Assembly: GCF_037975245.1 (NCBI RefSeq)
Contig: NC_092564.1
Span: 27,262,984 to 27,326,983, forward strand
Length of the DNA: 64,000 bases
Direction: 5' to 3'
Source: Apostichopus japonicus
Taxonomy: Eukaryota; Echinodermata; Holothuroidea; Aspidochirotida; Stichopodidae
Shown here: positions 1 through 64,000 of the stretch, one piece after another
How positions within the stretch are numbered: the first letter of the stretch is position 1
Layout: every line of letters begins with the position of its first letter
Notes under the pieces: model-generated
Databases searched by the model: none
What the model saw: the letters and a program-made list of their open reading frames with translations, nothing else
Told to the model about the DNA's origin: nothing
Made by a program: the position numbers and the translations under genes

Positions 1-2771
1 ACTTTATTTCAACATACTTCCATCTATTTCTATCTGCAGGTTTTCCTTCCAGTGTGTCATCACTTAAATTCTTTACTCTAGTCGCCATCAAAATCTGAGT
101 AACTACTGTACAGTATAGGATTGCCCCTCTGTGAAGATACAAATAAATTAAAACATGGTTACTATCTTAGAAACTTACATGATGGGTTATTCAATACATT
201 ATGGGTCCAAAAGTGTGGCATTTTGATAAAATATTTACTTTCAAAATTTAACAAAAGTATTGTGAGTAAATATTATGACATAAAAATAGTATTTTTATTG
301 AATGTGCTACCAAGACACCAAGCTCACTATCTCCAAGTTAATAAAAGTCTTCAGTCTCAAAACCTGGTTTGATTATACATATTAGCTTCACCTTTTTGTA
401 ACATTTCATACTATTAGTATTATCTCAACACAAATTTGTTACAGTACTTGGCTATCAAAGATTTCAATAACTATCAGGGTTGAAACTGAAATTTCTTTAC
501 TTTTCCAGGATTTTCCACTGGACAAATCAAAGTTATCCACTGCCGAATAAAGTTTACTGACTGATTGGAGTAACATCACACAACACAAAACATGGTCTAG
601 CCACTTACAACATATGAGATATATGTAACATAAGATATCTTCAGATCTAGCTGGAATAGAGTTACTGATTGACTGGATTCACATCACACAATACAGCCAC
701 TTAAAGTACTGCATCTTAAGATCTAACAGGAGAGACCTTGTGAACTGTGAAGGGTTATTTCTAACAGGAGAGACCTTGTGAACCGTGAAGGGTTATTTCT
801 GAAAGTACCTTGGACTTAAAGTACTTTTGATTAAGGGCAGAAGTACAGGATGCTACTACAATTGCCTGCTGATTGAGCAGAAAAGGAGAGAGCTAGATGC
901 TGTCATTCAAATAGGGAGAAGAATGTGAGTTCCTTAATAAAAAAAAAGGCAGTAATTTTACTTGTCAAAATATTATAATTTACTTCTATTTTATTGTTTG
1001 AATATATGATACTTTACACAACCATTTGCTACTTACATTTGTCCTCACTAGTACTTAAGCCGCAATATTTGGCCTTTGTCCTTCACCTGGTGTTGCCTGG
1101 CTACATGGTGTGCAAGGTAGAGGACATGCTTCTCACAACTGACACACTGTATTGCACATCGATTCCCCATATTATTTGCCTATAGGAGAATATACAAGAA
1201 TGAAAAAGATTGCTGTATCAAATATTATATGAGATTTTGTATGAAAGATTGTATAAACATTTTGCCTGTGAGTCAAGAAAAGTATTTCAATGGGACATAA
1301 TTAAAGTAATCGTGTGCTGAAGCCGTGAAGCCTTGAGAAAAGTGAGGCAAAGAGCCAGATCCTTTATAAGTCATCATACATACATTGTCCATTCGACTTT
1401 GAAAACGGAATTTGATTTTACCCGTTTTTTCGAAAGAGTAGGTGTACTTTTCACAAGAGAGACATGTTATGGTGACCAGATCAGAGTAGTAAGTACTATA
1501 CTCCTGACTTATAAGAACCAACTTTGAAACATTTTCTCGCCTCTTATGAGCAAGTGGAGTGCTTTATGCAAATGTTAATGTCTGGAAAGTGTCATTTCCG
1601 GTATCAGAGAAGCATATGGCAAACATTTTCTTGCTTGTATTATTTTAGTGCTCCACTCAGATAGTCATAGTTGTCCCAGGAAAATGCAGTGAAGAAGCAC
1701 CTTCCACCCCACTTCCCCTTTCCAAACACCTACTTTTGTGTAATATTTCCATATTAGTCTGGGCATGCAGTTTTCAGTTAAATGTTAATGTTGCAAAGTG
1801 GGTAGTAGATTATGCAGGATAACAGATGTAGATATGCATCAAACTTTTTGCACTCTCACTTCATATCTACATTCAGTCACATGTTGTCATCAATAGATGA
1901 GATGTTATCACGAGTAGAGGCTTGAGTGTGTTGTATTGCCTACAAAGCTTTGTCCAAACATGGTAATTGGATATCATTAGGCCTTTAAATCATAGTTGAG
2001 TAAATTTATGCAAATTGCCTGTAATTAAAGTTACTATCCAGAACATACCTGGCTAGGCTTTGGCCTAGCCTACCACAAGACTCATATTACTGGCTAGGCC
2101 ATTGGGCTTTACTGCTTAGGCCCTAGGCCTATAAGCTTTTGCCACACTTAAGTGTACATTGTTGGGAATATGTTGCAAATGGAGAATGTGTTTGAATATT
2201 TGTACAATTCTAGTAGATATATTAATAGACTGAAATATTGTAGGCTTCGTTATGATCTAGGCAAACCTACGTTAGAATCTTACTCATACTTCAGTAGACC
2301 AAGGTACAGTAGGCTATGCAAATGTCATCTTTAGTTATTCTGGCATGTGGATCTATCGTTAGGGATAAAGTTTTAAGTAAAATGATGTGGTGATAATTGC
2401 TGTCATTAGGCTTAAGTCATTTCGCATCCAAAAGGACAGCCGTATAGCTGGTCTAGGCCTAGGGGCCTACAGTAGGCTAACTAGCCTACATCCAACTTTC
2501 CAAGGTCCAGTGAATAACAATACAGCACTACTCACTAGATCATCAGATGGGCAGACGCGCTAAAGTAATTATATTCCTATGTAAATGCTTCTGCTATCGC
2601 TTCTTAATAATTACCTGTGAAGCTGCAGTACACTACCACATTTTTGGCGAAATGCGGCACACGATATCACCATTTGGAGTGATTTATGTAAACTTTATCA
2701 CTTGAGTTATGTCAAAGGCATACCGCATAGTGTTTGTACTTCGCGCTGGTACTTTCTTGCCGTACAAAGCA
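1..2771. other. Upstream stretch with no recognised gene
   Basis: I see no exon with credible splice sites and family resemblance on either strand. Short open frames exist (for example around 1273-1527 on both strands) but overlap each other and look like chance. The stretch contains a 38-bp tandem duplication at 723-798 and clusters of AGGCCT-type motifs near 2040-2130 and 2440-2490. Confidence 0.6.
723..798. repeat. 38-bp tandem duplication, 2 copies
   Basis: Two adjacent 38-bp copies (723-760 and 761-798) differ at a single base (AACTGTGAAG versus AACCGTGAAG). They are non-coding and no function is visible. Confidence 0.9.
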
Positions 2772-2886
2772 AGGCTGAGGTTAGTTCCGAGGTGCCATAG
2801 GAATACTAGTGAGGGCTTTTGAAAACGGAAGTACGTCACAGTTCAACTTCCCTGTTGTCGAAACACCTTGGAACTAACCTCAGCCT
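2772..2886. repeat. Inverted repeat just upstream of IAH1
   Basis: The 23-bp arms at 2772-2794 and 2864-2886 are reverse complements with one mismatch and enclose a 69-bp spacer. The right arm ends 35 bp before the IAH1 start codon, so the structure lies in the presumed promoter or 5' UTR. No target-site duplication is seen at the outer ends, so it may be a decayed foldback element or a regulatory snap-back. Confidence 0.8.
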
Positions 2887-2921
2887 AGTAGTACTCGAGT
2901 CATTGTGGCCTTTCAGCAGCA

Positions 2922-2978
2922 ATGGCGTGTAAGAGACTGTACCGAAAGGCTATACTCTTTGGTGATTCGATCACCCAG
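2922..2978 (+). CDS. IAH1: IAH1 exon 1
   Basis: This exon has 19 codons, starting MACKRLY and containing the catalytic GDS. The donor is CAG|gtatgc, phase 0. Confidence 0.92.
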
Positions 2979-5900
2979 GTATGCAGCAGAATGTAGATTT
3001 CTGTGAAATTTGTAGATTGCAAATTAAATTGCAAGGCCAATGTTAAACGTTGACTTTGGCCTAAAATATGCTACGTGTTATGGTGCTAGCTTAGTGTTTT
3101 CAATTATGTCCTGAGGGTCATGGTTTGTCCCATATGGCCAAACTTTCGTCCAGACTGGACATTTGCCGACCGTACCCATGTGGGAATTGATGAAATAGAA
3201 ATGTTGGTGAACAGAAGTGGGCCATGATCTTACCAAATTTGAGCCATTGCATGTCACTAAATATATAGGCTTCTTGTACTATAATTAACCTTATCCTTGA
3301 TAGCAGTCCTAACATTACTACTGTAGCCTAGACTAAGCCTAGGTCTGAACTGGCTACTTAGCATGGATTCTTCCTCTTGTACTTACAGAAAGCTGTACTT
3401 TTCCTCACTGCACTCCAGAGTAGGCCTAGATCATTAAGTGCTGCTTCGATCATTGATTTGTAGTGTGAGTATTAATTATGTTAATGCTTTTCATCCTTCA
3501 CAGGTCTCTTTCGAAGAGGGAGGTTGGGGTGCCTCTGCAGCTGATTTACTGCAAAGGTAATCATGCCTGACTTCCCACACAATTGCTATTACAAATTACT
3601 TACTCTCTAAATGCTTACCATACCAGTCAAGAATGCATCCTTGTTTATAGAACAGTCTACAGACATGAATAAGTTTTAGTACTCTCTTAAACTATGTCTC
3701 AGTACTTACTGTACCTTAAACTCATTAAGGGCCAAAACATCCAAATTATGTGTGTACTTCTAATACTTGACACAGGAGAATATTATATGTATAATCATAT
3801 CTAACAGAATTAGTTACTGGTAAAAAGACAACTTCCTAGTTGTATTATCAACTCACAGTTAAATGAGCAAAGGAATTCATCATGCCATTCTCAACATTTT
3901 ATCAAGCAGAAACAATCACATGGAAGGAAAAACTTGGGAAAATTTCACACTTTTCAACTTGTACTTTTGTTTACTAAATTTAAGTATGAATATAGTATGA
4001 AATTAAAGAATGATCCAATCATCCAGATTTGAGTCAGGTTCATGCAATATATTCACTGTTAATACTTATATGCCAAAATGTTATCATTCCTCTGAACTCC
4101 TATTTGGGAACTACTATAAAGCATCCGGTACATGTTTTTTCTATAGAAAATGCGACGTTGTCAATAGAGGGCTGAGTGGTTATAACAGCCGATGGGGGCG
4201 CATACTATTACCCCATATACTTCCTTTGGACCTGCTCAAAGACACTGTCATAGCAACGGTATTTTTTGGTGCTAACGATGCATCCCTGCCTGAAATAGCT
4301 CCTGACAAGTATGTCTCTGTGGAAGATTATTCGGCAAACCTCAAGGTATGATCATCATGTTCTTAATTAAATTGTATCCTCCACAAAAAAACATGTGCTA
4401 CAGGGGGTGTGAACTAAAAAAAAATAATAAGGTCAGCTGTTATCATGGGTTTGAAAACTGCCATTTGCACACATGGAGCACAGTGTACTGTGCTGAGAAA
4501 TAAAAGACACACACAGGTGTTTTTGGGAGGGGAAAAACCCACAAAGAGGTACAGTAGCTCTTTTTGCTTGCCATGGTTCAAATTTAAAAATGGAATAAAA
4601 TAACCTGTCATTTGATGATCTAATTTGCAAATTAAAAGAAATAACCTGCTATCTTTCGAGTTAAAGGGTACCGTAGTGTTATTGTGGTCTATTGTCTTTC
4701 TACAGGAAATTGTAGAGCATTTGAAGACGGGAGGTTTGAGGCCTGACCAGATTATCCTGATATCTCCTCCAGCCCTCAATGGAGAAGAGTGGAGAAAAGT
4801 CTGCATTGAGAAAGGTCAGTGATGTTTCCTTGCCTGAATTCATCATGAAATTGCCTAGTGCCTAACCCCAACCATGAAATGATGACACAAAACTAATTGT
4901 CAATATCTTTTGTAAGCCGTTCAATTATATATGGCTGGTATTTGTCTGGACCGGTTTTATTTCTTTGCAGTGGCGGAGCGTCCATACAGTCAGTGGGGGC
5001 GGATGCCCCCCCTGACGGACTCAAATGGACTGCTGGCGCCCTTTTCAGCTTTTTACCACTTTTTACTTATTCGCGATAATTGACTTTTTTTTGCGCTCTC
5101 AAATACCTATTGACATTAGTCACATTTTGTTGGTGTAATTTTCTGACATAATGGCGATGACACCTATTTATTCTTCGTGTATCTGCAAATTAGCAAGGCC
5201 CGGAAAGGGTCATTTCCGGCGATCTAGGGAGAATCTTTACTCAAAAAATTTCTGTACGCTCCGCGCCAACCTGTGGTGGCGCTCCGCTTAGATAGTGTCG
5301 AAAGCGCCCCTACAGACCATTCTCGACCCCCTGACCAATACCCCTAGCTCCGCCACTGTTTCTTTGCGGTATAATTTATTAGAAATGACCCTTTAAACAT
5401 CTCACGGTCAAAGTGGCTGAACTACCGAGTCTAACACACAGATAATTAGGTCCTTTCCACAGATGCAACAAGTCATATATATGTATATTTTTTTGTGGCT
5501 ATGTCATGGGTGAGACTGAAGTTCTGCCTAAAGTCATCTTTCAGTTGGAGAAACTGTAAAGGTGCATTTCAGAAAGGTACTTGGTACTATAAACTGTAAA
5601 TATCATATCTGGACATATCCATTTCATAATGTTCATTTACTCACAGTCATAAACCTTGCATTGAGAAGGTATAAGTGTTATATTAATGCTGTCAAAGCAT
5701 ATTGGCAGAGTTGATTGTCTTATATTGCTTTCAAACTGTTATATTTTATCAGATGTAAAGATGAACAGAGAAAATGAAAACACTGGTCGTTACAGCAGAG
5801 CGTGTGTACAAGTAGCCAAGGATTTAGAAACTCACAGCGTAGATCTCTGGAGTATTATGCAAGAGGATAAGGTAAGTGGTTTGTTTCGGGAGAGGGAGGT

Positions 5901-6298
5901 GGGGGGGGGAGGGAGTACAAGGAGATAGAGGGCCAACGGTAGCAAACAGGGAACCGTTACCCTTTTCTGTTTTGCCCACCTCCCCAGTCACGCCGAAGGG
6001 GGAAACAATGCTGCACCATTTGATGGCCTTTACAGTTAACTGATTTTCAGTTTGCCTATTTAGTACTACAGGAATGAATTGATATTTTTGCAATCATTTG
6101 ATATGCTTTTTACCCTGTTCTTGTTTTCAGGACTGGAAGAGGTATCTCTGTGATGGCCTGCACCTGTCACCAGCAGGATCGCAGCTTCTCTGGAAGCATT
6201 TAGAGAAACACTTCACCAAATTAGCTGAATCCTTAGAGATGATTTACCCAGATTGGAGTTCTATAGATCCTGATAACCCAGAAGCTTCTTTACTATGA
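2922..6298 (+). CDS. IAH1: Isoamyl acetate-hydrolysing esterase 1 homologue (GDSL/SGNH hydrolase), complete, 6 exons
   Basis: Splicing 2922-2978, 3504-3556, 4147-4345, 4706-4814, 5753-5871 and 6131-6298 gives a continuous 234-residue frame, close to the roughly 248 residues of vertebrate IAH1. All internal junctions are GT-AG and phase-consistent. SGNH blocks are visible: GDS with nucleophile Ser16, the NRGLSGYN block II near residues 43-50, FFGAND with Asn80 (block III), and CDGLHLSPAG carrying the Asp187/His190 pair (block V). The family hydrolyses short acyl esters; no signal peptide or membrane segment is seen, so it is probably soluble and intracellular. The ATG at 2922 is chosen because GDS follows at the usual distance. 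The fourth intron holds a hAT-type MITE. A polyadenylation signal lies 173 nt after the stop. The natural substrate is not known from sequence. Confidence 0.93.
3504..3556 (+). CDS. IAH1: IAH1 exon 2
   Basis: The acceptor is ttcacag. The exon begins VSFEEGGWG, a conserved stretch after the nucleophile, and ends at AG|gtaatc, splitting an Arg codon with exon 3. Confidence 0.9.
4147..4345 (+). CDS. IAH1: IAH1 exon 3
   Basis: The acceptor is ctatag. The exon encodes the oxyanion-hole blocks, NRGLSGYN and FFGAND, and ends AANLK-like at a gtatga donor, phase 0. Confidence 0.92.
4706..4814 (+). CDS. IAH1: IAH1 exon 4
   Basis: The acceptor is tctacag. The exon encodes EIVEHLK and the conserved ILISPPA core strand. 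The donor is G|gtcagt, phase 1. Confidence 0.9.
4960..5366. mobile_element. hAT-type non-autonomous DNA transposon (MITE), 391 bp
   Basis: The element spans 4968-5358. It has perfect 12-bp terminal inverted repeats (CAGTGGCGGAGC and GCTCCGCCACTG) flanked by a perfect 8-bp target-site duplication, TTTCTTTG, at 4960-4967 and 5359-5366. An 8-bp duplication and CAGTGGCG-like ends are typical of the hAT superfamily. There is no transposase frame, so it would need a transposase supplied in trans. It lies in IAH1 intron 4 and avoids both splice sites. The intact duplication suggests a fairly recent insertion. Confidence 0.9.
5753..5871 (+). CDS. IAH1: IAH1 exon 5
   Basis: The acceptor is tttatcag. 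The exon joins in phase 1 and encodes a segment containing TGRYSRACVQVAKDL, which matches the helix preceding the Asp/His block in IAH1. It ends at AAG|gtaagt. Confidence 0.9.
6131..6298 (+). CDS. IAH1: IAH1 exon 6 (terminal)
   Basis: The acceptor is gttttcag. The exon encodes DWKRYLCDGLHLSPAG with the catalytic Asp and His and a polar tail ending EASLL before TGA at 6296-6298. Confidence 0.92.
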   Translation, partial: DWKRYLCDGLHLSPAGSQLLWKHLEKHFTKLAESLEMIYPDWSSIDPDNPEASLL

Positions 6299-6470
6299 CA
6301 TACTACTTAGTACTTACACTGGTCAAAATTAAATTATCAACATTCTGTACTTTAATTGCGCTGTGTTCACACTAAGCCATTCTGTGCATAGCGTTTACTT
6401 TTATTCACCTAGTCAGGACTTCAACAGACTGTAACTTCAAGGTGATCTTTTGACATATTCGATTGAGGCT

Positions 6471-6476
6471 AATAAA
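6471..6476 (+). terminator. IAH1 polyadenylation signal
   Basis: A canonical AATAAA lies 173 nt after the stop codon and is the first on this strand after the gene. Confidence 0.7.
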
Positions 6477-9194
6477 GTAAAACTTGAAGTGCCCAAAGTA
6501 TTTTCTTGTTTTGGCACTAGTCCGGGGGAATGTCATCCTATGATATGTGACTAAACCAAGTCACACTAACATAAGTTTGTAGAGTGGGCTAAAGAAGACT
6601 TGCGTGAGTGCACTAAACAATAGAATGTTGTTGAACATACATTGCTGTTCAAGTGGAGATCATTAATATGTTGTTTTTCTCAAAAAATCTCATATTTAGT
6701 CACCTGGCAAATCAGCTGGTGAAAAGCAGACTAAAGAGGCATAAACAAATCTCTCCAAGGAACTGGTTTCACAATTATTTCATGTGTGATTTGGTTTCTC
6801 ACTGCGGGACGATACAAGACAGCGAGCCTCTCGGTAAAACCGCGGGAGTTGGCAGGTACTGGTTTAGTTTTACTCTCATAATGTTATTTGTTACAAATAT
6901 CTGTCCGGCCACCCAAAGAAAATTTATTTTTAGGAAGTAGGTCATGCCTTCCTCCATAGAAAAGCATAGGGCTAGCTACACCTCTGTGTCATCCAACTTG
7001 TATCAGAGTAGTCCTGTAATACTGCAATGTATACTGCAATACTGCTAAAGTGTGGAACTTACTACAGGGCAACAATAAATGCAATACAGACAAGTGGAAC
7101 TACTTATCAGAGTGATATTCAGAAAATCAGTCTTTCTTCTCATCTGAAATATTATTTCATATATTTTCTTAGCAAAGTGTTTCAGAATAAATGACAGCAT
7201 AAATTACTGTTGTACACAGTAAAGTTTGTTTTCTCTCCTCGTTGGTTTTAATTTAAGGGGAAAATTTCAAGGTCCTCTTCACCTCCCCCCCCCCCCCCAT
7301 TAACAAAGGAAAGATCTGAAGAGGGTCGCTGTTCTCAAGTCCATCATCTGAGCCTACTCCAGGCTTAACATTTGTTGGAGTTTGTCAGTGCTCATTCATC
7401 AAGGTACTTGATACCTCTTCAAACAACGAACCAAATAAAGAATGCAAAGAGACGTTCACAGAATCATCAGTTTAATCAGAATGATTATCCCTTGCAAATT
7501 AAGACCACCATGTAATAGCTCTATCAAACCAAGGAAAAGACAATTACCACCTCCCTCCCCTCCCCCCCCCCACCCAACACCTCACTGCTCCCCATTGCTC
7601 CTTAGTAATTCAAATAGATCATATTTGATAACAGCAACGTAAAAGGATGAACACTGTGAAAATGAAAAAAAAAAACAATTTTGGCCAGAAATGACACAAT
7701 TTCTCAAAATGATTAGATACACTTTGGATTACACTTTACCAGGTTACACATGTTACTGTGACCAAACGTGGTAGGCTAATACAACCAAACATTATTAACA
7801 CAATCAAATATTTATCACGCATGGCAAAGTTTAACCATGCCTGCATGCTTTTGACATTCAATAAAATAAAACGTATCTATTATGATCATATTATGCAAAA
7901 TCACAAGTAACCACCACAGTGTTTTAGAAGACCTGAGTGAAGTGTAAATACACAGTTCCAGTTAAGCCTCTGGTATCTACTAAACACAAAGTACACTCTT
8001 TGTGTACGACCTTCACATCCTAAATGTATGCAACTCTTTCAAAAGTCAATGTAAGATTGAAGCAAAACTAAACGATCAACCCTTTTGATATATATGAGAT
8101 CCAACTGCTACATGTTTTATGTGTACTTTGTATGTGTACTGTACTGACCTCCACTATGTAGGCAAACACGTATGATAGTCCACAATGTTGTTTTCTGCAT
8201 TGTACTAATTGTAAACTTTATCAGCACTATAAGCATCATGAATTATGTCACCCAAGAAACTTGAAAGCACGGTCGCATTGAAGCCCATGTCATGTCATCT
8301 TCATGAATCGGTGATGTGTCCAGGCCTGAACAGTGGTGTTGGACCCAGCTGCATAAACCCCTCCTCCCCCCACTCCCCCCCAAGTCAATTAAGAGGTGAA
8401 ATATGCTGAGCTGTAGAGGTGGCTCATGAAAGAGTAGTGTATTCTCTTTATTATATTATTATCAGCACCTCTGGATGTGTAGTTCTCCGTTTTGATGTCA
8501 TGTCAGCAGCCACCCTACGATGAAGGGTTAAGGCTAACCCTATCTGCGCAATGTCAAATGAGCAGAAGCCTCAGATATGAAAATAAACGTGTCATTAAAT
8601 TGTTGAAAAGTGTCAAAGTTAGCTTAAATATGTTAAATATGATACTATTACATAGACACATATCCATTTACAGTAGATTGTGTACATTATCATTTCAAGT
8701 GCAATCATCTTAAAGATACAACTAATTGAATTACTCACTCATGTTGATATAAAGAAGCTAGCCTACATAACTGTCTTTAGATGCTGCTGTGTCAGTTTAA
8801 TAAAAATAGATAAGTACCATTTCCCACTACCATTTCAGCATTACCTGTCACAAGGACCTCTGTACACCAACATTGATATAGAATCCACATTTCGTAGAAG
8901 AAAAATCTCTCTCTGGCCCAATATGATACTCTTATGACTTTCCAGGATTTAGGTTTTCTTTTTTAACAAACACATCTGAGGTATATTAATATTTCTTTTG
9001 CACTTTTCCATAAGTTTAAGATGGCAGTGAAATTGGAGATGAGTTTGCTAATCTTGCAATAAATCCTGAAAAACAATCTGCATTGTAAGCATTCTTCAGG
9101 GTGATAAAAATTTGCCCCAATCATAAATGCAAAATTTTCTTGCTCTTTGGTCAGATTTGAAGCCTTACCATGGAAGGAAAGCACTCTCCTAGTT
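6477..9194. other. Spacer between the converging IAH1 and tetraspanin genes
   Basis: No exon is recognised. The stretch has poly-C tracts (for example a C14 run at 7285-7298) and scattered AATAAA motifs on both strands. Part of it could be a long 3' UTR of the tetraspanin, since alternative minus-strand AATAAA motifs occur as far down as 8447-8452. Confidence 0.5.
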
Positions 9195-9200
9195 TTTATT
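9195..9200 (-). terminator. Candidate polyadenylation signal for the distal tetraspanin transcript
   Basis: AATAAA on the minus strand about 990 nt after the stop of terminal exon B. It is a plausible 3' end but not unique. Confidence 0.3.
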
Positions 9201-9574
9201 TGGCTATGCAGTAAAAAACTGAATTGGTTGGCACTACCTATCAAACATCTACTTTACCACTGAAATCACCAAATTTGATATATTATAAATTCCTAAACGG
9301 CTGCAAGTAGGAGCGGCAGCTAAGTATGTTATGGCATTGTACATGCAATAAGCAATTTGGCTACAGTGTATCATAAAATACATTCTTCACGTCTGGTTCT
9401 AAAAACTGTGGAAACCAACAGACATTCAACAAGAGCTCACTGATAAAGTTAAAAGTTATTAACATAATTATGTATCAACCACACAAACAAGAAAATTATA
9501 AAAAAAAAAAAAAAATTGCTCTAATTCTGGATCAAAACACCTTCACAACTGACTTGCAGGGAGAAATAATTTCT

Positions 9575-9780
9575 GAATAAACATATCCACAAAATGAGAA
9601 CATGAATAAACATATCCTTAAAATGAGGACATGAATAAACATATCCACAAAATGAGGACATGAATAAACATATCCACAAAGTGAGCACATGAATAAACAT
9701 ATCCACAAAATGAGGACATGATATTAAACATATCCACAAAATGAGCACATGAATAAACATATCCACAAAATAAGCATATG
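9575..9780. repeat. 29-bp minisatellite, about 7 copies
   Basis: Tandem copies of a unit built on AATAAACATATCCACAAAAT, with point differences and one indel. It lies about 400 bp beyond the distal tetraspanin stop, so it may sit in that transcript's 3' UTR. The open minus-strand frame across it is periodic and not coding. Confidence 0.88.
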
Positions 9781-10186
9781 AAGTTTCATGTGAGAGATCA
9801 TCATTGAACAAGAATACCTCCGGCTAGTACAAATTATATCTCAGCAGCAATAGTCACAAAAATAAATAAAAAATTCATATATGGAAGAGAGAAAGTATGA
9901 GACAGCAATCTACCAATTCCTCTCTCCCATAGCAACCTTCTCCACGACGACAACAACAACAGCTTCCAGCATGACAACCCTGCACTCCATGTGATGTAGC
10001 TTCCCTAGAGGCAATCAGCACCACACGTTTCAAAAAGGAATACAAAAAGTTTCTCTAACCCTTGAAATACTTGATAATTCTTTTTACTGAGAGAAATGTA
10101 AAGACACTAGAGGAAAACATGAAAAACAAGGAGAAAAAAAAAAAAGGACCAGACTACTGGAGCCGTTGATCGTTTTCTCAGCTCTG

Positions 10187-10261
10187 CTACAGGAATGCAT
10201 TCGGATTGGCTCGTGGATCTTTCAAGTGCCTGAATCGGAAGGTCAGTCCAACTCCAAAGAG
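10187..10261 (-). CDS. TSPAN31: Tetraspanin alternative terminal exon B (distal)
   Basis: The acceptor is cttcacag and the phase is 0. The exon has 24 codons plus TAG, beginning [13 protein letters not shown] and ending [11 protein letters not shown]. It has the same length and border phase as exon A, 1.6 kb upstream in the transcript, so either can follow exon 4. Confidence 0.85.
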   Translation of the reverse strand, partial: LFGVGLTFRFRHLKDPRANPNAFL

Positions 10262-13200
10262 CTGTGAAGAGATAACCAAAGTTTTAATCATAGCTTAGCA
10301 AACAACCCACATGAACACTAAGCGATAAGATTAAATGATTCAATCTTGGTAGACCATCACTGAAAATGACTTTCTGGTGCTGAGGAAATTCTGAATCACA
10401 CTCACAACAGTTCACAACATGAATATTGACCTTCGATGTGATTGGCACACACAACTTTGATTAGCAAGAAATTACCTTACAATCACATATAAATTTTACT
10501 GGTAGTGTTCCATTCACATTAAATACTAAGTACCAATTAAGTCACAAATGAGGATGCTGGAGAAGATCAAGAATGTAGGAAAAATGCTGTTATTGCAAAA
10601 CAGCTAAGAGTCACATTATAACTTCTGTCTAAAAGCAAAGAAAAGAGGGAGGGAGGGGGAGGGGAGAGATGGCATGCAGCAAGCATTGAGAGAGACATAA
10701 TAGAGCAATCAATCGGGTCATTATTCTATTCAATTAAAGCCCCTTTAACAATCGGGTCATTATTCTATTCAATCAAAGCCCCTTTAAATAACTCTTTAGT
10801 GTTAATGAAAGGCTTTGCATGGTACAATACCATTGTCAATGATGTATTTTCTTCATCTACGAAACATTTTGATGTTTTGATCGCAAGTAGAAACAGTCAC
10901 TATCGATACCCTCTCAAATGTGCCTGAATTTACCACACAAAACTATCCTGATAATGCTATATTAGTAAGGGTGTAGTAAGTCAAAAATGAAATATTATAA
11001 GAGAAAAAATTTTAAAAAGTGCATATGAGTTAGAAAGTGAAGGCTAGAAACTGATCACGCAAGACAAAACGAGAAAAAAAATATGTGATCCTTGCTGTGC
11101 GGGACGGACACACTAGGTCTTTCAAATGAATGTTTCACACCAACATGCAGGAATAGAAGGTGAAATGATAACATTGCCAAGCAGTTGCATTCCCCAGCAC
11201 CAGGGTAAGTAGTAACTTTTGAATCCTTCTATTTTGACCTATAAAATGGGACAACACATGTGGTCTACTGCAAGCACTGTCGGTCAGATCAGGCATCCTG
11301 ACCGACTCAAATCGCAGATGTGCGTGTTTCCCAAACATTCATGATTCCCAATACCCAACAGCGAGCCATTTCTTTCTAGTATGGTTCTAATATGCAGTGT
11401 TCAACATGTCGTGATCTTATCAGCAGTTTAAAATTGCAATTTGTCAAAATATCACGACTACTACTGTCAGTAGAGTTCAAGATGCACAAAGTAACACCGA
11501 TCCTTCAAAACTATGTCTTTATTTAACTGTCAATAATTCAGGGTTACAATCTAGAATCCCCCATCCTATCAATCCCCACCCACCTACTCCCCACCCTCCC
11601 TCCCTCCCTGTCAGCTAAGATTGTTGTCATAGAGGTTAATATTCAACAACTACTTTTTTAGTTGTTCCTATTGAAGGGAGAGGAGTTAGAAAAGGGAAGA
11701 AAGTTGCCACCACCATAAGAAACAACCCAGAGTGTAGCTAACCACATAACTACTGTTAGTCCATCCATCTCACAGAAACCACAAGAAATGACATGAAAGT
11801 GCACAGTATATTTATATATATATATGTGTGTTATTACATGGTTATTGATGGCTGATTCTGTTAGCTACAGGAATGCACTTGGATTAGCTCTTGGATCTTT
11901 CTGGTTACGATACCGCACAGCTAGCCACACACCTATTAGCTGCACCGAAAAAAAGAAAATACAAGACGAGAAAATGGACTGTTATCAGCGACGAGCTTGA
12001 AATGAGTTGCAAAAAGCCGCTAAAAAAACAAAAAGTGCCCATCTCTGTCGACATTGAGATATTTATGTGGTCATGCATTGACACTATATAAAGTCTTGTT
12101 GTGGGCACGATGTGAAAACGCAGGATTATAAAACCACAGAGTTATTTTGAAGAGTTTAGTACTTTATATTACTTGTGCATCTAGCTGACTAAACCTCTAG
12201 GCAAGGGAGGGGGAGGAGAGAGGAGGGGGAGTGTTACCATATATCATCTTTGGCTCGATAAAGTTACCTATGTTATTTGAGCGAACAACAAGTGATGCGA
12301 CATAAAGGTGATGGTAAAGGTGAATACAAAACTTTGACGAGTGAAGAAATAATCTGAACAACCAAAACCTTGTGAGGTATTAGACAGCAATGATCTGACC
12401 GACCAGTAAACCCCCCCCCCTGACCCCCTTCCCCAACTATATCCCCTCAATTCCTCCCAAACCTTATCCATTAACCTTTACAGTAAATTGCAATTGAAGA
12501 CACTAACAAAGAGTGTGTCCAGTGTGCTGTCAAGCAGCTTAGCAAAGCTCGGTGAACACTTTGGCGGCAAACTCAACTTCACAGGTTTAGTCGAACCATA
12601 ATCTGGGTGCTCACAATCACCTACTGTGCCGGACAACTTTGACGACACAACGGCACACTTTTTGAAAGAGTTTGCTGAAGTCTTTAGGAAAAAAAGGCAA
12701 ATTCTGGAAACTACTTCATGATGACTTTAGGATCTCAGGAAGGGTCTCAGTTCAGTGTATTTGTTTATAATCTTATGCATGATTAATCTACAGGTTATAT
12801 GCAAGGTTGTTTACGTGTGCAATCTTAACTATTTAGGGAAAAACTGCCAAATCATGACCCAATCAGGCAACTTCTGCAGAAGCTTTGCCAGTTTCTCTTT
12901 TGGTCATCAATAGCGACTGTGATGACAAATGACAAAGATGGCAAAAAAAAAAAAAAATTGTTATGAGGATTTTGAGTCATCACCTCTATAAGAGAAAAGA
13001 ACAATCCGAGGGCGCCAGTCCAGTTCAGGTAATACTTTGCATATTCGACTGCAGCGTCTTCACAGAACTCATCTTCAGGATTAGTGGCTGAGTCTGCACA
13101 TTTCACCTTGAAATGTAAGAAAGGAGCAAGAGAGAGAGAAAATATCATCAAAATGAAATAAAACTTTAAAAAAAAAAAACTGTTAGCAAACTGCTTATCT

Positions 13201-16200
13201 GCTAAACAGCCTACAGGTGTAAAAGACTGTGTAAAAGTATAAAGTGGGCTGAAGTTTTGAGACAATATCCTCACGGAAGTGCTTTGTGAAAAAGTATATA
13301 TAATACTCATCGAATCGAGTTAACTCTATCAAAGAATCTAACTATATGTCTCACTGCTCTACAAACTTTACCAAATAAAACCTGATTTCACATCTCATAT
13401 AAATCAAATTCCGTAAACTACACAGAGCAATGGCACTGGACGCACACAACAAGTTATAATTCTTCCACACAAAAGGATCCTCTATGCATGCAAATGTACT
13501 GGGTCAGAAGCATACGGCTGTAAGATGTACATTCTTGTACCACCCACCTCCCCCTACCATCATGCCTCATATTTCCAGGAGCAAATTTAGTTTAGTGGCC
13601 TAGGAAGCTACCAAAAAGTATAATGGAGAGGTTCGATTTTCATTCGCTCGTTCTTTGTGACAGGGTCCTAAGTTTTGTCAAAACTCATGATTGTGTGATT
13701 ACTGACTAGCATACAACTGTACCAAGAAAAAAGATAGTTCAGACTGTCAAGATTGAATGTAAAATGAAGCTTTACGTTCTTTACTTGATCACACTTCATG
13801 CATTATACAGAAGTTTCCTTCAGAGGATTTTTTCTGTTGGCTGAAGTTGATTGCTTAGCAAGATTGCTGAATATTTTCTGAATCTATAAGGTGAAAACCA
13901 CAACCTCATAGCACTTTGTATTGCAAAAGATATGATAGTTGTTTTGTTTTGTCTTTCAAATTTGTTGATCTTTTGTTAATTATGCATCTGGCAACGGCAG
14001 CATGAATGAGACCATCAGGGCCAATTCAGCCAGAAAAAAAATGTCAAGTTTTTATTTCTCTTTTTATAACTTGTCTATCATTTATACACAGAGGACGAGA
14101 ATATTTCTACAACAGAGATACCGTTTCTAAGATGAAATTCTAAATACAGAGAAATTTGACAAGCAAGCAGACATTCCAAATGTATCAGATTTCAAGTTTA
14201 AACCAACAAGAAGAATATATAGTAACCTAAGTAAAAGCTGTAGAAGAGCATTTGCCCAGATGATATCACAGACCCTCTAGCTGTGAATTTATAGTAAGCT
14301 AAGTAAAAGCTGTAGAAGAGCATTTGCCCAGATGACATCACAGACCCCCTAGCTGTGAATATATAGTAAGCTAAGTAAAGCTGTAGAAGAGCATTTGCCC
14401 AGATGACATCACAGACCCCCTAGCTGTGAATATATAGTAAGCTAAGTAAAGCTGTAGAAGAGCATTTGCCCAGATGACATCACAGACCCCCTAGCTGTGA
14501 ATATATAGTAAGCTAAGTAAAGCTGTAGAAGAGCATTTGCCCAGATGACATCACAGACCCCCCCCCTACTGTGATCCAACTTCCAGGTGCAGCTTAGGGG
14601 GTTAGCCAGTCAAAATAGGTTACATACAGTACTATCAACCATTTCTCAAGTTAGGGTGGTATTAACTTTAACATTGTTTGTCACCAGAAGAATCATTAAA
14701 GTATTTACTCATTCCAAACTAAGATCATCTGCATAGGAACTTACATCTCCACATGAGGTTGTGTTATCTTTTGCATTCAGTTTGCAACAGCAATATTGGT
14801 TTTGTATTTGTTTCTGTAACGAGTCCGTAGAGTTGCTGTTCCAAGTGGATTCCACGATATTCCGAAGCTGGTTTTCGCTAACTGCCAGACAGAAGATGGA
14901 GACGACAAATTCAAGCAGAAATATCAAGAATAAAATCACCATGTACTGAACGAAGAAATCATGTCAAGGGAAATAAAATTCATCCAAAAAAATCAATGAA
15001 AAAACTGTTCATAAACTGCTTATAATCTACTGCAAAGACTGGCTGGTTAATACATATAAAAGTTTAGATGGCCAAAACATTTTGATCTCCTTCAAAGGTG
15101 AACTGAAATGAAAACAGACTAAGAACACATCCAAAATAGACGAAGACAGACAATTTAATTGAAACAAAAGATGGGAGTTAATAGTTCCCTGTCCATCTAA
15201 TAACATAAAACTGTTTCATTAAGTGTTGTTTTCCCTATGGATGTTGTTTTTTGTATGTGTGTGTGTCTAACCCTTACCCCCCACAACTTACAGATACTTC
15301 ATGCCCTAGTTTACTCCAGAAGCCTAACCCTTACCCCCCACAACTTACAGAAACTTCATGCCCTAGTTTACTCCAGAAGCTTAACCCTTACCCCTACAAC
15401 TTACAGATACTTCAGGCCCTAGTTTACTCCAGAGGCTAGAACCCTAACCCCACACAACTTACAGATACTTCATGCCCAAGTTTACTCCAGAAGCCTAACC
15501 CTAAACCCACACAACTTACAGATACTTCATGCCCTAGTTTACTCCAGAAGCCTAACCCTTACCCCCTACAACTTACAGATACTTCATGCCCTAGTTTACT
15601 CCAGAAGCCTAACCATAAGCCCACACAATTGAGATACTTCATGCCCTAGTTTACTCCAGAATCTTAACCCTAACCCCCCCCCCCCACAACTTACAGATAC
15701 TTCTTGCCCTAGTTTACTCCAGAAGCTAGAACCCTAACCCTACACAACTCACAGATACTTCATGCCCTAGTTTGTTCCTAACCCTAATGACACACAGCTA
15801 ACCTTGTTCTTTCAGACAGTTACTAAATCTACTACCTTCCTTGTCATTAATCAACTATCAAACAGAAAACTGACTGGGAACTAGAAACAAACTTTGAAGG
15901 AGCAGAGAAATTAATAAAACACCAGACTTGAACCAGTGACAGGAGCAATATTGACAAGTCCTATACTTAACCAACCAATCAATCCAACCCTCAATTGGTG
16001 GTGATCAATAAATCCTATATTATTGTTAATTGATCACTAAAATCAGTCAAATACAACAATTTCAGTATGCAATGATGATACCAGGGTTTCCAATTATGTC
16101 AATATTTCCATAGCAACGACAGTATATCTGCCAACATTAATAGCATAACTAATGATAATTCAGTAAATAACTGAAGTTTTGTCAAAGGATACAAAGAAGA

Positions 16201-19200
16201 GACAGACTTGATGGTGCCTGATGGCTCCTATTAATCCAAGCAACGAGACCAGAAACAGGAACACTCCGCAGGCTATGATACCACCGACTGTGGACATACT
16301 GTCAACCAAGGCCTGGGCCTTGGCCACTGCAGGCAAGATGATTAGTAGTAAAGAAATCAACTGGGAAAAAAAAAAGTTAGTTGGTTAGAACATGGTTCAC
16401 AACATATTATTACTGAAACAGGCTTTCAAAGGTCCTACTTTTACTTTTATTGTTTACCAATTTCTTATATAAAATCTTAAGACATGAAACTTACCATGAA
16501 ACTTAACATGTCAATACAGTATGTCCAATATGTGGACATCATATATGCTACCGTACAGTATATACTGTAAGGTCTTTAAAACTCTTTCTTTCTACAAGGC
16601 GCATGAATTTTTGAACAAGATCTTTCGCCTTAATAATAGACCATTATTTGTCTGTACAGTAACTATTGTTACACCTTCATTCATGATGTCCTGGAGTTAG
16701 ACTGTGTTCACATTTTTGTTTATCACTTTTGTGGGAACTTATTATAAACTTCGGTTTTCGGTATAGGCCGAAAGTACCGAAAGTAAACTTGTGTGTTAGT
16801 GAGTAAACTTGTGAAACAACATATTTCCTTTTCTTTGAACCTAAGCATTGCATGGTAACAGATACAGTAGGCTTTCAATGACAATGTTCGTTAAATTCAC
16901 AAAAATAACAGAAACCACCTCCTAGATCAATCCTGTCCATAACAACAGTGGTTTGGTGTTATTGTGTATTAAAGCCTAAAGAGTTGAGTGTTGAGGATTG
17001 ATTGTCACAGTATGACATTCATCGAGTCAACAAAGCCAAACATTGCACTACATATAAGAATGTCAAATACAAGCTTGAAATTTACTCTGACTTGCATATC
17101 ATGCCTTGAAAGCAATGGCAAACATATGTACTTCTGTTCTGGTCATAAAAGATTAAAGTACAGTAGACCAAAGACCAGACAGAAATAACAACGACAATTC
17201 TTGGCTTGATACCAACGGTACAGAGAGTCCGAGACTACAAGCTAAACCCTGCTTATTGACTGTAGTACATAGAGGGGTACATAGAAAAATACAAGAATTT
17301 AATGCAATCTCTGAAGAACTGTACATATCACACATCTACTGTGGATGTATCAATATACTGTATATATTATTGTACAGATTCGATATGCTGTATATATACA
17401 GCATATAGATATGTACTATACAGTATATTGTATATAACTGGTAGACACAAGCATTGCATTATTCCCAGGGTAGGATTCAAGGTTTGCATAGCCACTGTCA
17501 ATTTGTTCAACTGGAAACCTTTTATCTGAATGTTGGCAAAGTATTCTTTCACAAGGTCACCTGTTTTGAGTATAAAAACTGTGTACCAATTTGCAGTTAG
17601 TTTATGAAAGAAACTAAATTCCCCCAAGTGATAATTATTACAGTAGAACATGTGCATAGGAAATTTTTCATATCTGACTTTAGATTTTTCTGTTCTTGAT
17701 GGGAATAGGAGCATTTTTCTGAAAAAGGAATTTCACTCATGAAACCACAAAAGAATTGAAGTGGGTTAGGATATATCTGGCTGGTAATGTATCAGCTTCC
17801 TGAGTAGGTTTTTATCAAGTTTTCAATGCTATACGATTATCATAATACAAATACATTTCCATAACAAGGTAGCTGATTAGCTTGACTGGCCAATTTGCAT
17901 TTCCAAATATTGAAGAAATACTACATGAACACAAATACGTTTGAAACATCTCCAAGTTGCTTTTTGCATGTGATTATAATATTTTGAGACTTTAGCAATC
18001 ATGAAAATCTGTCTGGGTGACAAAATGTTGACAATCGAACAAATTCATTCAACTACTAAATCACTAGCATTCATAAATTTTAGTGAACAAAATAAATCGC
18101 TGTGAGTGTCAGCATGGTGTCTCAGGACATTACAGTACCAGTAGCTAGTACTGTTCGTAACATGCAAAATGAAAACAAGCCCAACCATTACCATCGATCT
18201 CAAATGTGATAGAGAAACATGTGATGAAAAAATTAAAAAGATAATTTTATTGTGCCTTACAATGATAATATTAAGAATGTCCACGACCCAGGTGTTCAAC
18301 TTTCACTGTAAACACATATGTTTAGATTTGGTCTAGACACAAATATTGGCAGAATTGAAAATAGAGCAGATGGTTATGAGCCTAGGAGTATTCCGAAACA
18401 AAGGCTTTCTTTTGCAATATTGAAGAGTTTTATTTCAGGAGAATTTCGCTCATGGATCTCTCTCGCTCCATTTAAATGAGATAGGATGACCAGGCCTCTA
18501 CCCAAGTATTTAATCTTGATAAAATAATTAATGTCACCTAGATACTGCTGTCATTCACTGCATACATTCATGTTATAGAACATTCATGTTACCAAACACA
18601 CTGTGTATTTATGACATGTCACGAAAGGCTGTTATCACAGTGTGCATGAAACATTCATGTCATCACACACACTCTGTGCATGAAAGACATGTCACAAAAC
18701 ACTAAGCATTTTCACTGTGCATAAAACGTTGATTATCGATATTTTCATTATATATATTAAGAGGACTGCAGCATATAGGATTATTAAGTTTTTGTACAGT
18801 AGTAACAATTCCATTTCTTTACAGATACTACAACAGCATATTTTACATCTTTCGGAGATACCCGCCCCTGTAGTTACTGTAATATAACAGGCAGTAGCGC
18901 TGCTATGATATACACACACGTTACACTGAAATTATTATGATATATATCAACAATTATAAATATCAATCTTCATAATGTTTGAAATCCATCTCAACTGCAT
19001 ACTCCAAATCGCACTGCGTCTAGCGTAATATACTAAAGTAAACACTTGAAATGAGAGTGAAACCCAAGTACTGAATGTCACTGAAAGATCAACATCACAT
19101 AAACTACATCAGCCAGTACCCAGTGGGCACTGTATCACTATATAGTATGCAGTATGGCAATAACACAAAAATTATGAGATGATGATATTTAATAATAACT

Positions 19201-22200
19201 TTCCTCTGTCAGCCAAATATGAAGCTTTTTATATTCTGCGTTCGGAAATGACGATAACCAGAGGCTTTTGTAGACGCAGCAGAGTCGTATCCATGGGTTA
19301 CCAGCTATCTACTACCTCTATCACTTCTAGTTTTATTGTATTACTTTCAATAAAGTATATTTCTCTTCAGGCAAGATACGGTACCAACCTAGAGTAGTGC
19401 ATTGTAGGACACACATCATTCACAAGAATGTTATGACAATGTTTTTCATTTCATTTTACCCATGAAAATCTTTGAAAGAATATTGAAATATTTTCTAGGA
19501 TAAATTCTCCACCCCCCCCCATAGTTGTTTATGACTACAGTATTAATACCGTTGATTGTACATGCACAACCTGTCAAAGCTTAATACACGGTACAATACT
19601 CTCTTTTTCTCTCGTTCCTTCCTACTGTAAGCTCTTATCTTTCATTATTCGGACAAGCAGCAGCCTTTCTTTCAGCATCTTGTTTCAAATAATAAGAGTC
19701 CCGACCTTTCTTTTTCTTTCTTTTTCAACATTTATGTACTGTACGTAGTTCAGGTCTGTGAGTACTCCTATGCTGTATATATTTAAGACACTGCAAGAAT
19801 ACCTCTAAGATGTGATTGAACTTTAAAAGTTAGCTGTTTTGAAAAAAACAAAAAACAGACAACTTGTAAATTGCACTATTAGAGGTTAAAACCACATCCT
19901 GATCGATAACTGTAAATATTTTCTAGGATAAATTCTCCCCCCCCCCCCATAGTTGTTTATGATCGATAACTGTAACTGTTCAGTGACAAAAGTTTTTTTT
20001 TTTGTGGAAAAGTTGATGTGAACTTTTATTAATGTATCTGGCAACAGCATAGTACAACGACATCATCAATGGTTAATGAGTTGCAAATGATGACGTCTTT
20101 GTGTGTTTCTTTTCTACAGTAATATCAAATTCATTCTTCCACAGAAAACGTAAAATATTAATTAATAATAGACGGTGATAATAGCCTTAAAGCAATTTTC
20201 ATTTTGTTGACGCCTCTTGAACACAGAGCGCACTGACAGGTACGAGAAAGTTCAAGGATGAATCAGCAATTTGATCACCATGGTAACAGGAAGACAGTAT
20301 CAAACCTTTAGGAGAACATGTGACAAAATGACATCATGTACAGTACAGCCTTCTGGACATTTCTTGGAGTGAGGAAAGATTTATCTAATAAGTGTAAGAA
20401 ACAAGATTACTTTTAATTTCCCTCATAATAATTGTACTATACGATCTATATCATGGCAAGGTCCACAAGATTACAATACCCGTACTTCAGTTTTTCCTTT
20501 TTTCAATGGCAACCATAATTTGAACAAAAATCAGCAAATACTGTACTGTACAATCAACAAAATTACAAAAAAAATACCAGCTAGCATTTAAAAACTACAC
20601 TTCAGTTGTTTTCAAGACAAAAAAAAACAAAAAAAATCATAGTATTGACATATTTCAATGATTATCAAATTCATTTAGATCTCTTTTAAGTTCATGGCTT
20701 ACGAACTCTTTCTTTGGGAAAATGTGAACACTTTGGAGAATAGAAGAGGTTTGTACTCCCTGAACTTAGCGAGGTACACCCACACTGTACACTTGAACAA
20801 ACAGACATACTATAGGTACTGTACTTCATAGTTATTAACTTGGTACTTTGACATCAGTATTCATAGCTCATTCATGAAACCACTTCACAATTTACTGGTT
20901 TTTACTGATCATGGTAGATCAAAGAACACCATACTCAAACTGTACTAGTGTATCATGCCATATATACCTGCACCTGTTAAGAGTACCCTGTACGTATTAA
21001 CGATCAAAGCCACGTGAGGGAATAACTGCAAATTCATCTTATATACAATCCTATCATGTGTTAGGGAGCTAATTGCAAATATTGTTACTGTTGCCCTGTG
21101 TCAAAACTTACCTTACTGAGTTACAGTTGAATTGTAAAAGTAAAATATTACTCTTAAAATAACATGTACAACCCATAGTACACAGTGCAACCATTATGAC
21201 ACTTATTCTAAGTATGCCCTGTGTCGTCTGCATGATGTATGGGACATTTGAAAACTAAAACTTTAAAAGGATGATAATATTAACCATTTCAAACGATTCA
21301 TGGGACCTATTTAGCATACAAAATTAATCATGTTAAGTATGAGAATACTTTCAAACCATCATGTGACCATTCTGTCCCTCAACTGTAGTTCATATATTTA
21401 GGTGTACATAAAACACCATCAAACAATTGCTTTTTTAATGAAAGTTCTTTTCCAACAAAAAACTGTCTGATATTTTAAGGCAGAAAATTCTCTCCAGTTT
21501 ACTTAACTCTACCAGCTGCAATCTATATTGTAATACAAAGTTAAAATTCAGATTGGGGAATGCCTTCACCAGAAAAGTTTCTATTATCAATTTTGCACAT
21601 GTATACTGTATCCAATGGCCTCTTTGGTACAGGTTGAGGAAGCCCAGTGGACTCGCAATACTGCAAAATTATGTAATATGTACTGCACTGTATCTTCACC
21701 AATCACATAAAAAAAGTTGTGCAGAATATTCCATACCAGCAGTATGATGCAGTTCCAACTGAAATTTCACACCGGTCTTACAGGGTAATAATCGCTGCAC
21801 GTGAGTTTTTTTTTCCTTTGCAACGACCACGTTTTGAAAAGCAAATAGTCTTTGATTGTTACAAAGTCCTGTGATAAAATCGAAAGGGTATGGCACTCTT
21901 AAATTGCTTTCCGCTACATGAGACTGTGACGAGTGACAGTACTTACTATACTTTTCATATGGAGCACATCTGATTATGAAATTTACAACTCGGGGTGTGC
22001 TTAACTAATGACCGTCATACTGTAGCATCACCAAATTCTATGTAAGATGGGCAAATCTATAAGAGCTCTACAAAATATTTTAGAGCAGCTAGTAGCTACA
22101 GTACAGTTGTACGTGCAAATTGGGTCATAACGTATTCTATATTCTGTCAGAACCAAAATTCATAAGACTCCAAATTAATATAAATTTAAGTCTTATATAT

Positions 22201-24633
22201 CCTAAAAATAAGTTTCTGAAATCAACACAGGCAATGTCATCACCCCCCCCCCCTCCTCCCAATGATCTTCTTAGGGATCTATGACAATGTTTTGTAACTT
22301 GTGTTCAAGCCTAACAATGCAATGCCCTATTCAACAAATTACTCGTGAAAATGTGGTTAGTGTTATTTGAAGAATTCCTTTAAGCATTTGTTGCTCAGGT
22401 ATATTTGCATATATTTAGCAAACCAAAACTTTATTACATGAAAGTTACAGTACTTATACCTCACGTTAATAACTGGGCTTTGGTTAAATTTACAGAGTAC
22501 AGTATGTTATTTATGTACAGTAATGTGTTTTGAAAGCATTCATAAACACGTCGTGCTTGTGTATTCTTAAGCATTTAAAAAGGTCTGTTGAGCATCGATA
22601 TCATGAAAGCTTGGTAAGGACCCCTAAACAGTCAAGTTTACAGTAGTACTAGCGGCCCAAGTAAACCTCTAACAATAAAATGAAAAATGTTGTAGATCAG
22701 AATACCAATACACTAAAGGGGCCTAACACCCCATTGAACTCTTTTTTGAGGCATTTTCTACATGCAATTGGCCATAATTTGCAAAATGTAAGGGGTTTCC
22801 AAACATGTTTGCTGTTCTCTGCCACTGTGATCTTTTGCAAAGTTTTCGGATTCTACAGGAACTCGAAAAACGTTGTAAGTGTGAGATACATGCTTTTTTC
22901 AACCTTAGATTTTCATTTCACTTTAACGTTGGCTTTGATTAAGGTGTGCAGTAACCAGTGAAATTTTGGGATATTATTTTTCAGTTAAAAACTACAAGAA
23001 TACAAAATTGGAAAGACACTTGTGTGGCGGGCTCAAAGGTGCAGTGAGGTACTGTAATGGGCCTACTGACCCACAAATAGCTAGTATTGGTATAGTACAA
23101 CAAGACTACAAGAGTCCTAAATCTATAATGTAACAGAATCCAAGCTACTGTACCTATGTCTTGCAAGCTAATGTTCTTTGGAATTGTTGGTGACAAAATA
23201 AGCCTAGAGGGGCATATTAATGATTCTGTGTCATGGTTTACGTTGGTCTTCACTTTCTTTTGGTGGAATTTCAAACTGCACAGAAACAACATTTTCCAAT
23301 ATGCATTACGTTGCACTATGTGTAGATCTGCCTTTACCTAAGTTATTGATATTGTGCTTTTGTACATCAAGTATAGAGTCTAAAACAGAGTTAATAGTGG
23401 TGAGTGAATTTGTGTGTTTTGGCGAGTCAATTTTTAGTCATGCTTTCCAAATAGCAAGTAATTTTATAAATATTTGTTGAGGCCTGGTGCACAAGTAAAA
23501 GTATGCGATTTTAGTTCATTTCGATACTCTCTCAGGTATGAATAGTAACAAATTTCCACCAAATTTTTACACTTGAACACAACAAGAAAGTGCTGGGAAT
23601 ATCACCAAATGCAAACATTACGGAAAAATTCACATGAATGGATTCCTCAGGTTTATTTATTTGCATAAAAATGTAACTGAAAATGGAGAATGATGTTAGT
23701 GATTTTTACGAATTTCTGGAACAGGTAGTAACGGCTTGGACCGGGTAGTAATTTTTTCGCTGGGTCGGTCCCCTGAGTACCCTGTGCCCATCACTTCTAA
23801 CAGATCTGTTCTCTTTACAGATATTAGATAATTAGATATACAACTCCATAAATGTTTTTAGAACAATGCGTCTTCCTAACAGGATATATTTGGAGTCAGA
23901 GCTGCAGGGGAGCAACCGTCATTATTCAAGAAAGAATTATGTAATTTACTTGAGTCAAAGTTGTAGTGGACAACAACTCTCAACTCCATTCGAAAAAGTG
24001 ACCTTCTGAAAGTCAAGGTATTTTGTAATTGTACCTAGCCTTGGCCCCTAGTTGTTTCTGCCAATGCTTTATCAAGATTAAACTGGCATTATAGAAAGTT
24101 TTCATAACATTGAAACACTCCAACTGCAGCATCTGTCTGTGCACCTGCATATACTGTATTACACAGTAGGCGCTATGCAACTTTTGGGAACGTTAGAAAT
24201 TATTGTATTGGCCTATTTTTACCATAGTAGTTAGTACAGAACAACAGCCCTAGTTATTTGCAATGTATTTTTTCTCATTAAAATCCATTGGGCTAAGGAA
24301 GTAATGTTTCCCTTGTCTAACTTTCTTCTATTCTTGATGCCTGTAATTTATCTGTAGGCTTGGTTGAATTCTGACTGAGTGTAGCCATTTTGAAAACGCA
24401 GAAGCTTGAACTTTACGTTTCTGCGATCGTGTTCCAACTAAGGCCTAATGTCTCAAATGTTTCAAATACAAGGTCAGCCCACCCTACAAATTCTAAAATG
24501 CTGTAAAACTAAAATTGTACATGTGTATGAAACCATTAGGCTTCACATTAGCCTACGTTAGGATACTTACAATGAATAGACTGTTCAGGGCAATGAGAGC
24601 ATTTCTGCTACACTGAAAGCTCCCGCACCCCAT
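10187..24633 (-). CDS. TSPAN31: TSPAN31/TSPAN13-like tetraspanin, complete, with two alternative terminal exons
   Basis: Exons 24571-24633, 16193-16360, 14745-14945 and 12984-13106, joined to either 11865-11939 or 10187-10261, give 209 residues. Human TSPAN31 has 210. All coding introns are phase 0. The start is [13 protein letters not shown], like the family's Cys-rich N-terminus. TM1 lies near residues 15-35, TM2 near 46-68 ([20 protein letters not shown]), then HHQV, TM3 near 75-98, a large extracellular loop near 99-170, and TM4 across the exon 4/5 junction. The tail ends [11 protein letters not shown] or [11 protein letters not shown], the signature of this subfamily. Loop cysteines are 129, 130, 131, 142, 147 and 159; the usual CCG motif reads CCC here. 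NST and NTT are possible N-glycosylation sites. Tetraspanins scaffold membrane microdomains; this one's partner is unknown. The symbol marks the subfamily; TSPAN13 is equally possible. Confidence 0.9.
10710..10787. repeat. 39-bp tandem duplication, 2 copies
   Basis: Two adjacent copies (starting at 10710 and 10749) differ by one base. They lie between the two alternative terminal exons. Confidence 0.85.
11518..11523 (-). terminator. Candidate polyadenylation signal for terminal exon A
   Basis: AATAAA on the minus strand about 340 nt after the stop of exon A and upstream of exon B. This is where an early 3' end would be needed if exon A is a true terminal exon. Confidence 0.5.
11865..11939 (-). 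CDS. TSPAN31: Tetraspanin alternative terminal exon A (proximal)
   Basis: The acceptor is ttcggtgcag, phase 0. The exon encodes [13 protein letters not shown], then [11 protein letters not shown] and TAG. It is nearer than exon B to the vertebrate TSPAN31/13 ending ([18 protein letters not shown]), so it is probably the ancestral form. Confidence 0.88.
12984..13106 (-). CDS. TSPAN31: Tetraspanin exon 4
   Basis: 41 codons from VKCADSATN through DEFCEDAA to the start of TM4 ([11 protein letters not shown]). The acceptor is atttcaag, the donor GAG|gtgatg, phase 0 both ends. It carries loop cysteines 147 and 159. Confidence 0.88.
14219..14567. repeat. 71-72-bp minisatellite, 5 copies
   Basis: Copies start at 14219, 14291, 14363, 14434 and 14505. 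The first is the most diverged and the last is truncated into a poly-C run. The array lies in the tetraspanin intron less than 200 bp downstream of the exon 3 donor. On the minus strand each full copy contains an acceptor-like TTCACAG. Confidence 0.92.
14745..14945 (-). CDS. TSPAN31: Tetraspanin exon 3
   Basis: 67 codons: the end of TM3 ([15 protein letters not shown]) and the first half of the large loop, including QYCCCKLN and TSCGD. The acceptor is cgttcag, the donor GAT|gtaagt. Confidence 0.9.
15269..15790. repeat. 56-60-bp minisatellite, about 9 copies
   Basis: Tandem copies of a unit containing AACCCTTACCCC, CACAACTTACAGATACTTC and GCCCTAGTTTACTCCAGA, with variable C-run lengths. It lies in tetraspanin intron 2. 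On the transcribed strand most copies present a donor-like TCT|GTAAGT. Plus-strand open frames here are periodic artefacts. Confidence 0.9.
16193..16360 (-). CDS. TSPAN31: Tetraspanin exon 2
   Basis: 56 codons completing TM1 ([13 protein letters not shown]), the short first loop and TM2 with the [10 protein letters not shown] boundary typical of this subfamily. The acceptor is ttttcccag, the donor TTT|gtatcc, phase 0. Confidence 0.92.
16361..24570. other. Tetraspanin intron 1 (8.2 kb)
   Basis: No exon or recognisable element is supported. The stretch has AT-rich sequence, many TACTGTA motifs, poly-C tracts and a duplicated 49-bp segment (19486-19534 and 19914-19962). Confidence 0.6.
19486..19962. 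repeat. Dispersed 49-bp direct repeat
   Basis: The segment at 19486-19534 (TTTTCTAGGATAAATTCTCC, poly-C, ATAGTTGTTTATGA) recurs at 19914-19962 with one mismatch. GATCGATAACTGTAA flanks the second copy on both sides. It could be a small mobile or slippage-derived duplication. Confidence 0.8.
24571..24633 (-). CDS. TSPAN31: Tetraspanin exon 1 with start codon
   Basis: 21 codons, MGCGSFQC to NSLFI, with donor ATT|gtaagt. Cysteines at 3 and 8 are candidate palmitoylation sites next to TM1. This start is chosen because the subfamily begins with a Met-x-Cys-Gly motif at the same distance from TM1. Confidence 0.88.
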
Positions 24634-25260
24634 CTTGAATTAAGAAACTTCGTCTAATAGCTGTGAGAAAAGAAATGGGGATTGGAACTCCCTGCGGTTC
24701 TGATTACTCCACTGAATGGTTAAGATTTAGATACGTGGCTGTGAACGCATAAACTTGTAAGTTGTACACGACACACGATAGCTGTGATATTTTCGATAGG
24801 GTTATGTACACAAATAACATGCACTACATGTACAACAGATATTATACCACATCCTACTGTAGGTACGGTATAAATACACTGTGATTGTTGTGTGACGATC
24901 GACGTTGAGAGCTGTGATTGGTGATAACTATGGAACGCCAAAAGTAAATGTTATGATGTCTTGTAACACTTGCAAATGTGCGTCCACATTTTCGCCCGAT
25001 TTGTTCATGATTTAGTTGACTACTCAATGAAAACTTCCCACTTCACGGGAGTGGGTTCGTCCCTAAGTGTTGTGGCCGATGGACTGAGTAAAAGCTTTCC
25101 GTGTACCAACAGGATTCATTTAGTGCCCACATATGTTTTAGATTATAGGTTTCGTCCTTGCCGTAATATGTAAACACGTTTCTTTAAAAAATTAAAAAAT
25201 ATCCGCTGGCCGACAGGTACACTGTTATAAATGACGCTCTAAGTGACGGGAGGACTTCAC

Positions 25261-25286
25261 TGATCTGTACACTAGTGTACAGATCA
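25261..25286. repeat. Perfect 26-bp palindrome
   Basis: The arms TGATCTGTACACT and AGTGTACAGATCA meet without a spacer. Weaker related sequences flank it (GGACTTCAC to the left, GTGACTTCC to the right). It lies about 630 bp upstream of the tetraspanin start. Confidence 0.9.
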
Positions 25287-26898
25287 ATGGGTGACTTCCA
25301 CACCTAGAAAACTTTTTAAAAAAATTAATTTTTTTTATTTTTTTTTTTATAATTTATAATTTATTAATTATCGCCGCAAACTTTATATCCTATGAGAGGA
25401 AATAAAAGAACAAACGTGAGGATCTTTACTTCTGTGAAAAAATGGCTCTGTTCTACAAACGGTTTCATCTGCTTTTGTTTGTCATGGGGTTTGCAAAGAA
25501 GAAAGCAGACAGTTGCAAAGGTCGTATGCATTCTGATATCTGGTCGTTAGAAAGTACCATTTGTAGGTTTGGACTGCACACATTGTTCCCAGATAGGTAG
25601 CTCCAGTGGGTGGCCGTATAGGATTTTTTTTTTTTTTTTTTGAGTCTATTTTCCTTTTGAGTGTTTATTTCTCGTGATTATTTTGAGTCAATTTTTGCAC
25701 ATAATTTGGGTCAATAAAGCTCTTTTGTTTAATTTCAGCAAATGCTTTACTCTATGGTTCCACTGTTTTGGAGTATGGTTTTGACATGTTTGACTGAAGT
25801 ATTAAAACAAAAGAGCATAGGTGGGCAGAATTATCTTTTTTGTTGGGAGTTTGTTATTTTAATTATATGTTGGTACCTTGATACTCCTAGCTTTTCCTGC
25901 AATCTCACGATCTCCCGATTTATTTGCAAATCTCCCGGCAATTATGTTACTTATTATTATTCTAAATGCGATAATGGTCTGTGCTACGAGAGTGGAGAAA
26001 ATCCACTTCGTTTTGCAGAGAATACTTGAATGAAATGCAAATGCTATCGTGTTCTGGAGAGCTAGCGTTAGCGCGACAATTACTTTTACGTAGCCTATAT
26101 TATCGCAACGGCGACGCATAAACCTAAACAAGTTTCTGTGTTACTTTTTATAACGCTATCTGATTTTGTGCGTAGCTCTCGCAATATGCTTGCCCTAATC
26201 TTCCGATTTTTTGGGTATGGAAAAGTGTACATCTTGGCAAGACAGGTTTGCTTATGTCTGCACTAAATTATTAAATGAACGCAAAGGTACATGGAAGCCA
26301 TCGACAATGAGATTTAGCATAACTTGACTTCAAAAGATGTGCAATGGACACACAATTGGCCTCACGTTGAATACTTCGCTCATTAGTAGCTAAAAGGATA
26401 CAACCGCACATTGTCTGATTCTGATGTGAATATCACTAGTTTGTTGCAAGAATACGTTTTGGTTTCACCCTGAAGAACTGAAACTACATAGGGATTTATC
26501 CAACTTAAGGGCGGGCTTGCTGTTGTATTCGAACTTCAAATCTAAGTGAGGATGTCGTAACATGACAAGCTACTAGGACAATGTGATGATGTGCTGTTGT
26601 TGAATCATGTCAAAAATTTTAAGGACCGTGTTCTAATGACTCATGTGCTTCATTTTAGAAACGTATTGAATGTGATATCAAATATCTACCTTATGATATT
26701 CCTTTGATCATATATACGTTATCCATTTAAACCCATTTTAACTTTGACTCTATTTATTGATTTCTATGGAGATTAATGTAAACTGGTGACTAATTGGTTC
26801 TCATTATCTCTGTGATTAAAATTATAACATTGTGATTGGCTAAAAGTACGTAGTTCCTTCAACCTCGTGTTGAGCAATTACGTCTTGCTGTACATCTC

Positions 26899-26936
26899 GG
26901 AAGGGGAGAGGGAGGGGGTGGGGGTGGAGGGGAGGG
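26899..26936 (+). other. G-rich tract, possible G-quadruplex
   Basis: More than four runs of three to five G lie within 38 bases, separated by one to three bases. It is intergenic; whether it folds is unknown. Confidence 0.6.
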
Positions 26937-28829
26937 ATCCCTGTGCTTGACTTGTAAAAGTTAGTAACTGCTGTTTAATTTGTTGATAACACAACAAATG
27001 TTTTCTTCTGAACGGATTCTATTTTGAATTTTTTCGTGGTTCCCTGCTTGCTACACTACCTATATTAAGCATAATGGACAAGGGAATGCCACAACACAAT
27101 CATTCAAATATGAGAATATTTTAATAAACCCTGTCTTGATATCTGTTCTTTTCAGTTTGAAATAATAATGTGAATGCAAACTACTTACAATCCTGTTTTG
27201 GTAATGTCACTCATACCGAGATGAGATCGTGTATCCAATTCGCTTTACATGGATTAGGATTAGAAGATAGTATAAAGGACTTAAAGTTGAATTCCAACTG
27301 ATTTGCCTACTGCAACCTGGGTCTCTTTCAAACACACAGAAGTGACAATATGTCACCTCCAGCCAGCTATAGGATAAATAATGTTACTTTGCTTACCTTT
27401 AAATTAGAACATCTTAACCAGAAACTCTTTACAAAGTTTAAATCTGCTTAAAAATAATTTGCTCCCAAATATGTCAGAGAGTAATTAATCATGGGTGATT
27501 TTATTTTGTCTCTTGCATTTGTTGGAGAGAAAGACTGGCATCAGGTGATATTGCAGGAACATTGCAAAAGTTGGGATAATTTATCCCCAAGGCCCCTTTA
27601 AGCCCCCCATCGTTATTCAATGGCTCGACTTTTCCATCCATTTCGATCTCAAAAAAAAAAAAAAGTGTGTTGACACAAATACTAAACAGAAAAGTTCCCA
27701 AATCAATTTATTTGTTTTTTTTATTTCGAATGGTGATCTAATCTGTGGTCGATACAATCTTGAAATTTTTATAAATTTTTTATTTTAACAGAATGCTTTT
27801 GGCATGCACCATATACCAGAGTAACATTATACATGTGACTATTTTGATTTTAAAAAAAAAAAATCCTTTTTTGGGATAGCATAAATTTGATAAGTGCTAC
27901 ACTGTAACATATTTTCTGCAGAAAAACATACCGATTGGGTTAGAAAATGTATTAATAAGTTTAAAAATTAGAGAAAAGAAGAAGAAAACACAAGAAATAA
28001 ATGCAGGATTAGTTTGCTGAATCACAACCAAGCAAACTACCTCAAACCATCTCATACAAAATTTGCTTTTCAAAATAAATGATACAATTAATCTTCCAAT
28101 TGAAAAAATAACCATACCTCACTCCCCCCTATTTCTTCTCCCACTAAACTCCATAAAAAAATCCACAACACACAATAGAATGCTATTGTTTGTTGGTAAA
28201 CAATAGTCCCTTAAACAAAAGACTTGATATTCTTGTTTTCATTCCCATTGTTTCAACTATTATAGTTTGTACATAACTTCTTACGCACAGGTTTAGGTTT
28301 GTAGTTTAAAGAAGTCAAACCTTTTCCAAATACTTCATTTATTCAAAATTGTTGATAAAGTTTAAAGCTTTAAAAAAAGGCCAAAATACTTTTATTTTGT
28401 TACAGCTTAGGCGAAAATTTGAAATCAAAGTTTTATGTGTTAGGATACCGTGGATGGCACTGAACAATGAAGCAAGCATCACATGCTGCTACATAGGAGA
28501 GCCATATGATTCAACACCAAATATAATCAGAACAAAAATTGAAAGATCTGGTTGTAATAACATGATAAATGAGTTACTTCCCAATGCATTATGAATAAAC
28601 ATCACCTTACAATGAACGTTCTATTATGAGCCAATCTAATGAATATGTAACGATTATGAAAATTCAACACACGGTCACCATGACGACAATCAAATACAAA
28701 ACTGTACAAGTGTGAGAGTTTCATTTAAAAATGAAATGATGTATTAATAGCAGGAAGTGACAGAAGAAGAGAAAACGAAGCAACTAAAAAAAGAAGGCAT
28801 TCTTGGCTAAACTAAAATATCTGGATTTT

Positions 28830-28835
28830 TTTATT
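28830..28835 (-). terminator. Candidate talin polyadenylation signal
   Basis: AATAAA on the minus strand about 740 nt after the talin stop. Others follow near 28391-28396 and 28338-28343. Confidence 0.45.
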
Positions 28836-29576
28836 CAAATAACTCTTTAAGCAATGACAACTTTCATGCCAAATATTTCTTTAGCAATTTTGTGATCATA
28901 AATGACTGATAAATCCAGGTAACATGGTCTGTGTATAAAAAGCTGTGCAATAGAATGACGATAAAAATAAACTTGTAGAGCTCTCGAAGGCCGAATCAAG
29001 CTAATTCAATTTAGCAAAACCTGACCAAGGGCGTCTAGAAATATAAGCGATTGGTGATTTTTAAAAATTTTTTACCCCCACCACAGAGTATGTTACCATA
29101 TGCTAACTAATCCCCTGTGCTAGCTGCTACCCATGGCGTTAACTGTTACACAGGGAATACTACCACAGCAGGATTACAGCGTCAGCAGTCAATACAGCTT
29201 TGATGTAACAATACGTCGCAAAGATCTACTTTTTTGTTGAGTGGTAGATTATCTGACATAACAGTCAGTCCACACCATAATTAGGTGCCTATATAAAAAA
29301 AAATTAAAAAGGCGTAGCAATGATCACAAATACACGGTGGAACTGGATTATTTTCAATTGGAAGAATCAGGGTTAAAGACAAAGAAAAGGAAAACTGAAA
29401 GAATATTATTATTAGTTTGATTTAGAACTAAAAAGTGAATTGGCAATACCAGCTTACTGATGAATTCCTCCTAACTAGTTAGTATAGGGTGTCATGAAGC
29501 AATCCACTTGTTAACTCTATCAGATTTGGCATAAACAAATTCACGATTCAAGAGAGTGAGAGTGTGTGTCTTCACT

Positions 29577-29822
29577 TCAATCAGAATCCTCTGGTGGTTT
29601 ATTGGCATATTTGGCTTTCCTTATCATTTCTAATTTCCTTCTGGCCTCTTGTAGTTCTTTTTCTTTCTTAAGGATCATCTCCTGAGCTTCTATTTCTACA
29701 GCTATATTGCCAACCATCTTCTTGCCAATCTCCACGCTGACCGCTTCCTCTTCTTGCATTGCTGCTTGCTGTGCTGCTGCCACCAAATGTTCCGATGCCT
29801 TCTTCACTGCATTACCCGCAGC
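29577..29822 (-). CDS. TLN: Talin exon 20 (terminal): dimerisation helix
   Basis: 81 codons plus TGA. AAGNAVKKASEHLV finishes R13; the rest is a charged helix (EMILKKEKELQEARRKL) that dimerises talin. The tail KPPEDSD differs from the vertebrate ending. The acceptor is tttctgcag. Confidence 0.93.
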   Translation of the reverse strand, partial: AAGNAVKKASEHLVAAAQQAAMQEEEAVSVEIGKKMVGNIAVEIEAQEMILKKEKELQEARRKLEMIRKAKYANKPPEDSD

Positions 29823-32800
29823 CTGCAGAAATGGAAAAAAAAAGGAAAAAAACTATTGTAAAGCTTGTGTGACTAATCTCTGCTCTTAATATCTTGCAGA
29901 AGACAGATTTAAGAATGAGATGGCCAAATTTCTCTGATAAAATCAGACAGTGGTTTTGTTCTTGTCAAATAATTCTTAGTTGATATGACTTCCCAAACTT
30001 TCAAAAACACAAGTAATGAACTCTCTTCATCCCCCCCCCCCCATACCTCCCACTGATCCAAACTGATCCAAATATTTCTACTTTATTGTTCTTCCTAAGA
30101 CTAAGAACATTGGCTTCCACTTGAAAAAAATAAAGATATGACCCCCCAAAATTGCAAGTTATACCCAAAGAAAGACACTATTTCAAACTTTGTCCAGTAT
30201 TCATGGCTTTGTTTGAATAATTGTGGTTTCAATATTACCATGGACACACAGGCTGAAAACCAGGTACCACCAGCTACATACCATCTACTGAGTATCAGCT
30301 ACCATCCACTGGGTATCAAGTACCATCTGATGAATATCAGCTACCATCAACCTTGCTTTACTGCTACTACCTCTTTATTCATATTTTAAGCAACACTTTG
30401 CATGTGTACATATCTTCAAATAAACAATTTTTTTCAACCTGCACTGCTAATCTCTCTCTCAAATCGTCTACAATGAATTTTCACAGGAGTCAAATGACCT
30501 TCTCTCGCTCTTATTTCTCCTCCAGCACTTCCCGGACACAAAAAGTGACTAAATTCAGACTTACCTGAAGTCGCTTCATGCCTTCACTGAAGATATCAGC
30601 CTTCACCTTACAGGCCACCAAGAGCTGGGCTGTACAGGCAGCGACTTGCTTGGCTGAAGACACCAGTCTCTCCTGGGAGGCATGACCTTGAACCAGTGCA
30701 TTAGCTGACTCGCACAGGCCCTGGGTGGCTGCCGCCACTTTACGGGCCGCTGAGATCAATCCCATTGACCATTGGCCATCCTCGCTGTACCTCGTAGGTG
30801 CATGGGAAACCTGACAAAGTAAAACCAAAAATCCCAGTTAGTGACCCATTTTCCTAGAGGCTTTTAGAGATGTCCAAGACAATGAAGAAATGGTGCTGAT
30901 ATTTGGAAACTGGAACATCTACACGTGGCATTTTAATATGAAGACAATCTTTCACGGAATATCCTTTCCCGCTACAAAATTGAGGTTCATTACCAGATTT
31001 TGAGATTGCTAGCGTGATGCAAACCGTGGAACCACTGCGAATCTAAGTTAAACTTCATGCCTATATATATCTGTTGTATATATTTGTGTCAATATTTAAG
31101 CCATGTTAGTATCTGAATCATCGAGAATATATTGAGCAATCCACAAAAACAATCATCATTTAACTGTACTCATTGTCCAGTTTATGCTGTGTTATATTGT
31201 CAGATAAATGGAGGCAAGGCATTTATCTGACAGCAAACATTGGCTGATAAACTATAATAGCATACTGGCTCATCCCAACCTTGTCTCTCTTAGAATTGTA
31301 TAACAGTTAGGTGGCCATGTGCTTCATTCATCAGACCCTCTGACCTCCAAGCACATACCCACCCGTCCGTCCGTCGTTCTGTTTATCTGTTTGTTTCGTT
31401 TTAACAGATACCCTGTTAGATAGCTATTGCTCTGACCTACATCCCTCTAGATGACAGACTAGTTCCTCTCAGCCTTACCTTGCCTTGCTGTACCAGCTCT
31501 CGCTGAGCATGAGACGCTGCCTTGACCAGAGCACTAGTTGCATTAGCGATAGCCTTCGCTGCCTCCAAGATCTGCTCCTCAAAGTCCAGACTTTCATCAG
31601 CCTCCTTCAATTGTAAAATTAATAAATGAGAGAAAATGATGATTAGATAAGTCGCCAATCGGCGGTATCAGTGACAAATTGACGACCTAGAAAGAGATAG
31701 AGCAATATTCAAGTTGAATTTCGGGTCAATTTTCCAAATGTTTGCAAAAGAGTAAAAAATGAGCAATTGCCATTCTCTGTGACTTTTCACACGTAATTAA
31801 TACAAAGTTGATATCGTTGTGCTATTAAATAAATCAGATATTATTCTTCTTTGATGAGTCCATGTTGTGTATGCCTCTTAATGTGTTTATTGAATATAAT
31901 TGTATAATTATCACAGACCTAATTGGGGAAAAAACCAAACAACAACAAAAATAAATAAGTGGGTAAGTAGAAAGTACTGTAACATTTTATATCCAATGTA
32001 TTGAAACACAAGACTGACTGCTTAGATGAACAAGTGCATGTAAAGCTTACAAACCCTCTTTCAAAGTGACACAATGCAATGTTTACATATGCAGAACAGC
32101 TGTACTCTGCAATATCCCTGATGATTAAAAGACATTACAGTGTGATGAAGATGAGTATATCAAAACTAAAGAGTTCTTGGCTCCACTGGAACTCAACTTG
32201 ATGCAGTGATCGAAAATGTCAAGACCAGGGCTGCGCAGGACTTGCACAAACAGTATTAACAGTACCATAGCTATGACCTAAGTAAAAAGAAAGGGGGGGG
32301 GCGTGGGCTTAAAACAACACTCATGGCGGTGCATTGGCGTGATTCAGTCCAGAGGTCAACGTTTCCCTCATCTTTCAGAAGTGTATCAGTTTACTACAGG
32401 TTAACTAAGAATGATTGTTCTACGGGCTGGACCTACCCTGGCCTTCTGTCTCGGCCTCAGCTGAGAGAGTTTCTTGGCAGCAGCTTCAATGGCGTTGGCG
32501 GCACTCAGTAACTCGTTCTCAGCGATAACGTTGGGGTCTTCGGGGTCAACCCAGTCAGAACCTGGTAACCGCAACGACAGAAATAAACAAATGTTAACAA
32601 CTTCTCTCCGAGAAGTGGGAGAGAGAAGGAGGGGGGGGGGGAACCTAACCAATGAAACATCCTTGGGAATAATCATTTAACACAGGGGTTTTTTACATCG
32701 TTAAACGTGAAAAGACCTTTTTTTTTCCCCTTCATGATACTTTTATTAACTTTAATCATAAACAGAACGATTGCAGAATTTCTCTGAGAATCTAAGTGTT

Positions 32801-35800
32801 GTAAATCTTGCAGTAACCTTAATATCATCAGATCTTACCTGTTCAGTGCTACTTTTAACAATAAGCTCACATTCCAGTTTCATTTGCAAGCTTGGGTTAG
32901 TTAATTTTATGTGTAGGTTAGCTATTTATGAAATTTGTCATTATCCTGAAACTGAAGTCTGATTCGAAAATAGGCCGACATGTTTCAATAAAAGGAAAAC
33001 AAAAACAAAAACAACATAAGACTTTGATATGATCATTTGTGTGTGTTAGACTTCAAATGATAATGATTAGAATTAATGTTACCGGATTCTGACATTTGAG
33101 TTTAAACAGTTTGCTGTCCAATTATTGGTTTCGATATATTGATTTCAAACCAAAATGGCCGACTCGTCCGTCCGGTATGAAATTTGTGTGTTCATAGTGG
33201 GCAAATCACGGAAAGGTTAAGGAAAAGAAAAGAAATAATATATGGTGCAAAAGGAGTAGTAATGATTCCTGTAATAAAACATTTGCAAACAATTGATGGG
33301 GCTCGAGTTACAAGATCGACTGCTAGACAAGATTTGGACTGCTTCATGTGAATTGGACGACAAATAATACTGGTTTTTATCTTCACCAACGAAGACGACA
33401 CGTACATGCAACTTATCACTGAGAACAGCTGTTAGGTTCAACTCTCAACTCTGACATGGAAAAATAAATCAATATATATTTTACAAAAAATAATCATAAT
33501 CATAATAATAATTGCGCAACGGATTCCACGCTGCACGGTCCCTTCTGTATATTTGGTGGATAATAAATCAAATTTGGGATTTTGATAAATAGTGCCCATC
33601 TAGAATCAAATAATGTTTTCTTTTTTTTTTGGGGGGGGGGGGGAATAGAGGATGGCAACAACATGGTACTTATTCCTTCATCTTTGTGGTAAAGTGAGAG
33701 TTTGCAGAGAACAATGCCACTTTTTTGTGAGACGATCGGTTCTAAAGTTCAATCCTGACTTATTTTTAGTTATTTCCTATTATTACTTCTTATTTCCAGA
33801 TGACGGGGTTCCAGTGTGCAGATATAACCACAAGCAATAGCTGTATCTACATATCGTAAGAATTTCTCATTTATCTATTAGTGAAAACCTCCTTTTTGGG
33901 GGGGGGGGGGGTAGTTATATAAGGAATTAAATTCTATCCTACAACAAATTTTAAGCTGCATATTGAGGGCAGCCAAAAAGATCATTCCAGACATCACCTA
34001 ATTCAAAAATATCAAACTATCTTAGATTTGCTCGACAACAAGTCCATCTCAGTCAGTAGTTACGATTTCTGGAAAATTTGGCAAGAAAATGAGACACAAT
34101 CTCACATCCCAGTGAAAAGAGTTATTTGTAACTGGATGATAAAGGGAATCAAACTTGAAATTACTAGACTGAGATTCTTCACTACATATAATATAAAGTG
34201 CAAATATCCTCTTCACTTTGACCTCAATATGCAGCTTTCATACAGAATAATTGGAGTATATATCATTGCATAGTTGTGGTGGGCTAAATGCACATTTCGG
34301 TATACTGGCTAGTAATAGAGGATAAACATGGATGTTGTCTCCATCTTGAGCACAATCATGCTGAAACTTTCAGAAAAGAATGCTAAGATGTGTCGGTGTC
34401 GATGCCGGGTGACTCGGGGGGAGAAAACAAACTGCAACTTGTGACAAGCATTAGAGATGTAATGGTTAAATAGGAAAGCATGTTATCATTCAAACATTTA
34501 CTCATTATCTGACCGGATTTCATTGCCATGAAAATGCTATTTGGTTGGATGGAGAAAGTTGTTACTGTTTGATGTCATTCCACAGCATATGTCATTCCAT
34601 GTTAGTATAAGAAACACTTAAAAAACGATATGGTTCATAAAAGCAAATCCAACCAACTTCTGAGACATTCCTCCAGTGGTTAACACAAATCGAGGCCAGT
34701 GGCTTGACAAGACGATGAAGTCTCTCTCTCTCAGATAACACATATATCTCCACTCCATTAGTACTAGCAAAGCCATCATCAATTATACACAACACACTCA
34801 GAACATGCATAGAGTTCCATCAGCTCACACAGATTACAAAGTGATTAATTCACACAGTGCCAGATGAATGTTCACAATGTCATCACTAACATGCACACAA
34901 TATCATCATCAGTTGACAAACCATATCATCAGTCGACACAAGATATCATCAGTTTCATACAATATCATCAATTTAAACACCCTATCACAAGTTCCCACAC
35001 ACAACATCATCAGTTTACACACAACGTGATCCATTCACACACAGTAATATGGCCTTTCATTCTCCACTATCAACACAACATTTGACATTAGTTAATAGGT
35101 ATCTAGCTGGTTAGGCTACTTTTTCTGATCAACAAACGACAAAAGTCACTCCTGCTTGGTTGAACATTTTGAAAAACATATAAATGAAATCTCCCGTTTT
35201 CTGAGTACTGTTACGGTGACAGCCTGCAGTTTCGAGTCTCACATTAACACAAAGAAACTCTAGAATTTAAAAGGTGTGCGAGCCTCTTTTAGTTTGGCAC
35301 TAATTTCACTGTTTACATAACTTCAATGGCATCCATATAGGAGAGCTGTTGGAAGTCAATTTTCAGAAAAACCCCAATCGATAAGAATCAGAATCGATGG
35401 TGAAATAAAAGTGAGATATTTATGGGAACCATGCCAGGAGTTTACACAAGAAACTAAATATGATACATATATGATTTTTTAGTTTTAGAGCAGGCTGTCG
35501 TATATATATCACTATGAAGAGAAGGAGCAATAAAAAAAGAGAAAAAAAAACTTAGAAAGAGTAAACAATTGGCAGATATTGAGACGATGAAAAGGAGAAA
35601 GCGAACAGTGAGTGACTTTGGAAGTTTGTTCAGAAGGTTGAAGCTGCCAATGCAGCCCACAATAGACAACTGACACAGAGCTTTAGCGAGCACTGTCTGC
35701 ATGCATTGAACACTTAAAGTAGTCTATCTTATAGTTACCATAGCGATCGGATTCATCTGCGGATTTGGGGATAACGTTGTTGTTGTGTGTTTTTTTTTTC

Positions 35801-38800
35801 GTTGTTTTTTTTTTGTATCATGAGAGGAGAAAATATGACATACACGACGAAAAAAGAGTATGGACGGGGGAGAAAAGAGAAAAGGTAGAGAATAAAAGAG
35901 GATAAGAGGTGTGAGAGAAAAATTGAAAAAAATGAAAATCAAACTTAAGACCCAGATATCAAAATGAAAAAACAGAGAGAAAATACCATATTATCACCAA
36001 ATGACTGAAAGTATTAAAGAAAAGGTTAGCACAGGTGTAGTAGGTATAACTACATTGTACAATAAAATCACAGAATAATGTTACAGAATGTTAAAGAGTT
36101 TGCTTAGAATGACGATGGTACAGAGATGTGGCACAAGAACTATTCGTTACTATCGGTATAGGTTACAACCGCAAAGTTATACTAACTACATGTTTCATTC
36201 ATGTAGGCTATCGGGCATGCTAACTACCTTACCTGACCGAGTAGCTAGACCTTCTGATTAAGGCTTTCACTTCGAACTCAATTTGATGTCATTGATTATG
36301 TTTCATTTTGCAATTACCTTAGAGAAGCACACTATTCGTTAAATCACGTAAAAACAAATAGAGAAAGAGAAAAGATCAGAAATGTAAGACAATGAATTTG
36401 TCACATCTGAAGTAAGTCAGACGAACGTGACAGCCACAAACGGTGAAATGTTGTTACTTGTTGAGTATTCATTGCAAAACATTCCCAAATACACTCCCAA
36501 ATATTAACTAAGCTTCATTAGGATTAAATGAATACAGGCAAATACCTATATCACACAAATATAAGAGGACATGAAAATATCAATCCTTTATAATTGTGTA
36601 AAAACTGTAAAAACACACAAAAACATGAGAAATAGGATTTATTTAATTTTAATTAATCCACTTAATTGAATTTCACTGACACAACTGATGAGGTACTTAT
36701 ACCATAATTTCACCAAATTTTTTTTGAAATCTCTGACATGACTAATGTTTTTTCCAATGTGATTGTGACTTGGACTACTGTTGAACCCCCATTACACCCA
36801 ACCCCCCCCCCACAAAAAAAGAGAGAGTACCATCCACAAATTGCTTTATTTTAATACTATTTGTTCCCACATTAATCTCTGTCAGGTCCAAAAAACCTGG
36901 CAAATGTATTTGAGATGGAGAAAAGTCTTATTATTTTCTTTATATATTTCTAAGACGTTTTGGGTAAGGAAAATGTTGCAAAATAGGACGACAAAGGTAT
37001 CACCCAAGAAGTTTTATAGCATTTTAGATCACGATAAACTGAAACCGACACCCTTTACCAAATGAAAACAACTTCCAGCCAGCTTGGCAAATTGTAAAAT
37101 CTTGACAATACCTTTGAGTAATTCTGCTGTTTGTACTAATTCCCCGACGGACATAGCAACTCTCTTTGATTCGGACGCTAACTTCTGTCTTCCATCCTGT
37201 GAGGGTTGTTTCACGTTCTACAAGAGGAGAGGAAAAGTATGGTCATGAGATGGGAGTAACTACGTCGTCGCACATCCCTCTACTGCCAAGAAAATCATGA
37301 GATGGACAAATCCACGATGAGAACCGCACTATGCATGCGGCACTATCGTGAAAAGATATCAACTTCTAATCACACTACAGTCAGATTTTACCTTCCCCCC
37401 CCCCCTCCCGCCAAAGAAAAAAACATTTTTATGTTGTTAAAATGACAATTCTGTTTGTTGATTGACGGAATCACATCGATTTAAAAATTTGAAGAGAGAG
37501 AAAAAAAAAATGAAATGAAAGTTAGCCTTCTTCTGCAGGTTCACTTGCACTTGCCACTTGCAGGTTCACTTGCCACCAAGAGTCAGTCTGTTGTTTCATA
37601 TGCAAACTTAACAGCTTCAAAGTACACTTGTGAATGAGGACCAGGAATATTTCAGAAACGATTCACAAAACTGAATCGGTGAAGGGTGATCTCTGACAAT
37701 AAAAGTACTCCCCGACCATAAAGAACAATCAAAAGTAGTTACGAAGTATCCACCATTGTTCTCAAAGTAGTCAAGGATGCAACTTTTACAAAACATTACT
37801 TCGGGACATATTCATCCTCAACTCTTTACGAACCTTGGGTTCTTTAATTTGAGATATCTTTTTTCTTTTTCCAAAGTTTCTTAGCTTGTGTGTTCCACGA
37901 CAGGTTTTACTTGCGTCATACTCTGACGGGCAAGTCATTTGAATGCGTAGTTTTAATCATGCTTGTTTCCTGATTGTGTTTTGACTTACTGCTTGTACTT
38001 GCTGTAGTAGCACCCGGAAAGAGAGGGCGCACTGACCACCGGCGTCGACTGTCCTCTGCTTCAGTTCTGGTGTCTCTGCTGTATTAGAAGCACCCTGGAA
38101 ATTCATTGAGATAACAATACAGATAAATTACATAAATATGTAACGATACCAGAGATGATGAACGTTCGTGTCAATTTGAGCAGTATGATGTGAGGAGTCA
38201 AATACAACCATCTCGTCTGCTATTGCTACTATTTGTGAGGTGTAGCACAAGAAAACTGATGTCTTCTCGACGGTATTTACCACGATGGTCACACATATAA
38301 AGGTTTGCTTTCAAATCAATTTCAAATTGAATAACCATTAAGTAGGCATTCACCACCTTTTTCTTTCATCATTTCTGAGGGAGAAACAGGGTATCGAATA
38401 ATGCGGAGAGGTGTTGAAGGTGTTGAATTTATGAAGGTTAAATAGAGCATACCCTGCAAGTGTTGATCATCTCAAAGACCGCTTGTCTGGCCACGTTGGA
38501 TGCGGCGATAATGTCCTCCTGCTTACAAGAGTTTCCGGCGCCAACAGCCTTGGCAGTGGCCAGAGTGACCTGTTTGGTGCTGCGAATCAGATCTTCTGGT
38601 GTTGCATAGCAATCCTCTGGCACTGGGTTGTGGAGGATCTATCAAAGGGAACAAGAGAAAAAGATTTCACTTAAAATTATGGATACTGATGATACTAGGG
38701 TTTTTTGTTGTTTTGGGGGGTGGGGGTTGAGAGGAGGGGAGTGAGAGGGGGATGCAACATCAGGAGTGGAGAAGGTGGTAGGAAGAGTTTGCTACATGAC

Positions 38801-41800
38801 AAGCCTGCAGGTTTTCATTTGTATCTAGATCATTATTACTAGTTTCATGTGTATAACACTCTCTAAGTGATACACATGTTGAAAATTTATGTGGAATTGA
38901 AATTTAAACCTAGTGTAACCAATTTGGGTGTTATCAAACCAAATCGTCTCAAATACCGATATATTAATTCAAACTTAAGTATCTACAAATAATCACAAGA
39001 GGCCGTACAGCCCGGACAACCTTTAACGTCTCACATCGATAACTCACCTTGGCTTCTTGGACAATGGCATCGATGGTAGCTTCTAATGCTCGTGTTCCTC
39101 GGGTGGCTTCATCTTCCACGCTCTTCACTGTTTTCAACAACGACGTCACATTCATGACCATCGTCTGTGGAAGGAAGGACATTAATTGTTGTCAGTCCAA
39201 TCGTAACAACTTACACTTGCACTGCTTCTCTCCTAACATCATGGAACCCATTTCACTTTGTTTTTTCATCTGATTATGTGACGCTGCCATTTGTCCATGA
39301 ATTCTTACCTTAGCTGATTCGTTGAGCTGTTAATTTCTTACCTTAGCTGATTCGTTGAGCTGTTGAATTCATACCTTAGTTGATTTGTTGCGCTGTTAAT
39401 TTCTTACCTTAGCTGTTTCGTTTAGCTGTCGAATTCTCCCCTTCACTGATTTGTTGAGCTGTTGAATTCTTACCTTAGCTGATTCATTGAGCTGTTGAAT
39501 TCTTACCTTAGCTGATTCGTTGAGCTGTTGAATTCTTACCTTAGCTGATTTGTTGAGCTGTTGATTTCATACCTTAGCTGATTCGTTGAGCTGTTGAATT
39601 CTTACCTTAGCTGATTCGTTGAGCTGTTGAATTCTTACCTTAGCTGATTCGTTGAGCTGTTTCATTTGGTTTGACGAGTTGGCCTTGCCAGATGCCATCT
39701 TGGTGGCGGAGATAAGATCTCCCAGGGCTGAGGCAACATCTTTCACTGCATTGATCAATAACACCTGGAATTTGAAAACAAAAAAAGCAACAATATTGAC
39801 AAAGCTGTGCATCACACCAAAGGACTCCATAAAGCAAAAACAGACAGAGTGGAAATCATCAAACAGCAAAAATTTATCAACAAAAATAAAAAACATCTCA
39901 TTGCCAGAGTTTTCTGAATATGGTTTGTTTGTACATTATGCATGAACAGCAAATAAAGATTTCATTCAATATTCCCTGTCCATTTTGTTCACCATCCTTC
40001 CCTCGACCCTTGATATTTCAACCCCCCCCCCCTTCCCTTGGAATTAAAACTATCAAACCAATCTGTATCATAAATTAATTCTTAAGATCTCAGTTAGGAC
40101 TACAAATATCTTTGAGATTCAACCATTATAAATTCTTAGTATCATTAAATTCCTGTAAAACAAAATGTTCAAAAAAGGTCAAAGTTCATGGTTCCTTTAA
40201 GAATCCATTCCTCTCTCTAATGTACCTCCTTATCAGTTTTATCTCCAAGGGAATACTGCTCAAAAACATACTGACATACATACTGATACACGACACACTG
40301 ATGTACATAAATGATGCACATACCGATATAAAAACTTGTACACATAATGATAAATACATTGATATCAATGTCTCTTAACATACTGACATATACACTGACA
40401 GACTAATATTATTATACAACATTTCTGTCACCAAATGACATGCAGACGATTCCAGGTTGAGATTAGCCAGGATCAATTTACCTGTCCCTCGGGATCATCT
40501 CCGCCTAGTGTTGATGCACCCAGTTTGACCACCTCAGAGAGTTGTGTAATGGTACCCACAGCAGACTGAGCTGCACCTGCTAGCTGCTCCTGGTTGGCGG
40601 TTGCCCCGGTTACCAGGGTCTTGGTGTCTTCCACCAGTGCTTTAGCTGCCTTGCGAATGTTTTCTCTGTCAAATGATATAGAACAGTTCTACTTTTAGAC
40701 ACCAGAGATTCATTTCAAAAATTTAGCTGCTAAATTGCTTTTTCAAAATGTACTCCTTTGTTGGGACACTATATTCATACTGCTACGGGACATTAGGCCA
40801 TTCTTTGGATACGCTGATGTAGTCAGTCTTAAAGTGAACATGGCATCTTCATCATAGAGCAATCAAGATGATGAAACAAGCTCTTGTATTGCTCAAAAAC
40901 ATTGCTCTTAATAAGAGGACAACAAAACATGACCCTTAAAAAGAGCATAAGTTAGGCTAGCCTCCACAAGGGCACCAATTTACATTCCCCCCCCACCCCC
41001 TCCCCAATCAAATAATAAGCTAATGACTTGTTCCACTGAACATTTAACCCTATCCACCTACCTATGATCAGCGAAGGCTCCACTAGTTGGCTCCGAGGAC
41101 AAGGTACCCGCCGAGGCAAACATGATGGTGGTATCCAAGTCCCCAATGATGCCTGAGACAGTACTAGCTGCATCAATACATGCCTGGGTACCTCTAGAAC
41201 CAGCTTGTAGGGCATTCATAACATAATTAGCCTGAAAAAAAAACAAATCAAATGAAGAATAATTGACAGAAATCACTCTATGGATGTACAAGGTATTGGA
41301 CAAACCCCCAGCAAGTCTCTCTCTAGCTATCTATCTCTCTCCAGAAACAAAAAATGAAACAAGACATAAAACAAGGCCGGTTCTTCTTTGAAAACTCCGG
41401 CTCACAGAATAAGACCTTCATATCAGGTACTTCCATCAGTATCTCACCATCTCAGATCAAACCATATAACTATAAATCACTCCCTCTCATAAAAATAAGA
41501 CAGGGATAACACAATGTCAATACCATCTGTTAATGAGTGACTAAACTAGGGCTGTACCACCCACATACCTTCTCACAGACCGCCCTGGCATTGTCCACCA
41601 AGTCCTTCTTTGCTAGATTATCCGTGGGGTTACCCTGGACTGTTCCAGCGTTCTTTACAAGGTTGTGACAGGCGTGACCAAGGTCCTGGGTCGTGGACTT
41701 GATCCTATCTGCGACCTAATGAGAAAACAAGCAGAGGTCATTATGTCAAGTAACATGTCACATATTCTTAACTGGAAATCTTTATCAACAACAAAAATGT

Positions 41801-44800
41801 AACTACACTATAACTACCTTTGCTAATTTTTGGTGCTTACTGCTCCTGCAACAACATCTTGAGCAGTTACTTTAGTAATGTTCCAGTTACTGGCTAGTAT
41901 ACCAAAGGTAACCTAAACAGGTATATGACTTACCTCTGGTGCTATTATTGTTCCTTGTGCAGCATACCTAAGGTAACCTAAACAGGTAGATGACTTACCT
42001 CTAATGCTACTGATATTATTGCTGCTAGCATAACATAGGTAACCTTACCAGGTAGATGACTTACCTCTGGTGCAATTAATATAATTGTTCCTTGTGCAGC
42101 ATACCTAAGGTAACCTAAACAGGTAGATGACTTACCTCTGGTGCTGTTGACGCAATCGCTCCTCGTGCACCATTTGATAATTTGCTATAGTCATGTGACA
42201 AGTTGTTTGCTAGTGTTCCAAGCTCTCCAACGTTACTATTAGCTTTGGTGATCTAGTGAGAAAAGAAAAAAGTCAGCTATAAGAGATAAAATATTACTCA
42301 CAAAAAAAAGCCACTGATTATAAGAACTCAAACCTCTTCTATCAACTGATTATTCAAAAATAATGATAATTACCATAAAAATGAATGTAAAGTGTTCAAG
42401 ATCAGAACTCAGGCTTGGTTCCAAATTTCAAACAACAGTGGCAGATTTTAACTCTATTTGTACAACATAATTTCAACTGCTGTGTCCTCACTTTGCAGTG
42501 GTACCCCCCCCCCCATATGTGTGAGAAATATTCAAACATAACCCCACATACTGCAACATTTGGTGGTCCTACAAAAAGGAAATTTTTTCCTCAACTTTTC
42601 GCTGATTTTTCAAAACTCCTGTAATATGGAAGATATTTCAATCTGATATTGCTATCAATGCCGTCCTGAGCATTACTCGGTTATTAACTTTTGTTCTGGA
42701 AACAACTGTTGCATGTAAAGTACGTAACTCATTCTAAATATGAGAACCGATCAGCTGTTCCTACTGCCATTCATATGCAAGACTGATATTTTGAATCACT
42801 TACAAATCACTGACAAGTGAAAGGAGTAGGTTAGGCTATGAGAGAGACTTTAAATGATAAATTCAATAATTTTATGTGACCTGGAAGCTAGAAACATTCG
42901 CTGATGAAGTTATTTCCAAATCAAGTTCTTTGTCAGCTTAACTATTTAAATTTTGTGACACTTTATGGCTTTTACCAATTGATTGCCCATAGATGATGAT
43001 ATAATGTAAGCTCTGTCCACATTAAATATTCATTTTTCAATTTTTTCTCTGTTTACTCCAAACTAATAGAGTCTCTCACCATGTCTTGCGAGGTTCTGAT
43101 GATGGCATTCGCCGTCTGCACCATGTCTGTTTGATACGCCACAAACTCACCGGCTTCGTTCTCTGGAAGAGGCTCGTCAGTCTGAATAAGAATATTTGCA
43201 TACGACTATCTAATGGCAATTCATTTCATGAAAAAACCTGAAATCACACAATACAAGACTGAGTGTCAAACATACAAGAATTCAGAATTAACCGATACAT
43301 CGATGAAGAATTGATTCGGTAGAAAATGTTGTCACAAAAACAAAATTGTTTTTCATGGAGGAGAAATTACACTACTGGACCACTAATTACCTATCAGGTC
43401 AAGCATAGTAATAGAAATCTATTTATGGATCTGCCAACCAATAATCAGTGTAGGTTATGATTCTTATGATATGATTAACAGACTTTATTCCTTGGTTTGG
43501 GATGTTCCTAATAACATCTCAAAAAGGAATCAATGCACACAAAACATAAAACTTTTTCTTCTTGGTTTTTGAGATGAAAGCAAAAAGGCTTGGAAGATTT
43601 CAGTTTACACTTATAGGAACATTCAAAGTGAAATCATATTTAGTAGAAAAATTATCTAACCCCCAAAACTTCCTTAAGAATGTAATTTATTTCATATTTC
43701 AAGGTAAGATTCCTGATTGCAGCATAGGTGGAATGCTCCAGTCGCACCATAAACCAAACATTTTCTCGGACAGGATGGTGAAGGGTGAATTAAAGATCCC
43801 GAATCAGACTCACCACGATAATAGCCTTGGAGATGCTATCCAGCATGGGCGTGACCATACCATATTCACTGGCAGTCTCCTCAAGGGTATTCATGAGATC
43901 TTGTATACCATCCAACATGCCTGCTGCTGCCTCTTCAATGTCAGGATGTACCTTGGTAGCCTAAGGTGGAGTAACAAAACAACCAAAACTGGCAAGTTTT
44001 CCTTTTAATTTGTGGGGAAAGAACATCAAAAGTTCACACCCAACTTGTAATATTTTGTAAGTCTTTTGAAGGACATGTCCATCGTTAGTAATTCTATCGA
44101 AAGACTTTAAATTCTCAACGATTTTAGATATGTGGTATAGGCTCACCCTGTACCTTATTTTTAACCTCTCTTGACAAAAGAGGCAAGTTACTGGGCCTAA
44201 TTCAACCAAAATTTTGCTGACATTTGTGAACCAAAATTATTGGTGACATTTTTGACCAAGGCAGGAGAATTTCCACGAAAACTTCAACTTTGCATTTTAT
44301 TTTAAACTTTGTCTAATTTGGACATTTCATTTTCACTCAACTGCAAATATTTCTTTGCAATACAAACATATAGCAAAAATTCTAACAAGTTCTTATTTGA
44401 ACCACCCTTACCTTCCATCACACCTATCCTTCGCCCACACTCCTGACCCCACCTTCCCCCTCCCCCCTTCCCCTTCCCCAATTCACCTTCCCCCAAAGAA
44501 ATGGCAAAGGTATAGGAGAGAAATAACAATATTGAGGTACAAACCTTTGGATTGCCGCCCCCTTCTTTGGAGGCATAGAGAAGCTGCAAGGCACACTCTG
44601 CTACAGTCTTAGATTGGTCCAATAATGCCATCTGTTTCTGTGAGTTGATACTCTTAGAAGCTGCTCCAATGGCATTCCTTGTTAATGGATGGAAGTAGTT
44701 GGCCATAGACGTCACCTGTAAGTAAAAGCATTAAACAGTTGAATGTGCGGTCAAACATGTTTATTTCAATCTGATGCAATAGTTAAACATTAATTGGGCC

Positions 44801-45973
44801 AAAATTTAGCTTGAAGTATTTATAAGTAGCCACATGGATCTTTCAAGACACTTTCAAGCCTCTCTGTTGGTGTTAGTTGCTTATAGCTTGTCCCTTTCAG
44901 ATATCATCTAACAGAAACTATTGTGTGACTTTGTTGTATTAATGTAATAATGGATGTTTCAATCTTAAGAAAAATTCTGTAGCTTTGAAAAAGAAAAGCA
45001 TTAAATCATATCCTAGACCTACTGGGCTACCATAGTAGAGATATCTAGCATAGTCTACTGATAATTCATGTGTCATTGCCAGTAATAACCAACAATTGTG
45101 CCATCTTTCAGAAAAAAGATAAAAGTCAAAGTTCTTGTATAGAATACTGCTAAATTAATTTCATAGGTGATAAAGACTAATTGTTGTTAAACTTGGTCAC
45201 AATTTAATAAGTTCCTTAGTAAGAGACTTAGTAAAGTAATGGATCATTAAAAGATAACCAGATATAAATACACATTTAACAAACCTTTTAGCAACCATCG
45301 ACAATGGAAAATATTAAAAAGGATAGATACAAGATTCCTCTAACAAGAATATTAATAAAAGAATAACATATATGTAGTCTGGGTGAATGAGTTAAAACAA
45401 AATATAAGTTGTCTTCAAACATAAAACAAAAGAGAAAATAAAAACAACCCTGCTAGATATTGTAGCCTGAGCAGTAACAGTTGAGAAGGACTCTCTATTA
45501 CTATCACTGTAAGATATAAACAGCTACAGGAGGCAATGACTCTTAACTAGTTCAAAGTAACACTACAACATTTAACGGCACAAATCATCCAGGTTCTCCT
45601 GACTAGCTTATACTACAGTGTACGTAATACTACAGTGAAGAGATTAATTGAACTTACGGAGTGACCAAGCTTTTCGGCGTGTTCTTTAGCCGCATCTTCC
45701 ACCTTCTTCACCGTGTCCTTGAGAGCGGCGGCGCTGTTGCTGAGCTGTTCCGTGAAACCCTGAAGTGAAAACCGTAGAGTAAGTCAAATAGTATCAAATC
45801 GAAAAAATCCAGCTGTTATCACCATCTGGTGGTAAACGACGCGACAAAGTTGCACCAAATCGCCAATTTAGTGGAGGTTCACAAGTAAATATGATAATTT
45901 CAAAAATGCAGTGTGGTTTAAATTCCTACAGGGCATTGCTGGCTAGAAATTGAATTAGCCACTGGCCTTCTGC

Positions 45974-46004
<31 letters not shown>

Positions 46005-49000
46005 TTTTTTTCCCACCAGTTTTAAGTTTAGGTATGTAAATAGTGCTGAATCAACAGCCAAACAACTGCAACATTGCAAAACTAGCTGAGAGGTTTCACA
46101 AGATTTTTTTCAAAATAACAGTTGACCCTAATACTTTGAATTTACAAATAAGAGGGTTAAAAATATACATTTGGTGTAAAAATGTGCAACAAAATTGCAA
46201 ATATTATTAACCACAAAAAACAAGAAATATCAAAATTCTTCTGCCACACCCCAGCCCTTCTCTTTCAATTCCCCCCCCCCCTCCTCATCTCCCTACTCAT
46301 GCAGCCCTCACCCAGACAGATATTTCTATCAAAGCAGTCCATGTTCAATCAAACTAGAATAAAGCAGATATTATATCTTATAGTTATGTACAAATTTATC
46401 ACACATAGAACACGGATGATGGCACTGGTAAAATGTGTACATTAAACAAGGACTGGCAGTTGAATGTCTATTAAAGAAACCACTTTGATCACGAGACATG
46501 CATTATATATAAATAAATAATATATTATGTACATTTTTCATTTATTTTGGCATTAAATCAATACTCCTGTGTTACAGTCAAATTTAGTTCCATACCATAC
46601 CAATACCATAAAGAAAATTTGTTAACAGTTTCAATTCTTCATCTGTATGCATTATTTTGTGGATTGACTTCTTAAACCAATTATCTACAAGTATTAATGA
46701 TTTATCTAATTATGCTAAAATATTAGTTCAGGAAAAAGGAGAAAGAAATGCCTATATGAAATAAGTTTATCAATCCAGAGAATAGTTTAAAAATGTTGGT
46801 TATTTATGAAGAAAAAATATGTTTGAAAGGTTAGTTTATTTAAATGACAAAATATGGCTGATGGATTAGTTCACCTGCAACCAATGGTCAATAGAGATGT
46901 TTTCCTTCGTAACCTAAATTTACACACATACCAATAAGTCAACCAATGCTTTAAATGTAATTTTTTCTTATGTCTATCTATAATTTTTAATCTCATTACA
47001 AGAACTCATGATAGTATTAAAACCAATATAATAAAATCAGACTAGTATGTGCAAGTTAACCCAAAAGTTGGAATCAAGGCTAAAAATTCAACATAAATGC
47101 CATATTCACGCTTTTCCAAGGTTTGGAAATCTTTCACAGTCTTTACAAACCTGGTCAGACATAAGCATATCATTCATTGACCCCTAAGTCATAGTTTAGC
47201 TCCAACCTTTGCTTTTCAGATTAACAATTTTCTCGTTAATAGAATCCAACATGTGCATCTCACATTGGGTACAGTCTACGAGAAATAGGCTACATGGCGA
47301 ATAAAAAAAGGGCATTTCTCTTCGCATCGTAAACAACTTCATGGTCTTCGGTTCTACGGCGGGTAATCTCCACTGGTTTGATTGCTATATATACCATATA
47401 TACCATATATGTATAACACAGTGTATTTAACTATCTGGTTACACAATCTGCTTACAAGTCCCATTGTACACTCATACATTTGCTTCTGGGCTTTCATTAT
47501 ATCTACATTTATATACTACTATATACTGTGGAATGGTACATCTCTATGGTTAACCTACATGGAAATATGAGGACTGAGTTTAATAATGTTAATTATGGCA
47601 GGGTATATGGTGACAACATGAATACTAGGTTAACACATAAAACATGAATACTAACTAGGACATCACACAAACATGAATACTAGGACGACACATAAACACA
47701 ATCACAGAAACATGGCTCGACCTCTTTATCCAACTCATTAATCTCGAGCAATAGGAAATGTAGATAGATTGCATGCAAGCCGTCTGGATTACAATGTGAA
47801 GCTGTTTGACTAATAATTGTACCGCAAGACTGTACAAAGAATCGTGAGACCTTTACATGCAGGTCACACACACATAGCAGGGAATATAATATCATCCGGT
47901 ATCGCATCGCAAAATGCTATGCAAAATGGGCAAAGATGTGTAGCAGTTTATTTGTACACAGGTACCATAGTTTATGCTGAAGAGACAAACTTAAAGACAT
48001 TGGAGACTCGCCCCAAACCGTGTGCCGCCCTCTGCTAAAGTTAAATTTCCGTTGCTTGCAAGTGAAGTTTTCTTCTTGTCACTACAAACTGCAGACAGTA
48101 ATTAACGTGATACCTTGTTATCTTTTATATGGACCTGAGATCAGGTATTTCCATAACAACTCCCTGCTGAGATTTCCATCGCTGCTATGTACACTGTGTT
48201 GTGGGTTTTTACCATTGCTGCATGTATTGACTGTACACTAGTGTCTAATTACCGACTGGGATCGATGGTGGTGTCTAACACTTCTGTTACGCCTCATTCA
48301 CAAGTTAGGTCAGAATACCGGCATCAGAAGTTTCTTTGTGCGTGAGTCTTCAACGCCTTTAAGGGCCTTGAAACTGCTATGTCCACAATCCACTTTGAAC
48401 ATTAAATTACTCCCAGCATTGAGACAAGTATGAGCAGTATATTGTACAAAGATCTACTATACTCCACAGGTATATTTAACATGGCCAACATACAAGCAAA
48501 GAATTGCACTGGTAGCAACCGGTAAAAACAGGAATATTACAGGAATATTACAAGAATATAACAGGAATATTACACAGTCTAGACACCATCAATCTTGTGT
48601 TGGTTCCATGGTACATAACCAAAAGGTAAATAACATGGCTAACATACAAGCAGAGATTTGTACTGTTATCATCTGATATATACAGGAATATTACACAGTC
48701 TAGACACCATCAATCTTGTGTTGGTTCCATGGTACATAACCAAACAGGTAAATAACATGGCCAACATACAAGCAGAGATTTGTACTGTTATCAACTGATA
48801 TATACAGGAATATTACACAGTCTAGACACCATCAATCTTGTGTTGGTTCCATGGTACATAACCAAATGGAAATTAACATGGCTAACAAACAAGCAAAGAT
48901 TTGTACTGGTATCAACTGGTATATACAGGAATATTACAGCATCAAGACACCATGGATAACCTGCACTGGTTTTAATGGTATATGTACAAATGGTACACAT

Positions 49001-52000
49001 AGCAAGAACAACACACAAGTAATACAGGCTTTAAGCCTTAGTATGTGTTGACTGCCACAATATAATAGTTCCATACAGTGTAGTTATCATAGGTAGGATT
49101 AACATATTTCTTTTGGTTGAAAAGTTAGCAATAAGTTAGTACTTAGTGTTACTGTTTATTTTCACGTCATACCTACTAAAATACTAATATCGCGAGATAA
49201 CCACATTAACCGTCATGTTGGTACTTGTTACACAGTTTCTTGTGCCAAGTGCTTGGAGCTAACATGCAGCCATCAATCATGTAACTTGTGTTTGCCAAAT
49301 GAAAATAGAAGTATGCTATACAACACATATTTGTGGGGCACAAAAATGTATAACTGCTAAATAATGTAGTCACATAGCTCTCATTGTTGGAATAATGCAT
49401 AACCAATATGTGACATATGAGATGGCTAATGTAACCTTACAATGATAAGTATATTATAATGTACTATCCTACTACAGTGATATGATATGTAATACAGTGT
49501 ACATGAAATAATCATGATAATGGCTAATATTACCTTACAATATATTATAAAGTATACATAATGTACTATCCTACTACAGTGGATGATATGTAATACAGAG
49601 TACATAAAATAATCATGATAATGGCTAATATTACCTAACAATACATTATAAAGTATATTATAATGTACTATCCTACTACAGTGGATGATAGTAATACAGT
49701 GTACATAAAATAATCATGATAATGGCTAATATTACCTTACAACACATTATAAAGTATATTATAATGTACTATCCTACTACAGTGGATGATATGTAATACA
49801 GTGTACATAAAATAATCATGATTATGGCTAATGTTACCTTACAATACATTATAAAGTATATTGCACTATCCTACTACAGTGGATAATATGTAGCACAGTG
49901 TACATAAAATAATCATGATTATGGCTAATGTTACCTTACAATACATTATAAAGTATATTATAATGTACTATCCTACTACAGTAGATGATATGTAATACAG
50001 TGTACATAAAATAATCATGATTATGGCTAATATTACCTAACAATACATTACAAAGTATATTGCACTATCCTACTACAGTAGATGATATGTAATACAGTGT
50101 ACATAAAATAATCATGATAATGGCTAATATTACCTTACAATACATTATTAAGTATATTATAATGTACTATCCTACTACAGTGATATGATATGTAATACAG
50201 TGTACATAAAATAATCATTATAATGGCTAATATAACCTAACAATACGTTACAAGGTATATATTCTAATGTAATATCCTACTACAGTGGAGGATATGTGAT
50301 ACCGTGTACATAAAATACCATGATAATATTACCTTACAATACATTATAAGTATATTTATTATTATTACTTAAATGGAACATTTAGATCCCAGAGGATGGG
50401 ATATATATTAGCTAAATATACACAGAGGATGTGATATCTAACAGCTAAGTAGAGCTAAAGATACACAGAGGATGGGATATCTAATAGCTAAATATACAGA
50501 GGATGGGATATCTAATAGCTAAATATACAGAGGATGGGATATCTAACAGCTTAATAAACAGAGGATGGGATATCTAACAGCTTAATGAACAGAGGATGGG
50601 AAATCTAACAGCAAAATATAGCTAAATATAAACAGAGGATGGGATATCTAATAGCTAAATATACAGAGGATGGGATATCTAATAGCAAAATATAGCTAAA
50701 TATACACAGAGGATGGGATATCTAATAGCTAAATATACACAGAGGATGGGATATCTAACAGCTTAATAAACAGAGGATGTGAAATCTAACAGCAAAATAT
50801 AGCTAAATATACACAGAGGATGGGATATCTAATAGCTAAATATACAGAGGATGGGATATCTAATAGCTAAATATACAGAGGATGGGATATCTAACAGCTT
50901 AATAAACAGAGGATGGGATATCTAACAGCTTAATGAACAGAGGATGGGAAATCTAACAGCAAAATATAGCTAAATATACACAGAGGATGGGATATCTAAT
51001 AGCTAAATATACAGAGGATGGGATATCTAATAGCAAAATATAGCTAAATATACACAGAGGATGGGATATCTAATAGCTAAATATACACAGAGGATGGGAT
51101 ATCTAACAGCTTAATAAACAGAGGATGTGAAATCTAACAGCAAAATATAGCTAAATATACACAGAGGATGGGATATCTAATAGCTAAATATACAGAGGAT
51201 GGGATATCTAATAGCTAAATATACAGAGGATGGGATATCTAATAGCTAAATATACAGAGGATGGGATATCTAACAGCTTAATAAACAGAGGATGGGATAT
51301 CTAACAGCTTAATGAACAGAAGATGGGAAATCTAACAGCAAAATATAGCTAAATATACACAGAGGATGGGATATCTAACAGCTTAATAAACAGAGGATGT
51401 GAAATCTAACAGCAAAATATAGCTAAATATACACAGAGGATGGGATATCTAATAGCTAAATATACAGAGGATGGGATATCTAATAGCTAAATATACAGAG
51501 GATGGGATATCTAATAGCTAAATATACAGAGGATGGGATATCTAACAGCTTAATAAACAGAGGATGGGATATCTAACAGCTTAATGAACAGAGGATGGGA
51601 AATCTAACAGCAAAATATAGCTAAATATACACAGAGGATGGGATATCTAATAGCAAAATATACAGAGGATGGGAAATCTAACAGCAAAATATAGCTAAAT
51701 ATACACAGAGGATGTAATATCTAATAGCTAAGTATAGCTAAATATACACAGAGGATGTAATATCTAATAGCTAAATATACAGAGGATGTGATATCTAACA
51801 GCTTAATATAGCTAAATATATACAGAGGATGTTATATCTAACAGCTAAATATAGCTAAATATGCACAGAGGATGTAATATCTAATAGCTAAATATACACA
51901 GAGGATGGGATATGTAACAGCTTAATATAGCTAAATATATACAGAGGATGTTCTATCTAACAGCTAAATATAGCTAAATATACACAGAGGATGGGATATA

Positions 52001-55000
52001 TAACAGCTTAATACAGCTAAATATATACAGAGGATGGGATATCTAATAGCTAACTATACAAATGATGGGATATCTAACAGCAAAATATACAGAGGATGGG
52101 ATATCTAACAGCTTAATTTACACAGAGGATGTTATATATGTAACAGCTAAATATAGCTAAATATACACAGAGGATGTGATATCTGACAGCTAATTATACA
52201 CAGAAGATGGAATATGTAACAGCTAAACTTACATGAGTATACATATTATCCCAGAGAATGGGACTGCTATTATTATTGCCATCCATGGCTTTCCTAGTCC
52301 ACAATCGGCCTCAGTTATATCCACATAAATGAACCACAAGCCCAGGTATGTCCCCTCCCTTAAATAACAACAAGTATTTCACCAGGAGATCACATCCACA
52401 ACAGACACCATAGGAAATACTTCACTACAATTATAATCAATTCAACACATGCTTGATGCCATATATGGATAATTAGGTGGGAAAACTACGACACATCTAA
52501 AACGTGTCCTCATCGCAGATATTTAAAAACTTGATCTACTGGGAAAGAGTCTATCCCACTTACAAAAGGAAGCAATGGTTACCTCAAGAACTTATTAAAA
52601 CCATTGACCTGTACGACTTAGGCCAAAAGTCACACACAGGGTTCTTCACGAAGGAAGGAATAACCATTAAAAGAAGCATTTCTTAACACGAAAGGGATGA
52701 AAAGGGAAAGGGTACTTCCTAAGGTAGGTTCTGCTGTGCACAAATCAATTTAATGATAAACCATGTTTATAAACATAACGTATTGGAAAGAAACAGTCGA
52801 GGCATTTTTCCAAGATATATTTCTAATTCTACTGAAAGTTGAGGATTTATTTTGTAACTATTTCATTTGAAATTTGTATTCCATTGTACCACCCACTGTG
52901 AGAAATGCAGTGTCTAGTCTATGTTAAAAGATATGAATACATTTTCAATCAACAGATGTGCTTCTGATTTGTTGTTATTATTATTGTTTTCATTTTTTTA
53001 TTACTATTATTTTTGGGGGGGAGGTAGGTTAAGGCTTTACCACACCAATACTACAGTAGTATGTTAAAACATTGTGCATAAAAGCATTATAACTGTAAAT
53101 TGTTTTGATATTGTGCTTGTTATTGCAAAGACACTTGAGAACTGCTACTCTTTTGCTTCATGCAGTAGTAGTTTGTGTAGTGTAAATATTAAAGAAGATT
53201 AGCACGAAACAGCCACAAATGCCTTCCAACAACGAAAAAGATAATCAGGTTGGTTTTTGCATTTCTCCTCTTGATTTTGATAGGTTTGTTTCCCGGAGTA
53301 ACCCAAAACACACACCCCCAAAATATGATGAAGAGGAGGTTTAAAAGAGGAGGAGGATGGAGAGAGACAGAGAGAGAAAGATGACACACACCCCTGGTGA
53401 TCTCCCAGGGTCCTCCTGGGAGGATGAGAAGGTTGTTAAGATGCACAGAGTATGATTTTGGCTAGGTATACTGTTCATTCGTAGCAGCGATAGCAGGCAG
53501 GCCTTGGCGGATAATTCCTCATGATGGCCAGGCTCATGGGGACACATACCTTTAACTCCTCACTCTCCATATAAAAAGATAGGTCCCCTTTGAGGGTGGG
53601 GACCAGCACCTGTGCCGGACCACTCTCGCCCAATGAGGGTTTACGTAACTGGACTTTAGCAAAGGACACAAAACGATAGACGTGGATGCCAACAAATCGC
53701 TCGTACATGCAGAGGTCTTCACCAACCTGGTATGAGAAGCAGGGTCAAGAGAGGTCAAACAAGCCACAAACCCATCCTGCTGCTATCATCAACCAAACGC
53801 TGCCCCCTTCCCCCTCCCCTCCCCAATGTACTTTGTCAAAATACTAAGTGTACATGGGGATGGTGGTGTTCTTTTATACAAAATCATAGATCTGAGGATG
53901 GATTAAAAGACATACTTTTAAACTTTTTCTCCTTCCAAATTTTTTTCCTCCCTTCTATCTAGCTTGAATGTTTTAATTTGATTAAATAAAACTTTTGTAC
54001 TAAATGTTAGATTTGTTGAAAATCTTTTTTGGGAAAGTTATATCACAAATCTATGTATCGATGATGCAGGCTAGTCTGTGGATACAGTTTCTATGGATAA
54101 ACTGTTTACTAAAGCTAGAGAGTGGAATGAGCCATAGATGTTCTGACTAGTAGCTACTAGGCATCCTGGAATGCCATAGACCCCTTACGATCTCGAACTC
54201 TCCTAGAGCTGCGCAATGAGTTACGATGAAGACAGCTGCCTCATGGTGACCTCATGTCCTGTTAACATAAGAGATCATTTCACCAATCCAGTAGATAATC
54301 AAGAATTCTAAAAGTAACTTTGACACAATTGTCCCTTGTTGCATTCCTCGAGTCCAACCTCTCAAAGGTTTTTTATTCAAGAAAAGGATAATTATTTGAA
54401 AGACTCTGTCAACTGATTAACGTTATTCCACATCTAGATCTCTCTCTAATATATTCAGAAATCTCTCTCTTTCTTTCCCTCATTCGTGATAACTTTTGAA
54501 ACTGACAATGCTTGACAGAATGTTCACATTTTTGTTTTCACATTTCCCAAAAATTCAAGACTAGGGCTGTTCTCTAATCCAAAGTAATAACACATACTTA
54601 ATGCTAACAGGCATATGTGCACATTTTTACTCAGTAATAAACCTAGTCATAACATAAACATTCCAGGCATGCCCCTCCCAAACTCCTACCCAACTGGGGA
54701 GGGGAGGGGGAGGGGGTGGGGCAGAGGATTACATGGTATCACTGGCATAAAGATTAATTTTAAAGGTCAATTTTTTAATGCCATTAAGGTTTTCTACTTC
54801 CAAAACCCTAGCCATAATTCCCTCACCTAAAGCTTCCCTCACCTAAAGCTACCCTCCACCTGAAATTGGCTGAAAGAATACACGTTAGTGGAACTAATCA
54901 AAGAAAATGAAGTTCCCCCAGTGGCTGAGATGTGAGACAGTTTGCAAGGATGGTGCGACACTGACAGTAAGAGCCTAATGAAGAACAGTAAGAGTTTATA

Positions 55001-58000
55001 CAGTAAAGAGTTAATAACACCAATAAATCAAACTTATGCCCCTTTTTTATCTTTCTGCCTCGGTCTTCAACTCCATCTCTAGTTCTAAAAGTTGACTTTT
55101 TGTGAGTCGTAACTGGATGTTTAATTAGGGAAATCGATCCACCGATAACTGTTGCATGGCTCTTGATTATTTCCTACAATCTCTCAAAGAAACCAACAGA
55201 CAATTATCCTATCTTGTTCCACCAAGTTGCAGATCCTTCCTTAAATTCTTTCATGTTCAGTTGCGGGAGAGTAATAATATCTTTCGAGAACTGACATGGC
55301 CATTCAGAGAGGACAAAAATGTAGGTTTTACAAACAAGCATAGCGAGGTAAGAGGTGTCCGTGTAAACATCTCAGACATACTATAATAACATGCTGTACT
55401 GATTCACTGCTAGGTACATCACAATGAAACAAATGCTTAAAACATTAAAATGGTAATGACAGAAAATATGACCGGGGGGGGGGGGGTGGGGACGAGCGTT
55501 ATCCACGTATCTCTTGCGACATCTAGCAGACAGGCAGCGACACATAAAACTTTCAAACCTTTATCATTTCTGAAATTTCTATACTGGTCGGTCTGCGGTA
55601 CTTCCCTTTCTGCATGAAGTCCGTATTGAGAGACAGTGGAGAGAATGTTATGAAGCGTGCAGTATTGACAGGGTTGAAACGGACGATCACTGCATGTGTC
55701 ATGTGGTGTGAGTAAAGTGGAAGAACCTGGATGTCGTTTTGTGATTTGCTGAGGAAAAACCGACGTCTGGGTACGAGGGATGTCATCAAACGTGGAGGTA
55801 CCTTGCAGCATGGAAGGTTTAAATCTCCTTCATGCTCTGCTTTTCAAAGTCTTTCCCCCAGAGAAGCCAATTGTTGTGCTTTGTTGTTACCACTCGACAT
55901 GTAGGGATCAAACCTTTGAATCTGAAGTAATGTCAAACCACCACCCACTCACTACCTATAATTCAATTGTATCACTATTAAACCCAGCAGGCACAATACA
56001 CTAATGGAGAAGTTTTATTCCAGTGCCAAATATTATCTCCAATTCATATGTTTTTAAGGCCTGTGATGTATAAACTGTGGGGGGTTTTTGGACACAATTT
56101 TTTGGACACATTCAAGCCTAAAGCAATTCTTTCTCGATTGGCAAATTTTTGAAGATTTGTGAGAAACAAAAGGGCCTAACATTGGATGTATGGAAAGAAA
56201 ACAAACCGAAACTACCCAAAGAATGAAAAGTTTTGCCACTCACAGAATTCAATGTTGTTATGAGCAAATACTATGCTACTTGCACAGTGTACTAAACTAC
56301 CTCAATCAATTACTGCATTTTCAGCAAGAGACTTTTTGAAGGTAATCAGCGCTAGGGTATTAAGCTAGGCCAGGAGTCCCAGGAGGAGTATAAGGTGTTT
56401 AATGGTGGTGTGCATAGGGTGTGATGGGACATCCCAGGGGTGGGGCATCCCAGAGGTAGGGCATTCCAGGGGTGGGGCATCCCAGGGGTGGGAATCCCAG
56501 ATACCAAGTGCATACCAAGGTGTTGCATAAAGGTATCACAACAGTGGCACATAGGGAATCCCTGGTGGTGAAAAAGGCATCTCAGAGTGGTGCATATACA
56601 GTGAATGAAAGCAGCTAGCTGAAAGAAACATCACTACATGTCGTGTGCTTCAGGGAGGAAGTTTCGCTTGTGACACTACCCGACGTGGAAAGGAATTTGC
56701 AAAGACGAGTGTTAGATTGGGAGAGTTGTTAAAAGAAGTGACACCAATGAACTTGGATGTGTTGGCAATGTGTTACTCAGTATATATAATATACACATAG
56801 ATACAGGGCTCATGCTCCTATGAGATGCTGTAGGTGAGGTTATCGTGACTTCTACCGACCAACATTAAGGAATATCACATTATTGTGGTTAGATCATCAA
56901 GGTATACAATATTGTTATTATCACAGAGGGAAAGCTATGAGAGTAACCTAGCAACCCTTACATAAACGGCACATGTAACCCAAACCCTGAAAATTACAAT
57001 CTGCCATATAACATCAAGAACACTTTTTTAGGTGGGATATAATGGTTTACAGCTAATACCAGCACTGATGAGGTGAGTGATTGTCCAATCCAATCATAGT
57101 ATACAATAAAAGACTCTTGAATATTCATGAAGAGTTTTTTGGACTGATGCAAGTGTAACTTCCTTAGCCAGCTTGAAACATCTAGTTTTCCTGAAATCTT
57201 TCATCTATGTGCCGTCCAAACTACCACATCTCGTCTCACTGGATCTGTTTCTACGTGCCCTCCTGATTACTTTACCTTCCACACAGCAAGGTTCATTTAA
57301 AGGAGGTATAATCCAACAGCACTTTTCCTCGATCTATCATCTCTACTCATCCCTCTTACTACCGCATGCACGGAATACATTTAGGGAATGCTAAAACCTG
57401 GCAGTATGCTTTAGGATCATATGTACCTACAATAACATACTGCTGCACCTACCTACCCATACACAAAATCAAAACTCCCCACAGAATGAAAGATGTTAGA
57501 TGCAATCAGCTACATTAGAAGAGAAAAGCAGGGAGGTTAAGATTCCTACCTGGAAGTTGTTGCCTTCCATCGGCGGTAGATTGCTGCCCATGGCTTCCAG
57601 CGATGCACTGTCCAGATCTCGAATAGACTGGTTGATCTTCTCAATCGCTTCGTCGCATTCGGCCTGACCTGGGGCACGATCCCTGTAATGTACAGAATAA
57701 ATATTGTTTATATTCTCTGCACAATCCCCGTCCATGTTCCGAAATAGATATGATCTCAATCATGCCAATACTTTTACTTTGAATTATGTCTTTTTGCAGC
57801 TGGCCAGCGAAATACGACTGCCTTGCAGGTAGCGCTCATCGGTTAGGTTTGTAATATTGAAATGGTTAAGTTCACTTACGGTCCATACGAAGGAATCCTA
57901 CTTCTGCTCAAATAAGGATATTCTAGTGAATTCTGGAAAGCCTCCAAAAAACCCCCATAGGCCTAGACACGTTTCTCCTATTAAACCTGAAATTTACTCT

Positions 58001-61000
58001 GATAGCACTAAAACTGAAACATAGATAATTTTGAGTGAATTCAAATAATCTGAGCACCACCAATGTAACTCAATCACGACAAAATCCTTCGCTGGATATA
58101 GCAGGTCAGTTTATAATTCATTTGTGCCAAAGATTCCCCCGGGATGAAACAATTCCAACAGATACCCTCTCCTGAGAGGTTAGTAACATGCTCAAGAGCA
58201 ACGCTTGCAGACACATTGTTAAGGTGTTTCATAGAAACCCACCCAGTGTTCAACAGGACCACAAATGAAATCCGATCCAGATGAAAAAGTGAACTGATCA
58301 GAAATACTCAGCTGAGACAAATTTCAGAACCAGGTTAAATAGGCATGGAAACACAACGTGCTGTCAGAATGTTAAAATCATAACATAAGTATGCTTAAAG
58401 TGTCTTAATCATTGATGTATTGGTCAAATTTTAAAACTTTTATTTCCTTAAATGCAAAAAGTGATCTGTTTCTTATTGAGCATCTATTCATTCCAACTAC
58501 TTCATTTATGAAAATTGTTTTAAAAAAAGTTTTCATGAAGATATTATGTACTTGTTGACTGCAGGTCGAAGATTCCATCAAGGAAGGAGTCTAATATGGA
58601 TAAAAGGCGGGCAACTCAACCTAGCAAGATTGAGGAGTTATGACATCGGTGTGTCGTATTTGACTTGACAAACAGGTCAAGGGTCAACTTACTTGATAGA
58701 ATGGACAAGATTCTTGATGGAGTCTGAGACCTGCTTGGAGTTGGCAGCCAGGAGTTTCCAGGTGGGTGGGTCGTCTGGGTTCATTCCGAGTGGTTTGGCT
58801 GTCTGGATGAGGGAGCTGGAGCTAGCGATCATGGTTTTACCAGCGGTGATGATCGGTTCCATAGCCATGCGGGCCTGGAGAGGGAACGACATCAAATATA
58901 AACAAAACGGAGAGACAGAGAGAGATGTACCACAGAAGTGAGTGGATGATCAGCTACTACTAAGCAATTCCAAATTAACTAAACCATTGATGAAACAAAG
59001 AGACCAAGAAAAGGCTTTTCCCAAGTTTATGGGCTGCTGAGAACCTTTTCTCAATAGCACTTGGACACACATGAGTTGTGTTCATATTAACATAGACCTC
59101 ACTGACAGAGAGGGATAGAAGCTTACTGGGTGGGAAGCAAATACAATAGCTATACCTGGTTGGTATGCCAGCACACTATAATTTCATGATACTATTGGCC
59201 CTCACCTGTGGTGTGATCCTGGCTGGTACACTAGCAAACTATAATTTCATGATACTATTGGCCCTCACCTGTGGTGTGATCCTGGCTGGTACACTAGCAA
59301 ACTATAATTTCATGATACTATTGGCCCTCACCTGTGGTGTGATCCTGGCTGGTACACTAGCAAACTATAATTTCATGATACTATTGGCCCTCACCTGTGG
59401 TGTGATCCTGGCTGGTACACTAGCAAACTATAATTTCATGATACTATTGGCCCTCACCTGTGGTGTGATCCTGGCTGGTACACTAGCAAACTATAATTTC
59501 ATGATACTATTGGCCCTCACCTGTGGTGTGATCCTGGCTGGTACACTAGCAAACTATAATTTCATGATACTATTGGCCCTCACCTGTGGTGTGATCCTGG
59601 CTGGTACACTAGCAAACTATAATTTCATGATACTATTGGCCCTCACCTGTGGTGTGATCCTGGCTGGTACACTAGCAAACTATAATTTCATGATACTATT
59701 GGCCCTCACCTGTGGTGTGATCCTGGCTGGTACACTAGCAAACTATAATTTCATGATACTATTGGCCCTCACCTGTGGTGTGATCCTGGCTGGTACACTA
59801 GCAAACTATAATTTCATGATACTATTGGCCCTCACCTGTGGTGTGATCCTGGCTGGTACACTAGCAAACTATAATTTCATGATACTATTGGCCCTCACCT
59901 GTGGTGTGATCCTGGCTGGTACACTAGCAAACTATAATTTCATGATACTATTGGCCCTCACCTGTGGTGTGATCCTGGCTGGTACACTAGCAAACTATAA
60001 TTTCATGATACTATTGGCCCTCACCTGTGGTGTGATCCTGGCTGGTACACTAGCAAACTATAATTTCATGATACTATTGGCCCTCACCTGTGGTGTGATC
60101 CTGGCTGGTACACTAGCACACTATAATTTCATGATACTATTGGCCCTCACCTGTGGTGTGATCCTGGCTGGTACACTAGCAAACTATAATTTCATGATAC
60201 TATTGGCCCTCACCTGTGGTGTGATCCTGGCTGGTACACTAGCACACTATAATTTCATGATACTATTGGCCCTCACCTGTGGTGTGATCCTGGCTGGTAC
60301 ACTAGCAAACTATAATTTCATGATACTATTGGCCCTCACCTGTGGTGTGATCCTGGCTGGTACACTAGCACACTATAATTTCATGATACTATTGGCCCTC
60401 ACCTGTGGTGTGATCCTGGCTGGTACACTAGCAAACTATAATTTCATGATACTATTGGCCCTCACCTGTGGTGTGATCCTGGCTGGTACACTAGCAAACT
60501 ATAATTTTATGATACTATTGGCCCTCACCTGTGGTGTGATCCTGGCTGGTACACTAGCAAACTATAATTTCATGATACTATTGGCCCTCACCTGTGGTGT
60601 GATCCTGGCTGGTACACTAGCAAACTATAATTTCATGATACTATTGGCCCTCACCTGTGGTGTGATCCTGGCTGGTACACTAGCAAACTATAATTTCATG
60701 ATACTATTGGCCCTCACCTGTGGTGTGATCCTGGCTGGTACACTAGCAAACTATAATTTCATGATACTATTGGCCCTCACCTGTGGTGTGATCCTGGCTG
60801 GTACACTAGCAAACTATAATTTCATGATACTATTGGCCCTCACCTGTGGTGTGATCCTGGCTGGTACACTAGCACACTATAATTTCATGATACTATTGGC
60901 CCTCACCTGTGGTGTGATCCTGGCTGGTACACTAGCAAACTATAATTTCATGATACTATTGGCCCTCACCTGTGGTGTGATCCTGGCTGGTACACTAGCA

Positions 61001-63315
61001 CACTATAATTTCATGATACTATTGGCCCTCACCTGTGGTGTGATCCTGGCTGGTACACTAGCACCCTATAATTTCATGATACTATTGGCCCTCACCTGTG
61101 GTGTGATCCTGGCTGGTACACTAGCACCCTATAATTTCATGATACTATTGGCCCTCACCTGTGGTGTGATCCTGGCTGGTACACTAGCAAACTATAATTT
61201 CATGATACTATTGGCCCTCACCTGTGGTGTGATCCTGGCTGGTACACTAGCACACTATAATTTCATGATACTATTGGCCCTCACCTGTGGTGTGATCCTG
61301 GCTGGTACACTAGCACACTATAATTTCATGATACTATTGGCCCTCACCTGTGGTGTGATCCTGGCTGGTACACTAGCAAACTATAATTTCATGATACTAT
61401 TGGCCCTCACCTGTGGTGTGATCCTGGCTGGTACACTAGCAAACTATAATTTCATGATACTATTGGCCCTCACCTGTGGTGTGATCCTGGCTGGTACACT
61501 AGCAAACTATAATTTCATGATACTATTGGCCCTCACCTGTGGTGTGATCCTGGCTGGTACACTAGCAAACTATAATTTCATGATACTATTGGCCCTCACC
61601 TGTGGTGTGATCCTGGCTGGTACACTAGCAAACTATAATTTCATGATACTATTGGCCCTCACCTGTGGTGTGATCCTGGCTGGTACACTAGCAAACTATA
61701 ATTTCATGATACTATTGGCCCTCACCTGTGGTGTGATCCTGGCTGGTACACTAGCAAACTATAATTTCATGATACTATTGGCCCTCACCTGTGGTGTGAT
61801 CCTGGCTGGTACACTAGCAAACTATAATTTCATGATACTATTGGCCCTCACCTGTGGTGTGATCCTGGCTGGTACACTAGCAAACTATAATTTCATGATA
61901 CTATTGGCCCTCACCTGTGGTGTGATCCTGGCTGGTACACTAGCAAACTATAATTTCATGATACTATTGGCCCTCACCTGTGGTGTGATCCTGGCTGGTA
62001 CACTAGCAAACTATAATTTCATGATACTATTGGCCCTCACCTGTGGTGTGATCCTGGCTGGTACACTAGCAAACTATAATTTCATGATACTATTGGCCCT
62101 CACCTGTGGTGTGATCCTGGCTGGTACACTAGCAAACTATAATTTCATGATACTATTGGCCCTCACCTGTGGTGTGATCCTGGCTGGTACACTAGCAAAC
62201 TATAATTTCATGATACTATTGGCCCTCACCTGTGGTGTGATCCTGGCTGGTACACTAGCAAACTATAATTTCATGATACTATTGGCCCTCACCTGTGGTG
62301 TGATCCTGGCTGGTACACTAGCACACTATAATTTCATGATACTATTGGCCCTCACCTGTGGTGTGATCCTGGCTGGTACACTAGCACACTATAATTTCAT
62401 GATACTATTGGCCCTCACCTGTGGTGTGATCCTGGCTGGTACACTAGCAAACTATAATTTCATGATACTATTGGCCCTCACCTGTGGTGTGATCCTGGCT
62501 GGTACACTAGCAAACTATAATTTCATGATACTATTGGCCCTCACCTGTGGTGTGATCCTGGCTGGTACACTAGCAAACTATAATTTCATGATACTATTGG
62601 CCCTCACCTGTGGTGTGATCCTGGCTGGTACACTAGCAAACTATAATTTCATGATACTATTGGCCCTCACCTGTGGTGTGATCCTGGCTGGTACACTAGC
62701 AAACTATAATTTCATGATACTATTGGCCCTCACCTGTGGTGTGATCCTGGCTGGTACACTAGCAAACTATAATTTCATGATACTATTGGCCCTCACCTGT
62801 GGTGTGATCCTGGCTGGTACACTAGCAAACTATAATTTCATGATACTATTGGCCCTCACCTGTGGTGTGATCCTGGCTGGTACACTAGCAAACTATAATT
62901 TCATGATACTATTGGCCCTCACCTGTGGTGTGATCCTGGCTGGTACACTAGCAAACTATAATTTCATGATACTATTGGCCCTCACCTGTGGTGTGATCCT
63001 GGCTGGTACACTAGCAAACTATAATTTCATGATACTATTGGCCCTCACCTGTGGTGTGATCCTGGCTGGTACACTAGCAAACTATAATTTCATGATACTA
63101 TTGGCCCTCACCTGTGGTGTGATCCTGGCTGGTACACTAGCAAACTATAATTTCATGATACTATTGGCCCTCACCTGTGGTGTGATCCTGGCTGGTACAC
63201 TAGCAAACTCTGGAGATGATGCAAATGTAACCAGACTATCAACAGCTTCCAATAATGGTCTTGTGGCCTGAGCACAGTTTTGTCTGTTAACATCGGTGAA
63301 ATTACCATCCAAATC
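29577..63315 (-). CDS. TLN: Talin, C-terminal 992 residues (rod R9 to dimerisation helix), 20 exons, 5' part outside the window
   Basis: Twenty exons splice in phase with GT-AG borders and match vertebrate talin through the rod: R9, R10, R11, R12, the R13 I/LWEQ actin-binding module and the dimerisation helix. Telling segments are KPLLEAVD-like RPLLEAVDSL, VSDSIKNLVHSIK, DLDTTIMFASAGTL, VEDEATRGTRALEAT, DWVDPEDPNVIAENELL, LDFEEQILEAAK, DGQWSMGLISAARKV and LLVACKVKAD. The protein ends EDSD after a coiled-coil helix. Talin couples integrin tails to F-actin; R9 also binds the head F3 domain to autoinhibit it, and R13 with the C-terminal helix forms the dimeric actin site. Three exon ends (exons 1, 8 and 12 of this set) are tandemly duplicated across the donor site. 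The orthologue could be called TLN1 or TLN2; invertebrates usually have one. The head and R1-R8 lie beyond position 64000. Confidence 0.95.
30279..30352. repeat. 21-bp minisatellite, 3.5 copies
   Basis: Units start TACCATC at 30279, 30300, 30321 and 30342. The array lies in talin intron 19 and is imperfect. Confidence 0.8.
30565..30810 (-). CDS. TLN: Talin exon 19: core of R13
   Basis: 82 codons containing EDGQWSMGLISAARK, the I/LWEQ signature region, and LLVACKVKAD. The acceptor is ctttgtcag, the donor CAG|gtaagt. Confidence 0.95.
31479..31604 (-). CDS. TLN: Talin exon 18: R13
   Basis: 42 codons, EADESLDFEEQILEAAK through AQRELVQQGK, almost identical to vertebrate talin. The acceptor is aattgaag, the donor AAG|gtaagg. 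Confidence 0.95.
32437..32561 (-). CDS. TLN: Talin exon 17: R13
   Basis: It completes the split Gly codon of exon 16, then encodes SDWVDPEDPNVIAENELL and a KKLSQLRPRQKAR end. The acceptor is gttaccag, the donor AGG|gtaggt. Confidence 0.93.
32562..37111. other. Talin intron 16 (4.5 kb)
   Basis: No exon is supported. The stretch has poly-G tracts near 33630 and 33895 and a loose repeat built on ATCATCAGTT at 34894-35044. Vertebrate talin sequence is contiguous across this junction. Confidence 0.6.
34894..35044. repeat. Degenerate 20-22-bp tandem repeat
   Basis: About seven imperfect copies of a unit like CACACAATATCATCAGTT. It is decayed, and unit borders are approximate. Confidence 0.65.
37112..37217 (-). 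CDS. TLN: Talin exon 16: R13
   Basis: 35 codons plus one base: NVKQPSQDGRQKLASESKRV to TAELLK and the first base of Gly. The acceptor is cttgtag, the donor G|gtattg, an untypical gtatt donor. SKRVA and TAELLKG match the vertebrate region. Confidence 0.9.
37990..38094 (-). CDS. TLN: Talin exon 15: R13
   Basis: 35 codons, GASNTAETPELKQR to RVLLQQVQA. This is one of the less conserved pieces but occupies the expected place and phase. The acceptor is atttccag, the donor gtaagt. Confidence 0.87.
38453..38638 (-). CDS. TLN: Talin exon 14: start of R13
   Basis: 62 codons containing TPEDLIRSTKQVTLATAKAV and AGNSCKQEDIIAASN, close to vertebrate talin. The acceptor is ttgatag, the donor AGG|gtatgc. 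Confidence 0.94.
39048..39164 (-). CDS. TLN: Talin exon 13: R12
   Basis: 39 codons, TMVMNVTSLLKTVKSVEDEA to IVQEAK. The acceptor is ttccacag, the donor AAG|gtgagt. Confidence 0.94.
39299..39661. repeat. 33-bp minisatellite, 11 copies, spanning the talin exon 12 donor site
   Basis: On the talin strand each unit is the last 18 nt of exon 12 (LNESAK), the donor GTAAG and ten further intron nt ending in CAG. Copies are spaced 33 bp from 39301 to 39631; the exonic copy is at the high end. Most keep GTAAG; the copies whose donors fall near 39342+33 and 39573 read GTATGA, and the fifth has lost GT. Reading on from exon 12 adds 11 residues per copy (VRIQQLNESAK) for two copies before a TGA. Confidence 0.92.
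39639..39764 (-). CDS. TLN: Talin exon 12: R12
   Basis: 42 codons, VLLINAVKDVASALGDLISA to MKQLNESAK. The acceptor is aattccag. The end given is the first donor; identical donors follow every 33 nt, so the real end may be 33 or 66 nt further on. Confidence 0.88.
40482..40665 (-). CDS. TLN: Talin exon 11: R12
   Basis: One base plus 61 codons: ENIRKAAKALVEDTKTLV to LGGDDPEGQ. The acceptor is tttgacag, the donor CAG|gtaaat. Confidence 0.94.
41062..41231 (-). CDS. TLN: Talin exon 10: R11
   Basis: 56 codons plus two bases: ANYVMNALQAGSRGTQACID, SGIIGDLDTTIMFASAGTL and the FADHR end. The acceptor is ttttttcag, the donor AG|gtaggt. Confidence 0.95.
41569..41715 (-). CDS. TLN: Talin exon 9: R11
   Basis: 49 codons, VADRIKSTTQDLGHACHNLV to ARAVCEK, matching the RVQELGHGC region. 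The acceptor is ctcattag, the donor AAG|gtatgt. Confidence 0.93.
41908..42140. repeat. 65-71-bp tandem repeat, 4 copies, spanning the talin exon 8 donor site
   Basis: On the talin strand, donors CTTAC/GTAAG occur at the high-side borders 41934, 41999, 42065 and 42136; the last is the real exon 8 donor. Two of the extra copies repeat the exon end recognisably (AAQG..I..APE versus exon GARGAIASTAPE) and all repeat about 30 nt of following intron. The copies are diverged, so the duplication is older than that at exon 1. Use of an extra donor adds an in-frame TAG. Confidence 0.85.
42136..42252 (-). CDS. TLN: Talin exon 8: R11
   Basis: 39 codons, ITKANSNVGELGTLANNLSH to IASTAPE. The acceptor is ctcactag, the donor GAG|gtaagt. 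Three downstream near-copies of this exon end are present. Confidence 0.92.
43080..43181 (-). CDS. TLN: Talin exon 7: R10/R11 boundary
   Basis: 34 codons, TDEPLPENEAGEFVAYQTDM to TSQDM, matching the FVDYQTTMV stretch. The acceptor is cttattcag, the donor ATG|gtgaga. Confidence 0.92.
43814..43960 (-). CDS. TLN: Talin exon 6: R10
   Basis: 49 codons, ATKVHPDIEEAAAGMLDGIQ to SISKAIIV. The acceptor is ccaccttag, the donor GTG|gtgagt. Confidence 0.92.
44545..44715 (-). CDS. TLN: Talin exon 5: R10
   Basis: 57 codons, VTSMANYFHPLTRNAIGAAS to LLYASKEGGGNPK, highly conserved. The acceptor is acttacag, the donor AAG|gtttgt. Confidence 0.94.
45658..45759 (-). CDS. TLN: Talin exon 4: R9/R10
   Basis: 34 codons, GFTEQLSNSAAALKDTVKKV to HAEKLGHS. 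The acceptor is ttcacttcag, the donor TCC|gtaagt. LGHS continues into exon 5 as in vertebrate LGHKV. Confidence 0.9.
45978..46004. repeat. (GT)n microsatellite
   Basis: About 13 uninterrupted GT dinucleotides followed by a run of T, in talin intron 3. Confidence 0.95.
48479..48960. repeat. About 120-bp tandem repeat, 4 copies
   Basis: Copies of a unit starting AACATGGCCAACATACAAGC and containing CAGTCTAGACACCATCAATC. The second and third are nearly identical; the first and last are more diverged. Confidence 0.9.
49423..50350. repeat. About 100-bp tandem repeat, 9 to 10 copies
   Basis: Units contain ATGGCTAATATTACCTTACA, TACTATCCTACTACAGTGG and AATACAGTGTACATAAAATA, with small deletions. It follows the 120-bp array directly and runs into the next one. 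Confidence 0.9.
50380..52230. repeat. Higher-order minisatellite built on CAGAGGATGGGATATCTAA
   Basis: Roughly fifty short units of about 28-45 bp, each with CAGAGGATG and a TAGCTAAATATA or CAGCTTAAT linker. Blocks of several unit types recur in the same order around 50.6-51.6 kb, showing higher-order duplication. Both edges are more decayed. Confidence 0.92.
53475..53726 (-). CDS. Unrecognised exon-like segment nested in talin intron 3 (second of two)
   Basis: After a good acceptor (ctcataccag) the frame starts VGEDLCMYERFVGIHVYRFV and stays open for 83 codons to TGA, ending CYRCYE. A donor-like AAG|gtatgt at 53549/53550 would instead end it after 59 codons, phase 0. The composition is strand-like and hydrophobic, unlike the talin rod. 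I do not recognise the family. It joins in phase to the segment at 55559-55801, so both may belong to a gene nested in the talin intron, or be optional exons, or a relic. Confidence 0.4.
   Translation of the reverse strand, partial: VGEDLCMYERFVGIHVYRFVSFAKVQLRKPSLGESGPAQVLVPTLKGDLSFYMESEELKVCVPMSLAIMRNYPPRPACYRCYE
55559..55801 (-). CDS. Unrecognised exon-like segment nested in talin intron 3 (first of two)
   Basis: An 81-codon stretch, open and phase 0 at both ends, between acceptor ctgcaag and donor AAG|gtttga. It begins VPPRLMTSLVPRRRFF, includes SHHMTHAVIVRFNPVN and ends SIEISEMIK. No signal peptide or known motif is seen. Coding appearance rests on length, splice sites and a plausible residue mix. 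No upstream start exon was found. Confidence 0.4.
56426..56500. repeat. 16-17-bp tandem repeat, about 5 copies
   Basis: Units like GGGGCATCCCAGGGGTG in tandem, in talin intron 3. Confidence 0.85.
57550..57682 (-). CDS. TLN: Talin exon 3: R9
   Basis: One base plus 44 codons: DRAPGQAECDEAIEKINQSI to EGNNFQ. The acceptor is acattacag, the donor CAG|gtagga. Confidence 0.93.
58693..58874 (-). CDS. TLN: Talin exon 2: R9
   Basis: 60 codons plus two bases: ARMAMEPIITAGKTMIASSS, NPDDPPTWKLLAANS and VSDSIKNLVHSIK. The acceptor is cctctccag, the donor AA|gtaagt. R9 is the autoinhibitory partner of the talin head. Confidence 0.95.
59174..63205. repeat. 63-bp minisatellite, exactly 64 copies, spanning the talin exon 1 donor site
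   Basis: 4032 bp divide exactly into 64 units of 63 bp. Variation is almost confined to one codon-sized position (52 units AAC, 10 CAC, 2 CCC on the plus strand) and a single C/T change near 60509. On the talin strand each unit is the last 33 nt of the exon (FASVPARITPQ), the donor CAG|GTGAGG and 30 nt of intron ending TATAG. The unit at the high end includes the real exon end. A decayed partial copy precedes the array at about 59153-59173. The array makes up about 94% of this intron. Assemblies often collapse such arrays, so the true number may be larger. Confidence 0.97.
63175..63315 (-). CDS. TLN: Talin exon 1 of this window: start of R9
   Basis: 47 codons: DLDGNFTDVNRQNCAQ, then RPLLEAVDSLVTFASSPEFA and the end VPARITPQ. 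The acceptor is gttttag, the donor CAG|gtgagg. Its last 33 nt begin the 64-copy array, so 63 further identical donors follow downstream; only the first gives full-length talin, because each extra unit adds an in-frame TAG. Confidence 0.93.
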
Positions 63316-64000
63316 CTAAAACAAAAGCAAAAAAACGTTCAGTGAATGTCATACGTTAACATCAAGAATCACATGACAGCGAAACTCCACATAAAGTGAA
63401 TTTAATCATATCGAGTTAGGTTCTTCTGTGCGTCCAATGTTTTTAACATATGGTCTTATAAACATCATGTAGAACAGACCAAAACAAATCTTCTAAGACG
63501 AAAAGGATTGCCCGTTCAGTCAGTTTTAACGTTGACCGTTAATGACTGATATACTGCTCCAACAAAGAAACTTTAGGTTGATGTAGTTAACATTACACGC
63601 CCAAGCAATCACTCGCTGCAAAATGTTACAAAGTTAGTGACTTATTCCTTATCCTTTTTATTTTGGCATTTAGAATTAGGAAGACTCCAAACAATGGAAC
63701 TTTAATGTAAGACATGAAACTAACATGAGAACTCACCACAACTGTCTGCATTGATAGTATTATTTCAGTAAGATTTTTAAGTATTAAAATATACACGATA
63801 CTGACAGTCCCTAGTAACTTGCCCTAAAGGTACCAAAGGTAGAAATTTACTGGTAGGTTTGAAAGTATGTTATAAGAATTGTCGAGAATTTGAAGAGAAA
63901 ATAGAAAGGTAAATGGAAAATACAAGCAAGCAAATTATTGTGTCTTGTTTCCTTTTCTTTTGTTTTTTCTCATTCTTTCCTATCTGGTTATAAAATTTCT
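63316..64000. other. Talin intron at the right edge
   Basis: No exon is seen in the last 685 bases. The next upstream talin exon lies beyond the window. Confidence 0.6.

Follow-up and report, generated by a model that had tools for sequence, protein, structure and literature searches.

A minisatellite across an exon-intron border of an Apostichopus japonicus talin gene and the choice among 64 identical splice donors

How is a splice site chosen when the donor of a coding exon is followed by dozens of exact copies of itself? The question is raised by a talin gene of Apostichopus japonicus, the C-terminal half of which lies on the minus strand of the window (the whole 64-kb stretch of DNA analysed here). 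Laboratory studies of donor choice have mostly dealt with two or a few competing sites. In the first intron modelled here (I1), 64 identical donors compete, the first of them not favoured in predicted accessibility, and sets of 11 and 4 compete elsewhere in talin, which makes the gene a natural test of a position rule.

The talin gene and its 64-unit array

By tblastn with an approximate human talin query, 18 exons of the gene were found in the window, and searches of the gaps added two more; exon borders were set from homology together with GT and AG signals, the ends of E6 and E15 being judged the least certain (Table 1). The N-terminal half was located in the adjoining 60 kb by tblastn with the same human query. 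The single open frame matches four Pfam families above cut-off (PF21865, PF08913, PF21896 and PF01608, covering rod, vinculin-binding and I/LWEQ domains), and in a PDB search with its first 290 residues 11 of the 12 sequences matched were named talin-1 (best E 4.2e-105). Judged by these Pfam and PDB matches, rather than by the approximate query, the gene is talin, as the initial annotation had proposed. The end of E1 corresponds to approximately residue 1592 of human talin (by the approximate reference sequence) and is covered by PDB chains 2x0c and 4w8p, whereas the match to 2kbb starts only at query residue 111. We take the first two chains to be talin R7-R8 and the third to be R9; on this assumption, the proposal that truncation would fall inside R9 does not hold.

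Table 1. Positions of the talin features within the window (a slash marks an exon-intron or intron-exon border)
Feature	Position	Strand	Details
Talin C-terminal half	29577..63315	(-)	20 modelled exons E1-E20 in one 992-aa frame, open as far as the stop codon
Talin exon E1, 141 nt	63175..63315	(-)	phase 0 at 3' end; acceptor GTTTTAG/GATTTGG; exonic part of unit 1 formed by the final 33 nt
Array 1, 64 units x 63 nt	59176..63207	(-)	each unit 33 nt exon end + 30 nt intron start; donor CAG/GTGAGG
Diverged half unit at the intron end of array 1	59155..59175	(-)	16/21 matches to the exonic part
Intron I1, 4300 nt	58875..63174	(-)	array is ~93% of its length
Talin exon E2, 182 nt	58693..58874	(-)	its skipping would shift the frame
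Talin exon E8	42136..42252	(-)	donor GAG/GTAAGT, repeated
Array 3, four donors (42135, 42064, 41998, 41933)	41893..42173	(-)	units 65-71 nt; exonic part diverged
Talin exon E12	39639..39764	(-)	donor AAG/GTAAGA, repeated
Array 2, 11 units x 33 nt (21 exon + 12 intron)	39298..39661	(-)	donors 39638 to 39308

TRF places array 1 at 59155-63209 (period 63, 64.4 copies, 99% matches, score 7977). Each unit joins TTTGCTAGTGTACCAGCCAGGATCACACCACAG (33 nt, exon) to GTGAGGGCCAATAGTATCATGAAATTATAG (30 nt, intron), that is, the last 33 nt of E1 to 30 nt of intron, so that the description of the unit as a talin exon end plus its 5' splice site proved correct. The first unit runs from 63207 to 63145 and the last from 59238 to 59176. 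The donor, CACCACAG followed across the border by GTGAGGGCC, occurs 64 times on the minus strand at a spacing of exactly 63 nt throughout, and exact matches to CACCACAGGTGAGGGCC also number 64 on that strand, with the donor G at 63174 down to 59205. This is the same array that had been placed at 59174-63205; the bounds differ because the register is ambiguous by 2 nt, an AG being common to both sides of the junction. The earlier count of 64 copies stands as a count of units, but comprises one genuine border and 63 copies of it: the first unit carries the genuine donor of the coding exon, as modelled by homology, and the later units are its copies. In size the array is a minisatellite (tandem units of 10-100 bp), at 63 bp x 64, as are the two further arrays of this gene (33 bp x 11 and 65-71 bp x 4).

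The near-identity of the units was borne out, with 52 of the 64 equal to the coding copy and 14 mismatching bases in 4032. Variation is confined to unit positions 0, 1 and 53: position 1 changes from T to G in 11 units, two of which also carry T to G at position 0, and one other unit has G to A at position 53. As first described, the 30-nt intronic part starts with GT, ends with AG and has an in-frame TAG as its last codon; each such piece ends in AG because an AG is common to the unit junction and to the exon just ahead of unit 1. The half unit beyond the last full one has P ~1.1e-6 for its fixed register, and a gapped local search of the array tail scored 22, within the reach of shuffled sequence (mean 15, highest 26). 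A search for an older unit deeper in I1 scored 20 at best, where shuffled sequence went up to 26. When copies of array 1 were sought elsewhere in the genome, among the matches listed all 30 lay inside the array itself.

An antisense frame of 1373 codons runs through array 1 on the plus strand (59150-63271) and repeats a hydrophobic 21-mer, ILAGTLANYNFMILLALTCGV. Pfam gave no match to it, and we take it as a by-product rather than a gene; it stays open along the array because the period of 63 nt is a multiple of three, which is probably the sole reason.

Consequences of donor choice

Use of donor 2, 3 or 64 of I1 would, by the reading frames, give ...ITPQ-VRANSIMKL-stop, with nine extra residues, and by repetition the same is true of every later I1 donor; donor 64 would produce an exon of 4110 nt with 63 in-frame stops. 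The earlier statement that any donor but the first truncates talin is thus supported. In I8, all three later donors run into a stop as well, and intact talin therefore requires the first donor of both I1 and I8. In I12, the frame survives at donors 2 and 3, whose use would lengthen talin by 11 or 22 residues (VRIQQLNESAK once or twice; 39573-39638, minus strand); donors 4 to 11 run into a stop.

One 9-nt donor sequence is common to all 64 units of array 1, with a U1 pairing energy of -11.6 kcal/mol; its strength is that of the consensus and joint strongest among the 19 modelled donors. In the eight units (of 64) that were modelled, predicted accessibility was 0.42-0.43 for the first donor against 0.44-0.46 for the others under two settings, and 0.32 against 0.44-0.47 under a third. 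The idea that RNA structure hides the later donors was rejected, since none of these predictions for the eight units prefers the first. With pairing energy equal and accessibility giving the first donor no advantage, strength and local structure cannot choose among the donors, and position can.

Short exons and longer introns form the regime in which exon definition is expected. The talin medians of 137 nt for exons (n=20) and 717 nt for introns (n=19) fit exon definition, under which distant donors would make very long exons. Our preferred reading, to which we give a probability of about 0.7, is that array 1 is a donor-straddling minisatellite, largely tolerated through use of the first donor. 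A 63-bp segment over the talin exon-intron border would have been duplicated in tandem, and the resulting array would then have expanded, with homogenisation, to its 64 units. Only the first unit completes an exon, one whose real acceptor lies 141 nt upstream, and pairing across the exon would favour donor 1, which could also have the advantage of being transcribed first. The array would then be removed as part of the 4.3-kb intron. A small fraction of transcripts probably takes donor 2 or 3, and these, ending in VRANSIMKL and a stop, should be degraded. That the talin frame is intact across I1 only with the first donor (donors 1, 2, 3 and 64 were read) counts in favour of its use.

A different outcome would be mini-exons within array 1. 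These could be 33-nt pieces in frame (FASVPARITPQ), separated by 30-nt introns, or smaller ones made through an AG inside the exonic part. The 33-nt piece is preceded by AG and followed by GT, with phase 0 at both ends. The 30-nt mini-intron of the initial annotation is nevertheless weak: as an acceptor the AG at the unit boundary is poor, scoring -2.1 against -1.6 to 14.5 for talin's own acceptors (median 7.8, n=20), with an upstream pyrimidine fraction of 0.40 against 0.77, and it follows from the two shared nucleotides of the junction. The internal AG, before unit position 20, has a score of 6.8, near the median of real acceptors, but its use would give 50-nt introns and 13-nt pieces that break the frame. 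To our knowledge, 30-nt introns are below the length that animal introns normally allow, which also argues against the longer pieces. We consider mini-exons of either kind highly improbable.

Two further repeated donors and the history of the arrays

Two additional talin donors are repeated (39.3-39.7 kb and 41.9-42.2 kb), neither of which figured in the initial annotation. The donors of array 2 read GTAAGA in 8 of 11 units and GTATGA in two, and one is broken. In array 3, mismatches affect 44 of 96 positions of the exonic part (compared without gaps, so that indels make this figure overstated), none of 27 donor positions and 7 of 87 in the adjoining intron. For each of the 19 introns modelled here, a 40-nt stretch centred on each splice site was compared with other sequence at a threshold of at least 26/40 (downstream, for donors); donor surroundings recurred in three introns (63 places in I1, 3 in I8 and 10 in I12), and acceptor surroundings in 0 of 19. 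Of the 95 matches to VAGGTRAG in the 89-kb talin span, 64 lie in array 1 and 76 in the three arrays together.

The wider survey used TRF arrays of period at least 10 whose consensus unit holds [ACG]AGGT[AG]AG. Within 124 kb (the window plus 60 kb upstream) 3 of 45 arrays carry this motif, all three at modelled talin donors; there were none among 16 arrays in 35 kb of a second talin gene, nor among 24 in ten 10-kb pieces positioned at round coordinates. No donor repeats were found at 27 further exon ends of the window's talin, which are approximate, coming from tblastn (27 of 32 rows, after removal of two that overlapped others and three inside the window). The second talin gene lies on C9 at ~31.62-31.65 Mb, with ~48-78% identity per exon match to the talin of the window. 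None of 15 exon ends, placed approximately, carries a donor array there (15 of 16 rows, one being dropped as on the wrong strand with stops), in covered sequence that stops short of the E1 counterpart. A weak acceptor-side match there (27/40) was set aside, as its sequence looks like an intronic repeat devoid of exon sequence.

TRF arrays of all kinds occupy 25% of the talin gene part. Under random placement of its 16 arrays (overlapping rows merged; a test run after seeing the data), a mean of 2.6 arrays fell on donors and likewise 2.6 on acceptors, with P=0.51 for at least three on donors. At least three on donors with none on the 20 acceptors had P=0.0011, and when no array was allowed to cover more than 40 coding nt, slightly above the 38 nt of the most intrusive one, at least three donor hits had P=0.006. 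Donor versus acceptor alone, three of three, gives p=0.125 (one half cubed). The repeats themselves are not chance; whether three arrays came to lie on donors by something other than chance is less clear. Tandem duplication directed to donors, in talin or genome-wide, by way of transcription, U1 or R-loops and beyond mere tolerance, would agree with the 3/19 donors against 0/19 acceptors in the window and with the two small P values. The pattern was nevertheless seen after the fact, one of those values depends on a limit set just above what was observed, and three donor hits are expected where no limit is imposed. The empty results at the 27 further talin ends, at the 15 ends of the second gene and in the ten 10-kb pieces also speak against directed duplication, and a donor bias could come from tolerance alone, so that we judge it improbable. 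Simple tolerance would, on the other hand, permit acceptor arrays too, and their absence from all 19 introns counts against our preferred reading, under which the two other talin donors would have been struck by the same process as that of I1.

Decoy donors were compared with their surroundings for a sign of function. In array 2 they show no extra conservation (mismatches 4/90 in decoy donors against 17/240 elsewhere in the unit, p=0.46), and in array 3 the comparison of donors with adjoining intron gives no clear extra conservation; the uniformity of array 1 leaves nothing to compare. Selection on the decoy donors was rejected as a candidate, finding no clear support in arrays 2 and 3.

The units of array 1 that carry the common variant are clustered, lying between units 14 and 50, and 8 of the 11 have another no more than two units downstream (P=0.0004; strictly adjacent pairs alone, P=0.058), as would be expected of unequal exchange or slippage. 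The variant is missing from both edges of the array (27 units, P=0.009) and sits in its middle. In tandem arrays the edges usually diverge most, and the variant-free edges run against that picture, which we count against the preferred reading. The variant pattern fits recent growth together with exchange that takes in the coding copy, and the near-identity of the units upholds the recent expansion or homogenisation proposed before. Since the end of the coding exon is itself part of the array, coding and decoy copies would evolve together, and with a coding exon end locked in a homogenising repeat, mutations of the decoys could be copied into the protein. Expansion driven by hairpins was rejected: folded as DNA, a two-unit stretch does worse than most shuffles (z +1.68; 191 of 200 shuffles at least as good).

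Inflation of a truly short array during assembly would also account for so many units, and near-perfect arrays are a classic trouble spot. We find this very unlikely, as the variant units are scattered with no fixed period and two shorter arrays of like design occur in the same gene. In addition, the published assembly of this species rests on HiFi reads with a mean length of 14.7 kb at ~64x (PMC10344927), long enough to span 4.06 kb if that assembly is taken as the source.

Known parallels, possible splicing control and other features of the window

The closest known system to array 1 is a VNTR in intron 18 of human ABCA7 (PMC5954066). There, 25-bp units, each beginning with the exon's donor, number from 12 to ~427; one unit is retained in ~2% of transcripts, a share unaffected by array length. 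Lower expression and more frequent skipping of exon 19, the next exon, accompany greater array length. Like array 1, it is a long tandem repeat at an exon-intron border with the exon's splice donor in every unit. Its 25-bp units run from the donor on and hold no coding exon, whereas the talin units hold 33 nt of coding exon and an in-frame stop and three donors of talin are affected. By this analogy, we would expect a leak of the same order (~2%) in I1 and, in long alleles, some skipping of E2 with its frame shift. The relation of array length to expression and next-exon skipping in ABCA7 makes full neutrality of array 1 doubtful.

In a DOK7 minigene, a donor deeper in the intron was preferred over an upstream one, the deeper donor being also the stronger; such a preference in talin would make array 1 harmful, which counts against our preferred reading. 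A minisatellite of the human gene 6-16 (IFI6, G1P3), reportedly the subject of work by Turri, Cuin and Porter in 1995, is said to interfere with splicing, and its repeat is said to be short, ~12 bp, unlike the 63-bp talin unit. Intron gain by tandem genomic duplication is a known process in which, as in array 1, sequence bearing a splice site is duplicated to give GT...AG segments; the 30-nt segments of array 1 differ in having no credible acceptor at their end, though the AG inside the unit scores 6.8. A further parallel comes from human genes in segmental duplications, where internal tandem repeats lie across exon-intron boundaries and alter splicing (PMC2812944). Like the talin arrays, these are minisatellite expansions over such boundaries; they differ in averaging units of 30 bp x 4 and in lying in recently duplicated genes. 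No talin array of this kind was found in the open-licence PMC literature, in searches other than ones pairing talin with tandem repeats. Arrays with a donor in each unit are already known from human genes, and the surprise lies in three of them in talin and in 64 exact donors with coding sequence in every unit.

The array could also act as a length-dependent damper, its decoys binding U1 and slowing or mis-setting the removal of I1, so that E2 is skipped or donor 2 or 3 is used, less full-length talin is made and allele length tunes expression. The behaviour of ABCA7 with array length points in this direction, as do the frame shift that skipping of E2 would cause, the stop after each later donor and the concentration of VAGGTRAG matches in the arrays. 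Against it stand the lack of clear selection on decoy donors where variation allowed a comparison, and a second talin gene that does without donor arrays at its 15 approximate exon ends, in sequence that ends before the E1 counterpart. We regard the damper as unlikely. The related suggestion of a splicing sink or tunable poison switch goes beyond what the conservation of the decoy donors supports, and the ABCA7 analogue retains one unit in only ~2% of transcripts, although its expression and next-exon skipping do vary with array length. More speculative, and in our opinion improbable, is graded splicing control by all three talin arrays (64, 11 and 4 copies), in which decoys would recruit U1, array length would set the amount of full-length talin and the 11-copy array could add 11 or 22 rod residues. 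If this were true, talin would amount to a dose series provided by nature, in which position alone decides the choice of donor. Should array length vary, talin dose could be affected, in a species that is farmed.

No RNA families or tRNAs were found within the 64-kb window. An open frame on its plus strand (4007-4348) resembles a GDSL-type lipase below threshold (PF13472, with E 0.00033 and 21.6 bits where the cut-off is 32.9), and the other 9 of the 10 frames searched had no match. Intron I3 (11.8 kb) contains large compound intronic arrays at 49422-52243, with 102-bp units followed by a mosaic of several periods, and a 57-bp array at 15267-15773 has a unit that contains the telomere-like CTAACCCTAACCCC.
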